Shown here: one piece after another, positions 1-64,000 of the stretch
Layout of the letters: every line of letters starts with the position of its first letter
Numbering within the stretch: position 1 is the first letter of the stretch
DNA from: Variovorax soli NBRC 106424
GTDB taxonomy: Bacteria; Pseudomonadota; Gammaproteobacteria; Burkholderiales; Burkholderiaceae_C
Direction of reading: 5' to 3'
Assembly (NCBI RefSeq): GCF_001591385.1
Contig: NZ_BCUU01000018.1
Coordinates: 1-64,000 of the forward strand
DNA length: 64,000 nucleotides
Program-made: the position numbers and the translations under genes
The notes under the pieces: generated by a model
Told to the model about the DNA's origin: nothing
What the model saw: the letters and a program-made list of their open reading frames with translations, nothing else
The model's database searches: none

Positions 1-2605
1 CGGCGGCGCTGGCGCCGCCAGCGCGCGTGCCGGGCGCCACAGCGCGTTCGGGAGCCGGCTCGGCCGGCCGCGCCGCGCCCTCCAGCCGTTCGGCGAAAAA
101 GCGCAGCACCGGGTCGAAATCGGGCTCGGCGCAAGCCAGGCGCATCAGCTCCAGCGCGAACGGATCCACGTCCAGCAGGCTGCGCATCAGGCCCAGCCGG
201 TGCCCCAGGCGCAGCGCTTCTTCCAGCTGCGCGCGTGCACGCGGCGCGCGCCCGCAGCGATGCTCGACGATGGCCATCTGCAGCCGCAACTGAGCCGTCA
301 GGCGCTGGTCGCCGCGCGTGACGGCGAGATTGACCAGGGGCGCCAGCCGGGTGGCGGCATGCTCCAGGTCGCCATGCGCCAGGTCCCATAGCACTTGGGC
401 GCGCTGCGCCATCAGCGCCACCTCGCCAGAGGCACCGCGCTCGGCACGCGGATGCTTGCGGTGCAACGCCTCCATTCGCCCGCGCAGCGCATCAGCCGCT
501 TCGAAGTCCTGCAACTCCAGGCGGCGCTGGATCTGCGCATGCAGGCTATGCGCCAGCAGCCGGTCCAACCCCAGCTGCTGCGCATGGTCCTCCAACCGCT
601 CCAGGTAGGCAAAGGATTCGAGCCGGCGCCCTTCCAGCCAGTGCGCGCTGGCAAGAACCGTCATCACGCGCAGCATGGAGTCGGGGATGGACAAGCGTTC
701 CAGCACCTCCACCCGCGCTTCCAGCAGGCGCAGCACGCCGGCCATGTCGCCGCGCTCGTAGAAGGCCTCGCCCAGCAGCGCGGCGGCCATGCAGGCGGGC
801 TCGACGAAGGCGCGGCCGCGCGATTCGGACTCATGCAGCACCTCGCCGTAGACGCGCTCGGCCTGGGCGATGTGGCCTTCCAGCGCATGGCTCAGTCCCA
901 CCAGGCAGCGGCCCTGCAGGCTGCCCGAGGCGGTGCCCAGCAGCGGCACGCCGTCGACCAGAAGCGGCGGCGTGTTTGCCTGCACCTGCCGGGCGCGCTC
1001 GTACTCGCCCAGCTGCAGGTAGATCCACGACAGCAGGTTGACGCGGCCGCCCAGTGAAAAGGCCTCGACCGTGTCCGGAATGGCCAGCAGTTGCGGCAGC
1101 AACGCGGTGGCAGCCTCGCTGTCGTCGCGCTGCACGGCCAGGGTGGCGCGCATCAGCGTGAGGATGTGGCGCTGGCGTGGCAGCAGCTCGCCGCTGCGCG
1201 CCAGCAAGCACTCGATGATCTGGGCGCACGCCTGCATCTCGCGCGCGGCCATGAGCAGGCGCAGGCTCCACAGCTGCAGGTCCACGTGGGACTCGATCTG
1301 CGCTTGCGGCAGCTGGCGCAACAGGCCGAACAGGCGCCGCAGCTCGCCGCGCGCCGACAGCGGCTGCGCCGCCTGCTCCACGCGGGCGGCGGCGGTCTCG
1401 GTCTCACCGGCCAGCAGCGCATGTTCCACCGCTTCGTCCAGATAGCCGTGGGCATCGAACCAACGGAAGGCCGCCAGGTGCAGTGCGCGCCGCTCGTCTT
1501 CGGACCGCTGGTCGAAGCGCAGGCGCAGGGTCTCGCGCAGCAGCGGGTGCAAACGGTACCAGCTCTCGCCCTGCTTGCTTTGCACCTGTGCAACGAAGAG
1601 GTCGTCGGCCACCAGGCGTTGCAGCAGACTCGCAGCCTCGGCATCGGCGCCAGTGCGGCCGGTAAGGGCAGCGCACAGCGCGGGGCCGAAACGGTTGCAG
1701 ATGGACGCGCCTACCAGCAGTTCCAACTCGGTCGGCGCCAATTGCGCGATCACTTCGTGTTCGAAGTAGTCGGCGAAGCCGCGCGCGTCCTGCAATTGCG
1801 CGCGCGCCAGTTCCAGCGGCGCCGCGGCGCCCCGGCCGCCGCGCTCCTGGCGCTTCTTCCAGTCCACCGACAGCAGTTGCAGGCCGGCGGCCCAGCCGTC
1901 AGTCAGCTCGTGCAGCAGTTGCGCGTCGCGCTCGCCGATGCCGGCGGCGTGTGCTTGCAGGAAAGCAAGCGACTCCTCGGGCGTGAAGCGCATCTCGCGC
2001 ATGTCCAGTTCCAGCACCAGGCCCTGTGCGCGCAGCCGCGCCAGCGACAACGGCGGCGTGCCGCGCGAAGCCAGCACCAGGTGCAGGTTGGGTGGCGAAA
2101 AGTCCAGCATCCACTGCAGCGCCGACAGGGCCGCGCGCGAACCCAGGTGGTGCAGGTCGTCGAGCATCAGCACCACCTCGCGCGGATGGGCAGAAATGCC
2201 GCGCACCAGCGCCACGATGGCGCGCTCGGCGCTGTCGGCATCCGCGCCGGGGTCGGTCAGCAGGCTGGCCTCGCGCGTCATGGCAGGGTCGATCTGCGCG
2301 AGGCTCGCCAGCAGGCAATCGAGCAGGCGCGTGAGGTCATCGTCGCGCTCCGACAGGCTCAGCCACGCCACGTCGAAGCCCAGCGGCAGCAATGCCTGGC
2401 GCCAGGCGATCAGCAGCGTGGTCTTGCCGCAGCCGCCCTGCCCCTGCAGCACTACGCAGCGCTTGCGCCGCGCCTCCAGCAATTGCGCAATGAGCCGCTC
2501 GCGCCCGGCGATGCGGCGCGGCGCCTTGGGCGGCACCAGCTTCGTATCGAGCAGGCGGTCGGCGACCGCGCTGCGCGGTGGCTGGAGGGATTTGGAAGAG
2601 GCCAT
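1..2605 (-). CDS. MalT-like STAND ATPase / LuxR-family transcriptional regulator, C-terminus beyond left edge
   Basis: About 868 residues are visible before the frame runs off the window. The N-terminal NTPase has a P-loop GQGGCGKT at residues 55-62 and a Walker B run ending LMLDDLHH. A long helical, TPR-like sensor region follows. This is the layout of MalT/AlkS-type regulators, which carry a LuxR-type HTH at the C-terminus; that part is not visible. The ATG at 2605 was chosen because an in-frame TGA lies a few codons upstream. The gene diverges from the acyl-CoA operon starting at 2822, so it probably controls it (inference). Family confidence is high; the ligand is unknown. Confidence 0.85.
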   Translation of the reverse strand, partial: MASSKSLQPPRSAVADRLLDTKLVPPKAPRRIAGRERLIAQLLEARRKRCVVLQGQGGCGKTTLLIAWRQALLPLGFDVAWLSLSERDDDLTRLLDCLLASLAQIDPAMTREASLLTDPGADADSAERAIVALVRGISAHPREVVLMLDDLHHLGSRAALSALQWMLDFSPPNLHLVLASRGTPPLSLARLRAQGLVLELDMREMRFTPEESLAFLQAHAAGIGERDAQLLHELTDGWAAGLQLLSVDWKKRQERGGRGAAAPLELARAQLQDARGFADYFEHEVIAQLAPTELELLVGASICNRFGPALCAALTGRTGADAEAASLLQRLVADDLFVAQVQSKQGESWYRLHPLLRETLRLRFDQRSEDERRALHLAAFRWFDAHGYLDEAVEHALLAGETETAAARVEQAAQPLSARGELRRLFGLLRQLPQAQIESHVDLQLWSLRLLMAAREMQACAQIIECLLARSGELLPRQRHILTLMRATLAVQRDDSEAATALLPQLLAIPDTVEAFSLGGRVNLLSWIYLQLGEYERARQVQANTPPLLVDGVPLLGTASGSLQGRCLVGLSHALEGHIAQAERVYGEVLHESESRGRAFVEPACMAAALLGEAFYERGDMAGVLRLLEARVEVLERLSIPDSMLRVMTVLASAHWLEGRRLESFAYLERLEDHAQQLGLDRLLAHSLHAQIQRRLELQDFEAADALRGRMEALHRKHPRAERGASGEVALMAQRAQVLWDLAHGDLEHAATRLAPLVNLAVTRGDQRLTAQLRLQMAIVEHRCGRAPRARAQLEEALRLGHRLGLMRSLLDVDPFALELMRLACAEPDFDPVLRFFAERLEGAARPAEPAPERAVAPGTRAGGASAA

Positions 2606-2737
2606 GGAAACGGGCAATCAGTGCTCGGCGATGCCCGCCGGGCCTGCGGCATTGTGCGGCAGCAGGCGCCGCCTTGCAGTCGGGACGCACCCGATGCGCA
2701 GCCTGCTCGCATGCATCACACCCACGCGGCCACCCGC

Positions 2738-2754
2738 CTACCCGCAATGGGTAG
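2738..2754. promoter_or_regulatory. Inverted repeat CTACCC-N5-GGGTAG in the divergent promoter region
   Basis: A perfect 6-bp inverted repeat with a 5-nt spacer lies between the MalT-like regulator gene and the acyl-CoA dehydrogenase gene, about 67 bp before the latter's ATG. Its symmetry and position fit a dimeric HTH operator, probably for the divergent regulator. That assignment is inference. Confidence 0.4.
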
Positions 2755-2821
2755 GGCGCAAAAAGCCCCTCGCGAATAACTTTGAGCCATCGACAGCCAC
2801 CCCAACCTAAGGAGTCCCACC

Positions 2822-3964
2822 ATGGAGGTCCAGCGCAGCGTCTACCGCGAAGACCACGAGATGTTTCGCACCACGGCACGCCGCTTCATCGAGCGCGAAT
2901 GCGTGCCCCACACCGACGCCTGGGCCCAAGCCGGCAAGGTGGATCGCGAGCTGTGGCGCAAGGCCGGCCGCGAAGGCCTGCTGTGCCCCATGCTGCCCAC
3001 CGAATACGGCGGCGGCGGCGGCGACTTCGGCCATGCAGCGGTGCTGTCCGAAGAGATGGCGCGCGCTGGCGTGACCGGCCCAACCTTCGGCATGCACTCG
3101 GACATCATCGCCCCCTACATCCAGCGCCTGGGCACGGAAGAGCAGAAGCAGAAGTGGCTGCCGCGCTGCGCCAGCGGCGAGACCATCCTGGCCATTGCCA
3201 TGACCGAGCCGGGTACCGGCAGCGACCTCAAGGGCGTACGCACCACCGCCGTGCGCGAGGGCGACGAATACGTCATCAACGGCAGCAAGACCTTCATCAG
3301 CAACGGCCTGATGGCAGACCTGATCGTGGTGGTGTGCAAGACCGACCCCAAGGGCAGCGGCTCCAAGGCGATGAGCCTGATCCTGGTGGAAGCCGACCGG
3401 GCCGGGTTCCGGCGCGGCCGCAAACTGAACAAGGTGGGTCAGCCCGCGCAGGACACGGCCGAGCTCTTCTTCGACAACGTCCGCGTGCCGGTGAGCAACC
3501 GGTTGGGCGGTGAAGGCGAAGGCATGTACGCGCTGATGCACGAGTTGCCGCAGGAGCGCTTTCTGATCGCGCTGGGCGCGGCCACGCAACTGGAAACCTG
3601 CCTGCAGCACACGCTCGACTACGTGAAGGACCGGCGCGTGTTCGGCCAGACCGTGTGGGACTTCCAGAACACCAAGTTCAAGTTGGCTGACATCAAGGCG
3701 CAGGCGGTGGCCGTGCGCACCATGGTCGACTACTACCTGGGCGAGCACATGCGCCGCCGCCTCACGCTGGAAGAGGCGGCCATCGCCAAGCTCTTTTCCA
3801 CCGAGACGCTGGGCCGCGCCATCGACGAGATGGTGCAGCTGCACGGCGGCTACGGCTACATGCTCGAGTACCCCATTGCCCGCGCCTTCGTCGACATGCG
3901 CGTCACGCGCATCTACGGCGGCACCAGCGAGGTCCAGCGCGAGCTCATCGCCCGCAAGCTCTGA
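2822..3964 (+). CDS. Acyl-CoA dehydrogenase, LCAD/isovaleryl-type active site
   Basis: 380 residues, normal for the family. It should oxidise an acyl-CoA to the 2-enoyl-CoA with FAD. The FAD/substrate segment AMTEPGTGSDL and the C-terminal IYGGTSEVQR are clear. In medium-chain enzymes the catalytic Glu sits in IYEGT; here that position is Gly, while HELPQERF supplies Glu245 where LCAD and isovaleryl-CoA dehydrogenase have their base. A ribosome site AAGGAG lies just before the ATG. It is first in an operon with thiolase, MaoC and SDR genes, so it probably catalyses the first oxidation of a beta-oxidation-like route. The substrate is unknown. Confidence 0.9.
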   Translation: MEVQRSVYREDHEMFRTTARRFIERECVPHTDAWAQAGKVDRELWRKAGREGLLCPMLPTEYGGGGGDFGHAAVLSEEMARAGVTGPTFGMHSDIIAPYIQRLGTEEQKQKWLPRCASGETILAIAMTEPGTGSDLKGVRTTAVREGDEYVINGSKTFISNGLMADLIVVVCKTDPKGSGSKAMSLILVEADRAGFRRGRKLNKVGQPAQDTAELFFDNVRVPVSNRLGGEGEGMYALMHELPQERFLIALGAATQLETCLQHTLDYVKDRRVFGQTVWDFQNTKFKLADIKAQAVAVRTMVDYYLGEHMRRRLTLEEAAIAKLFSTETLGRAIDEMVQLHGGYGYMLEYPIARAFVDMRVTRIYGGTSEVQRELIARKL

Positions 3965-3999
3965 TTCCACCTTCCCCAAAAAACAAGGAGACCCTTCCA

Positions 4000-5184
4000 A
4001 TGACCCGCAATGTGTTCGTCGCCGGCGTCGGCATGATCAAGTTCAAGAAGCCCGGTGCCAGCGAGCCCTACGACGTGATGGGCGAGCAGGCCATCCGCCT
4101 CGCGCTGCAGGATGCCGGCATCGACTACGGCGAAGTGCAGCAGGCCTATGCCGGCTACGTGTACGGCGACTCCACCTCGGGCCAGAAGGCGCTGTATCGC
4201 GTGGGCATGACCGGCATTCCGGTCATCAACGTGAACAACAACTGCGCCACCGGCTCCACTGCGCTGTATCTGGCGCGCCAGGCTGTGCAAAGCGGCGCCG
4301 TGGACGTGGCGCTGGCGGTGGGCTTCGAGCAGATGAGCCCCGGCGCGCTCAAGTCGGTGTGGACCGACCGCGCATCGGCGCTGGAGCGCGCGCTCGACCT
4401 CACCGACGAGCTGGTGGGTCAGCCGGAAATTCCGGCGGCGATTCGCCAGTTCGCGGGGGCCGGCCTGTCGCACATGCAGAAGTACGGTACCAAGCTGGAG
4501 ACCTTCGCCAAGATCCGCGCCAAGGCCAGCCGCCATGCCGCGCGCAACCCGCTGGCGGTGTTCCGCGACGAAGTGACGGCCGAGGAAGTGCTGGCCACGC
4601 CCTGGCTGTGGGAAAACGTGCTGACGCGCCTGATGGCCTGCCCGCCCACCTGCGGCGGCGCTGCCGCGGTGCTGGTGTCGGAAAGCTATGCGAAGAAGCA
4701 CGGGCTGCGCACCGACGTCTTCATTGCCGGCCAGTCGATGAGCACCGACACGCCCAGCACCTACGACTCGCGCGACATGATCCGCGTGGTGGGCTTCGAC
4801 ATGACGCGCGACGCCTCGCGCCTGGCCTACGAGCAGGCCGGCGTGGGCCCTCAGGACGTGGATGTGATCGAGCTGCACGACTGCTTCGCGCAGAACGAGC
4901 TGATCACCTACGAAGGCCTGGGCCTGGCGCCCGAGGGCGAAGGCCCCAAGCTGGTGGACGACGGCGACAACACCTATGGCGGCAAGTGGGTGGTCAACCC
5001 CTCAGGCGGCCTCTTGTCCAAGGGCCACCCGCTGGGCGCCACGGGTCTGGCGCAGTGCTACGAGCTCACGCACCAGCTGCGCGGCACCGCCGAGCAGCGC
5101 CAGGTGGGAGGCGCGCGCATCGCGCTGCAGCACAACCTGGGCCTGGGCGGCGCGGGCGTGGTCACCATCTACCAGAAGGCCTGA
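4000..5184 (+). CDS. SCP-x-type thiolase / lipid-transfer-protein-like acetyl-CoA acetyltransferase
   Basis: 394 residues of thiolase fold. The nucleophilic Cys lies in NNNCATGS, followed by HDCFAQNEL and SKGHPLGATG. The C-terminal motif is HNLGLGGAG instead of the CxGGG of classical thiolases, the pattern of SCP-x and nonspecific lipid-transfer-type thiolases that cleave branched or sterol-like 3-ketoacyl-CoAs. AAGGAG lies before the ATG. It sits between a dehydrogenase and MaoC genes, so it probably catalyses the final C-C cleavage. Some relatives (Ltp2 type) are retro-aldolases, but the retained Cys favours thiolysis. Confidence 0.85.
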   Translation: MTRNVFVAGVGMIKFKKPGASEPYDVMGEQAIRLALQDAGIDYGEVQQAYAGYVYGDSTSGQKALYRVGMTGIPVINVNNNCATGSTALYLARQAVQSGAVDVALAVGFEQMSPGALKSVWTDRASALERALDLTDELVGQPEIPAAIRQFAGAGLSHMQKYGTKLETFAKIRAKASRHAARNPLAVFRDEVTAEEVLATPWLWENVLTRLMACPPTCGGAAAVLVSESYAKKHGLRTDVFIAGQSMSTDTPSTYDSRDMIRVVGFDMTRDASRLAYEQAGVGPQDVDVIELHDCFAQNELITYEGLGLAPEGEGPKLVDDGDNTYGGKWVVNPSGGLLSKGHPLGATGLAQCYELTHQLRGTAEQRQVGGARIALQHNLGLGGAGVVTIYQKA

Positions 5185-5211
5185 GGCCCACAACCTCAAG
5201 GAGCAATTCAG

Positions 5212-5649
5212 ATGCTGGACCCCAAGCACATCGGGCTGAAGCTGCCCGCCTTCCAGGCCACGGCTGAGGCGGGACGGCTGCGATTCTTCGCGCAGGCCAT
5301 TGGCGAAACCAACCCGATCTACATCGACGAATCGGCCGCGCGCGATGCGGGTCACCCGGGCCTGCCGCTGCCGCCCACCTTCCTGTTCTCGCTGGAACTG
5401 GAAAGCCCCAGCTCGGCCTGGCGCGACGACATCGGCATTCGCATCGAACGCATCCTGCACGGCGAGCAGACGTTTGCGTATCACCGCATGGCATACGCGG
5501 GCGACACCTTCACTTTCGAAGGCCGCATCACCGACATCTACAGCAAGAAGGGCGGCGCGCTGAGCTTCGTGGTGAAGGAATCGCGCGTGACCAACCAGCG
5601 CGGCGAGCACGTGGCCGACCTGCGCAGCGTGATCGTGCACAAGAACTAG
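5212..5649 (+). CDS. MaoC-like dehydratase, FAS1-like N-terminal-domain type
   Basis: 145 residues of the single hot-dog type annotated as MaoC N-terminal or FAS1-like dehydratase, with a YIDESAARDAGHPGLPLPPTF segment near residue 40 and a hydratase-like FEGRITDIYSKKG segment. Proteins of this type usually pair with a second small MaoC protein to form an enoyl-CoA hydratase, and the next gene encodes one 17 bp downstream. The likely role is hydration of the enoyl-CoA made by the upstream dehydrogenase. The start has a good AAGGAG site. Confidence 0.8.
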   Translation: MLDPKHIGLKLPAFQATAEAGRLRFFAQAIGETNPIYIDESAARDAGHPGLPLPPTFLFSLELESPSSAWRDDIGIRIERILHGEQTFAYHRMAYAGDTFTFEGRITDIYSKKGGALSFVVKESRVTNQRGEHVADLRSVIVHKN

Positions 5650-5666
5650 AGCCGAAAGACCATCAC

Positions 5667-6071
5667 ATGAACACCACGCTTCAAGTGGGCGACAGCCTGC
5701 CGCCCCTGGCCCTGCCGCCAGTCGACCGCACCATGCTGGCGCTGTTTGCCGGCGCCTCGGGCGACCACAACCGCGTTCACATCGACATCGACTTCGTCCG
5801 CGCTGCCGGCATGCCCGACGTGTTCGCGCACGGCATGTTGTCGATGGCCTGGCTGGGCCGCCTGCTCACGCAGTGGGTGGACCAGCGGCGCATTCGCAGC
5901 TTCGGCGTGCGCTTTACCGGCATCACCCACCTGGGCCACCGCATCACCTGCAGCGGCAAGGTGGTCGAAATCGTCGAGGTGCAGGGCGAACGCCGCGCCA
6001 AGGTGCAGATCCAGACCACCAATCAATACGGGGAACAGAAGATCGTCGGCGACGCCGAGATCGCGCTCTGA
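5667..6071 (+). CDS. MaoC family enoyl-CoA hydratase-like protein
   Basis: 134 residues, a short hot-dog protein. The hydratase motif is visible as FAGASGDHNRVHIDIDFVRAAG, with the Asp/His pair of R-hydratases, followed by FAHGMLSMAWLGRLL. Together with the preceding MaoC-N protein it probably forms a heteromeric enoyl-CoA hydratase acting between dehydrogenase and SDR steps. Genes in this stretch are spaced by tens of bases, consistent with one transcript. Confidence 0.85.
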   Translation: MNTTLQVGDSLPPLALPPVDRTMLALFAGASGDHNRVHIDIDFVRAAGMPDVFAHGMLSMAWLGRLLTQWVDQRRIRSFGVRFTGITHLGHRITCSGKVVEIVEVQGERRAKVQIQTTNQYGEQKIVGDAEIAL

Positions 6072-6117
6072 CAGCCCGCCCACACATCACTTTCATTGCA
6101 CCCAAGGAGACATTGAC

Positions 6118-6945
6118 ATGGCAGGAAAACTCGAAGGCAAGGTCGCCCTCGTCACCGGCTCGGGCCGCGGCATTGGCCAGGCCATTGCCCTCAAGCTCGC
6201 CAGCGAAGGCGCACGCATCGTCGTCAACGACCTGGACGCCGACCCCGCGCAGGAAACTGTGGAGATCATCAAGAAGGCCGGAGGCGAGGCCGTGGCCTGC
6301 GCCGGCAGCGTGAGTGCGCCGGACTTCGCCGAGCGCTACATCAAGACCGCCGTCGACACCTACAAGGGCATCGACATCATCGTCAATAACGCCGGCTTCA
6401 CCTGGGACGACGTGATCCAGAAGATGACGGACGAGCAGTGGTACGCCATCATCGACTGCCACATGACCGCGCCCTTCCGCATCCTGCGCGCGGCCTACCC
6501 CGTCATCAAGGCTCAGGCGCTGACCGATGCCGAGGCGGATCGCGAGGTGTTCCGCAAGGTGGTCAACATCTCCTCGGTGTCGGCCCTGAACGGCAACGCC
6601 GGGCAGATGAACTACTCGTCGGCAAAGGCCGGTGTGATCGGCATGACGCGCGCGCTCAGCCGCGAGTGGGGCCGCTTCAAGGTCAACGTGAACGCGGTGG
6701 CCTTCGGCCTGATCCACACGCGCATGACCAACGCCGATGCGCATGCTGGCGCCACGGTGAAGATCGACGGACGCGACATCCGCGTGGGCCTGAACCCCGA
6801 GCTCTTGAAGATGCACGCCAAGACCAACCCGCTGGGCCGGGGCGGCACGCCCGAGGAAGCAGCCGGCGCCGTGTACCTGTTCTGCACGCCCGAGTCCAAC
6901 TACATCACCGGCCAGACCATCGCGGTGGCAGGCTCGCCCCAGTAA
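6118..6945 (+). CDS. Short-chain dehydrogenase/reductase (FabG/17-beta-HSD4-like)
   Basis: 275 residues. It has the cofactor motif TGSGRGIGQAIA near residue 14, NNAG near 90, and Ser plus YSSAK as the catalytic triad. The acidic residue after the second strand (VNDLDAD) suggests NAD(H). An insertion in the middle (about residues 130-145) resembles the SDR domain of peroxisomal multifunctional enzyme 2. It probably oxidises the 3-hydroxyacyl-CoA produced by the adjacent MaoC pair. The ATG at 6118 follows AAGGAG; the frame is open far upstream, but without a better start. Confidence 0.88.
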   Translation: MAGKLEGKVALVTGSGRGIGQAIALKLASEGARIVVNDLDADPAQETVEIIKKAGGEAVACAGSVSAPDFAERYIKTAVDTYKGIDIIVNNAGFTWDDVIQKMTDEQWYAIIDCHMTAPFRILRAAYPVIKAQALTDAEADREVFRKVVNISSVSALNGNAGQMNYSSAKAGVIGMTRALSREWGRFKVNVNAVAFGLIHTRMTNADAHAGATVKIDGRDIRVGLNPELLKMHAKTNPLGRGGTPEEAAGAVYLFCTPESNYITGQTIAVAGSPQ

Positions 6946-7010
6946 GGCAAGCGAAAAGCGGCGGCCCGCGCCTCGCGCGCGGCGCCATGCCGGGCAAGGA
7001 GACAAGCGCG

Positions 7011-8273
7011 ATGAACGCGAACGACATTCTGATGATGAAGCAAGGGCTGGTGCGCCACGCCGACGGCGTGTACACCGTGGGCGGCCAGGGCAACTCCCTG
7101 GTGGTGGACCTGGGCGAGGGCCTGCTGCTGGTGGACGCCGGACCAGGGGGCGCCATCACACGGCGGATGATTGCGCAGGTGCGCGAGGCCCTGGACAAGC
7201 CGGTGCTGCACATCGTCTATAGCCATGGCCACATGGGCTACAACAACGGCGTGTCGCTGTGGCTGGAAAATGCCGCCGCGCGCGGCGAACCGGTGCCGCA
7301 GGTGCTGGCGCACGAGCGCGTGGCGCATCGCTACGGCCGCTACCGCGAAACCGCTGGCCTGCAGGCCTACACCAACACCCGCCAGTTCCGCACCCCTTAC
7401 CCGGCGCAGCCGCCGGCGCACTGGTTCCGTCTGCCCGACCGCAGCTACGCTGAGCGCCTGTTGATCGTGGGCCGCGACCGCGGCGTGGAGCTGTTGCACG
7501 CCCCCGGTGAAACGGACGATGGCACCGCCGTGTGGATACCGGATTCGCGCACGCTCTACGGCTCCAACGCCTTCATCAAGGCCTGCCCCAACTCGGGCTC
7601 GCCCTACCGCATCCAGCGCGACGTGCTGCGCTGGGCACGAACGCTGGAGATGTTTCTGGCGCTGAAGCCGGCAGTTCTCATTCCCGAATTCGGCAAGCCG
7701 CTGGTGGTCGACGACGAGATTCGCGACGCGCTGAACACACCGGCGCAGGCCATGCGCTACCTGCACGTGGAAGTCGTGCGCCGCATGAATGCCGGCATGG
7801 GCGAGCTGGACATCGTGCATGACGTGTCGCTGCCGCCCGAGCTCTTCAACGGGCCCTTCATGAAGCCGGTGTACGGCTGCGCCGAATACATGATCCGCGA
7901 CATCTGGCGCAGCGAGAACGGCTGGTGGAACCGCAACGCCACCGACCTGCACCCGGCAGCGCCGGCCGACGCCGCCCGCGCCGTGCACGCGGCCCTGCCC
8001 GATGCGCAGCGCGTGCTGGCTCATGCGCAGCAGCTGGCCGACACAGGCCAGACGCAACTTGCCCTGCACGTGGTGGACTTGCTGGCCCTGGCACCAGGCG
8101 ACGAGGTGCCGCTGCGCGCCGCGCGCGAACTCAAGGCCCGCCTGTGCCGCGAACGCGCCGCGCAGCAAAGCTCGGTGGTCTCGCGGCACCTGTACCTGAG
8201 TTCCGCCGACGATCTGCTGGGCCAGCCCATCGGCGGCACCGAAGCACGCAAGGAGGAAACACCATGGGCATGA
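7011..8273 (+). CDS. Metallo-beta-lactamase-fold protein, alkyl-sulfatase-like, degenerate metal site (copy 1)
   Basis: 420 residues. An N-terminal MBL fold (GGQGNSLVVDLG, LLVDAGPGG) is followed by a helical dimerisation domain typical of linear alkyl sulfatases, with ENGWWNRNATDLHPA near residue 310. The expected HxHxDH motif reads H72-G-H74-M-G-Y77: both first His remain, but the Asp and third His are lost. It may be a non-canonical hydrolase or a binding protein. A GGAG site precedes the ATG. Its last 10 bases overlap the next gene, a paralogue, so the two are translationally coupled and probably act together. Confidence 0.8.
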   Translation: MNANDILMMKQGLVRHADGVYTVGGQGNSLVVDLGEGLLLVDAGPGGAITRRMIAQVREALDKPVLHIVYSHGHMGYNNGVSLWLENAAARGEPVPQVLAHERVAHRYGRYRETAGLQAYTNTRQFRTPYPAQPPAHWFRLPDRSYAERLLIVGRDRGVELLHAPGETDDGTAVWIPDSRTLYGSNAFIKACPNSGSPYRIQRDVLRWARTLEMFLALKPAVLIPEFGKPLVVDDEIRDALNTPAQAMRYLHVEVVRRMNAGMGELDIVHDVSLPPELFNGPFMKPVYGCAEYMIRDIWRSENGWWNRNATDLHPAAPADAARAVHAALPDAQRVLAHAQQLADTGQTQLALHVVDLLALAPGDEVPLRAARELKARLCRERAAQQSSVVSRHLYLSSADDLLGQPIGGTEARKEETPWA

Positions 8274-9598
8274 ACGCCATCGCCTCGGCCGATGAAGGCG
8301 CGACCCCACAAGCCAAGTCCAAACCCGCCGCAAGCAGCGGCACCGGCGTTCTCGCGGGTGCGCAGCGCATGCGCGACCTGGTGCCCGGCGTGCATACCCT
8401 CGGCGGCCAAGGCAACACGCTGGCCCTCGAGACCGCGCGCGGCGTGGTGGTTGTGGACGCCGGCCCCGGCGGGCCGGTCACGCGCGGCATGATCGCGCAC
8501 CTGCGCACCATCACCGAACAGCGCGTACTGGCCATCGTCTACAGCCACGGCCACGGCGGCTATAACGCGGGCGTGCCGCTGTGGCTTCAGGACGCGGCCG
8601 AGCGCAACGAACCACCGCCCTTGCTGATAGCGCAGCGCAACCTCGCGCGGCGCTACCGGCGCTACCTGGAAACCGCTGGCCTTCAGGCCTGGCTGAACAG
8701 CCGACAGTTCCGCCGCCCGCTGCCGCCCGCCACGGCGGCCGAGTTGCCGATGCCGCACATGAGCTTCGACGACACGCTGCTCATCGACGGCGGCGACCGC
8801 CAGGTGGAGCTTATCGCCGCACCCTCGGAAACCGACGACGCACTGGCCGTGTGGCTGCCCGCCGAGCGCTTCCTGTACGGCGGCCCGTCCATGATCCGCA
8901 GCATTCCCAACATCGGGACGCCGCTGCGCACGCTGCGCGACCCAATGCGCTGGGCCGCCACGCTGGAGCGTCTGCACGCGCTGCGCCCGGCCATGGTGCT
9001 GCCCGAGTTCGGCCGGCCCATCACCGAAGCGCAGGAGATCGAAGAGGCCTTCCAGATGCCGATCCGCGCCCTGCACTATCTGCGCGGCGCCGTGGTGCAG
9101 CGCATGAACGCAGGCATGAGCGAGCGCGAGATCCTGGCCGACATGCACTACCCGCCTGAGCTCTTCGGCCACAAGTTCATGCGCCCTATCTACGGCAGCC
9201 CCGACTACATCGTGCGCGACATCTGGCGCAGCGAAAACGGCTGGTGGGACCGCAACCCCACGAACCTGCATCCCGCGCCACCAGCCGAGGCCGCGCGCGC
9301 TGTGTTCGAAGCCCTGGGCGACCCCGCCGCCGTGCTGGCCCATGCGCAGGCTCTGGCCGATGCTCGCCAGACCCAGCTGGCCCTGCACGTGGTCGACCTG
9401 CTGGCCGACGCCGACCCGCAGCAGCCGGTGGTGGCAGCGGCGCGCGAACTCAAGGCCAGCCTGTGCGAGGCGCGCTCGCTGCAATGCAGCTCGGTCGTGT
9501 CGCGTCAGATCCTGCGCAGTTGCGCCGAGGACCTGCGCGGGCAGCCGATCGGTGCCACCCGGGCGCAGGACCCGCCCTCGGACTTCTCGTGGGACTGA
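8264..9598 (+). CDS. Metallo-beta-lactamase-fold protein, alkyl-sulfatase-like, degenerate metal site (copy 2)
   Basis: 444 residues, a clear paralogue of the preceding gene along its whole length, with about 25 extra N-terminal residues. The metal motif is H95-G-H97-G-G-Y100, again lacking the Asp and third His of HxHxDH. The dimerisation segment ENGWWDRNPTNLHPA is conserved. Sharing the same substitutions suggests a subfamily that evolved away from sulfatase chemistry before duplicating, and the two could form a heterodimer. Only 2 bp separate its stop from the next ATG. The reaction is unknown. Confidence 0.8.
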   Translation: MGMNAIASADEGATPQAKSKPAASSGTGVLAGAQRMRDLVPGVHTLGGQGNTLALETARGVVVVDAGPGGPVTRGMIAHLRTITEQRVLAIVYSHGHGGYNAGVPLWLQDAAERNEPPPLLIAQRNLARRYRRYLETAGLQAWLNSRQFRRPLPPATAAELPMPHMSFDDTLLIDGGDRQVELIAAPSETDDALAVWLPAERFLYGGPSMIRSIPNIGTPLRTLRDPMRWAATLERLHALRPAMVLPEFGRPITEAQEIEEAFQMPIRALHYLRGAVVQRMNAGMSEREILADMHYPPELFGHKFMRPIYGSPDYIVRDIWRSENGWWDRNPTNLHPAPPAEAARAVFEALGDPAAVLAHAQALADARQTQLALHVVDLLADADPQQPVVAAARELKASLCEARSLQCSSVVSRQILRSCAEDLRGQPIGATRAQDPPSDFSWD

Positions 9599-9600
9599 CG

Positions 9601-10497
9601 ATGACCACGGCACCTCCCATCACGCTGCACCGCGGCCCCGGCGATGGCCTGTCGCTACACTACGCCGCGTGCGGCGAGCGCGGCCGGCCGCTCATCGTCT
9701 TCCTGCACGGCTTTCCGGAATGCTGGTGGGCCTGGGAGCCCTACCTGCGCGAGTTCGGCCGCGACCATTTCGCCATCGCACCGGACACGCGCGGCATCAA
9801 CCTGTCGGACAAGCCCGCCGAGCTGCGCGACTACCGCGCGCCGCGCGTGGCGCAGGACATCGTGGCCCTGGCCGAATTGCTGGGCTACCAAGACTTTCTT
9901 CTGGTGGGGCACGACTGGGGCGCCTCCATTGCCTACTCGCTGGTGCTGGCGCACCCGCAGCGGGTTCGGCGCCTGGCCATTCTCAATGGCGTGCATCCGG
10001 CCGTGTTCGCACGCGAGCTGGCGCAATCGCCAGCGCAACGCAACGCCAGCGACTACATCAACCTGTTTCGCCAACCAGATGCGGCGCAGCTGCTGACTCG
10101 CGATGGTTGCGCCTACCTGCTGGACATGTTCGCCGACGAACCCGGCGGCGCCCTGCCTGCCTGGCTCGACGACGAGGTGCAGGGCCGATACCTCGCCGCG
10201 TGGTCGCAGCCCGGTGCTGTGAATGGCGGCCTGAACTACTACCGCGCCTCGCCTCTGCACCCCGCCCAGTCCGATCCGCGGGCTGCCTTCCTGGCCGAGC
10301 CGGAGAAGCTGCGCGTGCCCATGCCTACGCTGGTGCTGTGGGGCGAGCGCGACCGCTACCTGCTGCCCGGCTGCATCGACAGGCTGGAGGCCTTCGTGCC
10401 TCAGCTGCGAGTGCATCGCCAGCCGCACTGCACGCACTGGATCGCGCACGAGGAACCTGCATGGGTGATGCGCCGCCTGCGCGAGCACTTCGCCTGA
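9601..10497 (+). CDS. Alpha/beta hydrolase, epoxide hydrolase/dehalogenase-like
   Basis: 298 residues with an alpha/beta-hydrolase fold. HGFPE gives the HGxP oxyanion motif. The nucleophile elbow is GHDWGA, with Asp as nucleophile as in soluble epoxide hydrolases and haloalkane dehalogenases. The catalytic His lies in HCTHWIAHE near the C-terminus. An epoxide hydrolase role is more likely than ester hydrolysis because the nucleophile is Asp, not Ser. It sits inside the acyl-CoA operon, so it may process the substrate before CoA activation (inference). Confidence 0.85.
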   Translation: MTTAPPITLHRGPGDGLSLHYAACGERGRPLIVFLHGFPECWWAWEPYLREFGRDHFAIAPDTRGINLSDKPAELRDYRAPRVAQDIVALAELLGYQDFLLVGHDWGASIAYSLVLAHPQRVRRLAILNGVHPAVFARELAQSPAQRNASDYINLFRQPDAAQLLTRDGCAYLLDMFADEPGGALPAWLDDEVQGRYLAAWSQPGAVNGGLNYYRASPLHPAQSDPRAAFLAEPEKLRVPMPTLVLWGERDRYLLPGCIDRLEAFVPQLRVHRQPHCTHWIAHEEPAWVMRRLREHFA

Positions 10498-10522
10498 ACG
10501 CGCATCACGAAAGCAAGAGCAC

Positions 10523-11308
10523 ATGAACACACCCCAACAACTCTTCGGCCTGCAAGGCCGCGTGGCCCTGGTCACCGGCGGCAGCCGCGGCCTGGGCCTG
10601 GAAATCGCCTCTGGCCTGGCTGCCATGGGCGCGCGCCTGGCCATCTCGGCGCGCAAGCCCGACGACCTGGCCGCCGCCCGCGAGCAGTTGCAGGCCCAGG
10701 GCGCCGAAGTGCTGACGGTGGCCAACGACCTGGCTGCGCCCGAAGGCCCGCGCGAGCTGGCCGATGCCGTGCTGGCTCACTACGGCGCGGTGGACGTGCT
10801 GGTCAACAACGCCGGGCGCGGCTGGGCCGAGCCGGCCGAGCAGATGCCGCCCGAACGGCTGCGCCAGCTGATGCGCCTGAACGCCGAGGCACCTTTCGAA
10901 CTCGGCGCGGAGTTGGCACGACGCAGCATGATCCCGCGCGGGTGGGGCCGCGTGATCAATGTGGCTTCCATCCTGGGCCTGCGCACCCGTATGCCCGTCG
11001 GCGGCCGACCGCCCATGGCGGCGTATGCCACCAGCAAGGCGGCAGCGGTGCACATGACGCGCGCTCTGGCAGCCGAGTGGGGCCGCTACGGCATCACCGT
11101 CAACGCCATCGCGCCAGGGCCTTTTCCTTCTCGCATGAACAGCTCGCTGGGCACGGTGGAGGCCGACTTCGTTTCGCGCACGCCAACCGGGCGCCTGGGC
11201 CGCGAGGGCGATCTGAAGGCCGCCGCCATCTTCTTCGCATCCGATGCCGCAGCGCACGTCACGGGCCAGGTGCTGGCTGTCGATGGCGGCATGTCGCTAG
11301 TGATGTAA
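10523..11308 (+). CDS. Short-chain dehydrogenase/reductase
   Basis: 261 residues of classical SDR: TGGSRGLGLEIA near residue 18, NNAG near 95, and YATSKAA as the catalytic Tyr/Lys motif. An Arg after the second strand (ISARKPDD) suggests NADP(H). It ends with the usual TGQVLAVDGGMS. It lies 25 bp after the hydrolase gene and 21 bp before the second dehydrogenase, so it belongs to the same transcript. It is one of two SDRs in the operon and may act on the hydrolase product. Confidence 0.85.
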   Translation: MNTPQQLFGLQGRVALVTGGSRGLGLEIASGLAAMGARLAISARKPDDLAAAREQLQAQGAEVLTVANDLAAPEGPRELADAVLAHYGAVDVLVNNAGRGWAEPAEQMPPERLRQLMRLNAEAPFELGAELARRSMIPRGWGRVINVASILGLRTRMPVGGRPPMAAYATSKAAAVHMTRALAAEWGRYGITVNAIAPGPFPSRMNSSLGTVEADFVSRTPTGRLGREGDLKAAAIFFASDAAAHVTGQVLAVDGGMSLVM

Positions 11309-11329
11309 GCGCTGCTATTGGATTTCCGT

Positions 11330-12526
11330 ATGCACACCAATGCAACTTCCTACGCCGAACGCCTGCGGTCCTTCATGGATCAGCACATCTACCCGAACGA
11401 GGAGCGCTTCTTCCGCGAGACCGAGGAACTCGGCCCCTGGGCCGTCCAGCCGGTGGTGCTGGAACTGCAGGCCCAGGCCCGTGACGCCGGGCTGTGGAAC
11501 CTCTTCATGCCCGACACGCGCTTCGGTGCCGGCCTGGACAACCGCGCCTACGCGCCGCTGTGCGAGATCATGGGCCGCTCGCACCTGGCGCCGGAAGTCT
11601 TCAACTGCAACGCGCCCGACACTGGCAACATGGAGGTGCTGGCGCGTTACGGCACGCCGGGGCAGCAGCAGCAATGGTTGATGCCGCTGCTGCGCGGCGA
11701 GATCCGATCCTGCTTCGCCATGACCGAGCCGCAGGTGGCTTCCAGCGACGCCACCAACATCGAGTCCTCGATCGTGCGCGACGGCGACGACTACGTGATC
11801 AACGGGCGGAAGTGGTACACCACGGGCGCGACCGATCCGCGTTGCCGCATCGCCATCTTCATGGGCAAGAGCGCGCCGGAACACCCGGACCGGCATCGAC
11901 AGCAGTCCATGGTCCTCGTGCCCATGGACACCCCTGGCGTGAAGGTGCTGCGGCCGCTGCCGGTATTCGGCTTCTACGGAGTGCCTGACCGCGCCTCGGA
12001 GGTGCTGTTCGAGAACGTGCGCGTGCCAGCGGCCAACATGCTGCTGGGCGAAGGCCGGGGCTTCGAGATGGCGCAGGGCCGCCTAGGTCCGGGGCGCATC
12101 CACCACTGCATGCGCCTGGTCGGCCTGGCCGAGCGCGCGCTGGAGCGCATGTGCCGCCGCTCGCGCGAGCGCGTCGCCTTCGGCAAGCCGGTAGCCGAGC
12201 AAGGCGTGACGCTGGAGCGCATTGCGCAATCGCGCATCCTGATCGATCAGGCGCGGCTGCTCACGCTCGATGCCGCCCGCGTGATGGACGAACAGGGCAA
12301 CAAGGCCGCCAAGGTGCAAATCGCGATGATCAAGGTGGCGGCCCCAGCCATGGCCTGCCAGGTGATCGACTGGGCCATCCAGGCGCACGGCGGCGGCGGC
12401 ACCGGCAACGACTTCGGACTGGCGCGCAGCTACGCCACCGCACGCCTGCTGCGCCTGGCCGACGGGCCCGACGAAGTGCATCGCAACCAGTTGGCCAAAC
12501 TGGAGCTGGCCAAGTACGCCGGCTGA
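11330..12526 (+). CDS. Acyl-CoA dehydrogenase, ACAD10/ACAD11-like
   Basis: 398 residues from the ATG at 11330; a TTG four codons upstream is possible. The FAD motif [16 protein letters not shown] and NGRKWYTTG are those of the ACAD10/11 group. The usual IYEGT segment reads [12 protein letters not shown], placing Asp where medium-chain enzymes have the Glu base, as in ACAD10-like enzymes. It ends the operon. With the LCAD-type enzyme at the start, the operon has two dehydrogenases of different specificity, suggesting two rounds of oxidation or a substrate with two acyl arms. Confidence 0.85.
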
Positions 12527-12787
12527 GCCGGCACTTGAGGGCTACCCGTGCGGCACAACGCTGCGCGACGAGATCATGCGGGCCAGGCCGTGTCCCGCAG
12601 GTCATGGCTTGCCACTTTGAACGCGGCCACACCCACGGTTAGTGCGGCGGCAGCCTGCACGCGGTCAGGATTGCCGTTGAAGCTCAGAGTGGGGGAATCC
12701 CGCCCTCCCCGGATAGGGTGGGCATTGCGAGGAGGGGGCCAGCTAACTTCACTGCGTTCTCGCAACCACCACAGAGCTCATCCCCTC

Positions 12788-14059
12788 ATGAAAAGATCCC
12801 TCATCGCGCTGGCCGCATTGGCAACTTGCGGCGCGGCGTCTGCGCAATCCTCCGTCACGCTCTTCGGAGTTCTGGACGCAGCTGTCAGCTACTACGAGCA
12901 AACCAGCAAGTTCGACAGCAAAGGCGTGCCCAGCACAACACCACGCCCCGACCTCAAGCAAAGCCAATGGGCGCTGTCCAACAGCAACCTTGCCGGCTCC
13001 CGAATCGGGTTTCGCGGCCAGGAAGACCTGGGTGGAGGCCTTTCCGCCGGCTTCTGGCTCGAAGCGACGCTTTGGAACGATTCAGGAATCGCTGGTCGCG
13101 GGCCACTGCTCTTCGATCGTCGCTCGACTGTGAGCCTGTCCGGGCGGTTCGGTGAGGTGCGCCTGGGCCGTGACTACACCCCGACGTTCTGGAACGATGC
13201 CATCTTCGACCCGTTTACCACTTCCGGTGTCGGAACAAGTCTGATCGCCCAGACCCTGGGGGGCGCCCTGCCAACGTTGACGCTCAATCGTGGCAACTAC
13301 GCGCGCAAGAGCAACTCGGTGGGCTACTTCCTGCCGGCAAGCCTTGGCGGTTTCTACGGCCAGGCGATGTACGCGTTCAACGAGAACGTTCAATCGGATG
13401 CCATCCAGAACGACCCTGCTGCCTCCAACAATTCACGAACGGCACGCTACGTAGGCGGGCGCTTCGGATATGCCAACGGCGCGGTGGATGTCGCAGCGGC
13501 CTATGGAGTTAGCACCATCGGCGACAACTACGTCTTCGGTTTCACCACCAACGTCAACACCTTCAACCTGGGCGCGTCTTACGACTTCGGTCCTGTCAAG
13601 CTGTACGGCGAGTACTCGCAGGTCGATGTCAAGACGGACTTCGCCAATCAGGCGCGCTTTCCGTTCACGCCGACGCTGACGCCCCAACGAGATGTGGACA
13701 GCACGAACTTCCTGGTCGGCGTCAGCGTCCCGGTGGGCCCGGGCATGATCAAGGCGTCGTACGCGCAGGTGAAGGCGAAGTACTCCAGTTTCACGCAGAC
13801 AGGGACGGTGCCATTGGCAACGTCCGAGCCGCAGGCCGACAAGTTCGCCTTGGGCTATGTGTACAACCTGTCCAGGCGAACAGCGCTCTATTCGACCTTC
13901 GCCTATACGAAGAACAAGAATGGAGCGGCCGTCGGCGTGGTCAACGTCTCCTCGGCGGATGTCACCCCTGGCTACACGAACATCGTCAACTCGTCAGCGC
14001 CCGGCTATCGTGCCGACAAGGGCTACGGGTACGACTTCGGCATTCGTCACTCGTTCTAG
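12788..14059 (+). CDS. Gram-negative porin (Burkholderiales trimeric porin family)
   Basis: 423 residues. A Sec signal peptide ends at AASA-QSSVTLFG, and the mature start SSVTLFGVLDA is the hallmark of betaproteobacterial porins. The barrel pattern NSNLAGSRIGFRGQEDLGGGLSAGF follows, and the final residue is Phe after GYDFGIRHS, the outer-membrane assembly signal. It probably forms a 16-stranded outer-membrane channel. It lies 260 bp after the acyl-CoA operon, so it may have its own promoter, but it could serve uptake of the same substrate. It converges with the autotransporter gene. Confidence 0.92.
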   Translation: MKRSLIALAALATCGAASAQSSVTLFGVLDAAVSYYEQTSKFDSKGVPSTTPRPDLKQSQWALSNSNLAGSRIGFRGQEDLGGGLSAGFWLEATLWNDSGIAGRGPLLFDRRSTVSLSGRFGEVRLGRDYTPTFWNDAIFDPFTTSGVGTSLIAQTLGGALPTLTLNRGNYARKSNSVGYFLPASLGGFYGQAMYAFNENVQSDAIQNDPAASNNSRTARYVGGRFGYANGAVDVAAAYGVSTIGDNYVFGFTTNVNTFNLGASYDFGPVKLYGEYSQVDVKTDFANQARFPFTPTLTPQRDVDSTNFLVGVSVPVGPGMIKASYAQVKAKYSSFTQTGTVPLATSEPQADKFALGYVYNLSRRTALYSTFAYTKNKNGAAVGVVNVSSADVTPGYTNIVNSSAPGYRADKGYGYDFGIRHSF

Positions 14060-14069
14060 TGCATCGCGC

Positions 14070-14101
14070 AGCCGGTCCCATCCAGCTATGCTGGGCCGGC
14101 T
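14070..14101 (+). terminator. Hairpin after the porin gene
   Basis: AGCCGG at the left pairs with CCGGCT at the right, and CCAGC pairs with GCTGG around a TAT loop, starting 10 bp after the porin stop. There is no T-run after it, so it may be a weak terminator or an mRNA-end stabiliser. The 280 bp from here to the autotransporter stop hold nothing recognisable. Confidence 0.4.
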
Positions 14102-14383
14102 GGCGGGCGCTATGCTCGGCGCCTAGCCTCGCATGGCAGGTGTTTTCCAAGCGAAAGTGAGCTGCGGGATTGAGGGATTGAGGCAAGAATTCAACGCGCT
14201 CGCTGCGGGGAGCTAGCTTCCTACCGCCTCGAAGAGATTGCCGTCGCTTCACGCAGCGTGAAGATCTCAGAATCGACGACCGATTCCAAGGTGTTGGCAG
14301 ACATAGATCCCTTGCGCGCCGCCGCCATTCCGGCTCCGAAGGCTAGCGAGTGGCTGCAACTTGCGCCGCCGCTATGCGCCTCC

Positions 14384-17300
14384 CTACCATTTGAAGCGAA
14401 CGCCCACGCGGCCGCTCCAGCCGTCGCTGTTGGCGCCGTCCAGCGAGCGGTTGTAGTCCACAGAGCCGAACGCGCTCGCGTTGCGCGCGATTTGCCCTGA
14501 CAGACCGACGCCGACCTGCGCCCAGGTCGAGGCGCCAATCGGTGCACTGAGCGCCACCGGATTAAAGCCCTGCAGGCTCGCGAAGTTGGTTGTCGCGTCG
14601 GAGTCGAAGGCATGCCAGATATTCAGGCGTGCCCAGGCTGTGAGGTCTTGCGCTTCGCCTTGCGCGACGCGGCGCGTCAGTCGCGCGCCGATGCGGCCAT
14701 AGAAGGTGCTGGTGTCGTCGAACGAGATGCGGGCGAAGCTGTCGGCGCTGTCTTCGAGCTTCGTCCATTGATAGACGAGTTGGCCCTGCGGCTCGAGCGC
14801 CCAGCCCGGTGCGAGCACGAAGGGGTAGCCGGCCTCGAGCGAGGCCGCTACGCCCCAGCCATCGGTTTCAAGCTTCTCGGCAAAGATCGACTTCGTCTTG
14901 ACGTTGTCGTAGCGCGTGCCCTGCAGCACGCCATCGACGTACCAGCCCGAAGCGCCCTTGCGCGTCCAGTAGCCGCCAAGCGAGTAGCCGTACATCGATG
15001 CCGTGCCGGCCGAGCCTCCGTAGACGGCATCGACGTTGCTGTCGATGTGGCCCATGGCGATGTATGCGCCCGCGACATCGCTTTGCCCTGAAGCGTCGAC
15101 ACGGCGAAGCAGCTCGATGCCGGTCTGCACACCCGCTTCGTTGTAGTCGTAGGACGGGCCGTTGTGCGTGAAGTCGTCGAGGCGATCGGGGTTGGTGCTG
15201 GCACTGCCATTGCGAGCTTCGCCGCTGGCGCCGAACACGCGCCCCCAGGCGCCCATGCGGCTGAGGCCTTCGCTCGTCGCGGTAACGCTGTCCTCACCTG
15301 CGCGGTCGTGGTACGTGCCGAGCATGGCGATGCCAAGCCGGTTCGCGAGCACGGGGAGGGACATGTCGAGCGGGACTTCGACACGGTAGTTGGGCAACAG
15401 CACTGTTGGCGCGACGGATCGCGGCGAGCCATCGGGTGGTGCAGGCGCCGGAGGCGGTGCCGCAGCTCCTGGAGCCGTCAGCGGCAAGGTCGTTCGCAAA
15501 AACCAGCTCTCGCCATTCGTCGTCCCGCCCCGGACCAACAGGTATTCGTACGCACCGGCCGCCGCCCGCGCGCCCAGCGCAAACGCCGAACCCGCTGTCG
15601 TCGCGCCATTGGCTGCATCGACCACCACGATCCCGTCGCCCGTCGTGAGCGCTCCGCCCCCACCCGCATTGGTGATCTGCAGCGTTGACGCCCCGCTCCC
15701 ACTGCCGCCGTTGATGACCAGCTTGTCGGACGGCGAGTTGTCGACCCCCAGGACAGTGTTGAGCGCCACACGGCTGCCGGGCGCGCCGACATAGCTGTTG
15801 ACGGTCAGCGTATTGCCGGGCGTTCCGCTGACGGCGCGGACCTGCGCCAGTCCCGCGTTTTGCAGCGTGCCATTGATCGTGAAGCCGCCGTTGCCGCCAT
15901 CCAAGATCGCTGGCTTGGCAAGCGACTGCACGCCCGGCTTGCTGGACGCGGTGGCTGCAGGGGGGGCCACTGTCGCGCTCGCAATCGCATTGGCCACCTT
16001 CAACACACCGTTGTTCACCACGTCGCCGGTCACGCTGCCGTAGCCACCCAGTGTCGCGCCCGGGTTGACCAGGACCGTGCCGCCGCCACTCAGCGCGGCG
16101 CCGGGGCTGGTCGAGTCTCCGACCACGAGCGTTCCCGCACTCACTGTCGTACCGCCGCCATACGTGCTGGCCCCCTGCAGAATCAATGTTCCTGCGCCTG
16201 CCTTGGTCAGGGCGCCAGCACCCGTCATGCCTTGCTCGACGATGGCTTCAAAGCCTTGGGTGTCCAGCGTGCCCCCGCCGGCCTCGATCGAGACCGGCCG
16301 CGTCGCAGACAACTCGAAGCTGCCCAGCCATTGCAGCGTGCCGCCGTTGAAAGTCACGCCGCCCGTGGGCGCGCCGAGGACGTTGTCGGCCGGCATGGCC
16401 AGCACGCCCTGCGCGAGCAGGGTGCCGCCCGCGTAGGTGTTGCCGCCAGCCGACGAGGGTGCGAGCGTTACCGTGCCCGTGCCCTGCTGGACGACCCGCC
16501 CGGTGCCGGAGATCAAGCCGCTGAAGGTGAGCACATCGGAGCGGTTGAATGCCAGCGTGCCGTTGTTCGACACATCCCCGATGAAGCTTCCCGTCGTGCC
16601 GCCATCGCCCAATTGAAGGGTGCCGCCGTTGATGGAGGTGTTGCCGGTGTAGGTGTTGCTGCCGGTGAGAACGAGCGTTCCGGCATCGGTCTTGTCGAGG
16701 CCGCCGCTGCCCTGGATCACCGCACCGATCGTGGCGGTCATCGCGGCGCCCGCGGCAGTGCCGTCACCCACGCGGATGATGGTGTCGGGCGTCGTCGTCG
16801 TCAGCGGCTGGCCGATGACCGTGTAGCCGTCGACTGCGAACTGGGCGCCGCTGAAAGTCACCGCGCCTGCGCTGTTGTCCACCGTGACGATGCCGGGCGT
16901 GCCCTGGAAGACCGCGAAGCCGTTAGGCTGCCAAGATGCATTCACCGTGCCGGTGCCCTCGGTCCACGCGTCGATCGCGGGCGTTGCCAGCCATGTGCCC
17001 GAGCCGCCGTTCACGGTGGCGTTGTTGAACAGCGCGCTGTTGTTCCCGTCCCAGAAGTTCAGCATCAGGCCCTGCGTGTTGACCAGGTTCACCTGATTCG
17101 CCACGGAGGTCTGCACGAAGAACGGACCGCCGGCGGGCATCGCGCCGAGGTCGAGCCCCTGGTTGTTCAAGGTGCCGCCGTAGTTGATCAACCGGTAGAC
17201 GCCCGGACCGAAGTTGCCGCCGGCCGGCTGCGTGACGTTCAAGGTGCCGTCGAGCGAGAGATTGCCGCCCACCACGCTCAGGTCGTTGAACGCGCCGCCC

Positions 17301-19873
17301 GGCAGGTTGCTCTGGCCGAGTTCGTAGTCGAGCACCGAGCCGGCCGACAGCGAGAGATCGCCGCCGATGGTCAGCATGCCCGGGCTGGCGCCCGGTGCGA
17401 GATGGCCGCCGTTCTGGACCGTCGCCGCGCCGGCGATGCTGCCGGTGCCGCCCAGCGTCGCGCCGTTCTGGACGGTCGTCGAAGCACTGGCGAGCGATCC
17501 GTTGACCCGCAGCGTGCCGGCGCTGACGGTCGTCGCGCCCGTGAGGGTGTTCGCGCCGGCGAGCGTCGTGATGCCGGTGCCGGACTGGGTCAGGGTTCCG
17601 GTCCCGCTGATCACGCCTGAATAGGTGAGTGCGTCACTGCGATTGAAGACCAGGGCGGCGTTGTTGGCGATGTTGCCCGCCAGGCTCCCGGTGGTGCCGC
17701 CCAAGCCCACCTGCAGCGTGCCCGCAGAGATGGTGGTGCCGCCGGTGTAGGTGTTGTTGCCGGTCAGCGAGAGCGTGCCGGCCCCGATCTTCGTCATGGC
17801 GCCGGCTCCGCTGGCAACGCCGCGATACTCGTTTGAGAAGCCGTTGGTGTCGATGGTGCCACCGCCTGCAAGCAACGTCACGGGACGGCCAATGAAGGAC
17901 GTCGATGCCAGGTAACGAAGGGTCCCGCCATTGAACACTAGCGGGTTTCCGAGCGTACCCAGGTTATTGGGGTTGTTGAAGGCCAGCACGCCCTGGTTGA
18001 TGATCGTCGCCCCGGTGTAGGTGTTGTTGGCCGTGAGGGTCAGCGTTCCCACGCCGTTCTTCGTCACCGACCCGTTGCCGCTGATGACACCCCCGTAGTT
18101 GACTGCGTCGCTTCGATTGAAAACGACCGTGCCGTTGTCGGTGATGTTGCCTGCCACGGTGCCGCTCGCTGCACCGGTGCCGATATGCAGTTGGGTTCCT
18201 GCCTGCACAGTGACAGGACTGGTCAGCGTGCCGCTCACGCGCAGCACGCCGCTCTCGACCTGGGTGTTGCCGAACGCGCCGCTGCCCGACAAGGTCCAGT
18301 CGGTCCCGGTCATCCGCAAAGTCTCGAAGTTGGCAAACGCGTTGGAAGCGGTGCCTGCCCCCTCGAGGATCACGCCGTCGGTTCCCGTGCCGCCGTCGGC
18401 GAGTCCGGTCACTTGGGAACCCGTTCGCAAGGTCAGCGAGTCATTGCCTGCACGCAGGTCGATTGCGGTGCCGACATCGCTGCGGATGACGCCGGAGTTG
18501 ATCAGGTTCTCCTGGCCGTTCACCCCACGCACCGCGAAACTGCGCTCGCTGATGATGGAGCCCGTGTTCTCGATCCTTGCAACGAAGGCCCCTGCGACGG
18601 TGTTGGACAGCACCCCATCGGCATTGATGCCCGATGCCCGGATCGTGCCGCTGTTGAACAGCGCGTTGTTGTCGCCCTGCATGAAGACGCCGAAGGCGTC
18701 CCGCCCTCCAACGAGGAGATCACCGCTGTTGATGATGGTGCTGTTGCCGTCATCTGCACGCATGCCGTTGCCGCGCTGCCCGCTGGTGTTGACGGTGCCG
18801 CGATTTTCCAGTGTGTTGTTCGCGCCGGAAAGCACGTAGAGGCCATGCGCTCCCGTCCCGCTGACGTTCACCGTTCCCCCGTTGCGCAGCAGGTTGTTGG
18901 TGCTTTCGGCGATTTCCATGCCGCTGGAGCCGAGCCCGCTGGCGGTGATGACGCCGCCGGCCAGGTTCTGCAGGGTGTTGCCCTGGCCGCTGAACACGAA
19001 CATGCCAAATGCACGGTTGTCGAGTTCCGAGGCGCCGCCGGAGGTGGTAATCGATCCTGCATTGGTCATCGACGAGTCGCTCGCTTCGAGCAAGAGCATC
19101 CCGTGCGAGGCCTGGCCCCGCGTCACGATGGTGCCGTCGTTGCGCAGCACGTGGCCGATTCCGCCGCTGGCCGCAATTCCGAAGGCTTCGTTCAGGTTGG
19201 ATTCGATGACGCCGGTGGCGGTGTTCGTCAGCACCGTCCGGTTGGTCTGCTGTGCATACATCCCCGAACCCTGGAAGGTGTTCAGCGTGATCTGCCCTGC
19301 GTTGATCAGCTGGTTGCCATCGGTGCTGGCGGCCATCAGGCCGGTGGCGAGGTCGCCGTTGACGTTGATTCGCCCGCCGACTTCATTGCGCAGTACGCTG
19401 TTGGCCCCGATGCTGGCAAAGGTCAGGGCGTTGAATCCGGTCGCTGTGAGTGTCCCGAAGTTGCGCAGCACGCTGTCGGCGCCGAGGGCGACCACGCCGA
19501 TGCTTCCCGCACCTGTGGATACCGGTTGAATGCTTCCGAAGTTGTTCAGCTGCGCGCCCGGCCCCAGCGTGATGAGGTTGGTGCTCCCGGTGAGTACCGC
19601 ATCGGCGTTGATGTTGACCGTCACGCCGGATGCCGCGGACGCATCGAGCGGTACCGTCGTAGGCGCGGGTCCAGTGCAGGTGACGGTCTGGCCGTTGGCT
19701 GGCGGGTTGGGCAGGCAATCTGCCCTGGCAAGCCTGGAGCTCATCGATGCGAAGAGGCCCGCGACGACAAACGCCGAGACGGCGGCGATTTGGCGGGTCA
19801 ATGGGGCGATACGTCGGCGACCCCGAGGGTCTGTGCGCTGCCTCCGCGGCGGCGGCACTGGAAGCAAAGACAT
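14384..19873 (-). CDS. Giant type Va autotransporter adhesin-like protein
   Basis: 1829 residues from the ATG at 19873, chosen because AAGGAG stands 11 bp before it; a GTG 12 bp upstream is too close to that site. An Arg-rich extended N-region leads into a hydrophobic signal segment (AAVSAFVVAGLFASM). The passenger is a long beta-helix with many autotransporter-associated strand repeats such as LTLTGNNTYTGGTTI, and poly-Pro linkers near residue 1520. The last 280 residues form the beta-barrel, with WGRVFGASGE at its start and VGVRFKW at the end. It is probably exported to the surface for adhesion or aggregation. The ligand is unknown. Confidence 0.92.
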   Translation of the reverse strand: MSLLPVPPPRRQRTDPRGRRRIAPLTRQIAAVSAFVVAGLFASMSSRLARADCLPNPPANGQTVTCTGPAPTTVPLDASAASGVTVNINADAVLTGSTNLITLGPGAQLNNFGSIQPVSTGAGSIGVVALGADSVLRNFGTLTATGFNALTFASIGANSVLRNEVGGRINVNGDLATGLMAASTDGNQLINAGQITLNTFQGSGMYAQQTNRTVLTNTATGVIESNLNEAFGIAASGGIGHVLRNDGTIVTRGQASHGMLLLEASDSSMTNAGSITTSGGASELDNRAFGMFVFSGQGNTLQNLAGGVITASGLGSSGMEIAESTNNLLRNGGTVNVSGTGAHGLYVLSGANNTLENRGTVNTSGQRGNGMRADDGNSTIINSGDLLVGGRDAFGVFMQGDNNALFNSGTIRASGINADGVLSNTVAGAFVARIENTGSIISERSFAVRGVNGQENLINSGVIRSDVGTAIDLRAGNDSLTLRTGSQVTGLADGGTGTDGVILEGAGTASNAFANFETLRMTGTDWTLSGSGAFGNTQVESGVLRVSGTLTSPVTVQAGTQLHIGTGAASGTVAGNITDNGTVVFNRSDAVNYGGVISGNGSVTKNGVGTLTLTANNTYTGATIINQGVLAFNNPNNLGTLGNPLVFNGGTLRYLASTSFIGRPVTLLAGGGTIDTNGFSNEYRGVASGAGAMTKIGAGTLSLTGNNTYTGGTTISAGTLQVGLGGTTGSLAGNIANNAALVFNRSDALTYSGVISGTGTLTQSGTGITTLAGANTLTGATTVSAGTLRVNGSLASASTTVQNGATLGGTGSIAGAATVQNGGHLAPGASPGMLTIGGDLSLSAGSVLDYELGQSNLPGGAFNDLSVVGGNLSLDGTLNVTQPAGGNFGPGVYRLINYGGTLNNQGLDLGAMPAGGPFFVQTSVANQVNLVNTQGLMLNFWDGNNSALFNNATVNGGSGTWLATPAIDAWTEGTGTVNASWQPNGFAVFQGTPGIVTVDNSAGAVTFSGAQFAVDGYTVIGQPLTTTTPDTIIRVGDGTAAGAAMTATIGAVIQGSGGLDKTDAGTLVLTGSNTYTGNTSINGGTLQLGDGGTTGSFIGDVSNNGTLAFNRSDVLTFSGLISGTGRVVQQGTGTVTLAPSSAGGNTYAGGTLLAQGVLAMPADNVLGAPTGGVTFNGGTLQWLGSFELSATRPVSIEAGGGTLDTQGFEAIVEQGMTGAGALTKAGAGTLILQGASTYGGGTTVSAGTLVVGDSTSPGAALSGGGTVLVNPGATLGGYGSVTGDVVNNGVLKVANAIASATVAPPAATASSKPGVQSLAKPAILDGGNGGFTINGTLQNAGLAQVRAVSGTPGNTLTVNSYVGAPGSRVALNTVLGVDNSPSDKLVINGGSGSGASTLQITNAGGGGALTTGDGIVVVDAANGATTAGSAFALGARAAAGAYEYLLVRGGTTNGESWFLRTTLPLTAPGAAAPPPAPAPPDGSPRSVAPTVLLPNYRVEVPLDMSLPVLANRLGIAMLGTYHDRAGEDSVTATSEGLSRMGAWGRVFGASGEARNGSASTNPDRLDDFTHNGPSYDYNEAGVQTGIELLRRVDASGQSDVAGAYIAMGHIDSNVDAVYGGSAGTASMYGYSLGGYWTRKGASGWYVDGVLQGTRYDNVKTKSIFAEKLETDGWGVAASLEAGYPFVLAPGWALEPQGQLVYQWTKLEDSADSFARISFDDTSTFYGRIGARLTRRVAQGEAQDLTAWARLNIWHAFDSDATTNFASLQGFNPVALSAPIGASTWAQVGVGLSGQIARNASAFGSVDYNRSLDGANSDGWSGRVGVRFKW

Positions 19874-20210
19874 GGTCGCTGGCACTCCTTGTCGTACACC
19901 TTCGCAATCCCGTCGGATTCCTGAATCGCTGCCGCGGCGTTTCTATCATCCCCACTCGCGATTGCGCAAGGGGCGGCATTTCCTACGAATTAGGGTTCAG
20001 TTCGCAGGGCGATCCCCCGCCGTTGTCGACACGATAGAGACGTACTTCACCGTCGACTGCAGCTTGGAAACGTCGGCTCAGGGCACGAAGCCGCAGATTC
20101 GGCCTGCCCTCCCCTTCAGCGGCTTTCGCTGCGGAGCCGTCTTGAACTGCAGTAGCCAGAGAGCCGAAACCGGCCGGTCGGCGGCAATTGCCCATCGTGG
20201 ATACCATACT
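19874..20210. other. Upstream region of the autotransporter gene
   Basis: No gene was recognised in these 337 bases. They should hold the autotransporter promoter, but no confident -35/-10 pair or operator was seen. Confidence 0.4.
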
Positions 20211-20241
20211 AAAAGGCCCTATGACCGATGGTCACAGGGCC
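20211..20241 (-). terminator. Rho-independent terminator of the alkyl-sulfatase remnant
   Basis: Read on the minus strand, GGCCCTGTGACC pairs with GGTCATAGGGCC (11 of 12 pairs, loop ATC) and is followed by TTTT. It lies 28 bp after the stop of the decayed alkyl-sulfatase tail, showing that the tail was once the end of a real transcript. Confidence 0.75.
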
Positions 20242-20268
20242 AACCTCCCCTGCTACTGACAGCAAACC

Positions 20269-20425
20269 TTAGGGCGTGATGATCACGCGCCAGAAATCGA
20301 AGTTGTCAGGTAGGACATCAGCTCTTCCAGCTTGCCTTCGTTGCCCTGCACCTTGATCGCGCCGGAGCCCACCGCGTCCTTGACGCGTGGTTTCCTTGAG
20401 CATGATCTTGTTGAGGTGTCGCGCG
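20269..20425 (-). pseudogene. C-terminal remnant of an alkyl sulfatase (SCP2-like domain)
   Basis: Reading across frames on the minus strand gives TLTRDT, LNKIMLKETT, VKDAVGSGAIKVQGNEGKLE, LMSYL, DNFDFWRVIITP and a stop. This is the C-terminal SCP2-like tail of SdsA-type alkyl sulfatases, which typically end in a DxFDxWFNIVTP-like sequence. At least three single-base shifts break the frame: one after RDT, one after KETT, and one between SYL and DNF. Upstream the similarity ends. A perfect terminator sits downstream. This is a dead fragment, not related in position to the two MBL genes at 7-9.6 kb. Confidence 0.7.
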
Positions 20426-20534
20426 TCAGGGTTCCTCGCGCCACCGCTTGTGTTGGCCCTGCCCCCCTCAAGTGGCCAGCCACCCTACCTTGAGCGCAAG
20501 AAACTTCTAGGTGATTCCGCATGTTGGGAGCAAG

Positions 20535-20960
20535 ATGACCCATCGCAGCGTCTTCGCTTCGAGCCTGAGGAAATGCATGACGAAAGTTCCGCTGAACGCG
20601 CCCCTGCTGAACGCAAGCGCGGAATGCTTTCTCGGCCATGATGCGGCGGATGCTGTACAGGCATCCAACGCCCACTACTTCGGTTCGGAGGAGATTCTTC
20701 TCAGAAGGGCATCCCCTCGGAAGTACAACCTCCTTTGCCATGACACCAAGACGCGGGTTGTCGTTGGTGGCGAAGGCATCAACGAAGGGGACATGATCCC
20801 TTCCATCGTGTCCGAGGGGGCCATGGAAGCATTCTGTGCGTTCCTGATGCACAACCGGCGGCGAGCGCTGTATCTCCATGCGGAGTCTTCGGCTGAACCT
20901 TGCGGCCATACCGACTACTACGAGTTCTCCGCCTGGTCTCAAGAGCCGCCCCCGGCGTAG
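20535..20960 (+). CDS. Unrecognised protein family A, copy 1
   Basis: 141 residues from the ATG at 20535, which has GGGAG 5 bp upstream; a GTG at 20511 is also in frame. I do not recognise the family. The conserved core is KYNLLCHDTKTRVVVGGEG, a charged linker, CAFLMHNRRRALYL, and TDYYEFSA near the end. The same core appears in the gene at 33010, with the same length and order, so this is a real protein and a within-island paralogue. No signal peptide or membrane segment is seen. The function is unknown. Confidence 0.65.
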   Translation: MTHRSVFASSLRKCMTKVPLNAPLLNASAECFLGHDAADAVQASNAHYFGSEEILLRRASPRKYNLLCHDTKTRVVVGGEGINEGDMIPSIVSEGAMEAFCAFLMHNRRRALYLHAESSAEPCGHTDYYEFSAWSQEPPPA

Positions 20961-20966
20961 AAGCCC

Positions 20967-21209
20967 TTGGCCTCATTCATCAGGGTCTGGCTCGTGTCGA
21001 CTCTCGATATTCTTCTACTCGTTGCATTGGTCTTGGGCATCACTCTGTCAGTGCAAATCGGATGCAGTGCGGCGCAAGCTATCAAGAGGCGCCGCCGTGC
21101 TCGCCGCGATTGCGAACGGTCACGCGAGATGCGGCGGGCATTCGAGGGGCTCCCGACCAAGTTGGTTACACCGCCTTCGGCCGCGTCCATCGTGCCTTCC
21201 GACAGCTAG
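20967..21209 (+). CDS. Possible small single-pass membrane protein
   Basis: 80 residues from a TTG start without a clear ribosome site. One strong hydrophobic segment (ILLLVALVLGITLSVQI, about residues 14-32) is followed by an Arg-rich KRRRRARRDCERSREMRR stretch, the usual inside-positive pattern. It lies 6 bp after the family A gene. It could be a real short membrane protein; no family is recognised. Confidence 0.4.
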   Translation: MASFIRVWLVSTLDILLLVALVLGITLSVQIGCSAAQAIKRRRRARRDCERSREMRRAFEGLPTKLVTPPSAASIVPSDS

Positions 21210-21218
21210 GGGTGCCTT

Positions 21219-21491
21219 GTGCTCGTCGAAATCGTCATCCTCGCCCGCCGGTCTTGCTGGTGGATCCCCTTTGCCAGGAGCAATTGCCGAGGAGAGGTAC
21301 GCAGGCAACGTGTCATCTTGGACTATCTCGACTGCAGGGGCGCTAGATTCGTCAATTGCGAACTCGTCTATGCGGGCAGTGCGTCATTGAACTTGAGCGG
21401 TTGCACCATGGACGGTTGCAGTTTCAATTTCGTTGGAGCAGCAGCTTCAACGGTGATGCTGCTCAAAGGAATCGATCGAAGTGGCTCTTGA
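21219..21491 (+). CDS. Small pentapeptide-like hypothetical protein
   Basis: 90 residues from a GTG with AGGGG upstream. The C-terminal half has a regular pattern, YLDCRGARFVNCELVYAG then LNLSGCTMDGCSFNFVGAAA, resembling pentapeptide-repeat or right-handed helix rungs with Cys at repeating positions. Short proteins of this style occur as uncharacterised genes in proteobacteria. It has no obvious partner; the preceding small membrane gene ends 9 bp earlier. Confidence 0.5.
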   Translation: MLVEIVILARRSCWWIPFARSNCRGEVRRQRVILDYLDCRGARFVNCELVYAGSASLNLSGCTMDGCSFNFVGAAASTVMLLKGIDRSGS

Positions 21492-21508
21492 GAAATCATC
21501 GATCGGCT

Positions 21509-21527
21509 ATTCGAGGGGCCCTCGAAT
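21509..21527. repeat. Perfect palindrome ATTCGAGGG-G-CCCTCGAAT
   Basis: Two 9-bp arms around a single G, 17 bp after the stop at 21491. No T-run follows on either strand. It could be a hairpin at the end of the preceding transcript or a protein-binding site. Confidence 0.5.
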
Positions 21528-21704
21528 CGCTGAGCCCACGCCAGCAGCTGGATGCCAATTTGGCCGGCAGCGACAACAGGATTCGGATCGGGCGCGCCTT
21601 TGCCCTTTGCGTCTGTGACGGCGTCGAGACTCTGCTCGTGCGATTTGCTGCGGAACAACGACTGACCGGGCCGACGCGAACTGAATATGAAGTGCGAACC
21701 GCCG

Positions 21705-21917
21705 CTATTTAAGCAATTGCTGGCGGCAGATATTGGTGCCCGTGGCCGTGAGCCGCAGCGATCCACCTGACCACTCAAGCCAGGACAGTTCGACAAGCTC
21801 GTCGATCACAACGGCGCCAATCTCACCAGCGCGCTTGAGATGCAACAGGTCCGCTACGTGGGGCAGTTCGACGCGAAGCGCGTCCCGTCGAAGAGTGGAA
21901 AGAAGCGCTTTGCTCAT
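21705..21917 (-). CDS. Small hypothetical protein, winged-helix-like
   Basis: 70 residues from an ATG preceded by AAAGG. The pattern DLLHLKRAGEIGAVVIDELVELSWLEWSGGSLRLTATGTNIC looks like a helix-turn-helix followed by a wing ending in LTATG, common in small winged-helix proteins. No catalytic or metal site is visible. It is transcribed opposite to its neighbours. The function is unknown, and a regulator role is only a guess. Confidence 0.5.
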   Translation of the reverse strand: MSKALLSTLRRDALRVELPHVADLLHLKRAGEIGAVVIDELVELSWLEWSGGSLRLTATGTNICRQQLLK

Positions 21918-22284
21918 ACTGGCCTTTCATGCCGTTTTGGATCCAGCGTACCACTCGCGCGTAGGGGCATGATGTCTACGCAGAACACCTTCAAGATAGA
22001 TCACCTATACTGACTTCATCGACCGTGGCTTGCTCGTTGCCTCGGTCCTTGAGACACCTCGCGGCAGTCGCTGGCCGCCCAGGACTCGTCTGGAGCCTTC
22101 CCATCTGCCTCCAGGCCATACCGTCATCTACTCTTCGGCGAGCTTCATCTTCGGCCCCGTCCAATGGATACGGCGCGGGCCGGCACTCATCACTCCACGG
22201 TTTGCTGCGCGGCGATTTGGCCCTTCGGGGGAGCCGGCGCTTGGGCACGCTCCTCAGTGAGCAGCCTTCATCTTTTCAGTCCTT
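21918..22284. other. Intergenic stretch without a recognised gene
   Basis: These 367 bases lie between the minus-strand small gene and the infA cluster and should contain promoters for both. No coding pattern or family match was seen. Confidence 0.4.
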
Positions 22285-22500
22285 ATGCAGATTTCACAGG
22301 CCCACGAGGTGGGCAAGTACCTCGTCACCCCAATGACGAAACTCAACGAAGCCGGCCGCTATTCGGCGTCGGTTTCCATTCGCCGCGGCATGCACGATCG
22401 CGTGTTTCGCCTCATTCCCCATTTCGACAGCGCTGCAAGCGCCGCGCGCTACGCGCTGGCGCAAGGTCGCCAGCTGGTGCTGAACAACCAACTGACCTGA
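22285..22500 (+). CDS. Small conserved hypothetical protein upstream of infA
   Basis: 71 residues. The sequence KYLVTPMTKLNEAGRYSASVSIRRG then HDRVFRLIPHFDSAASAARYAL resembles short Burkholderiales proteins found near cold-shock and IF-1 genes. It is compact with no membrane segment. The gene lies 33 bp before infA on the same strand, so it is probably co-transcribed with infA and the RNA-binding protein gene. The function is unknown. Confidence 0.65.
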   Translation: MQISQAHEVGKYLVTPMTKLNEAGRYSASVSIRRGMHDRVFRLIPHFDSAASAARYALAQGRQLVLNNQLT

Positions 22501-22533
22501 GCGTCTGTCCGACCGATCACTTGAGGGAGTTTT

Positions 22534-22800
22534 GTGGGCAAGGAAGAACTGATTGAAATGCAAGGGCGTGTCCAGGAGGTGTTGCCCGACTCGCGCTTTC
22601 GCGTCACCCTGGACAACGGCCACAGCCTCATCTGCTATTCGGGCGGAAAGATGCGCAAGCATCGCATTCGCGTCCTCGCCGGCGACCGCATCTCTCTCGA
22701 GCTGTCGCCCTACGACCTCAGCAAAGGGCGCATCACATTTCGTCACATCGAAGCGCGCGCTCCTGGCACACCCGTTCCAGCGCCTCGGCGCAGACGGTAG
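22534..22800 (+). CDS. infA: Translation initiation factor IF-1
   Basis: 88 residues of OB-fold IF-1: the core [21 protein letters not shown], then [30 protein letters not shown]. It binds the 30S A-site during initiation. The start is GTG with GAGGGAG upstream. The C-terminal PVPAPRRRR tail is longer and more basic than in the main infA of most bacteria (about 72 residues). That, and the company of an RRM gene, suggests this is the second, stress-type IF-1 found in many Burkholderiales. Confidence 0.93.
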
Positions 22801-22865
22801 CCAAACTGCCGGAGATCAAGCTCTCCGGTCTCAACCAGACCCCCATCCTCCAAAGAAAGAATCTC

Positions 22866-23186
22866 ATGGAAAACAAACTCTACGTCGGCAATCTTGCCTT
22901 TTCGATGCGCGACGACACGCTGCACCAGCAATTTGCCAGCTTTGGCCACGTCTCTTCGGCCAAGGTCATGGTGGACCGAGACTCGGGCCGCTCGAAGGGC
23001 TTCGGCTTTGTCGAGATGGGCTCCGCCGCTGAAGCCCAGGCCGCCATCCAGGGGCTCAATGGAAAGCTGGTGGACGGCAGGGCCCTGACCGTGAACATCG
23101 CGCGGCCCATGGAACCGCGCGGTGATGGCTTCGGGGGCGGCGCACGTCGCAGCAGTTCTTACGGTGCGGGTCGCAATCGCTATTGA
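22866..23186 (+). CDS. RRM-type RNA-binding protein
   Basis: 106 residues with one RNA-recognition motif: RNP2 is LYVGNLAF and RNP1 is KGFGFVEM. A short Gly/Arg/Ser tail (GDGFGGGARRSSSYGAGRNRY) follows, as in cyanobacterial and betaproteobacterial cold-induced RRM proteins. It probably binds single-stranded RNA and acts in cold or stress adaptation. It follows infA by 65 bp, and a strong hairpin and a terminator lie downstream. Confidence 0.9.
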   Translation: MENKLYVGNLAFSMRDDTLHQQFASFGHVSSAKVMVDRDSGRSKGFGFVEMGSAAEAQAAIQGLNGKLVDGRALTVNIARPMEPRGDGFGGGARRSSSYGAGRNRY

Positions 23187-23212
23187 CAGCGCGTCCACCG
23201 GCATCCGCAGAG

Positions 23213-23244
23213 ACGGGCATGACCCTTGGCGGGGTCGCGCCCGT
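23213..23244 (+). other. Strong 3' UTR hairpin after the RRM gene
   Basis: ACGGGC-at-GACCC pairs with GGGTC-gc-GCCCGT around a 6-nt loop, 26 bp after the RRM stop. The left arm GACGGGC (23212-23218) could instead pair with GCCCGTC at 23259-23265, giving two exclusive structures. No T-run follows. It may be an RNA stability element or a self-regulation site (inference). Confidence 0.5.
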
Positions 23245-23352
23245 GCCGAGGCTGTGACGCCCGTCTAGACAGTGAGTCCAGATAGAAACGCCGTCTCCGC
23301 TCAAGCAAAAGCGCTACCGAAACAATCGCGCATCTGCCCCAAGTCATCCAAT

Positions 23353-23372
23353 CCCGCTTCAGCGGGCTTTTT
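23353..23372 (+). terminator. Rho-independent terminator of the infA-RRM transcript
   Basis: CCCGCT and AGCGGG pair with a two-base loop and are followed by CTTTTTC. Confidence 0.85.
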
Positions 23373-23620
23373 CATTTGCCGATCTTCGAGTTCAGCGTCT
23401 CGGCAAGGTAGTTCGTCGCCATGCACGACAACTCCGCCCAGGCTCGTCTACACGAGATTCTTCGCGTATTCCAGTTGCTCGCGCGTTACGGCCTGATGCA
23501 CTCCCCCTTTGCCTGCAGGCAACGCCGAATCACGGCGGTGAGTCGGACAAGAGCCACCACGACGAGAAGAACTATAGGTGGCTGCCTGAATGAGAATGCG
23601 CCCGCGACCACATTCCTGAG

Positions 23621-23642
23621 GCCCGCCGAGTGCGGGCTTTTT
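23621..23642 (+). terminator. Second rho-independent terminator
   Basis: GCCCGC pairs with GCGGGC over a 5-nt loop and is followed by TTTTTC on the plus strand. It abuts the stop of the minus-strand small gene that follows. About 250 bp between the two terminators hold no supported gene. Confidence 0.8.
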
Positions 23643-23818
23643 CACGCCTGCTTGCTCCGGTTGAGGTACTCCCAAATCCACTGCCGCGCCTTGTCGGCCA
23701 GCAGGCGCCGCGCCCCGTCCTGGTCAGCTTCAGGCGCAGCCAACGACAGCCGGCACATCGGCTCGCCTCTGCATTTGACGACCGCAATCTGCTGGCCTTC
23801 CGCGTGCAATAGCTCCAT
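23642..23818 (-). CDS. 58-residue hypothetical protein
   Basis: An ATG at 23818 opens a 58-codon frame with an even, acidic/basic composition: MELLHAEGQQIAVVKCRGEP at the start, then LLADKARQWIWEYLNRS near the end. The C-terminal half looks like one amphipathic helix. It ends exactly at the terminator, which supports it as a gene. No family is recognised. A weak start region makes the exact start uncertain. Confidence 0.45.
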   Translation of the reverse strand: MELLHAEGQQIAVVKCRGEPMCRLSLAAPEADQDGARRLLADKARQWIWEYLNRSKQA

Positions 23819-24048
23819 CGTCCACTCAGGCGGCGCCAGCCCCGCTCTTGGGCGGATGCTCCTTGTGGATGTTCATGGCGAAAACCTCACGTCTTGGACG
23901 TGAATCCTACGACCAGAAAAGGCCACTTTTCAAGCTCTGCTCCCCTCCGCACAGCCCTCCAATCCCGCGAAGACCGAAGGGAGTCGTCCTACCAGCGGCG
24001 GCGTGATTGCCCCACTTGCGCGCCTGTCTGCAGCGGTTACGTTGGCTC

Positions 24049-24447
24049 ATGAACCCGCCGCTCACAGTCTTTCTGGTCGAAGACAATTCTCATGTCCGGT
24101 TGGGTCTCATTCCAGCCCTGCGGGATCTGATCGGCGCCCAGATTCTGGCAACGGCGGAGTCAGAAAACGAGGCGATCACATGGTTGGCCTCGCACAAGGA
24201 AGGATGGGACTTGGCGGTGGTCGAGCTGTACCTGAAGCGAGGCACCGGCTTGGGCGTGGTCCGCTGGACCAACGGGCGCCCGGGGCGCCAGAAGGTCGCC
24301 GTACTGACCGACTACCCTACCGAAGCGACGCGCAGACGGTGTCAAAAGGCCGGCGCCGACGCAGTGTTCGACAAAGAGACGGAACTGGATCAGTTCATTG
24401 CCTTCTGCCAGGGGCTGAGCGAGGTGTCCGCTGCTGGCCTGGGCTAG
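24049..24447 (+). CDS. Stand-alone response-regulator receiver with Glu at the phospho-acceptor site
   Basis: 132 residues, one receiver domain and no output domain. The acid pair E11-D12 (LVEDN), T87 (VLTDYP) and K109 (VFDKE) match CheY-like receivers. The acceptor Asp is replaced by E59 in AVVELYLKRGTG, which normally reads VVDLxLPxGxG. A Glu there often mimics the phosphorylated state. It may therefore be constitutively active or work without a kinase. Another ATG-like start exists upstream, but the one at 24049 begins the domain properly. No kinase gene is nearby. Confidence 0.8.
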   Translation: MNPPLTVFLVEDNSHVRLGLIPALRDLIGAQILATAESENEAITWLASHKEGWDLAVVELYLKRGTGLGVVRWTNGRPGRQKVAVLTDYPTEATRRRCQKAGADAVFDKETELDQFIAFCQGLSEVSAAGLG

Positions 24448-24672
24448 AGGAGCTTGGAGACAGGCGCATAGCGCTCCATAGCTCATGCTCCAACGCGCAA
24501 CTAAATGAGGGGCGGCGACGCCACTGCGTGCGTGTTTGGGGCGCGAGCTAGAGGCAGGAGCAGGTGGCTGGCCTGGTGCACGCCGCCGGTGTGGCTTCTA
24601 CACGTGTGCCGCAGATGCAAAGGGCCTGCTTGAGCGACGGACAAGTTGTCTCGCAACCGGCGCAGGTGCCGT

Positions 24673-24921
24673 TCACAGGAGTCGTGCATTTTGCGGACAA
24701 CGAAGCTCCTTCAGTGCTTCGAAGCCTTCGTCCATCGCCTGCTCGTAATCCGCAAAACGCGCCGCGGACTCGATGACGCAGACAGAAGGGCTGGTTGGAC
24801 CGGGCGCCCTCGTCAAGCACCATGAATATTCGCCGGGACGGTGCTGCGTCACTGTGACCCCCAACTGATCACTCACGTGTCGCGCTTGGGGCATCTTTTG
24901 TACGTCGACGTCCTGATTCAT
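24673..24921 (-). CDS. Unrecognised protein family B, copy 1
   Basis: 82 residues from the ATG at 24921. I do not recognise the family. The core is [19 protein letters not shown], then FADYEQAMDEGFEALKEL, and both segments recur in the gene at 34452. The second half looks like an amphipathic helix. A 34-nt leader around the ATG (24901-24934) is also shared with the other copy. No signal peptide or membrane segment is present. The function is unknown. Confidence 0.6.
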   Translation of the reverse strand: MNQDVDVQKMPQARHVSDQLGVTVTQHRPGEYSWCLTRAPGPTSPSVCVIESAARFADYEQAMDEGFEALKELRCPQNARLL

Positions 24922-24983
24922 AGGTAACAACCTGAGGTCTTGATGCCTGTTCTTCGCCACAGGCGACGTGCCGTTTCACAGGC

Positions 24984-26933
24984 TCACAAGCGCAGATCGA
25001 TCTGCAGGTGCTCGGCCCCTGACTGGCGCGAGACGCTCGCCTGCACGTTGCCGCCCCTGCGGTACAAGCTGAGGTCGATGGTGCCTTGGGGCAGGCGCAA
25101 GTCGCACAGCATGAGTGCATCGATCTCGGCCGGCAGAACCGGTTGCTCGACCACGATGCATCCACGCATGGCGTCAATGTCGATCCCCAGGCAGCCTTGC
25201 AGCAGCATGAACACCGAACCGGCGGCCCAGGCCTGGGGCAGGCATGCCACCGGATAGGAGACCGGCGCCTCACCCGTCACCCTGTCGAAACCGCAGAACA
25301 GTTCAGGCAGACGCATGCCCACCCGGCTTGCACATTCGAACATGTCGCTTGCCAGGCGCGCCGTGCTGTCCCGCTCCCCATAGCGTGCCATCCCGGCAGC
25401 GCACCATCCAGTGCCAGGGCGTAGAACTGCATATCTTCCTGCCAGAAGCGGGCCTCTACACGCGCTCTCCACGCCTCAGCCGCCTCCTCGTAGGTCGCGA
25501 CTGCAGCGTCATGCCCCAGCCACTTCGCGAGCAGCGCCATTCCCTGCAACGCAGCAACTGCGTAACCCTGGACCTCGACCAGCGCGATGGGTCCTTCGGG
25601 CGTGCGGCCATCTTCGTGGAAGATGGCGTCGTGGCTGTCCTTCCAGCCCTGGTTGGCCAGGCCCGAAGCCTGCGCACGCGCGTAGGACAGGAATCCACCG
25701 TACCGGCTCGCATTGCCCAGGATCCAGGCGGTGGCCGCCACCAATGCGGGCCAGAGCTCCACGATGAAAGACCGATCCGCGGCGCGCCGGGCATAGGCAG
25801 CCGCCAGCACGACGAACAGCGGCGTTGTGTCCACCCCGCCGTAGTACCGGCCGAAGGGCAGTTCACCCAATGCCGTCATTTCACCCTTGCGCAGTTCATG
25901 CATGATCTTGCCGGGTTCGGCATCGTGAAATGCCGATGTCTCCCGCGCCTGATGACTGGCCAGGTAGGCCAGCACGCCGCGCGCCAGGGACGGCTTGAGC
26001 CAGAGGGTCTGCAGCGCCGTGATGATTGCGTCGCGGCCGAAGGGAGTGGAGAACCACGGAATGCCCGCATAGGGATAGGGCCCGGTGGGCAGGGCGGTGG
26101 TCAGCAGCGCGAGGTCCGCGGCCGAACGGTCCAGCCAAGCCTGGAACTGCCTGGCGGGGGTGCGCACGCGCGCACCGCCGCGCTGGCGAGTGCGCATGCT
26201 GCGCCGTGCGGCGGCACCCGCGGCCCGGAACTGTGCACGCGTCGGAGCCAGCGCGCCCGGGCCGATGTCCACATACAGCACCATATCCTCGCGACCGTTC
26301 AGGACAAGGTCGAAGCGACAGCACTTCTCGTCGACGGACGAGGGCTGCATCGAGAACACCACGCGGGTTCGTCGCTCCACCCCATCCAGCCCCCGGTATC
26401 CGAACTCGATCCCCTGGCTATGCATCTTGCAAGGCAGGAACTCGCCCCGACGGGAACGGCGCTCCCCGCGCACCTCGAAGGTGTCGCTGAAGTCGGCACC
26501 GTAGGCAAAGGTGAGCTGAAGCCGCGTGATCGCCATGCCGTAGTTCCTCAGGGTGATGCTCTCGCGCAGCAGCCCGCCCCACAGGAGGCGTCGCCGCTCG
26601 ATGTGCACGACACCCTGCGGCAAGGATTCGTCGCCGAGCGGGGGCAGCGGCCGGTTGGTGGCATGTGCGGTGAAGAACACGTTGTCGCGGCTGACTCCGC
26701 TGGACAGCAGCGTCGGCCTTTCGCCGCCCAGCAAAAGGTAGAAGCACGACAGCAGGCGAGTGTCTTCCTGAAAGAATCCGTCGCCCGAGCCGGCGATGTC
26801 GCCATAGGTGTCGGCGACCACGAAACTGTCGCCTTCCTTGAGGACGTAGAGATGGTCGGGCGTGCGGGGAATGGATGCGCTTGCCAAATCGGGCGGAAGA
26901 TGGGCCGCTCCTGGCGCAAGGGGCGTGTTCATG
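24984..26933 (-). pseudogene. Amylo-alpha-1,6-glucosidase / glycogen-debranching-type gene, internal deletion and frameshift
   Basis: From the ATG at 26933 the N-terminal half is a glycogen-debranching N-terminal domain (DHLYVLKEGDSFVVADTYGD), followed by the (alpha/alpha)6 barrel: STPFGRDAIITALQ, GKIMHELRKGEM, PFGRYYGGVDTTPLF, EVQGYAVAAL. Near 25390 the frame breaks after LALDG. The continuation in another frame is LARYGERD-like, then PELFCGF and PVACLPQAWAAG, to a stop at 24984. About 70 residues expected between these points, including the GSVWPHDN-type barrel motif, are missing. It overlaps the glycosyltransferase gene by ATGA. It is probably non-functional. Confidence 0.75.
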
Positions 26934-27987
26934 CCACCTCGCCTCTTTTCAGTCGGCGATCGCGAACGAGTTGCCAATACAGGCGGGCGTAGCGCTTTGC
27001 CATCGCTTGCGCGGTGAAGCGCTCGTCGAATGCTCGCCGCACGCGCGCGCGCGACAACCCGGCGATAGCGTGCACTCCCTTCACGGCCTCCTCGATGTTG
27101 TCGACGATGAGGCCTGAGACACCGTGCTGCACCACCTCGGGGACCGAGCCGCAGCGCCAGGCAATGACGGGTGTCCCGCACGCCATCGCCTCGATCATTA
27201 CCAGGCCGAACGGCTCCGGCCAGTCGATTGGAAACAGCAGCGCCCGCGCGCCGCCCAGGAAGGCGCTCTTCTGCGAATCGCCGATCTCGCCAACGAAGTC
27301 GATCAGCGGATGGTCCAGTAGTGGCCGGATGCAAGTGTCGAAGTAGGCGCGATCCACTGCATCCACCTTGGCCGCGATCTTCAAGGGCACGCCAGCCGCC
27401 TTCGCGATCTCGATCGCACGATCGGGGCGCTTCTCCGGCGAGATCCGTCCCAGGAAGGCCAGGTAGCCTCCTTGGGCCCACGGGTTGAACTGGTAGTGAT
27501 CGGGGAGCACGCCGTGCTGAACGGTGGCGTACCAGTTGGCATCCGGCAGCGGGGCGCGCTGGCTGCGCGAAATGGACACCAGCGGATACGAAGGCCAGCG
27601 CGCATAGGCGCCGCGCAAGTCGTCGATGTCGAGCCGGCCATGCAGGGTCGTGAGCGTGCGCTCCGGCATGCCCTCGAAAAAGGGAAAGTGAATCAGGTCC
27701 ACATGAAAGTGAATGACGTCGAACGCATCGGCGCTCCGCCTCACCTCGTGCATCATGGCAAGGTGGCTGGCCAGGTCCGAGTTCAGGCGTCCGCTGTCCA
27801 GGCGCAGCGGACGGGCACGCGCCGCAATCAGCCTCGCCTTGGTCTGCGTCTCACCGGCGGCGAACAGCGTGACCTCGTGGCCCTGGTCGACCAGTGCGTC
27901 CGTGAGGTGCGCTACCACCCGCTCCGTGCCTCCGTACAGTTTCGGAGGCACCGCCTCGAACAGTGGCGCCACCTGTGCAATCCTCAT
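26929..27987 (-). CDS. Glycosyltransferase family 4 (GT-B)
   Basis: 352 residues. The GT-B N-terminal domain begins MRIAQVAPLFEAVPP with GGTERVV, and FLGRISPEKRPD opens the C-terminal domain. The donor-binding motif EPFGLVMIEAMACGTPVIA (E-x7-E type) is intact. It should transfer a sugar from a nucleotide-sugar. It overlaps the debranching-type gene by four bases, and this pairing occurs in operons for trehalose, glycogen or osmotic-stress polysaccharide metabolism. The acceptor is unknown. This gene is intact even though its partner is broken. Confidence 0.88.
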   Translation of the reverse strand: MRIAQVAPLFEAVPPKLYGGTERVVAHLTDALVDQGHEVTLFAAGETQTKARLIAARARPLRLDSGRLNSDLASHLAMMHEVRRSADAFDVIHFHVDLIHFPFFEGMPERTLTTLHGRLDIDDLRGAYARWPSYPLVSISRSQRAPLPDANWYATVQHGVLPDHYQFNPWAQGGYLAFLGRISPEKRPDRAIEIAKAAGVPLKIAAKVDAVDRAYFDTCIRPLLDHPLIDFVGEIGDSQKSAFLGGARALLFPIDWPEPFGLVMIEAMACGTPVIAWRCGSVPEVVQHGVSGLIVDNIEEAVKGVHAIAGLSRARVRRAFDERFTAQAMAKRYARLYWQLVRDRRLKRGEVA

Positions 27988-28029
27988 GTTGTCGCTCCTT
28001 CGCTTTCGAACAAGGGGGCCAAGACCACT

Positions 28030-28446
28030 TCAAGCCCCCGAGTCTCGACGCTGCCCATGAAGCGCACTTCGGGATTGGGTCAATTCTGCGTAGTTGATCG
28101 CATCCAAGAGCTGGTCGTAGCGATAGCCGGAAAAATTGAACTGCCGGCCGTCGAAGCTGATCGCCAGTTCTTTCATCCGGGCCTGCATTTCCGCTGGGAT
28201 GTCGGGCGGGGTTGTCCAGTTCGGCTCCCAACGTACGCGAACTCTCTCATTCACCAACAATTGGTCCGCTTGAGTTGTCTCAGGTAGGTGTCGATCGGAC
28301 TGGGTCGAACGGGTCCATGGGATCGTTAGACCGAACGCAGGAATTCCCTTTGCGAATCGCAGGTAGGCCCAGTTTCCGATCACGTACATCAGGGGGGTGC
28401 ACGCCACGATGAGCAGCGCAATCATGAAATAAATGCCTAAGGCCAT
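28030..28446 (-). CDS. Hypothetical membrane-anchored protein
   Basis: 138 residues from the ATG at 28446, which has GGAG upstream. One N-terminal membrane segment (YFMIALLIVACTPLMYVIGNWAYL) anchors a soluble part rich in charged residues: RVRVRWEPNWTTPPDIP, then SFDGRQFNFSGYRYDQLLDAINYA. No family is recognised. The soluble part follows the membrane segment, so it is probably on the cytoplasmic or periplasmic face depending on topology. It lies 42 bp upstream of the glycosyltransferase gene on the same strand. Confidence 0.65.
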   Translation of the reverse strand: MALGIYFMIALLIVACTPLMYVIGNWAYLRFAKGIPAFGLTIPWTRSTQSDRHLPETTQADQLLVNERVRVRWEPNWTTPPDIPAEMQARMKELAISFDGRQFNFSGYRYDQLLDAINYAELTQSRSALHGQRRDSGA

Positions 28447-28699
28447 GATGATCTCCAATAGGTGGCAGCGCGCCTATCGACACGAGTGCCTGGTTACCGC
28501 ATGGCGGCTAGGCATCCCGCGCGCGGCAATGCGAGGCAACGGAACAAGTTGCGTCAACAGCCCCGGAAGAGCCACAACCGAGAACAAGAAGCAGCCCCGG
28601 GGGCCTCCAGACAGGAGCCTCGCTACCCCATCCGCCTCATGTTGCGTGCCTGAAGACGCACGGCTCGCAAGCGCGTGGCGAACGGGGACCGCCCCATCT

Positions 28700-28960
28700 C
28701 TACTTGCTGTCATCAGCGGCACCCTGGAACGGGGCAATGAGAAAGTAGAAGCCGGCAATGCCCACGAGCACATACGCGGCACGGCCGAGCACTGGCATGC
28801 CCGAGAAAATCAGGGCCACAAGATTGACGTCGAAGAGTCCGATGCAGCCCCAGTTGAGCGCCCCGATCACCACGAGCGCCCAGGCGATCCAAATGAGGGT
28901 TCCACGCGAGTTCAGCCACGCGCGGGTGTTGAACGGTGATTGAGTGATAGTGAATGCCAT
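28700..28960 (-). CDS. DUF378 family small membrane protein
   Basis: 86 residues starting MAFTITQSPFNTRAWLNSRG. Two hydrophobic segments, LIWIAWALVVIGALNWGCIG and YVLVGIAGFYFLIAPF, with the ALNWGxxGLFxxNLV motif, are the DUF378 signature. AGGAG lies before the ATG. DUF378 proteins are small inner-membrane proteins of unknown role. It diverges from the first Crp/Fnr gene, sharing a promoter region that holds the 16-nt motif. Confidence 0.85.
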   Translation of the reverse strand: MAFTITQSPFNTRAWLNSRGTLIWIAWALVVIGALNWGCIGLFDVNLVALIFSGMPVLGRAAYVLVGIAGFYFLIAPFQGAADDSK

Positions 28961-29279
28961 GAGAGGCTCCTGTTGGCGACAGCCGTCGGCATCGAGGTGC
29001 CGCCCGCAAAGGCCGGCTGCCGAAGCAACCTCTACCAGCGCCGACAAGCTGCCATGCGCAGGATGGCCCATTCCACGACGACCGTCTGTGCGCCGCCGCA
29101 CAAAGTGGGTGCCGCAGCGTGCCGTGCCACGAGCGGCTGTGAAGAGGCAGGCCGCTGACCGACTGTGCGATAGCGGACAAAAGAGGCCGCCGACATGCAC
29201 CACGCGGCCTATACTGGCTGTCACGGCCTCTTCCTCGTCGGCAGGGCCCCAAGGTCGTCCTCGAAGCCAGGAGGAAGCG
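28961..29279. other. Divergent promoter region between DUF378 and Crp/Fnr genes
   Basis: 319 bases with no supported gene. The only clear signal is the TGTGCGATAGCGGACA motif near its right end. Confidence 0.4.
29164..29179. promoter_or_regulatory. 16-nt motif, copy 1 (TGTGCGATAGCGGACA)
   Basis: It matches the motif copies at 30024 and 30799 at 12 or more of 16 positions. It lies about 100 bp before the first Crp/Fnr gene and upstream of the divergent DUF378 gene. It is a candidate operator for one of the two regulators (inference). Confidence 0.5.
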
Positions 29280-29999
29280 ATGGCCAACGAACCCGAATCA
29301 AGGAACAACCAGTTGCTTTGTGCGCTGCCTGATACCGAATGGCAGCGTTGGCTCCCGCACCTCGAGGCCGTCGAGATGCCACTGGGACAGGTGCTGTACG
29401 AATCTGGCAGCACGTTGAGCCATGTCTACTTTCCCACAAGCTCCATCGTTTCCTTGCTCTATGTGATGGAGGACGGCGCATCCGCGGAGATCGCTGTCGT
29501 CGGCAACGAAGGCATTGTGGGGATCTCGATTTTCATGGGCGGCGAGTCCACCACCAGTCGAGCGGTCGTGCAGAGTGCCGGCAAGGGCTGGCGGCTGTCG
29601 GCGCAGGCGATCAAGGAAGAATTCAACCGCGCCGGTCCGGTCCTGCATCTGCTCCTGCGATACACCCAGGCGCTGATCACCCAGATGGCGCAAACGGCGG
29701 TGTGCAATCGACACCATTCGCTTGACCAGCAGCTGTGCCGTTGGCTACTTCTGAGCCTCGACCGGTTGCAAGGCAGCGAGCTGGTGATGACACAGGAGTT
29801 GATCGCCAACATGCTGGGCGTGCGGCGTGAAGGCGTCACCGAAAGCGCGCTCAAGCTCCAAAGGGCTGGCCTCATCCGCTACGCGCGAGGCCGTATATCG
29901 GTGCTCGACCGTCAAGGGCTCGAACAGCGATCGTGCGAGTGCTACGCGGTGGTCAAGAAGGAGTACGACCGGCTGCTGCCGAATCAGCTGGCAATCTGA
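29280..29999 (+). CDS. Crp/Fnr-family transcriptional regulator 1
   Basis: 239 residues. An N-terminal cyclic-nucleotide-binding-like barrel carries GQVLYESGSTLSHVYFPTSS. The C-terminal winged HTH has the recognition helix region MTQELIANMLGVRREGVTESALKLQRAGLIRYARGRISVLD. No Fnr-type N-terminal Cys cluster is present, so oxygen sensing by an iron-sulfur cluster is unlikely. AGGAGGAAG lies before the ATG. The paralogue at 30095 follows. It probably autoregulates and controls the divergent DUF378 gene through the 16-nt motif. Confidence 0.9.
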   Translation: MANEPESRNNQLLCALPDTEWQRWLPHLEAVEMPLGQVLYESGSTLSHVYFPTSSIVSLLYVMEDGASAEIAVVGNEGIVGISIFMGGESTTSRAVVQSAGKGWRLSAQAIKEEFNRAGPVLHLLLRYTQALITQMAQTAVCNRHHSLDQQLCRWLLLSLDRLQGSELVMTQELIANMLGVRREGVTESALKLQRAGLIRYARGRISVLDRQGLEQRSCECYAVVKKEYDRLLPNQLAI

Positions 30000-30023
30000 G
30001 CCTCGCCCGCGTCGGGCACGCTA

Positions 30024-30039
30024 TGTGTGCTGGCAGACA
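30024..30039. promoter_or_regulatory. 16-nt motif, copy 2 (TGTGTGCTGGCAGACA)
   Basis: Located 71 bp before the TTG start of the second Crp/Fnr gene. With copy 3 the match extends to about 21 bases, so these two form direct repeats flanking that gene. Confidence 0.55.
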
Positions 30040-30094
30040 GTCACACCCCCCGACTTCAAGCAGACTGGTGCATCCTGCGCTCCGGGAGACGCCC

Positions 30095-30784
30095 TTGCCC
30101 TCCGCCGAGAATCACCTCATTGAACTGTTGCCGCGGCATGACCGCAGGCGCCTGCTGGCGGCCTGTACGGCTATCGACCTTACCCTGGATGAAGTGCTCT
30201 ACGAGCAAGGTTCGGCGACTCGGCACGTCTATTTTCCTGTCGACGGCAACATCTTGCTGGTGGCTCGGGGCGACGATCATCCCGGCATCGAAGTGGGTAT
30301 GGTGGGGCGCGAGGGCATGTTGGGCTTGCATCTTGCCCTCGGTGTAGTGAACGCGCCCGTGCGCGCACTGGTGCAAGGCGCGGGCCACGCGTGGCGCATG
30401 ACCGCTGGCGATTTCCGTCGCGAACTCAGGCATGGCCGGGCGCTGCGCCGCATATTGGACCGCTATACCGTTGTCTCCATGTCCCAGTTGGCCGTATCGG
30501 CCGCGTGCGCGCGCTTTCATCAGATCGGCCCGCGCTTGGCGCGCTGGCTCTTGATGAGCCAGGACCGTGCACACGCCGACAACTTTCATGCCACTCAGGA
30601 GTTCCTGGCATACATGCTCGGCGTGCGCCGTGTCGGCATCACCGTGGCCGCCAGTTGCTTGCAAAACGATGGCTTGATCGAATACAGCCGGGGCACGGTT
30701 AAGGTACTTGATCGCCCAGGACTCGAAGCGGCCGCCTGCGCCTGCTATGCAGAGGACACACGCAGCTACGCAGCGCTGCTTTGA
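30095..30784 (+). CDS. Crp/Fnr-family transcriptional regulator 2
   Basis: 229 residues from a TTG with GGGAG upstream; an in-frame ATG at 30023 overlaps the motif and is less likely. The sensor barrel has DEVLYEQGSATRHVYFPVDGN and the wHTH has ATQEFLAYMLGVRRVGITVAAS. It is paralogous to the preceding regulator. No cluster-ligand cysteines are in the N-terminus. The tandem pair, with motif copies before and after, suggests a small regulatory circuit. The signal is unknown. Confidence 0.87.
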   Translation: MPSAENHLIELLPRHDRRRLLAACTAIDLTLDEVLYEQGSATRHVYFPVDGNILLVARGDDHPGIEVGMVGREGMLGLHLALGVVNAPVRALVQGAGHAWRMTAGDFRRELRHGRALRRILDRYTVVSMSQLAVSAACARFHQIGPRLARWLLMSQDRAHADNFHATQEFLAYMLGVRRVGITVAASCLQNDGLIEYSRGTVKVLDRPGLEAAACACYAEDTRSYAALL

Positions 30785-30798
30785 CCGGCAGGCTGCTA

Positions 30799-30814
30799 TG
30801 TGCGCTGGCAGACA
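30799..30814. promoter_or_regulatory. 16-nt motif, copy 3 (TGTGCGCTGGCAGACA)
   Basis: Lies 14 bp after the second Crp/Fnr stop and about 66 bp before the next plus-strand gene at 30880, in the same relative position as copy 2 has to its gene. Confidence 0.55.
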
Positions 30815-30879
30815 GACAGCAGGAGCCTCAGGCTCTACAAGGGCAACATCGGGCATCGCTCTCCCTCAAGTAAAAATGC

Positions 30880-31125
30880 ATGCAACAGCATCGGGACTTC
30901 ATCCGCCATCCGTATCGAGGGTGGGAAATACGCAGCCGTCTTGTCGGCGCCTCACTTGAAGGAATCGTGAGCGCCGCTGCAGCGCTGTTTCTCGCCGAAG
31001 CATGCAAGTGCAACATCGTTCTATGTAGGCAATTCGCCAATGACGGCGATGCCATCCGAGCGGTTGAGGAAAGAGCGGAGCTTTGGATCAATGACTTCGA
31101 AATCGATTCCATCAGGAGATATTGA
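30880..31125 (+). CDS. Small hypothetical protein downstream of the 16-nt motif
   Basis: 81 residues. It reads MQQHRDFIRHPYRGWEIRSR, then GIVSAAAALFLAEACKCNIVL and a charged, helical C-terminus ending WINDFEIDSIRRY. No known domain was recognised. It follows motif copy 3, so it may belong to the Crp/Fnr regulon. Its stop overlaps the ATG of the next small gene. Confidence 0.55.
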   Translation: MQQHRDFIRHPYRGWEIRSRLVGASLEGIVSAAAALFLAEACKCNIVLCRQFANDGDAIRAVEERAELWINDFEIDSIRRY

Positions 31126-31331
31126 TGTCCCAACAACTCCATCTTCGGCGCTCGTCTCGGCACGAGACCCTCTCACCTGCAGCACCGGTCCGCCAGGCCA
31201 CCTCAGAAGCCTCGACCGAGGCGCCAGGCCCTGCACAGGGTGCGACCCGCGAGCCTGATCTCACGCTCGATCAGGCCGCCGAATCGAAGAAGAAGTCCAC
31301 GCCATCGATGCCCCAGCACGGTCGAGCCTGA
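31125..31331 (+). CDS. Short disordered hypothetical protein
   Basis: 68 residues from an ATG that overlaps the preceding stop (TGATG), suggesting coupled translation. The sequence is low in hydrophobics and rich in Pro, Ser, Thr, Lys and Arg, so it is probably disordered. No family is recognised. It is supported mainly by its coupling to the upstream gene. Confidence 0.4.
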   Translation: MSQQLHLRRSSRHETLSPAAPVRQATSEASTEAPGPAQGATREPDLTLDQAAESKKKSTPSMPQHGRA

Positions 31332-31370
31332 CGCGCCTTCGTCGACAACCGAGATCTCGAGGGATTCACC

Positions 31371-31628
31371 ATGGCAGGATACAAAGATGATGTGATCCTT
31401 CGTACGAAGTACGACGCAATGGCACTGACAGCACGTGACTTGGTTGATCGTGAATATGTTGTCAGGGCCATGCGTGCAGCGTTGATGAAACCGCTACTCG
31501 AAGGTCTTTCCGTGAATGGCGCGATCGCCCGCGCCGCGGATCGCTGCACATCAGAGTTGAATGAAATACTCGACGAGGTTGGCCGCCGAGCGAACGCGAG
31601 CCATCGCGAGCCTCCCGAGCCGGGGTGA
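31371..31628 (+). CDS. Small hypothetical helical protein
   Basis: 85 residues from an ATG with GAGGG upstream. Helical and charged: RTKYDAMALTARDLVDREYV, then LLEGLSVNGAIARAADRCTS and ELNEILDEVGRRA. No known motif. It lies in line with the preceding two small genes and the transglutaminase-like gene, possibly one transcript. Confidence 0.5.
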   Translation: MAGYKDDVILRTKYDAMALTARDLVDREYVVRAMRAALMKPLLEGLSVNGAIARAADRCTSELNEILDEVGRRANASHREPPEPG

Positions 31629-31757
31629 TGCCCAGCGCCTGGGCCGGAGTTCGGCCTGGCCGGACCGCCCTTGTTTTCGACAAGCAGGTGTTCCGCATTT
31701 CGCCCCCTGATCGAATTCTTGGCGACGTATGAGAATACTTTCCCCTTTGGAGAAATC

Positions 31758-32741
31758 ATGGTTGAGCTCTCGGCATCCTCGCTCGTCCCGACGGATGCCC
31801 CGCCGGATGGTTCCATACCGACGCGCATGGCGTACTCAGTTGAGCTTACCTACAAGGTGAATCAACCCGGCGCCGACTTCTTGTTCAATGTCCAAGCTGC
31901 ACGCACCAAGCGCCAACGGCTCGTAAGCGAGTTTCTGGAACTATCCCCGGCCATCGCTTCACAAGAGTTCACCGATCCGCTAAGTTCCATGCGGCTATTG
32001 CGCCTTCGCGCCGACACGGGTCTTCTCGTCGTGCGCTATCGATGTGTTATTGACCTCATTCACGCCCGGAATGATCCGGCCGAAGTGCCGGAAACGTGGG
32101 TCTGCAGCCTGCCCGGGGAAGTGCTGCCTTTCCTATACCCAAGCCGCTACTGCGAATCGGACATCCTCAGCGCATTTGCGAATCAGCAATTTGGAAGTCT
32201 TTTCCAGGGTTATAGCCGCGTGCAAACGATCTGTGATTGGGTCCAGCGGCACATCGTCTTCACGCCAGGCAGTTCAGATGCGACCACGACCGCGGTGGAT
32301 ACGTTCAAAAATCGTGAAGGAGTTTGCCGCGACTTTGCGCATCTGATGATCGCCCTGTGCCGGGCTTTGAATCTGCCGGCGCGCTTCGCGACCGGATTTG
32401 ACTACGGAGCGGATCCCGCGCTCGGCCCTACTGACTTCCACGCCTATGTCGAGGTGTACTTGGGCTGCCGCTGGTACATCTTCGACCCTACCGGCATGGC
32501 CATTCCCATGGGCCTCGTTCGGCTGGCCTCTGGCCGTGATGCGTCCGACTGCGCATATGCGACCATCTTTGGCGACGTCACCCCACTGGCGCGTTGGCTG
32601 ACGGTGGCGCTACTCGCCGAGTCGGACAGCAAGACGAATGCGCCCATGCGCTTTGAAAAAGCACTGTCCACCGATGACGGCCCCACTCACTGCACTTGGC
32701 GACGCGCAGTTGCCTCACCGATGCTGCCAAGCCTCATGTAA
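31758..32741 (+). CDS. Transglutaminase-like cysteine protease-family protein
   Basis: 327 residues from the ATG at 31758 with GGAG upstream. An N-terminal beta domain is followed by the transglutaminase-like core with the complete triad: C190 in NREGVCRDFAHL, H228 in TDFHAYVEV, D243 in IFDPTG. Bacterial members are usually proteases or amidases rather than cross-linkers. No signal peptide is visible, so it is probably cytoplasmic. The substrate is unknown. It ends a run of plus-strand genes after the second Crp/Fnr gene. Confidence 0.88.
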   Translation: MVELSASSLVPTDAPPDGSIPTRMAYSVELTYKVNQPGADFLFNVQAARTKRQRLVSEFLELSPAIASQEFTDPLSSMRLLRLRADTGLLVVRYRCVIDLIHARNDPAEVPETWVCSLPGEVLPFLYPSRYCESDILSAFANQQFGSLFQGYSRVQTICDWVQRHIVFTPGSSDATTTAVDTFKNREGVCRDFAHLMIALCRALNLPARFATGFDYGADPALGPTDFHAYVEVYLGCRWYIFDPTGMAIPMGLVRLASGRDASDCAYATIFGDVTPLARWLTVALLAESDSKTNAPMRFEKALSTDDGPTHCTWRRAVASPMLPSLM

Positions 32742-33009
32742 GCGGACCGCACCGGTGACCTGACCTCTCGTCGGATGACGCGGCGGCATTGTAGTGATGC
32801 GGCCTGCTCGCCAAGGCGAGTGCTCACCGGGTCTGACTTCTGGTAGATCCATCCGTAGGTCCGCCCGGGCGGCGCTGCTTGAATAGACTGCCCAGCCTTG
32901 CCGTTGGGCCGCCAATGCGCGCTTCTCACGCAAAACAAGTCTAGGCGATTTTCACGATCGGGCGCACGATGAGTGATCGGGGCACTTCGTCTCGTGACAG
33001 GAGAACGCA

Positions 33010-33432
33010 ATGTCAGATTCTCACCAAGGCTCGAAGCGCGCGATAGGCCGGCGAGCTAGCGCCGAGCCTGATCTCGGCTCGGCGGGATTCATCCCCTTTG
33101 CACCACTCCACAGGCTTCCAAGTCTTGATGCAGATGCGCCGGTGATGGAGTTGCTGGCGCGCAGATTCATGCTTGTAGCACCGAGCATGAAATACAGCCT
33201 GGTTTGTCATGCCACACGCACCCGCGTCGTAGTGGGTGGCGATGGACGCGTGCCGGGTCAGATGCTCTTGGCATTGGACAGTTACGGTGCAAGATCAGCC
33301 TTGGGTGCGTTTCTACTGCACAACCGCTCGCACGCGATGCTCCTGGTGACCGACGCTGGTTACGGCCCCATAGACCTTCTTGACTACTACGACTTTGGCG
33401 CGAATTTCGGCGAGGAAGCCGATACGCTTTGA
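33010..33432 (+). CDS. Unrecognised protein family A, copy 2
   Basis: 140 residues, ATG with AGGAGA upstream. Family A core: KYSLVCHATRTRVVVGGDG, LGAFLLHNRSHAMLL, DYYDFGA. Same length and order as the gene at 20535. The region just upstream also shares a TCTAGGYGATT block, at a different distance from the start. The N-terminal third differs between the copies, so that part may set specificity. No membrane segment or signal. The function is unknown. Confidence 0.65.
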   Translation: MSDSHQGSKRAIGRRASAEPDLGSAGFIPFAPLHRLPSLDADAPVMELLARRFMLVAPSMKYSLVCHATRTRVVVGGDGRVPGQMLLALDSYGARSALGAFLLHNRSHAMLLVTDAGYGPIDLLDYYDFGANFGEEADTL

Positions 33433-33641
33433 CGTCCAAAGCGTAGGACGCCCCGTTTCACTGACGCTCCGAAGCCAGCCAATCGACTGGAAGCGAAAGG
33501 AAAAGCGCTTTTCCCCAGATCTACGGATCTACGCACTGATCGACAACCTGGCGAACTACCGGGCCATTGGCGTCAGGTTCGTGATCGAACGACTTCTGGT
33601 TTCGCACAACGTCCAGTCTGCGCGACTCCGGTTGCAGATCA

Positions 33642-33887
33642 TCACTCCAAGTTTGCAAACGCGTTAACAAACCAACAAGTGATTCGGTGAAGCCCCCAGA
33701 TGCACAGGAGAAGAGCGAAGGCAGCGCCGGCGAATCGCCCAATCCAGGCCATCAGCTCAACAGGATGCGAGTCTGATGCAACAGAGCCGGCCAGCAGAAG
33801 ACTGACCAACCCCATGATGGTCCACCATACGGTGCTTGCGCGCTTGAGTGCCGAACGGCCCACTGCGCCATGAATCAACGGCTTCAT
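33642..33887 (-). CDS. Small two-pass membrane protein
   Basis: 81 residues from an ATG with AAGGAG. Two hydrophobic segments, TVWWTIMGLVSLLLAGSVA and IGRFAGAAFALLLCIWGLHRI, separated by a short polar loop, with basic residues before the first. No family is recognised. It is transcribed opposite to the neighbouring family A gene. Confidence 0.6.
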   Translation of the reverse strand: MKPLIHGAVGRSALKRASTVWWTIMGLVSLLLAGSVASDSHPVELMAWIGRFAGAAFALLLCIWGLHRITCWFVNAFANLE

Positions 33888-34224
33888 TTCGCACGCTCCT
33901 TCTCTGCAGCCGCCTGGCGGCTTATGCCGCGCCGGAAAATCCCCCCTGCGTTCTGATCTGCAGGATTCGAACGGCGACTGCGCGCAAGCCGCGCCGATCT
34001 CGCCCAGTCTCTTCTGCACCTCAGGAAGCAGAATAGAACGTACTTGAGATTTCTGTCTGTACTCAAGCGCACAAAACCCGGGCCTTCACCACCCTGCCTG
34101 TTGTCGTTGCACCCGCGGATCGGCGTGTGCCAAGAATAGGCGCCGGGTTCAGGTTGTTACCTATGAATAGGACATCGAGGTATGAATGATGTTCCAATGA
34201 TTCTTTGCACGCAAAGGCAAGCCA
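33888..34224. other. Intergenic stretch holding the family B leader copy
   Basis: 337 bases. At 34150-34182 it repeats, with one base deleted, the 34-nt leader of the family B gene (24901-24934), including an ATG that is now followed by a stop after eight codons. No other feature was recognised. Confidence 0.5.
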
Positions 34225-34455
34225 ATGAGCCAAGACATCCTCAAGCGCATAGTCAGCGGATGCTTGCCCATGCGTTTCGCAAGGCGCGCCGATATTGGCC
34301 ACCTGCATAGCTTGTGCGATGCAGGCTACCTCAACGTAACGTTTGCGCCCTTCAATCCTGGTCATGAACGATCGGCTACGGTGACGGACATCACCCCGCT
34401 CGGTCGTGCGGTGATTCGCTACTTCGGCTTCTGGCATCGGGATGCCCACATATGA
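34225..34455 (+). CDS. Small hypothetical protein inserted in the family B leader
   Basis: 76 residues: SQDILKRIVSGCLPMRFARR, then LHSLCDAGYLNVTF and a C-terminus ATVTDITPLGRAVIRYFGFW. It may be a small winged-helix protein (a TPLGRAV-like wing). It lies between the displaced family B leader and the family B body, and its stop overlaps the next ATG (ATGA), so the two are coupled. The function is unknown. Confidence 0.5.
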   Translation: MSQDILKRIVSGCLPMRFARRADIGHLHSLCDAGYLNVTFAPFNPGHERSATVTDITPLGRAVIRYFGFWHRDAHI

Positions 34456-34649
34456 GCACGTGCGGCGCACGTGACCAGTTGGGGGTGACCGTAACGCAAC
34501 ACCATCCCGGCGAATATTCATGGTGCTTAGTGGGTGCGCCCAGTTCAATCAACCCCTCTACCTGCGTGATGGAATCCCTAGCACGTTTTGCAGACTACGA
34601 CCAAGCAATGGACGCAGGCTTCGAAGCGTTGGGAGAACTGCGCTTCTAG
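34452..34649 (+). CDS. Unrecognised protein family B, copy 2
   Basis: 65 residues. The core [19 protein letters not shown] then [20 protein letters not shown] matches the gene at 24673 closely. The N-terminus is shorter because the original leader is separated from it by about 270 bp that contain the preceding small gene. Translation is probably coupled through the ATGA overlap. The function is unknown. Confidence 0.6.
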
Positions 34650-34899
34650 TTACGTCTTGCAAGCGAGTGGCCTGCTTGCCGCGACCAGGTGTACTTCGCC
34701 CCGACGCACTGCACGACGCTGCTGTAGCTCTGGCTGCTCTCCACAGAAAGCCCTGGTTGGCCCATCGGCTCCATCCTTTATCCATCTGCGCGTTCACGCC
34801 CATCTTTACCTCTTGGCGGTCGCTCGGATACAAGTCCGACATCTGCGGCTGCTTGAATCCCGCGGCGCTGGACGAAGGACTGACTTCAACATATTGCCT

Positions 34900-35578
34900 C
34901 AAATCAGGTAGATTGCTGGATTGCTGTTTGACGCGCTTCGACAGTTCTACAGCGCTCTGCTTGCGCTCGCTGTATCGGTCGACCAGATACGGACTGACGC
35001 CGCGAGTGAGCAGCGTGAACTTGAAAAGCTCTTCCATGACATCGACGATGCGGTCGTAGTACGCGGACGCCTTCATGCGGCCGGCCTCATCGAACTCGTT
35101 GAAGGCCTTCGCGACGGAGGACTGGTTGGGGATGGTGACCATCCGCATCCACCGGCCAAGAATGCGCATCTGGTTGACCGCATTGAACGACTGGCCACCT
35201 CCGGAGACTTGCATGACGGCCAGCGTCTTGCCCTGCGTGGGCCGGACCGCCTCGGTGTTCAGTGGAATCCAGTCGATCTGCGCCTTCATGATGCCGGTCC
35301 TCGCGCCGTGGCGCTCCGGGGAGCACCACACCTTGCCCTCGGACCAGGCGGCCAGAGAACGCAACTCCTGCACCTTGGGGTGCGTGTCGGGCGCACCGTC
35401 GGGCGCACCGTCGGGCAGTGGAATCCCTGTCGGGTCGAAGACCTTCACCTCGCCGCCCATGGCTTGAAGCAGGCGAGCGGCTTCCAGCGTCGCCAGCTTG
35501 CTGTAGGCAGCCTTCCTGGGTAGGCGCTTCAAAGAGTTCCGCGTTCAGGGCCGGGAACGTAGGGTCCGTATCAGGCAC
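34900..35578 (-). pseudogene. arsH: Decayed arsH (arsenical-resistance NADPH-flavin oxidoreductase)
   Basis: The frame contains the ArsH core [20 protein letters not shown], then [40 protein letters not shown] and [18 protein letters not shown]. ArsH oxidises trivalent arsenicals. The N-terminal start is a different frame, with an ArsH-like [16 protein letters not shown], and the FMN phosphate-binding region between the two parts is missing. The proline-rich [11 protein letters not shown] is an internal 12-bp repeat. The C-terminal end is shifted into a long non-ArsH tail that stays open to 34558. It is last of the ars remnants and almost certainly inactive. Confidence 0.75.
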
Positions 35579-35926
35579 GCCGTGCGCCCGAGTCGACGAT
35601 GACTTCGCCGTCTTCCTTCGTGAACGGAGGCAGCTTGCCGACAGGCAGCAGTTCGAGGACTTCCTCCGAAGGCCTGCAGAGCTTCGTGCCGCGCGGCGTT
35701 TCGACGACCGGCCGGTTCATGAGGATTGGTTGCTGGCCAATGAAGTCAAGAAGCTGCTCGTCGGAGGACTTGGGATTGGTCAGGCCGAGTTCGGCATAGG
35801 GCGTTCCCTTCTCGCGCAGCAGTTCGCGCACGGTGATGCCCATGCCCGCCACCAGCTGCCTTCTCCTTCGAGGGCGGCGTCTTCAGGTATTCGATGACGG
35901 TCGGCTCGAAGCCGGCGTGACGGATG
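35571..35926 (-). pseudogene. arsC: Truncated and frameshifted arsenate reductase, arsC
   Basis: ArsC (glutaredoxin-type arsenate reductase) sequence begins at RHAGFEPTVIEYLKTPPS, shifts frame, and continues VAGMGITVRELLREKGTPY, then TKLCRPSEEVLELLPVG. The N-terminal Cys motif (HNPxCGTSR) that carries the catalytic Cys is missing. It is joined directly to the 5' end of acr3, so a deletion removed the end of acr3 and the beginning of arsC. Confidence 0.75.
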
Positions 35927-36169
35927 GCCGAGGGCGCCGAAGTCGATCTTCAGCAGCATAGGAATGATCATCACCCAGATGAGCACCCCGACCGGAACGT
36001 TCACCTTGGCCACCTCGAGGCGGGCCACCGCCTGAAAGACGCCGGGAAGCAACTGGCCCAATGCGATGCCGACCGCGATGTACAGGGCCACCCACACCGT
36101 GAGGTTGCGCTCGAAGAAGCTGATGGCGGCTTTGGGCTGCGAGGCAGCCGTGAGAGCGGGGCTGATCAT
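35927..36169 (-). pseudogene. acr3: N-terminal fragment of the arsenite transporter acr3 (ArsB/Acr3 type)
   Basis: About 81 residues from the ATG at 36169: FFERNLTVWVALYIAVGIAL, GQLLPGVFQAVARLEV, then VGVLIWVMIIPMLLKIDFGAL. This is the start of Acr3, the arsenite efflux permease. At this point the sequence switches to arsC; the remaining about 270 residues and eight membrane segments are gone. It starts 7 bp after arsR. Confidence 0.8.
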
Positions 36170-36175
36170 CTAGGG

Positions 36176-36502
36176 TTAGCACTTGCAGGCGTCGCCTGCT
36201 ACTTCTACGGCGCAAGCCTCGCCCTGGCAGCAGTTTTCCGTGAGATAGACCAGCAAGGCATTCATTTGCTCGAACGCCGCGCGGTAGATGAGGTTGCGGC
36301 CTTGACGTTCCTGCGTGACCAAGCCTGCATTCAGCAACTCTTTGAGATGAAAGGACAGCGTGTTGGCCGGGGTGCCCAGGCCCACTGCCATGACGCTGGG
36401 GGTCATTCCCTGCGGGCCAGCAATGACTAGCGCGCGGAATACCTGGAGACGGGCGGATTGGGCAAGTGCTGCGAGGGAACGCACAACATCTTTTGCATCC
36501 AT
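36176..36502 (-). CDS. arsR: ArsR/SmtB-family arsenic-responsive repressor
   Basis: 108 residues and intact. The winged-HTH has VRSLAALAQSARLQVFRAL then MGLGTPANTLSFHLKELLNAGLV. The metal-sensing cysteines are at the C-terminus (ENCCQGEAC and CKC), a type II arrangement as in proteobacterial ArsR with As(III) sensing. It should repress its own operon and release on arsenite. All downstream partners (acr3, arsC, arsH) are broken, so it regulates little. Confidence 0.9.
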   Translation of the reverse strand: MDAKDVVRSLAALAQSARLQVFRALVIAGPQGMTPSVMAVGLGTPANTLSFHLKELLNAGLVTQERQGRNLIYRAAFEQMNALLVYLTENCCQGEACAVEVAGDACKC

Positions 36503-37062
36503 GATTCCAATATCAACGAACTATTGATGATGTCAACCCAATGGCTGAAGCGAGCTAGCCGTCAGGCTGTCCACCGGCCCCGTGTGCCGTGTATATGGAA
36601 CGGCCGCCTTTCTTGGGGGCCGCAACTTCCGCTCAGGGCACGCAGCGGACCTGGGCACCGTTTTGGCGAAATGGCCGTTTCGGCTGTATCGACCCGTCGT
36701 TACGGTCTTCCTCGCTCACGACCCCAGCAGGCTCCGGCAATTGGACATCCCCGCCTGGCTCGCAGCGACAGCGCCATGTGGGACAAGTCCGCGTCAAACT
36801 GATGCGCCTGGACGCATCGCTCGCCACATCTCGACTTCTCGGCTACTTGGCTACGGGCAGTTCGCCACAAGAACCGGTGCCAAGCTGCTCTGACAATTGA
36901 GTGGCAATGTCGTCTGCCCGGCCGCCGGGGGAGAGAAACTGGCCACGCCTGCTTCCAGTCACCGTCGAACGAGTTGGACGCTGATCGATTCGCCTCCTAG
37001 AACAGCCCTAGTTGAATCTTGGGAGTCCGGCCGAAGGGAATGCGGAATCACTTCGAAACGCT
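36503..37062. other. Intergenic stretch without a recognised gene
   Basis: 560 bases between arsR and the frameshifted small gene. It should contain the ars promoter near its left side. Several short open frames exist, but none shows a recognisable family. A site GCGACAGC followed by CCATG at about 36766 faintly resembles the repeats at the right transposon end, too weak to call the left end. Confidence 0.35.
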
Positions 37063-37420
37063 ATGAACTCAGACTTCATATTCGTCTGGCAAACGCCTGG
37101 GCCGGACATCGAGCCCAAGTTGACCCTCTTGCGCTGGCAGGTGATCGAGCTACGCGGTGAGCGATGCGCCATCGGCTACTGTAAAGAACGAGCTGAAGGT
37201 CGAGTCAGCACGCAGATTGAAGGGTTCGATGTCGACCGCATGTACTTCAGGACAGAGTCCGGACGCCTTATACCAGTTGGAAGGCCCGCCAGGACTTGAC
37301 CCGGACGCTGAGGCACTTTGGCGAAGGGTCGTGCGAGCGCGATCGCTTGACGGATGGAGAGATTGCAGTGAAAAAATATGGCGACTTCATGAAAACGCCC
37401 TTCTCGGCCGTCTGATCTGA
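37063..37420 (+). pseudogene. Frameshifted gene of an uncharacterised family
   Basis: From the ATG at 37063 the frame reads MNSDFIFVWQTPGPDIEPKL, then RVSTQIEGFDVDRMYFRTESGR. One extra base near 37270 then shifts it; the continuation in the next frame is YQLEGPPGLDPDAEALWRR to a stop at 37420. Joined, TESGRLYQLEGPPG is the kind of conserved block seen in short bacterial proteins of unknown function. Otherwise the frame is clean, so one insertion broke it. Confidence 0.5.
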
Positions 37421-37556
37421 CGTGGTCGCAACGGCTGGAAAAGCAAAGGTGTTCGCGGTTCAGGACCTCGCTTCGCAGTAAGCCTCAGCATTTCGCTTGC
37501 GCGAAGCCTCGGGTCCGACTACACGCCACTCGGAAAATCACTGCTGCTCCCTCGTC

Positions 37557-38726
37557 CTACGCCAGAGGCACCTTGTTGGGCTCGACCGAAGCGAGCGAAG
37601 GCCATCCCGGCCGAACGAGAGTCCAGACCTCTCGAAGACCCTCGTGCAGCTGCAACAGGTGTCCGCCGTCCAGTGCTGTTGTGAGATTCTGGATGGTCGG
37701 ATGTACTCCAGCCGAATCATGAATGTTGAGACCGAGGCACGCCCTGATCGCCCGAAGATGGCTTGGCGCGTGGACCTCGTACGCTTTGGTTAGAGCAGGG
37801 ATCTTGCGCGACAGCAGCGCTCTTTCAGAGTCGCGGTCCCCAGCCTCTCTCGCCACCGCTGCGGCCATCTGGAACACCTTGCCGACGTTGTACTCCATAG
37901 TGGCTCGCGAACGATTTCCAAGGAGTTGAGCGACGAAATCCGACGATGCTGCGCGTCCCATCTCGTGCATCAGAACTTCAAGCGTCTCGGCGGCAGGACT
38001 AGCCAGAACAATGCGCCTTGCCCCCCCGTGTCTCACTACGATCTGCCATGCAGGAAAAGCTTTGCTCGGCCTTCGAACGTCGCTCCAAAGTACTCGAGAC
38101 AACTCGCTCACCCGAAGTCTGCAGAAGTACATCAACTCGACCATTGCCTTCATTTCCAGCGTACATTGAGTGTCTAGGACCTGGCAGATATGGTGCCATT
38201 CGCGCAAGCTAATTGGTTCGGTTGGAGGGGTTCTTCCGCGGGCCATGCGCCTTGCTGGCTGTAGGCCGTTGTCCACCTGGCGAATCACACCAAACCGCAG
38301 GTGAGCATAGCCATGGCGATTCATCCAGAGAACCATCGAGCTGATCACGGCACGCATTAACGAGATGTTTGAAATTTCCATTGGCTTGCGCAAAGGAGCG
38401 CGTTGGTCTTCGGAACTGACCAGCCAGCTACGGGGAGGATTTGCCAAGGCATCAAGAAAGCCGTCCAGATCTGTTGCGCTCATAGACGAAACGGCTTTGT
38501 GCTGGTAAAACCAAGCCCAATTGAGAAGCAGTTCAGCTGCAAGCCGATACTTTCTCCACGTACTGTCGATGTCCTCATAGTCGGCCAGCCAACGCTTCAC
38601 CGCGGACAGATCATCAAGGCAGCCCACTAAGTCACAATCGGCCAGTGGATACCGATAGGCCCCATCCACGCCGTCGAGACCGAATGGCGCCACAAGACGT
38701 TCGAAGCGAATATATTCATCCGACAC
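37557..38726 (-). CDS. tnsF: TnsF-like protein: tyrosine-recombinase fold without catalytic Tyr
   Basis: 389 residues from a GTG at 38726, chosen for the GGAGG site 5 bp upstream; it starts 16 bp after the tniQ stop. The N-terminal half is a core-binding, helical domain. The catalytic domain keeps the box I Arg, R205 in CRLRVSELS. The HxxR region is altered (PSHLRAIRAC, H323 and R325), and no Tyr occurs after residue 316, so the nucleophile is missing. TnsF in Tn6022-like transposons is an inactive recombinase domain used as a target selector. That is the most likely role here. A resolvase role is excluded by the lost Tyr. Confidence 0.72.
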   Translation of the reverse strand: MSDEYIRFERLVAPFGLDGVDGAYRYPLADCDLVGCLDDLSAVKRWLADYEDIDSTWRKYRLAAELLLNWAWFYQHKAVSSMSATDLDGFLDALANPPRSWLVSSEDQRAPLRKPMEISNISLMRAVISSMVLWMNRHGYAHLRFGVIRQVDNGLQPARRMARGRTPPTEPISLREWHHICQVLDTQCTLEMKAMVELMYFCRLRVSELSRVLWSDVRRPSKAFPAWQIVVRHGGARRIVLASPAAETLEVLMHEMGRAASSDFVAQLLGNRSRATMEYNVGKVFQMAAAVAREAGDRDSERALLSRKIPALTKAYEVHAPSHLRAIRACLGLNIHDSAGVHPTIQNLTTALDGGHLLQLHEGLREVWTLVRPGWPSLASVEPNKVPLA

Positions 38727-38742
38727 ACTTGCCTCCAGTCTT

Positions 38743-40182
38743 CTAGGATGTTCCCCACGACTCCCGAAATAGCACAACCCTCGGCCCCGATTCGCTTGTT
38801 CCAATCGAAGAAGACACCGCAGTTAGGGACGCTGGCCACGCGCGCCTCTTTGGACTAAGGTGGTCAGCAAGCTCCTGTACGACTGGTAGAAGCAGCCAGC
38901 GACGTGATTCAGATCCGGCCGCGGCCAACGCCAAGCGCATGCGCTCGTTCCAGCGACGCGCGCTGGCGCAGTCAGCTTGCAAGCAAGCAAGCGCAAAAAC
39001 ACCCCATGCTCGCGCTTCCGAGAAGAGTTCCGCGCCATCTGCTTTGTCCCGGAGGTTGAGCGACAGTCCCCGTTCTCCTCGTGGCCTCTTCGCCGCAGTT
39101 TGTGAAGCTTCAAATCGAGCTCTCCACAAATGAAACGCGTGGCGGAAGATCGAAATGCTTGAATCACACGTCAAGATGCAGCCGGACCCATCAGAGATCA
39201 GATCGTCGTCATAGAACCAATTGAAGCTTGGAAATCGGATGGACCATTTCCGTGCAAAGTGACGCCGAATCGACTTGTAGATCTGACGTCGATCGTGCCT
39301 GCATTCCTGCTCTTGCTCCAATTCCGTGGGTCGAGCTGGGGAGCCTTCAAGGGTGAACTCAACGCGGAGTGGAACGTCGCGCAGAATCTTTTTTGGTAGT
39401 TCCAGTGGGACGAGTCGTCGGAGCACGTGAAACGCAGTTTCTCGTTGCTCCTTTAGAGAGACCCCTGATGGCCAATCCTGCAAACCCCGCCAGTCCACGC
39501 CCGCGTGATTGATTTGCCGGCACCACCGATCAAGATCTATCAACGCCTTGCACCGACGAGGTGCCTTCCAAACCGAGATCAGGTCGCGAAGGTCCCACCC
39601 GCGAGCCAGACTTTCCTTGCAGGCCGTGCATCGCATTGGCTCGCGAAATGCACTACGACAGACCGCGTACCTAGGCGTCGGCGCAGAGCATTCCCGACAC
39701 GAGGAGAGCAGCAGGTCTCCGTGAATGGGACATCGAACCAATGCGTCAATCTGAAACCCGGCAGCGGCAAAACCGCAGGACAGGCAGGTCGGACAGTAGC
39801 GAAAATTTTCATCGCCCGCTATTGCGGTACACCAAGGGAACGCGCTGCCCAACGAGGTCGCCCTTAGTCGCTCGGCGATACCCAACACGCCGGTCTCAGT
39901 CCCTGTCCAGCGCGTCATGAGGAGGCTCCTGCCGATACCTCTGACTGCATGATTTATGCCTCCGCCGCCGAGAACGACCCGATTGATCCCGTGGTCGTCC
40001 AGATCGTTGACGAGCGCAAACTTGGCCAGAATCGTGAATGGACCTTCGTGCGCGGAACTCCAGCCGCGCGACCAGAGATATATCCTATTGCGGTCCTCCA
40101 GGGCCACATCCGAACCTACCAGGCTCGCTTCGCTGCGACAGTACAGAGTGGTCAGTCCAAGACCTTGTTTAGTCCTTCCCAT
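38743..40182 (-). CDS. tniQ: TniQ/TnsD-family zinc-finger target-selection protein
   Basis: 479 residues from the ATG at 40182, which has GGGA 5 bp upstream; an ATG at 40263 would overlap tnsC by 95 bp. After an N-terminal helical part, a cysteine-rich zinc region is visible: C130-x2-C133, C151-x2-H154, C162-x2-C165, then C185-x2-C188 (CTAC). This is the TniQ/TnsD finger arrangement for contacting TnsC and DNA. It is larger than the small TniQ of CRISPR-associated elements, closer to TnsD. It links the target selector to the TnsC ATPase. Confidence 0.85.
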   Translation of the reverse strand: MGRTKQGLGLTTLYCRSEASLVGSDVALEDRNRIYLWSRGWSSAHEGPFTILAKFALVNDLDDHGINRVVLGGGGINHAVRGIGRSLLMTRWTGTETGVLGIAERLRATSLGSAFPWCTAIAGDENFRYCPTCLSCGFAAAGFQIDALVRCPIHGDLLLSSCRECSAPTPRYAVCRSAFREPMRCTACKESLARGWDLRDLISVWKAPRRCKALIDLDRWCRQINHAGVDWRGLQDWPSGVSLKEQRETAFHVLRRLVPLELPKKILRDVPLRVEFTLEGSPARPTELEQEQECRHDRRQIYKSIRRHFARKWSIRFPSFNWFYDDDLISDGSGCILTCDSSISIFRHAFHLWRARFEASQTAAKRPRGERGLSLNLRDKADGAELFSEARAWGVFALACLQADCASARRWNERMRLALAAAGSESRRWLLLPVVQELADHLSPKRRAWPASLTAVSSSIGTSESGPRVVLFRESWGTS

Positions 40183-41161
40183 CCGGGTCCCTTCTTCGTT
40201 GGGCAGGTCGTATAGCATCGATCCAGATACTCTGCCCCCAGATCTCTTGATGTTCTCGATCATTTACAACGAAGAAGAAGTTGCGGATCGATCTTGCGAC
40301 GACGTTCATGCTGATTGAGTTGCTTCGATCATCTACCCGAAATTGCGTCGACTGCTGAAACGCAGCCCAAGCGCCCTCCGCCTCGGCGGCGAGGCGCCAT
40401 CCTTGGCGAAAGGCGCGCGGAAGAAGAAACTCCGAGAAGGACAGTCCGCTTCCTTCCGGAAACTGATGGAAGCGCGCGTCGTCGTAAGCTGCGAGCACCT
40501 CCCTCACATCGTTCAGGCTTCCGGTGCCCAAGAACTCGTTGCCGTCCACGAGATAACGATCAACGAGGTCCGTCCGGCTGTGACTCAGCAACTTTGATCG
40601 CTCGACTTCAATGTTGGTGTGCGCAAAAAATATGGTGATGGTCGTGATGTTTCCGGTCCGCCTGAGATCGTTTTCTAGATCCTTCAAGAGTTCCAACTCA
40701 AACTCTCTCCAGTTCTGTCCCTCGTCGACGAACATCAGAAAGCAATCACTTCGCTTACTTCGACATTGCGCGATGACCGTCTTGAGAAAGTGAACACGCT
40801 TGTCGGAGACTCTTCCTCCCAGACCTCCGTGTCCAAGATCGAAAAGAAGGTCGGTAAAGTAGGTCAGCTCAGAATGTGTCCGGTGTGCTTTGGCCCCGAA
40901 GACAGCCACAAACGCCTCTGGGAACTTGCGCGCGATCATCTCTGAGATCAATGCAATCGCAGACGTCTTTCCGCTTCTCGGTGGTGCTACCCAATACCCG
41001 CCTACTTCTCGGTGATAGACGAGTTCCGAAATGCGCTCCTCAGCCGCCTTGACGGAAGGAGTCGCAATCTTCGCTCGGTCAGTCACCACGGGATGCTTGG
41101 CATACGCCTCTTCTCGTTCAGGGCCTTCTGCGAGAAGACGCGCACGGTGATCAGCATGCAT
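40169..41161 (-). CDS. tnsC: TnsC/TniB AAA+ ATPase
   Basis: 330 residues. Walker A is PPRSGKTSA with K65 and T66. Walker B is CFLMFVDEGQN with D146 and E147. The AAA+ fold is that of TnsC/TniB, which assemble on target DNA and signal to the transposase when ATP-bound. The ATG follows the tnsB stop directly (TAGATG), so translation is coupled. The 3' end overlaps the tniQ start by 14 bp. All motifs look functional. Confidence 0.9.
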   Translation of the reverse strand: MHADHRARLLAEGPEREEAYAKHPVVTDRAKIATPSVKAAEERISELVYHREVGGYWVAPPRSGKTSAIALISEMIARKFPEAFVAVFGAKAHRTHSELTYFTDLLFDLGHGGLGGRVSDKRVHFLKTVIAQCRSKRSDCFLMFVDEGQNWREFELELLKDLENDLRRTGNITTITIFFAHTNIEVERSKLLSHSRTDLVDRYLVDGNEFLGTGSLNDVREVLAAYDDARFHQFPEGSGLSFSEFLLPRAFRQGWRLAAEAEGAWAAFQQSTQFRVDDRSNSISMNVVARSIRNFFFVVNDREHQEIWGQSIWIDAIRPAQRRRDPDGKD

Positions 41162-43099
41162 CTAGTATTTGCTCCAATCCGTGTTGCGAAGATGCTTCGG
41201 AATGCGACCGATCGGACGGACTGGGGTAGTGTCATCCGTACCACCCTTCTTCGGCGCCTTGACTGATACTGGCTTCTTAGTTTCGTGCGAGGCCGCTGCG
41301 GCGCGTGTTCCATCTTTGGATACCTTCGGACGAGCCGGGTTGTGACCGTCGTACGCCGCGCGAGCAGAGAGTGCGATGAATTGCTCGATGGGATTGCTTG
41401 CCGCGTTATCGATGTACCCACGGCGCACCGCCTTGTTCACTTGCTTTCTGAGCCATCTGCTGTGTTTATTCTCTCGCCAGTACAGCTTGTCGGGAACCGC
41501 AGTACCAAGTGACGCTCCTTTTTCGGAGTACAGAGGTACCTCGCGCATGTCGCTCCCGTCAACGTGCGCAACTACCCTCTCACCAATTAAGTCGAACCTC
41601 TCCGCTAGGGAGGGACTGGTGTACCTGGATTCATCAATCTCGACGTATGGCCGCCTGCCCTCTTCGTAGTTTCCACGCACGGGAAGTCGTTCGATTGAGA
41701 CCCCTAGGGGAGGCGACAATGCCGTTCTCGGAGGAACAGGCCGCTGTATCACAGCGTCTCCGAGATCGAGGTGGCCAGTCAATGCCTCTAGGGGAGATAT
41801 TCCACCCAGCGCCTTGCACTTTGACGAGTTGTATTCGGCAAAAAGAACGTCCACCAAATCGACGAGGTCGTCGAATCGGATTCCATGTTTTGTGGCTTCT
41901 TTCGCGGAGTTTCCGCGATGCACGTCCTGAGTGTTCGAACCGGTGGACGATGGGAGTATTTGAAACCCATGAGTTTCTAGAGTTCTGAACAAACGCTCAG
42001 TGATGGCATTACTCCACCAGCATCCAACAGGACCCCAGGTCAATGTGCAACCTAGCGATCTACGTAGGCCGTTCTGGACCTGTTTCGAATAGTGTGCGGC
42101 CGCGTTGTCGAGCTTGATGCACGAGGGGCGACATGGTCCCAGACCCTTAATAGTTCCATACGGGAGGCCGCTCCCGCTGCGATACACGTAATCGCCAATT
42201 CGTGCCGCACGCCGCTCCCAAAGTACAGTTCCACACTTGACCGCAGCGACCAGATCGTCTGCACGCACTTCAGTGGAGATCGCCACAGAGTAGCCAAGCA
42301 CCGCTCTCGAACCCTCATCGCAGCAGGCATATATCCAAAGGCGTTCAATTGGGATCGCGCGTGCACCTCCTGGTCCGTCTATAACTACGGTTCCGATGCA
42401 GTGGATCTCGTGAGCGTCAATACCCACGACCGAGTAGGGCACAGTCGCCAACTTAAAACTGTGGAGTCCGTTACCGAGGGTTAGCTTCTTATTTGCCTCT
42501 TCTCCATGCCATACACCCGCGAGTTCCGGGTGAGCAATTTTGTATGCCTTGACGAAGCGCTCGACAGACCGTCGTGCCTTGCTCTCGGTGTTATTCGGAT
42601 ACTCGTCTTGCCCTCGCAGCTTCGCGCATTCGCGCACGAACACGCCGAAAACGGCAGCAACCAGCGGAGCTTTTGACGGTTTCTTTTCGCCCCCTCCATT
42701 GTTGATGCACTCGATCAACTTGCTCTCAAGGTCGGGGTATGCGGCAAGGAGAGCGTTGAATGCTCCTGCACTCCCCTTCCTCGCCGAGTTCTTACCCTTG
42801 GGGAGCCCCTTTCGCCTTCTGTAGACATTCAATCGCACGCCGTCTACTAAGGCGATGAAGCCCTCGGGCATACCGTCCTCGGCAATAGATATGCAACGCT
42901 CGCACAGCTTTAACAGACGAGTAGGCGAGCAGCCGGCGATCTTCGCTGCACGTCTCGCCCTCCCAGTGTCCAAGTAGTGCATTACTCCTTTGCGCAATCG
43001 GTCAAACCGTTCACGATCTGAGGAGCCCAAGCCTTCAGGGCTGTAGTCTCGCCACGCTGCGTAGTTCCTTTGGGCGGGCTGGATGTCCCGATGCCTCAT
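41162..43099 (-). CDS. tnsB: TnsB/TniA DDE transposase
   Basis: 645 residues. A long N-terminal helical DNA-binding part precedes the RNase H-like core: D228 (VGIDAHEIH), D331 (IKLDNAAAHY), E368 (SNAITERLF), a full DDE triad. A C-terminal beta domain and a tail rich in Lys and Pro follow, as in TnsB, whose tail contacts TnsC. It cleaves the 3' ends and joins them to target. It lies 2 bp after tnsA. Confidence 0.92.
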   Translation of the reverse strand: MRHRDIQPAQRNYAAWRDYSPEGLGSSDRERFDRLRKGVMHYLDTGRARRAAKIAGCSPTRLLKLCERCISIAEDGMPEGFIALVDGVRLNVYRRRKGLPKGKNSARKGSAGAFNALLAAYPDLESKLIECINNGGGEKKPSKAPLVAAVFGVFVRECAKLRGQDEYPNNTESKARRSVERFVKAYKIAHPELAGVWHGEEANKKLTLGNGLHSFKLATVPYSVVGIDAHEIHCIGTVVIDGPGGARAIPIERLWIYACCDEGSRAVLGYSVAISTEVRADDLVAAVKCGTVLWERRAARIGDYVYRSGSGLPYGTIKGLGPCRPSCIKLDNAAAHYSKQVQNGLRRSLGCTLTWGPVGCWWSNAITERLFRTLETHGFQILPSSTGSNTQDVHRGNSAKEATKHGIRFDDLVDLVDVLFAEYNSSKCKALGGISPLEALTGHLDLGDAVIQRPVPPRTALSPPLGVSIERLPVRGNYEEGRRPYVEIDESRYTSPSLAERFDLIGERVVAHVDGSDMREVPLYSEKGASLGTAVPDKLYWRENKHSRWLRKQVNKAVRRGYIDNAASNPIEQFIALSARAAYDGHNPARPKVSKDGTRAAAASHETKKPVSVKAPKKGGTDDTTPVRPIGRIPKHLRNTDWSKY

Positions 43100-43101
43100 G
43101 G

Positions 43102-43800
43102 TTAGGCGATCTTGAATCGCGTGTACTTGCAGAACGGCTTTGCATCGAGATCGCTCCGAATAGCCCCCGTCTGGACGGCACGCAGTATGGCGGCACCATA
43201 GATGGCCTGGTCATTTCTCCCCCCAAGTTCAAGAATCTGAGAGAACATGACCGTGCCTTTCCGCATGATGAGAGCCGCGATCTCATCGACCTCCTGTTCA
43301 AGAGGGACGTCGCGAACTTGAGCAATCCACGGGATAGCCTGATGCCAATTCCGAAGCAGCATCGGATTCGCCAGTAGCTGCCGTTCGGTCACCAACTCGT
43401 ACCGGTCGCCGATGCGGCTGCTTTGTTTCGACTGTGCCAGCAGCTGGAGCTCAGCTCGGGCATCTGCGTTTGCGGCAAGGCTCGCTTCGCTCTTGACCTC
43501 TCGCCAAATGACCACACCGGTCGCCAGCTTTATCTCAACGTCAACAACGCTGGCGATGTATTCGCCAGCGACGCGAGTAACACGCTTCTTGGGCGCGTAG
43601 TCGACAGACGCAATGGACGGGTCTGCTTCAACGCTAAGAAAGTGGTAGTACTCGAGATCGCTGCGAAGGGCCCAATCCTTGTCGCTCCGAGGGCTGTAGA
43701 CATACCAGAGGAAGCTCCTCCCTTTTCCTCGCTCGCGGTAAGGTGCCTCCATGGCGCCACGGACTTTGGGTTTGGCATTGGGGATACGGTCGAGTGCCAT
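43102..43800 (-). CDS. tnsA: TnsA-like endonuclease
   Basis: 232 residues from the ATG at 43800; a GTG 36 bp upstream is possible. The restriction-enzyme-like core has E50 (SDLEYYHF), D87 (VVDVEIK) and E101-x-K103 (WREVKSE), matching the E-D-K set of Tn7 TnsA. TnsA cuts the 5' strands, giving cut-and-paste transposition. The C-terminal half looks like the winged-helix part (MRKGTVMFSQILELGG). It is the first gene and nearest the right end. Confidence 0.85.
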   Translation of the reverse strand: MALDRIPNAKPKVRGAMEAPYRERGKGRSFLWYVYSPRSDKDWALRSDLEYYHFLSVEADPSIASVDYAPKKRVTRVAGEYIASVVDVEIKLATGVVIWREVKSEASLAANADARAELQLLAQSKQSSRIGDRYELVTERQLLANPMLLRNWHQAIPWIAQVRDVPLEQEVDEIAALIMRKGTVMFSQILELGGRNDQAIYGAAILRAVQTGAIRSDLDAKPFCKYTRFKIA

Positions 43801-44042
43801 TGCGCAGAGCCTCGACGCCGCAACAGAGAAATGCACCGCGCCAGAATATTGGCGTGAAGAATCAACTTGACGAGTTGATCCGTGGGGCTTAGTATCAGCT
43901 CCAGCCTTAACTACGAGGGCTATTTCTCCAGGCCCGGCTCTGTTGGTAGCAGTGCTGGGCCTTTCCTTTTGTTGCGCGCGCGTTAGCAGTCCTCATTCAA
44001 GTTGAACAGGCCTGCATTTCAGCGCGAGTCGCAACCGATCGC

Positions 44043-44076
44043 AAGTACTCACCGGTTGTTCGCGCATTTGTGTCGC
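44043..44076 (+). repeat. Right-end direct repeat 1 (TnsB-site-like)
   Basis: A 34-nt segment beginning AAGTACTCACCG and ending TGTCGC. It matches the copy at 44299 at 27 of 34 positions, with mismatches clustered in spacers. Tn7-type ends carry several such TnsB-binding repeats. Confidence 0.65.
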
Positions 44077-44298
44077 ACTTGCCTACTGGGCGTTGCGCGC
44101 GAACGAGCGAGAGGCGCCTTCTTGGCCCGTACCTACAGGGCCCCTTGCAGCGTGATCAGGCCGGCACGGAACAGTTGGTCCAGGCAGAGGCCCATCGGTG
44201 GTCGCTGAGCCGTCATTTCTTGGGACTACTCCTATCCGCAGGCGGAAGTACCGAGGGTTCTCACAGCGTATGCGACCAGGTCGGTCTGGAATGCCTCA

Positions 44299-44332
44299 AA
44301 GTACTCACCGAATGTTCATGGATTGCTGTCGC
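44299..44332 (+). repeat. Right-end direct repeat 2 (TnsB-site-like)
   Basis: Same 34-nt layout as the copy at 44043: AAGTACTCACCG, TGTTC, ATT and TGTCGC at conserved spacing. Confidence 0.65.
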
Positions 44333-44445
44333 TCCGTAGGAGAATCACGCGAAGGTGTCGCGCTACATGACGACAGCAATCGAGGAACGAACAACAACTA
44401 GAGTGGCGTTTCCTGGCGGGGGCGTCCTGCGAACGCTGGTGATCA

Positions 44446-44462
44446 CTTTGTTGTCGCCCCAC
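44446..44462. repeat. Putative transposon right terminus, Tn7-end-like
   Basis: Read inward on the minus strand it is AGTGGGGCGACAACAAAG, which matches the Tn7 end TGTGGGCGGACAATAAAG at 14 of 18 positions. It lies 16 bp from the LysR stop. The exact terminal base is uncertain since the first base is A, not T. Confidence 0.5.
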
Positions 44463-44478
44463 TGTCCGGCAAGTCACG

Positions 44479-45369
44479 CTATGCAAAGGCACGCGTTCGC
44501 GACAGTTCGGACTTGAGCCAGGCGGTGACGACGCCCGGCTTGGCCTCCACGTTCAGGATCAGGTCCAGACCCACGGTCCATTCGGTGAACGGATAGGCTT
44601 CAAGGGCCAGCTCCTTCAATTCGCCGCAAGCCAGTTCCGGCTCGATGAGTCTCTTGGGCACGATGCCCCACCCGAGACCACTCTTCAACAGATCGATGAG
44701 CGTCGTCTGACTCTGGACGTGCCACTTCTTCGCCGAGATCAGGTATTCACTCGTCAGCAGATGGGCGGATTGCGAAGCCAGCATCAATTGCAGGTGTTCG
44801 GCAAGCTGCGCGAACCGCACGCGAGGCAGTTGCGAGAGCGGATGATCGCGATGCGCGACATTCACCAGCGTCACCTGCCCCAGTCGCACGAAACCCACAC
44901 CCTGCGGATAGTTCGCACGCGCGCAGCCAAGCCCGAGGGCGGCGGCTCCCTGCATCACCATGTCGAGCAATTCGGAGCTCGAGGGTTGCAGCACGGTCAA
45001 TTTCACGCCGGGGTGTGCCTGGTGCATCTGCTCCAGCAGTGGCGCCAGCGATGCGCTCGGGAAGGCGTCTTCCACGGCAATCGTCAGCTCCGTCTCGGCG
45101 GAGCCTGTCAGTGCACTTGCGCGTTCCTGCATGCTTTCGCAGCGCGCCAGGATGGCCTCTGCTTCTGCGAGTAGCGCCTCGCCTTCCGGCGTGAGCATCG
45201 GGTAGCGCTTGCTGCGGTCGAACAGCGACACGCCCAGATCCACCTCGAGGTCGGCAATGGCGGTGCTGATCGCCGACTGCGTTTTTCCAAGGCGGCGTCC
45301 TGTCGCCGAAAAAGACTTCTCCCTCGCTGCGGCGACGAAAACCTGCACCTGATCGAGCGAGAACAACAT
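44479..45369 (-). CDS. LysR-family regulator of the permease/deaminase cluster
   Basis: 296 residues, classical LysR: N-terminal HTH FVAAAREKSFSATGRRLGKTQSAISTAI, then two-domain effector-binding part. It diverges from the NCS2 permease gene, with a perfect LysR box 7 bp upstream of its own ATG, so it should control both itself and the permease and deaminase genes. The ligand could be a purine or pyrimidine (inference). Its 3' end faces the transposon right end. Confidence 0.9.
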   Translation of the reverse strand: MLFSLDQVQVFVAAAREKSFSATGRRLGKTQSAISTAIADLEVDLGVSLFDRSKRYPMLTPEGEALLAEAEAILARCESMQERASALTGSAETELTIAVEDAFPSASLAPLLEQMHQAHPGVKLTVLQPSSSELLDMVMQGAAALGLGCARANYPQGVGFVRLGQVTLVNVAHRDHPLSQLPRVRFAQLAEHLQLMLASQSAHLLTSEYLISAKKWHVQSQTTLIDLLKSGLGWGIVPKRLIEPELACGELKELALEAYPFTEWTVGLDLILNVEAKPGVVTAWLKSELSRTRAFA

Positions 45370-45375
45370 GCCGGC

Positions 45376-45400
45376 AATCCATCTGAAATTTTGATGGATT
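45376..45400. promoter_or_regulatory. LysR box: AATCCATC-N9-GATGGATT
   Basis: A perfect 8-bp inverted repeat with a 9-nt A/T-rich spacer. A T-N11-A element is centred in it (T at 45382, A at 45394). It lies between the divergent LysR and permease genes. Confidence 0.75.
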
Positions 45401-45488
45401 CCATTTTTACACCGCCGGAGCGTTCTCGAAAAATTCCTGCTGCGCGGCCAAACGCATGGCCCCGCGTATCAAGAAAAGGAATGGAGAC

Positions 45489-46871
45489 ATGGACTCAAAG
45501 GTCGCACAACCTCACCCCGTCGACCAGCACCTCCCCGCTGGGCAGACAGCCTTGCTGGGCTTTCAGCATGTGCTGGTGATGTATTCCGCTTGCATCGTCG
45601 TGCCGCTGATCCTCGGCGCGGCGCTCAAGCTCCCGAAGGAACAACTGATCCTCATCATCAACGCCGACCTGTTCGCCGCCGGCCTGGCATCCCTGATCCA
45701 GTCGCTGGGCTGGTGGAAGTTCGGGATGCGCATGCCCGTGATGATGGGCGTGACCTTCACCGCAGTCACGCCGATGATCGCCATCGGCAGCAATCCCGCC
45801 CTGGGCCTGCCCGGCATCTTCGGCGCCATCATCGCGTCGGGCATCTTCGGCGTCTTGATGGCGCCCTTCATGGGCCGCTTCCTGCGCTTCTTTCCCTCCG
45901 TCGTCACCGGGTCGGTACTGCTGGTGATCGGCATCAGCCTGATGAAGGTCGGCATCGACTGGTCCGCAGGCGGCCAGGCGCTGATGCCCGACGGAAGCGC
46001 GAACCCCGACTACGGACGGCCGCTCTACCTGTCCATCTCGCTGGGCGTCCTTGTCGTGATCCTGCTGTTGTCGCGCTTCGCGCGCGGCTTCGTGAGCAAC
46101 ATCGCGGTGCTGCTGGGTGTGTTCGCGGGCTTCTGTGCGGCCTGGCTGGCCGGGGAAGTCAGGCTCGACGGGCTCGGCTCGGAGGCATGGCTCGCACCGA
46201 TCAGGCCCTTTGCCTTCGGAATGCCGGTGTTCGATCCGCTGGCCATCGTCTCGATGTGCCTGGTCATGCTGGTGACGATGGTCGAATCCACCGGCATGTT
46301 CCTGGCGCTCGGCCAGATCGTCGGCAAGCCCACCACGCCCGAGCGACTGATCCGGGGTTTGCGGGCGGACGGGCTGGGCGCCGTGATCGGCGGCGTGTTC
46401 AACGCCTTTCCGTACACCTCGTTCTCGCAGAACATCGGCCTGGTGACCATGACGGGCATCAAGACCCGATTCGTCTGCGTGGCGGGCGGCCTGATCCTGA
46501 TCGCCCTGGGCCTGTTCCCCAAGATGGCCTACATCGTTGCCGCAACCCCGCCTTTCGTGCTGGGCGCCGCGGCGCTCGTCATGTTCGGCATGGTCGCGGT
46601 CATGGGCATCCGGATCCTGGCGACGGTCGACTACGAAAGCCAGCGCGGCAATGCGCTGCTGGCGGCGATCAGCGTGGGCATGGGCGTCATTCCGCTGCTG
46701 TCGCCCTCCTTCTTCTCGCACCTGCCCGCGTGGAGCCATGTCGTGACGGACAGCGGAATCATCCTGACCACCATCACGGCCATCACCCTCAACCTGCTCT
46801 TCAATGGCCTGGGCACGCGCCAGCAGTCTGCGGACGCGGCAAGCCGCAACGCATTGATGGCGGATGCCTGA
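45489..46871 (+). CDS. NCS2-family nucleobase permease (uracil/xanthine type)
   Basis: 460 residues with about 12 to 14 hydrophobic segments. The NCS2 signature is clear: FSQNIGLVTMTGIKTRFVC (QNxGxxxxT), and MVESTGMFLALGQIVG earlier. It imports a purine or pyrimidine base with a cation. The ATG has AAGGA and GGAG upstream. The amidohydrolase gene follows by 36 bp, so uptake and deamination are probably coupled. The exact base cannot be set from sequence alone. Confidence 0.9.
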   Translation: MDSKVAQPHPVDQHLPAGQTALLGFQHVLVMYSACIVVPLILGAALKLPKEQLILIINADLFAAGLASLIQSLGWWKFGMRMPVMMGVTFTAVTPMIAIGSNPALGLPGIFGAIIASGIFGVLMAPFMGRFLRFFPSVVTGSVLLVIGISLMKVGIDWSAGGQALMPDGSANPDYGRPLYLSISLGVLVVILLLSRFARGFVSNIAVLLGVFAGFCAAWLAGEVRLDGLGSEAWLAPIRPFAFGMPVFDPLAIVSMCLVMLVTMVESTGMFLALGQIVGKPTTPERLIRGLRADGLGAVIGGVFNAFPYTSFSQNIGLVTMTGIKTRFVCVAGGLILIALGLFPKMAYIVAATPPFVLGAAALVMFGMVAVMGIRILATVDYESQRGNALLAAISVGMGVIPLLSPSFFSHLPAWSHVVTDSGIILTTITAITLNLLFNGLGTRQQSADAASRNALMADA

Positions 46872-46907
46872 GTTGCACACCCCCCGATACAAGGAAAGAC
46901 AGATCCA

Positions 46908-48275
46908 ATGAACGCACAGATACTTCACGCCGACCACCTGCTCACGATGGACGCGGACAACACGGTCATCGCGCAAGGCGCCGTGCTCATCGACCAGAAC
47001 GGCCTCATCGGCGCCACCGGCACCGCGGCCCAGCTCAGCGCCCAGCATCCGGGCGTGCCGGTACGACGGCTGGCCAACCGGCTGCTCATGCCCGGGCTGG
47101 TCAACACCCACGCCCATTCGGGACTGCTGCGCGGCACGGCGGAAGGCCTGCCGGTGTGGGAATGGCTGCAGCAGCACATTGACCCGATGCACCGCGTCTT
47201 GAATGCCGAAGAAGCCGAGATCGCATCGCGCCTGTGCTATGCCGAGGCCCTGCTGTCGGGCACCACGACCATCGTCGACATGTGGCGCTACATGGACGGC
47301 AGTGCGCGCGCGGCCAGCGACCTGGGCATTCGCGCGGTGCTGGTGCCCTATGTGGCCGAGCATCCCGACCACAACTACTTCGAGACGCTCGACACCAACG
47401 AGGCCTTGATCGAGCGCTGGCACGGCCGTGCGGAAGGACGCATCCAGGTGTGGGTCGGCCTGGAGCACATGTTCTATGCCACGCCGCAGGCTTGGCGCCG
47501 CTGCGCCGAGATGAGCCGGCGGCACCAGGTGGGCTTTCACACGCACAGCAACGAGAGCCGCTTCGACGTCGAAGAGACGCAGCGACGGCACGGCATGCGG
47601 CCCATTCAGGCGCTCGAGGAATTCGGGCTGCTCGATGCCCATCACGTCATGCTGGCCCACTGTGTCTGGCCATCTGAAGAGGAAATGGACATCCTTGCCG
47701 CCCGCCGCATTGGCGTGGCTCACAACCCGGTGAGCAACATGAAGCTGGCCAGCGGGGCAGCGCCGGTGGAAGCCATGCTGGCGCGCGGCATCGCGGTCGG
47801 GCTCGGCACCGATGGAGAGAAGGAAAACAACAACCTCGACATGTTCGAGGAGATGAAGACAGCGTCGCTGCTGGCCAAGCTCAGTCGCCTGGATGCCGCC
47901 GCCCTGGACGCATGGTCGGTGTGCCGCATGGCGACTATCGGAGGCGCCAGGGCCCTGGGGCTGGACAAGACCACTGGCTCGATCGAGGCGGGCAAGTCCG
48001 CCGACCTGATCGCGCTGCGCACCGATACGCCGCGCATGACGCCGCTCATCGGCGGTGCCGACGGCAACCTTCATCACAACCTGGTCCATGCGGTGCAAGG
48101 CGGCGATGTCGACATGACGATGGTGGCCGGCCGCATCGTCGTGGAGAACGGCCAGTTGCTCTCCGGCGATCTGGCGCACGCCATTGCGCAGGTCAATCGG
48201 GCCGTGCCGCCGCTCTTCGAGCGCCGCGCCGAGTGGCTGCGCCTGAACGGGACGATCGATGCGCTGCATGCCTAG
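46908..48275 (+). CDS. Amidohydrolase (MtaD/TrzN/AtzB-type deaminase or chlorohydrolase family)
   Basis: 455 residues. The metal-binding HxH is in NTHAHSG, the third His in HTHSNES, and AHCVW and GTDGEKENNNLD give the active-site His and Asp. This is the MTA/SAH deaminase, TRZ/ATZ subfamily, which deaminates purine or triazine rings. Downstream of an NCS2 permease, a nucleobase or heterocycle deaminase (8-oxoguanine, isocytosine or guanine-like substrates) is likely. It probably has one metal ion at the active site. Confidence 0.85.
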   Translation: MNAQILHADHLLTMDADNTVIAQGAVLIDQNGLIGATGTAAQLSAQHPGVPVRRLANRLLMPGLVNTHAHSGLLRGTAEGLPVWEWLQQHIDPMHRVLNAEEAEIASRLCYAEALLSGTTTIVDMWRYMDGSARAASDLGIRAVLVPYVAEHPDHNYFETLDTNEALIERWHGRAEGRIQVWVGLEHMFYATPQAWRRCAEMSRRHQVGFHTHSNESRFDVEETQRRHGMRPIQALEEFGLLDAHHVMLAHCVWPSEEEMDILAARRIGVAHNPVSNMKLASGAAPVEAMLARGIAVGLGTDGEKENNNLDMFEEMKTASLLAKLSRLDAAALDAWSVCRMATIGGARALGLDKTTGSIEAGKSADLIALRTDTPRMTPLIGGADGNLHHNLVHAVQGGDVDMTMVAGRIVVENGQLLSGDLAHAIAQVNRAVPPLFERRAEWLRLNGTIDALHA

Positions 48276-48553
48276 CCGCGCCGGGAATGCGGCCTGGCCT
48301 CTCGACGCATGGCTGCATGGCGGTGCGACTGGAGCACGGTCGCCGCGGGCGGCCCCAACTGTGCTCCCTGCTCGCTTGAGCAACTGTGTACCCTCATCGA
48401 AGCACGGGAAACGAACAATCCCTTGAGCCGACCTGGCGCCTGACCTGTTCGTTCCTTCTCGATGTCCCTGCGCAATCCACGACGAAATCCACTCACTCCC
48501 AGCCACCCACGACCCACTGATCGACCTGCGCCACAGGCCGGGGCGCCGAAGTG

Positions 48554-48808
48554 ATGCGGCGCCTGGACCCGGCCGCCGCCCCCGTACTCGCCGCGCTGCG
48601 CCAGCTGCATGAAGACAAGGCCAGCGCGTCGCTCGCGGCCCTGAGCCAGCAGCTGGGCCTTCCGCCGGGCACCGTCATGCGAACCGTCTCGGCGCTCATC
48701 GACGCGCAACTGGTGCAACTGCGCAGGTTGCGCGATCAGAATATCGGCGCCGAACTGACCAAGTCCGGCCTGGAATTCGTGCGCCGGTCGCAGGGGGCCG
48801 TGGATTGA
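48554..48808 (+). CDS. Small winged-helix regulator-like protein
   Basis: 84 residues from the ATG at 48554; a GTG directly before it is in frame. Winged-helix pattern: AALRQLHEDKASASLAALSQ, QLGLPPGTVMRTVSALIDAQLVQLRRLRD. It resembles a stand-alone DNA-binding domain of the MarR/Lrp/IclR style. Its stop TGA overlaps the TTG start of the MocR gene by three bases, so they are translated together. Confidence 0.65.
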   Translation: MRRLDPAAAPVLAALRQLHEDKASASLAALSQQLGLPPGTVMRTVSALIDAQLVQLRRLRDQNIGAELTKSGLEFVRRSQGAVD

Positions 48809-50244
48809 AACTCAAGCTCTACGAAAAGCTGTTTCATGAACTCGAGCGCGCCATCAAGGATGGCGTGCTGCGCGCGGGCGAGCGGCTGCCCTCGATCAGG
48901 CAAACCTGCCGCACCCGCCAGCTGAGCGTCACGACCGTGACGCGGGCCTACCTGCAGCTGGAAAGCCAGGGCCTGGTCGACAGCCGGCCGCAGTCGGGCT
49001 ACTTCGTGCGGGCCCGTCAGGCAGAGCCTGCATCCGAACCCCTCTTGCCCTCGACGCCGCCCGGCACCTCGACCGATGTGGACGTGAGCCAACTGGTGCT
49101 GTCGACGCTGAAGTCGATCCGTTCCCGGCGTGCGGTGCCCCTGGGCTCGCCCTACCCCGACCCGTCGCTGTTTCCCTGGCTGCGCGTGCATCAGCAGATC
49201 GGCGGCATTGCCAAGCGCCTGCGCGACGAGCGATCGGTGCTGGACGACCTGCCGCCCGGCAATCCGGAACTCATCCGCCAGATCGCGCGGCGCCACCTGG
49301 AATCGGGGCTGGCCGCGGACCCGGGCGAGGTCATCGTCACCGCCGGTGCCACCGAGGCCATCAACCTGTGCCTGCAGGCGGTGGCCAGGCCCGGCGAGAT
49401 CATCGCGGTCGAATCGCCCACCTACTACGCGATGCTGCACGCCATCGAACGCATGGGCATGCGCGCCGTGGAGATCGCCACCGACCCGCACGAGGGCATC
49501 GACCTGGGCGCCCTCGCCCGCGCCATCGAGCGGCAGTCCGTCGCCGCCTGCATGGTGATGCCCAACTTCCAGAATCCGCTGGGCTTCATGATGAGCGACG
49601 AGAAGAAGCGAGAGCTGGTGGCGCTGTGCACCCGGCATGGGCTGCCGCTGATCGAGAACGGCGTCTACAACGAGCTCTACTACGGCGAGGCGCCGCCCAG
49701 CACCCTCAAGTCCTTCGACACGCAAGGCCTGGTGCTGCACTGCAATTCCTTTTCCAAGAGCCTGACGGCCGGCGTGCGGATCGGCTGGGCGCTGCCCGGC
49801 CGCTATCGGCAGGAAGTGGAGCGCCTGAAGTTCCTCAACACGCTCAGCACGCCCACGCTGCCCCAGCTGGGCGTGGCCGAATACCTGAAGAACGACGGCT
49901 TCGAGCACCACCTGCGCCGGGTGCGGCAGACGCTGGCCCAGCAGGCCGACATCATGCGCTCGATGGTCAGGCGCTTCTTTCCGGAGCACACCCGCCTGTC
50001 GCGTCCCCAGGGCGGCTACGTGCTGTGGGTGGAACTGGCGCCGCAGGTGGACACCATGGCGCTCTACCGCGAGGCGCTCGAGCGCGGGCTGACCATCGGC
50101 CCGGGGCGCATGTTCTCGACCTCGAACGCCTACGGGCACTTCATGCGCCTGAATTTCAGCTACGCGTGGTCGCCCGAGATCGAGGCGGGCGTGATCGAGC
50201 TGGGCCGCATGGCGGCGGCCATGTCCGGAAGGAACGCACCATGA
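48805..50244 (+). CDS. MocR-type regulator: GntR HTH fused to class I aminotransferase domain
   Basis: 479 residues from a TTG that overlaps the preceding stop. A GntR-type wHTH (LYEKLFHELERAIKDGVLRA, then TTVTRAYLQLESQG) is followed by a fold-type I PLP domain, with ITVTAGATEAINLC-like small loop and the PLP Lys in NSFSKSLTAGVRIGW. MocR proteins use PLP or a PLP-adduct as a signal. It overlaps the nitroreductase gene by ATGA, so it may control that gene or the permease cluster. Confidence 0.9.
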   Translation: MKLKLYEKLFHELERAIKDGVLRAGERLPSIRQTCRTRQLSVTTVTRAYLQLESQGLVDSRPQSGYFVRARQAEPASEPLLPSTPPGTSTDVDVSQLVLSTLKSIRSRRAVPLGSPYPDPSLFPWLRVHQQIGGIAKRLRDERSVLDDLPPGNPELIRQIARRHLESGLAADPGEVIVTAGATEAINLCLQAVARPGEIIAVESPTYYAMLHAIERMGMRAVEIATDPHEGIDLGALARAIERQSVAACMVMPNFQNPLGFMMSDEKKRELVALCTRHGLPLIENGVYNELYYGEAPPSTLKSFDTQGLVLHCNSFSKSLTAGVRIGWALPGRYRQEVERLKFLNTLSTPTLPQLGVAEYLKNDGFEHHLRRVRQTLAQQADIMRSMVRRFFPEHTRLSRPQGGYVLWVELAPQVDTMALYREALERGLTIGPGRMFSTSNAYGHFMRLNFSYAWSPEIEAGVIELGRMAAAMSGRNAP

Positions 50245-50825
50245 CGATGACAAAAGACGATGCGCTGCTGGCGACCATGCTGTCGCGCCGCTCCATCTCT
50301 CCACGGCGCCAGGCGTGGCCCGGCCCCAGCGCCGCCCAGTTGCGGCAGATGGTGCAGGCCGCGCTGCGCGCACCCGACCACGGCCGCAAGCTGCCGTGGC
50401 GCCTCATCGAGTTCGACGACAGCCGGCGGGCTGAACTGGCGCAGCTGTTCGAGGACGAGAAGCGGCGCAGGACACCCGATGCGGGTGCGCAGGACATCGA
50501 GCGCGCCCGGGCCCATGCCACCCAGACACCGGCCATGCTGGCATTCGTTGTGCGGCCCGTGCCGGACGGCAAGGTGCCCGAACACGAGCAGTGGCTCAGC
50601 GCCGGCGCCGCGCTGGGCAACCTGCTGCTGGCGGCGCACGCGATGGGATTCGGCGCCATCGTGCTCAGCGGCGACCGCTGCAAGGACGAGATCCTTCGCC
50701 GGTCCCTGGGCATTGCGCCTGAGGAAACGCTGGCCGGCTTCGTGAGCATCGGCACCATGGCCTCGCCGCCGCCGCCCGTGGTTCCGGTCGATGTCGAGCG
50801 CGTCCTGTCGACCTGGACACCGTAG
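50241..50825 (+). CDS. Nitroreductase-family flavoprotein
   Basis: 194 residues, FMN-dependent nitroreductase fold: TMLSRRSISPRRQAWPGPSA near the start and PDHGRKLPWRL, then AGAALGNLLLAAHAMGFGAIVLSG. The group includes YdjA-like reductases. Start ATG overlaps the preceding MocR stop, so it is coupled and likely under MocR control. The substrate is unknown; it could reduce a ring produced by the deaminase or act on quinones/nitro compounds. Confidence 0.85.
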   Translation: MTMTKDDALLATMLSRRSISPRRQAWPGPSAAQLRQMVQAALRAPDHGRKLPWRLIEFDDSRRAELAQLFEDEKRRRTPDAGAQDIERARAHATQTPAMLAFVVRPVPDGKVPEHEQWLSAGAALGNLLLAAHAMGFGAIVLSGDRCKDEILRRSLGIAPEETLAGFVSIGTMASPPPPVVPVDVERVLSTWTP

Positions 50826-50948
50826 AAGAAAAAAGAGCGCAGTCCGCGCCGGCATCGGCGACCAACTGTGTCTTGGCCCGCGCAGGCCGTTCCGATACTT
50901 TTGATCAAGCCCGGGAAGTACTCCGGGGACACATCACGGAGTTGAAGA

Positions 50949-53228
50949 ATGACCGCTCGACGCGACGTACCCGGCATCCGGAAATACGACGGACCCGCCG
51001 GAGGATGGGGCGCCCTTCGCGCCACTGCGCAGGCCATCCACCTGCAGATGGAGAAGTTCAAGGCGCCCATCACCCTCATGCGCACCAACCAGCCCGACGG
51101 CTTCGACTGCCCTGGCTGCGCATGGCCCGACAAGGAGCATCGCTCGACCTTCCAGTTCTGCGAGAACGGCGCCAAGGCCGTGACGTGGGAAGCCACCAGC
51201 AAGCGGGTGCGCCCCGAATTCCTCGCGCAGAACACCGTCGCGTCGCTGCTGCGCAAATCCGATTTCGAGCTCGAGGACCTGGGCCGGCTCACGCATCCGC
51301 TGGCTTACGACCGCGCCACCGACACCTTCCGCGCCGTCTCGTGGGAAGACGCCTTCGCACGCATCGGCGAGATCCTGCGCGGGCTGCAGCCGGACCAGGT
51401 GGAGTTCTATACCTCGGGCCGCGCGTCCAACGAGGCGGCCTACCTCTACCAGCTGTTCGCGCGCGAGTACGGCACCAACAACTTCCCCGATTGCTCGAAC
51501 ATGTGCCACGAGGCCACCAGCGTCGGGCTGCCGCAGTCCATCGGCATCGGCAAGGGCACCGTCTCGCTCGACGACTTCGAGAAATGCGAGCTGATTCTCT
51601 CGATCGGCCACAACCCCGGCACCAACCATCCGCGCATGATGGGCATGCTGCACGAGGCATCGCGGCGCGGCGTGCCGATCATCGTGTTCAACCCGCTGCG
51701 CGAACGCGCGCTCGAGCGCTTCGCCGATCCGCAGAACCTGTTGGAGATGGCCACCTACGGCTCGACCCGCATCGCCTCGACCTACTACCAGGTCCGCGCC
51801 GGCGGAGACGCCGCCGCGCTCAAGGGCATCATGAAGGCGCTGCTCGCGCTGGAGGCGCAGCAGGGTCAGGTGCTCGACCACGCGTTCATCGCGGCGCACA
51901 CGCAGGGCTTCGACGCGCTCGTGGCCGACCTGGAGGCGACGGGCTGGCCCGAGATCGAAAAGGCCAGCGGCCTGCCGCGCGAGGCGCTCGAGCCGGTCGC
52001 CCTCGCCTACGCCCGATCCAACGCCACCATCGTCACCTATGGCATGGGCGTCACCCAGCACAACCGCGGCACGGCCACCGTGCGCCTGATCGCCGACCTG
52101 CTGCTCATGCGCGGCAACTTCGGCAAGCCGGGTGCGGGCATCTGCCCCCTGCGCGGCCATTCCAATGTGCAGGGCAACCGCACGGTCGGCATCACCGAGA
52201 AGCCCTCGGCCGCCTTCCTGCAGCAGATCGAGGACGCCTTCGGCTTCAAGCCGCCGCCATCGCACGGGCACGATGCCGTGAAGGCGATGCAGGCCATGAT
52301 CGACGGCACGGCCAAGGCGCTGCTGTGCCTGGGCGGCAACTTCGCCGTCGCCCTGCCCGACCCCGAGCAATGCTTCGCGGCCATGGCGACGCTGGACCTG
52401 AGCGTGCATGTCGCCACCAAGCTCAACCGCTCCCACCTGCTCGTCGGGCGCGAAACCTACGTGCTCCCTTGCCTCGGCCGCACCGAGCTGGACATGCAGG
52501 CCGGCGGCCGGCAGTCGATCACGGTGGAGGATTCGATGTCCATGGTCCACGCATCGGCCGGCAAGCTCGCGCCGGCGTCGGAGCACCTTCGCTCGGAGCC
52601 GGCCATCGTCGCCGGCATGGCACGCGCCACGCTGCCGGGCAGCCAGGTCCCGTGGATGGACCTGGTGGCCGACTACGACAGGATCCGCGACCTGATCGAA
52701 CGGACCGTGCCCGGCTTCGAGAACTACAACGCCCGCATCCGCATACCTGGGGGCTTTCGGCTTCCGCTGCCGCCGACCGAGCGCCAGTGGGAAACCCGCT
52801 CCGGCAAGGCCATGTTCTCGGCCGGCGGCGGCGTGAAGGAAGATGTGGACGTGGACGTGCATGCGGGCGACGTGCTGCGCCTGGTGACCATCCGCAGCCA
52901 CGACCAGTACAACACCACCATCTACGCGCTGGACGACCGCTACCGCGGCGTGTTCGGCCGCCGCGACGTGCTGTTCATGAGCGAGGCCGACCTGGCCGCC
53001 TGCGGGCTCGAGCATGGCGACCTGGTGGACATCGAGACCGCCCTGCCCGGCCGCCACCTGCGCCTGCCGAACATCACCGCCATCGCCTACGACATCGCGC
53101 CCGGCTCGGTGGCCGCCTACTACCCCGAGGCGAACGTGCTGGTGCCGCTGGACTACATCGACGAGGAAAGCGGCACGCCGTCGTACAAGTCGGTGCCGGT
53201 GCGGGTGAGGCGGTCGCCCGCGGCCTGA
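50949..53228 (+). CDS. FdhF/YdeP (CbbBc)-type molybdopterin oxidoreductase
   Basis: 759 residues, formate dehydrogenase alpha-like. N-terminal iron-sulfur Cys pattern C54-x2-C57 and C71. The Mo-ligand segment NFPDCSNMCHEATSVG has Cys, not selenocysteine. MGD-binding blocks SIGHNPGTNHPRM, TYGMGVTQHNRGT and a C-terminal RYRGVFGRRD follow. In autotrophs this CbbBc group is linked to the cbb genes and is thought to act in formate or CO2-linked redox supply. It converges with cbbR here, 8 bp from its stop. Confidence 0.85.
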   Translation: MTARRDVPGIRKYDGPAGGWGALRATAQAIHLQMEKFKAPITLMRTNQPDGFDCPGCAWPDKEHRSTFQFCENGAKAVTWEATSKRVRPEFLAQNTVASLLRKSDFELEDLGRLTHPLAYDRATDTFRAVSWEDAFARIGEILRGLQPDQVEFYTSGRASNEAAYLYQLFAREYGTNNFPDCSNMCHEATSVGLPQSIGIGKGTVSLDDFEKCELILSIGHNPGTNHPRMMGMLHEASRRGVPIIVFNPLRERALERFADPQNLLEMATYGSTRIASTYYQVRAGGDAAALKGIMKALLALEAQQGQVLDHAFIAAHTQGFDALVADLEATGWPEIEKASGLPREALEPVALAYARSNATIVTYGMGVTQHNRGTATVRLIADLLLMRGNFGKPGAGICPLRGHSNVQGNRTVGITEKPSAAFLQQIEDAFGFKPPPSHGHDAVKAMQAMIDGTAKALLCLGGNFAVALPDPEQCFAAMATLDLSVHVATKLNRSHLLVGRETYVLPCLGRTELDMQAGGRQSITVEDSMSMVHASAGKLAPASEHLRSEPAIVAGMARATLPGSQVPWMDLVADYDRIRDLIERTVPGFENYNARIRIPGGFRLPLPPTERQWETRSGKAMFSAGGGVKEDVDVDVHAGDVLRLVTIRSHDQYNTTIYALDDRYRGVFGRRDVLFMSEADLAACGLEHGDLVDIETALPGRHLRLPNITAIAYDIAPGSVAAYYPEANVLVPLDYIDEESGTPSYKSVPVRVRRSPAA

Positions 53229-53236
53229 AACGTCGA

Positions 53237-54178
53237 TCAGGCGGAAGCCGGCGGCTTCAGCAGCGGCTCGTCCTGCGCATGCAGCACCGACTCGGCATGC
53301 TCGATCAGGAAGTAGCGAAACGCCTCCGCCGCGGGTGACAGCACCTTGCTCTGCAGGTGCACCACCTGCCAGGTGCGCATCACCGGCGTGCCTTCCACGT
53401 CCAGCAGCTTGATCAGCCCGCCGCCCAACTCGAGCCACAGGGTGTGCAGCGACAAAAAGCTCACGCCCATGCCCGCCATCACCGCCTGCTTGATGGTCTC
53501 GTTGCTGCCCATCTCCATCGTGATGCTGGGCTCGAAGCGGTGCTCGGCGAAGAAGCGCTCCATGGCGTCGCGCGTGCCCGAGCCCTGCTCGCGCACGATG
53601 AACGGCACCGAGGCCAATGCGCCTACCGGAATCTGCCCCATGGCCAGCAGCGGATGATCGGGCGGACAGGCAAAGACCAGCGGGTGCGCGGCGAAGGCTT
53701 CCGAGCGCACCGCCAGCTCGCGCGGCGGCCGGCCCATCACGGCCAGGTCGCATTCGCTTGACTGCAGCAGCTCCACCAGGGCCTTGCGGTTGGAGCTGAC
53801 GACCAGGCGCACGTCGACGCCCGGATGCTCCTTGCGAAACAGCGCCAGCAGGCGCGGCACGAAGTACTTGGCGGTGCTCACCATGCCCACCGTGAGCAGG
53901 CCGTGCTCCAGGCGCTTGAAGCGGCTCATGGCGTTCTCGGCATCGCGCAGCGCGCCCAGCATGCGCTTGGCATGCACCACGAAGTACTCGCCGGCCGTGG
54001 ACAGGGACAGCGTGCGCCCGACGCGGTCGAACAGCGGCAGGCCGACCTGGTTCTCCACCTCCTTGATCTGCATGGACACCGCCGGCGGCGTCAGGTGCAG
54101 CACCTCGGCGGCGCGGCTCACGCTGCCCTGGTGGGCCACTTCCAGGAAGACGCGCAGCTGTCGGAAGCTCAGGTTCAT
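53237..54178 (-). CDS. cbbR: LysR-type regulator CbbR
   Basis: 313 residues, a LysR protein whose N-terminus MNLSFRQLRVFLEVAHQGSVSRAAE and divergent position before cbbL fit CbbR. The effector domain has the GMVSTAKYFVPRLLALF and VAMGRPP-like regions of CbbR, which senses NADPH, ATP or RuBP depending on species. It should activate the cbb operon. The ATG lies at 54178, 37 bp from the putative operator. Confidence 0.92.
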   Translation of the reverse strand: MNLSFRQLRVFLEVAHQGSVSRAAEVLHLTPPAVSMQIKEVENQVGLPLFDRVGRTLSLSTAGEYFVVHAKRMLGALRDAENAMSRFKRLEHGLLTVGMVSTAKYFVPRLLALFRKEHPGVDVRLVVSSNRKALVELLQSSECDLAVMGRPPRELAVRSEAFAAHPLVFACPPDHPLLAMGQIPVGALASVPFIVREQGSGTRDAMERFFAEHRFEPSITMEMGSNETIKQAVMAGMGVSFLSLHTLWLELGGGLIKLLDVEGTPVMRTWQVVHLQSKVLSPAAEAFRYFLIEHAESVLHAQDEPLLKPPASA

Positions 54179-54214
54179 TGTTAAGGAAAAGCTGAACTGA
54201 AAGCCAAGAAAGTC

Positions 54215-55768
<1,554 letters not shown>

Positions 55769-55792
55769 CCCACTACCCAAGGAGCTTTCATC

Positions 55793-56227
55793 ATGATGAC
55801 CAACCCCACCGGCCGCGTCACCCAGGGCCAGTTCAGCTTCCTGCCCGATCTCACCGATGCCGAGATCGCGGCGCAGGTCGAGTACGGCCTGGGCAAGGGC
55901 TACGCCTGGAGCGTCGAATACACCGACGACCCGCATCCGCGCAACACCTACTGGGAAATGTTCGGCATGCCGATGTTCGACCTGAAGGACGCCGCCGGCG
56001 TCGTGCAGGAAGTCAAGGCGTGCCGCAAGACCTTCCCCGGCCACTACATCCGGCTGATGGCCTTCGACTCCACGCGTGGCGTCGAATCGATCGCGATGAG
56101 CTTCCTGGTCAACCGCCCGAAGGACGAGCCCGGTTTCGGCCTGGTGCGCCAGGAGGTCGAGGGCCGCACGATCCGCTACACGGTGCACAGCTACTCCACC
56201 GACAAGCCGGAAGCGCAACGCTATTGA
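55793..56227 (+). CDS. cbbS: RuBisCO small subunit, red-type
   Basis: 144 residues. YWEMFGMPMFDLKDAAGV, then CRKTFPGHYIRLMAFDSTRGVES, and a C-terminal extension (YTVHSYSTDKPEAQRY) typical of red-type small subunits that form a beta-barrel in the pore. AAGGAG lies before the ATG pair. It forms the L8S8 enzyme with cbbL. Confidence 0.96.
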   Translation: MMTNPTGRVTQGQFSFLPDLTDAEIAAQVEYGLGKGYAWSVEYTDDPHPRNTYWEMFGMPMFDLKDAAGVVQEVKACRKTFPGHYIRLMAFDSTRGVESIAMSFLVNRPKDEPGFGLVRQEVEGRTIRYTVHSYSTDKPEAQRY

Positions 56228-56245
56228 ACCGGCAGGGGCAGCATC

Positions 56246-56947
56246 ATGTTTCGCATCGCACCCTCGATCCTGTCGGCTGACTTTGCACGCCTGGGCGAGG
56301 AGGTGCGCAAGGTGATCGCCGCCGGCGCGGACTGGATCCATTTCGACGTGATGGACAACCACTACGTGCCCAACCTCACCATCGGCCCGGCGGTGGCGCA
56401 GGCCATCAAGCCGCACTGCCGGCGCGAGGACGGCGCCCCGGTGCCGCTGGACGTGCACCTCATGGTGGCGCCGGTCGACGCGCTGGCCCAGGCTTTCGCC
56501 GAGGCGGGCGCGGATCTGATCAGCTTCCACCCCGAGGCCTCGGCCCATGTGGACCGCACGCTGGCGCTGATCCGCAGCCTGGGCTGCCGGGCCGGCCTGG
56601 TGTTCAACCCCGCCACGCCGCTGGACCTGCTGGAGTGGGTCATCGACAAGGTCGACCTGGTGCTGGTGATGAGCGTGAACCCGGGCTTCGGCGGCCAGGC
56701 CTTCATCGACGCGGCGCTGCGCAAGATCGAGCGTGCCCGGCGGCTCATCGAGGCCACCGGCCGCGACATCCGCCTGGAGGTGGACGGCGGCATCAAGGTG
56801 GACAACATCCGCCGCGCCGCCGACGCCGGCGCCGACACCCTCGTGGCCGGCAGCGCGATCTTCGGCAAACCGGACTACCGCGCCGTCATCGACGCCATGC
56901 GGCGCGAGCTGGCCGCCGGCATGGACGACACCAGGAGAGCGGCATGA
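56246..56947 (+). CDS. cbbE: Ribulose-phosphate 3-epimerase
   Basis: 233 residues, (beta/alpha)8 barrel. [15 protein letters not shown], then [19 protein letters not shown] with metal-binding His/Asp, and [13 protein letters not shown]. It interconverts xylulose-5-P and ribulose-5-P for RuBP regeneration. Its stop overlaps the cbbX start (ATGA). Confidence 0.95.
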
Positions 56948-57894
56948 ACCCACCGCTCTACGCCGTTCCCGCCGCCGCGGGCGAGGCCGCGCCCACCGAA
57001 CCGGGAGCGCCCGCCACGGATACGGCCGCCATCCCACGCAGCGTCGGCGACGTGCTGCGCAACAGCCAGATCGAGACCGTGTTCGACGAGCTCGACCGCG
57101 ACCTGGTCGGGCTGGCACCGGTCAAGCAGCGCATCCGCGACATCGCCGCGCTGCTGGTGATCGACCGCCTGCGCCTGGCGCTGGGCCTGCAGGCCCACGC
57201 CCCCTCGCTGCACATGAGCTTCACCGGAAACCCCGGCACCGGCAAGACCACCGTGGCCATGCGCATGGCGCAGATCCTGCACCGGCTGGGCTACGTGCGC
57301 AAAGGCCACCTGGTGGCCGTCACCCGCGACGACCTGGTGGGCCAGTACATCGGCCACACGGCGCCCAAGACCAAGGAGGTGCTGAAGAAGGCGATGGGCG
57401 GCGTGCTCTTCATCGACGAGGCCTACTACCTCTACAAGCCCGAGAACGAGCGCGACTACGGGCAGGAGGCCATCGAGATCCTGCTGCAGGTGATGGAGAA
57501 CCAGCGCGACGACCTGGTGGTGATCCTGGCTGGCTACAAGGACCGCATGGACACCTTCTTCCGCTCCAACCCGGGCATGAGCAGCCGCATCGCGCACCAC
57601 CTGGACTTTCCGGACTACAGCCACGGCGAGCTGCAGCAGATCGCCGACCGGATGCTGGACGGCATGAGCTACCGCTTTGCGGATGGTGCGCGCGAGGTCT
57701 TCGGCGAGTACCTCACCCGCCGCATCGCGCAGCCGCACTTTGCCAACGCACGCAGCGTGCGCAACGCGCTGGACCGCGCCCGCCTGCGCCAGGCCAGCCG
57801 CCTGTTCGCCGACCGCGAGCGCGCGCTGACGCAGGGCGACCTGACCACGCTGCTGCCCGAGGACATCCGGGCCAGCCGAGTGTTCGCGAATTGA
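56944..57894 (+). CDS. cbbX: CbbX, red-type RuBisCO activase (AAA+)
   Basis: 316 residues. Walker [12 protein letters not shown], Walker [14 protein letters not shown]. The AAA+ fold of CbbX, which uses ATP and RuBP to pull the C-terminus of the red-type large subunit and remove inhibitory sugars. Start ATG overlaps the cbbE stop (ATGA). Presence of cbbX confirms the red-type assignment of cbbL. Confidence 0.95.
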
Positions 57895-57915
57895 GAGAAC
57901 TGCACGGAGAACACC

Positions 57916-59007
57916 ATGCCACTGACCGGTCGCTGGACCCTGACCCGCTACCTGATCGAGCAGCGCCGCCGCTACCCGGGCGCCAGCGGCGAACTCAATG
58001 CGCTGCTGCTCGACGTCTCGCTCGCCTGCAAGGCGCTGGCCCGCATCGTCTCGCGCGGGGCCCTGGGCAGCGCTCTTGGCAACGCCTTGCCCGCCGGCGG
58101 AAGCATCAACGTGCAAGGCGAAGTGCAAAAGCCCCTGGACGTGCTGTCCAACGAGATCTTCGTGCGCATGAACGAGTGGAGCGGCCACCTCGGCGGCATG
58201 GCCTCCGAGGAGATGGAAACGCCCTCGCAGATTCCCGCCACCTACCCGCGCGGCAAGTACCTGCTGGTGTTCGACCCGCTGGATGGCTCGTCGAACATCG
58301 ACGTCAACGTGGCCGTGGGCAGCATCTTCTCGATCCTGCGCGCACCGGCCGACGTGCTCGAAAGCGGCCGCGACGTGGTCGAAGCCGACTTCCTGCAGCC
58401 CGGCGCCGCGCAGGTGGCCGCCGGCTATGCCATCTACGGACCGGCCGCGCAGTTCGTGCTGACGGTGGGCGACGGCGTGGCCGTGTTCACGCTGGACCCG
58501 GACCTGGGCGAATTCGTGCTGACGCAGTCGAACGTGCAGATTCCCGCCGACACGCAGGAGTTCGCCATCAACAGCTCCAACGCGCGCTTCTGGGAGCCGC
58601 CGATCAAGCGCTACGTGGACGAGTGCCTGGCCGGCAAGCCCGGCCCGCGCGGCAAGGACTTCAACATGCGCTGGATCGCCAGCATGGTGGCCGAGGCGCA
58701 CCGCATCCTGATGCGCGGCGGCGTCTTCCTCTACCCGCGCGACTCCAAGGACCCGAGCCGGCCGGGGCGCCTGCGCCTGCTGTACGAGGCCAACCCGGTG
58801 GGCTTTCTCATGGAGCAGGCCGGCGGGCGCGCCAGCACCGGGCGCCAGCCCATGCTGGGCGTGCAGCCCCATGAACTGCACCAGCGCATCGGCCTGGTGT
58901 TCGGCTCGCGCAACGAAGTCGAGCGCATCGAGCGCTACCACCGCGAACCCGTGGCCAGCGAAACGCCGGCCCCGCTGTTCGCCCCCCGCAGCCTGTTTCG
59001 AGATTGA
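57916..59007 (+). CDS. cbbF: Fructose-1,6-/sedoheptulose-1,7-bisphosphatase, class I
   Basis: 363 residues. Metal-binding [24 protein letters not shown] motif, and the substrate-binding [14 protein letters not shown] region, class I FBPase. GGAG lies just before the ATG. It hydrolyses FBP and possibly SBP in the regenerative phase of the Calvin cycle. Confidence 0.95.
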
Positions 59008-59036
59008 CTGACTGATTGAAAGCAAGAGGCCACGCC

Positions 59037-59921
59037 ATGTCCGAGAAGCATCCCATCATCGCCATCACCGGGTCGTCCGGCGCGGGCACCACCTCGGTGA
59101 CGCGCACCTTCGAGAACATCTTCCGCCGCGAGAAGGTGGCCGCCGCCGTCATCGAGGGCGACAGCTTCCACCGCTTCGACCGCCAGGAGATGAAGAAGCG
59201 CCAGGCCCAGGCCGAGAAGAAGGGCAACAAGCACTTCAGCCACTTCGGCAGCGACAACAACCTCTTTCCCGAGATCGAGGACCTGTTTCGCAGCTACAGC
59301 GAAACCGGCACCGGCACGCGCCGCAAGTACCTGCACGACCCGGTCGAGGCGGCGCCCTACGGCCAGGAGCCCGGCACCTTCACGCCTTGGGAATCGCTGC
59401 CGCCGGACACCGACCTGCTGTTCTACGAAGGCCTGCACGGCGCCGTGGTCACGCCCGAGGTGAATGTCGCCAAGTACCCCGACCTGCTGATCGGCGTGGT
59501 GCCCGTCATCAACCTGGAGTGGATCCAGAAGCTGTACCGCGACAAGCACGTGCGCGGCTACAGCACCGAGGCGGTGACCGACACCATCCTGCGGCGCATG
59601 CCCGACTACGTGAACTACATCGTGCCGCAGTTCGCCCACACGCATGTCAACTTCCAGCGCGTGCCGGTGGTGGACACCAGCAACCCCTTCATCTCGCGCG
59701 ACATCCCCACGGCTGACGAGAGCCTGTGCGTGATCCGCTTCGCCAACCCCAAGGGCATCGACTTCCAGTACCTGCTGAACATGATCAACAACTCGTGGAT
59801 GAGCCGCGCCAACACCATCGTGGTGCCCGGCGGGAAGATGGAGCTGGCCATGCAGCTGATCTTCACGCCCTTCATCTGGCGAATGATGGAACGGCGCCGC
59901 AAGGCCCTGGGCGCGCTCTGA
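59037..59921 (+). CDS. cbbP: Phosphoribulokinase
   Basis: 294 residues, proteobacterial type. P-loop [20 protein letters not shown] (GSSGAGTT), then [22 protein letters not shown] and [16 protein letters not shown]-like segment. It phosphorylates ribulose-5-P to RuBP. AGAGG lies before the ATG at 59037. Proteobacterial PRK is activated by NADH allosterically, a family property. Confidence 0.95.
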
Positions 59922-59940
59922 GGCGAAAGGCAGGCAAGTC

Positions 59941-64000
<4,060 letters not shown>

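Follow-up and report, generated by a model that had tools for sequence, protein, structure and literature searches.

Metallo-beta-lactamase (MBL) proteins are recognized by a hallmark motif, HxHxDH. The window (the whole 64,000-nucleotide stretch of DNA analyzed here) contains two overlapping genes, A and B, for MBL proteins with a different motif. The locus raises the question of whether such proteins bind two metal ions, one, or none. It also raises the question of whether they are sulfatases, decaying genes, or enzymes of another kind.

Gene pair A/B

The genes were assigned by Pfam, alignment, and tree.

7011..8273, plus strand: gene A, MBL domain and alkylsulfatase dimerization domain, motif HGHMGY, 420 aa
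8264..9598, plus strand: gene B, paralogue of A, motif HGHGGY, 444 aa

A and B are 56% identical over 395 aligned positions. Both contain an MBL domain followed by a dimerization domain, which is the domain order of type III alkylsulfatases, the detergent-cleaving sulfatases. The Pfam matches to Lactamase_B were 3.1e-13 for A and 1.9e-8 for B, and those to Alkyl_sulf_dimr were 2.3e-31 and 4.8e-36. The original prediction had proposed that the genes overlap, that the sulfatase dimerization domain is retained, and that HGH-M/G-GY replaces HxHxDH in both paralogues. All of this was borne out: the overlap is 10 nt, Alkyl_sulf_dimr matches both proteins, and the motifs are those listed above. The C-terminal SCP-2-like domain Alkyl_sulf_C gave no Pfam match in A or B at E 0.001. 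NCBIfam returned only matches far under their cut-offs.

Metal-site residues

A profile search recovered 28 family members at 581 bits or more, and every other protein of the compared loci scored 280 bits or less. Most members are of type A, B, or C. PMC5426288 gives the ligands of SdsAP as Asp196, His197, His367, and Glu322 for one zinc and as His192, His194, Glu303, and Glu322 for the other. The corresponding codons in A and B are as follows, with those of A placed by alignment (E167, N186, and E226-F227 by alignment to SdsA1 and the family alignment) and those of B by translation and alignment.

7224..7241, plus strand: A, H72-G-H74-M-G76-Y77, both His retained, Asp and third His substituted
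7509..7511, plus strand: A, E167, third ligand of the kept site (SdsA1 Glu280)
7566..7568, plus strand: A, N186, at the bridging-acid position (SdsA1 Glu299)
7686..7691, plus strand: A, E226-F227, with F227 at the last ligand His (SdsA1 His344)
8546..8563, plus strand: B, HGHGGY, H95 to Y100
8828..8830, plus strand: B, E189, third ligand of the kept site

In the alignment of A to SdsA1, H72 and H74 fall on the first two His, and G76 and Y77 fall on the Asp and His. E167 falls on Glu280, N186 on Glu299, and F227 on His344. These equivalences were counted from the printed alignment. H72, H74, G76, Y77, E167, E226, and F227 were present in all 28 aligned members, and position 186 was N, C, A, or P. 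The canonical relatives (17 proteins, a set that omits those of L006, L029, and L030) had His, His, Asp, His, Glu, and the last His in every case, with Asp or Glu at position 186. The family thus lacks the complete ligand set for the two zincs of a type III alkylsulfatase, with Asp, His, His, and the bridging Glu lost in 28/28. The original prediction had overlooked the losses at the last ligand His and the bridging acid, and it had also missed that E167 is kept. Judged by these alignments, the family has lost the Asp/His/His metal site and retains every residue of the His/His/Glu site.

The hallmark HxHxDH is replaced by HGHxGY in 40/40 members, so the motif is not a product of chance. This count includes the 28 aligned members and 12 more (two from L078, nearly identical to those of L011, one from L079, and those of L092-L100). 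PMC7785958 describes members of the MBL superfamily with altered motifs. L029 (1126-2856, minus strand) and L030 (1123-3009, minus strand) depart from the normal metal site in a way of their own. These encode an MBL and dimerization-type variant with HSHYAH for HxHxDH and SDSDD for SETDD.

Origin and distribution

The phylogeny of motif-bearing MBL proteins, which the original prediction had proposed as a check, returned a single clade and one ancestral event. The tree contained 47 proteins and was computed without the ten motif columns. It included L029 and L030 and omitted L006 (an MBL protein at 59 bits). All members formed one branch (100/99). A (100/99) and B (98/93) were sister groups within it, adjoined by L054, a lone protein whose source belongs to a different order of the class. 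The other half of the branch held type C and two Phenylobacterium proteins. Because the A/B split lies inside this one branch, the losses trace to one event that predates the A/B duplication, and the tree rules out that the two genes lost these residues independently. The shared ancestor also gave rise to the single-copy type C, so the A/B pairing is no evidence for the change. The original prediction had taken the identical losses in two copies as a sign of a new activity. A changed activity is favored by the coordinated loss of the site, the new invariant residues, and purifying selection, and the supposed independence of the losses falls away with the single ancestor.

The genome that contains the window encodes five proteins with the dimerization domain. 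Two of them carry the canonical motif, and the other three are A, B, and one type C (on contig C95). Members at clade-level scores occurred in at least 5/349 genomes of the order, 7/200 of the family, 6/398 of the phylum, and 12/61 of the genus, as counted from a limited number of candidates scored per genome. A protein of G1281 (278 bits) was not counted as a member. In a search with B against 369 genomes of the class, the clade was among the scored candidates only in the genome of the window. Adjacent members, two per genome, occurred in two genomes of the genus sample (that of the window and G1287). In each of two type C matches (G1262 and G1263), the matched stretch contained one stop codon. 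No paper dealing with the A/B/C family was found in the open-licence literature, as judged by title and the start of the abstract.

Selection and family-specific residues

The dN/dS values were 0.11-0.33 in 20 orthologue pairs (five A and five B, all pairs), from a simple counting method with partly saturated synonymous sites. By this measure, A and B are both under purifying selection. A contains 18 His and Cys residues, four of which (H72, H74, H314, and H353) are invariant in the family. Of the 16 other than H72 and H74, 14 vary. Every member has Q26, M53, N78, E226, E302, and R308, which were found in 0/17 canonical relatives. H314 is also fixed and was found in 1/17. D42, N194, R203, N260, and Y288 are fixed in the canonical set and the family alike. 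This pattern suggests an active site that was remodeled, not one that died, and it does not look like gene decay. The model of A has pLDDT below 50 at 194-201 and 307-314, where several of the family-specific residues lie.

Genomic neighborhoods

A and B lie within a run of ten genes on the plus strand (2822 to 12526), whose products are of the beta-oxidation type. The other eight are listed here.

2822..3964, plus strand: acyl-CoA dehydrogenase, first gene of the run
4000..5184, plus strand: thiolase-like protein
5212-5649, plus strand: FAS1-type dehydratase
5667-6071, plus strand: MaoC-like protein
6118..6945, plus strand: short-chain dehydrogenase (SDR)
9601..10497, plus strand: alpha/beta hydrolase, 2 nt after B; its nearest solved sequences are soluble epoxide hydrolases
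10523-11308, plus strand: short-chain dehydrogenase (SDR)
11330-12526, plus strand: acyl-CoA dehydrogenase

The original prediction had placed the pair in an acyl-CoA operon. This describes the window well, but it does not describe the family, since the relatives are mostly in another kind of cluster. The thiolase-like, FAS1-type, and MaoC proteins had no match around eight related loci (E 1e-8), and an acyl-CoA operon as the usual setting was not borne out. Relatives of the acyl-CoA dehydrogenase and SDR recur in some of those eight loci. The alpha/beta hydrolase is beside A/B in the window and in four other loci (L010, L011, L012, and L078). TctC, DUF1254, and the CoA ligase had no match in bases 1-18000 of the window. 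The minus strand of the window also contains an open frame of 1833 aa (14384-19885) that appears autotransporter-like with a repetitive passenger, judged by translation only.

Neighbors of relatives were sought by tblastn around 23 loci (E 1e-9, at least 40% of the query). These loci are related by descent. TctC was found in 18 of the 21 loci outside Phenylobacterium, DUF1254/1214 in 14, and an NDP-forming CoA ligase in 12. The two Phenylobacterium loci had none of the listed neighbors by tblastn. TctC, DUF1254/1214, and the ligase were all present in 9/9 further type C loci of the genus. The gene order in these nine was porin, ligase, TctC, two DUF1254/1214, type C, and TctC, on either strand. 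This conserved cluster was seen in L064 (contig C95 of the window's own genome), L067, L068, L069, L071, L073, and L092-L100. In L064, the start of the cluster is cut by the contig end, and a porin is on the other side.

The background in the same genome (5.6 Mb) was 92 TctC, 8 DUF1254, and 5 CoA-ligase-domain matches. The 92 TctC substrate-binding-protein matches represent a large organic-acid uptake repertoire. With that many, a random 16-kb stretch would often hold one, so TctC is weak evidence. One is also beside the canonical L075, and TctC was played down as an indicator for both reasons. The low background makes DUF1254/1214 and the ligase the telling neighbors. L075 also neighbors IclR and CoA-transferase genes, and the setting is thus not unique to the family.

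On plasmid pBB2 of Cupriavidus necator N-1, the genes in order are an SDR, a CoA ligase, three TctC, A, B, an alpha/beta hydrolase, and an IclR regulator. In L013 (Limnohabitans sp. G3-2), a full-length sulfatase gene with the canonical motif (10663-12651, plus strand) directly follows the A/B pair, and two DUF1254/1214 matches lie farther downstream of it. The search of the open-licence literature found no paper on DUF1254 together with DUF1214. From the neighbors, what the relatives have in common would be that an organic acid is taken up and degraded through CoA-linked steps.

Pairing of A and B

A and B adjoin on the same strand in 7/9 loci that contain A. These are the window, L009 (the Variovorax dokdonensis locus), L010, L011, L013, L014, and L078. 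Such a pair could be an obligate heterodimer in which the working site is made by the two proteins together and not by each one. The adjacency and the similar selection on A and B point this way, and a heterodimer would be compatible with the mononuclear enzyme proposed below. Type C had no A or B partner in 20/20 stretches, which argues against it. In L012, a TctC gene separates A from B, which are encoded on different strands. Genome G240 (L074) showed only A among the 5 of 19 candidates scored. We regard the obligate heterodimer as doubtful. An A/B heterodimer is possible as judged from gene arrangement, and it is not required of the family. A and B may be old duplicates kept together, either as parts of a heteromer or as two enzymes that differ in specificity.

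Metal content and activity

Our main reading, with a probability of roughly 0.55, places A and B in an MBL subfamily that would hold one metal ion at a His-His-Glu site and act in CoA-linked organic-acid catabolism. They would be neither ordinary sulfatases nor decaying genes. One ancestral change replaced Asp with Gly, His with Tyr, the last His with Phe, and the bridging acid with N, C, A, or P. It left in place the residues of the "histidine" site (H72, H74, and E167), which would bind one metal ion. This site, the new Y77, N78, E226, E302, R308, and H314, and the kept N194, R203, N260, and Y288 may together form the catalytic center. The reaction may be a hydrolysis, or a step related to one, with an organic acid or its CoA ester as substrate. 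The ligand pattern, the single origin, the purifying selection, the missing C-terminal domain, and the neighborhoods are what the sequences themselves provide. The low pLDDT at family-specific residues, the abundance of TctC, the shared descent of the loci, a window with no TctC, DUF1254, or ligase in bases 1-18000, the bare Phenylobacterium loci, and the setting of L075 count against this reading.

The protein could instead be free of metal, as a pseudoenzyme or as an MBL pocket in which His-His-Glu serve as acid-base or structural residues. Every member has lost four ligand positions, and metal-free MBL precedents are described in PMC7785958 (class-C type-2 flavodiiron proteins). A metal-free protein does not fit well with H72, H74, and E167 that are invariant in 28/28 members while most other His and Cys of A vary, nor with the new charged residues fixed in the family or the low dN/dS. 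We consider it unlikely. One metal is favored over none in this alignment because H72, H74, and E167 never vary in the 28 members. A rebuilt di-metal site, in which E226 or another new acidic or His residue holds the second metal, would account for an E226 that is invariant in 28/28 and absent from 17/17 canonical relatives, and E302 and H314 are likewise new. However, the gapless alignment puts Phe and not Glu at the ligand His. E226 as a like-for-like substitute for the lost His is disfavored, with Phe at that position in 28/28. The Asp and third His are Gly and Tyr, with no equivalent there, and a second metal appears improbable.

Least likely is that the proteins are still alkylsulfatases that act on some sulfate ester with one zinc, and we give this very little credence. 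The fold and the dimerization domain are retained, and N194, R203, N260, and Y288 are held in common with the sulfatases. These proteins lack the binuclear site and the C-terminal domain, and they have no His at the proton-donor position of Pisa1. The canonical full-length sulfatase gene that follows B in L013 speaks for this reading, but such a gene was seen beside the pair in that locus only.

The mononuclear reading also has a bolder form, which we think rather unlikely. Here the family would be a new kind of mononuclear MBL enzyme, with a His-His-Glu triad like the non-haem iron facial triad, Fe(II) or Zn(II), and a reaction new to this branch. It would act in an uncharacterized organic-acid pathway with DUF1254/1214, and A/B would be a two-subunit version.

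Comparison with known systems

A and B were compared with the type III alkylsulfatases SdsA1 (2cfu and 2cfz), Pisa1 (2yhe), SdsAP (4nur), and YjcS (4pdx). Pisa1, SdsA1, and their kin are the closest solved relatives by sequence. The MBL alpha-beta-beta-alpha fold was found in both A and B by Pfam, models, and structure matches. Model A had a mean pLDDT of 84.3. Its best Foldseek match was SdsA1 2cfz (E 1.1e-20, TM-score 0.69 by query length, rmsd 5.7). Model B had a mean pLDDT of 81.3 and matched Pisa1 with Z 25.0 and rmsd 3.8 over 385 aligned residues. A and B share with these enzymes the fold, the dimerization domain, His-His-Glu, and the residues at N194, R203, N260, and Y288. They differ in the loss of one metal site, the absence of Alkyl_sulf_C, and an identity of about 20%. 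Unlike A and B, the full-length sulfatase of L013 contains Alkyl_sulf_C. The proton-donor His of Pisa1, which we take to be His317 (the number agrees with the count in our alignment), is at a position that is Pro in B, and P193 is invariant in 21/21. In Pisa1, a His donates a proton to the leaving sulfate, according to PMC3920027.

Model B had three structural matches that were effectively tied. These were Pisa1, 8d2z, and chlorothalonil dehalogenase Chd. The best score was that of 8d2z, an MBL protein of Burkholderia cenocepacia (Z 25.7). It differs in that its chain has 306 residues and its match covers the MBL part (28-330 of model B). Chd (6UXU; Z 25.1) is an MBL-fold protein with one catalytic metal per subunit. 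PMC12784990 places its zinc on Asp116, His117, His257, and Asn216. On that account, the zinc site of Chd is the site lost in A and B, where the positions are Gly, Tyr, and Phe. The family is the reverse of Chd: one ancestral change eliminated a metal site across a whole subfamily, and strict selection preserves the residues of the other. As a natural experiment, it could show whether catalysis is possible with the "histidine" site alone.

The closest canonical relatives by score and tree are shorter MBL and dimerization proteins with an intact HGHxDH (L027/L075 and L080, Terrarubrum). They are of similar length to A and B, with no extra C-terminal domain seen, but they have all six ligand positions. 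The records of C. necator N-1 name members of the family after the dimerization domain, and this invites a sulfatase reading. From the sequence comparisons, they are most likely working mononuclear metalloenzymes of CoA-linked organic-acid catabolism. The family ties an uncharacterized enzyme to the conserved DUF1254/1214 cluster, and finding the substrate could inform both. On the alignments and the tree, the family is best described as a subfamily of single origin in which one of two metal sites was lost while the residues of the other were retained.
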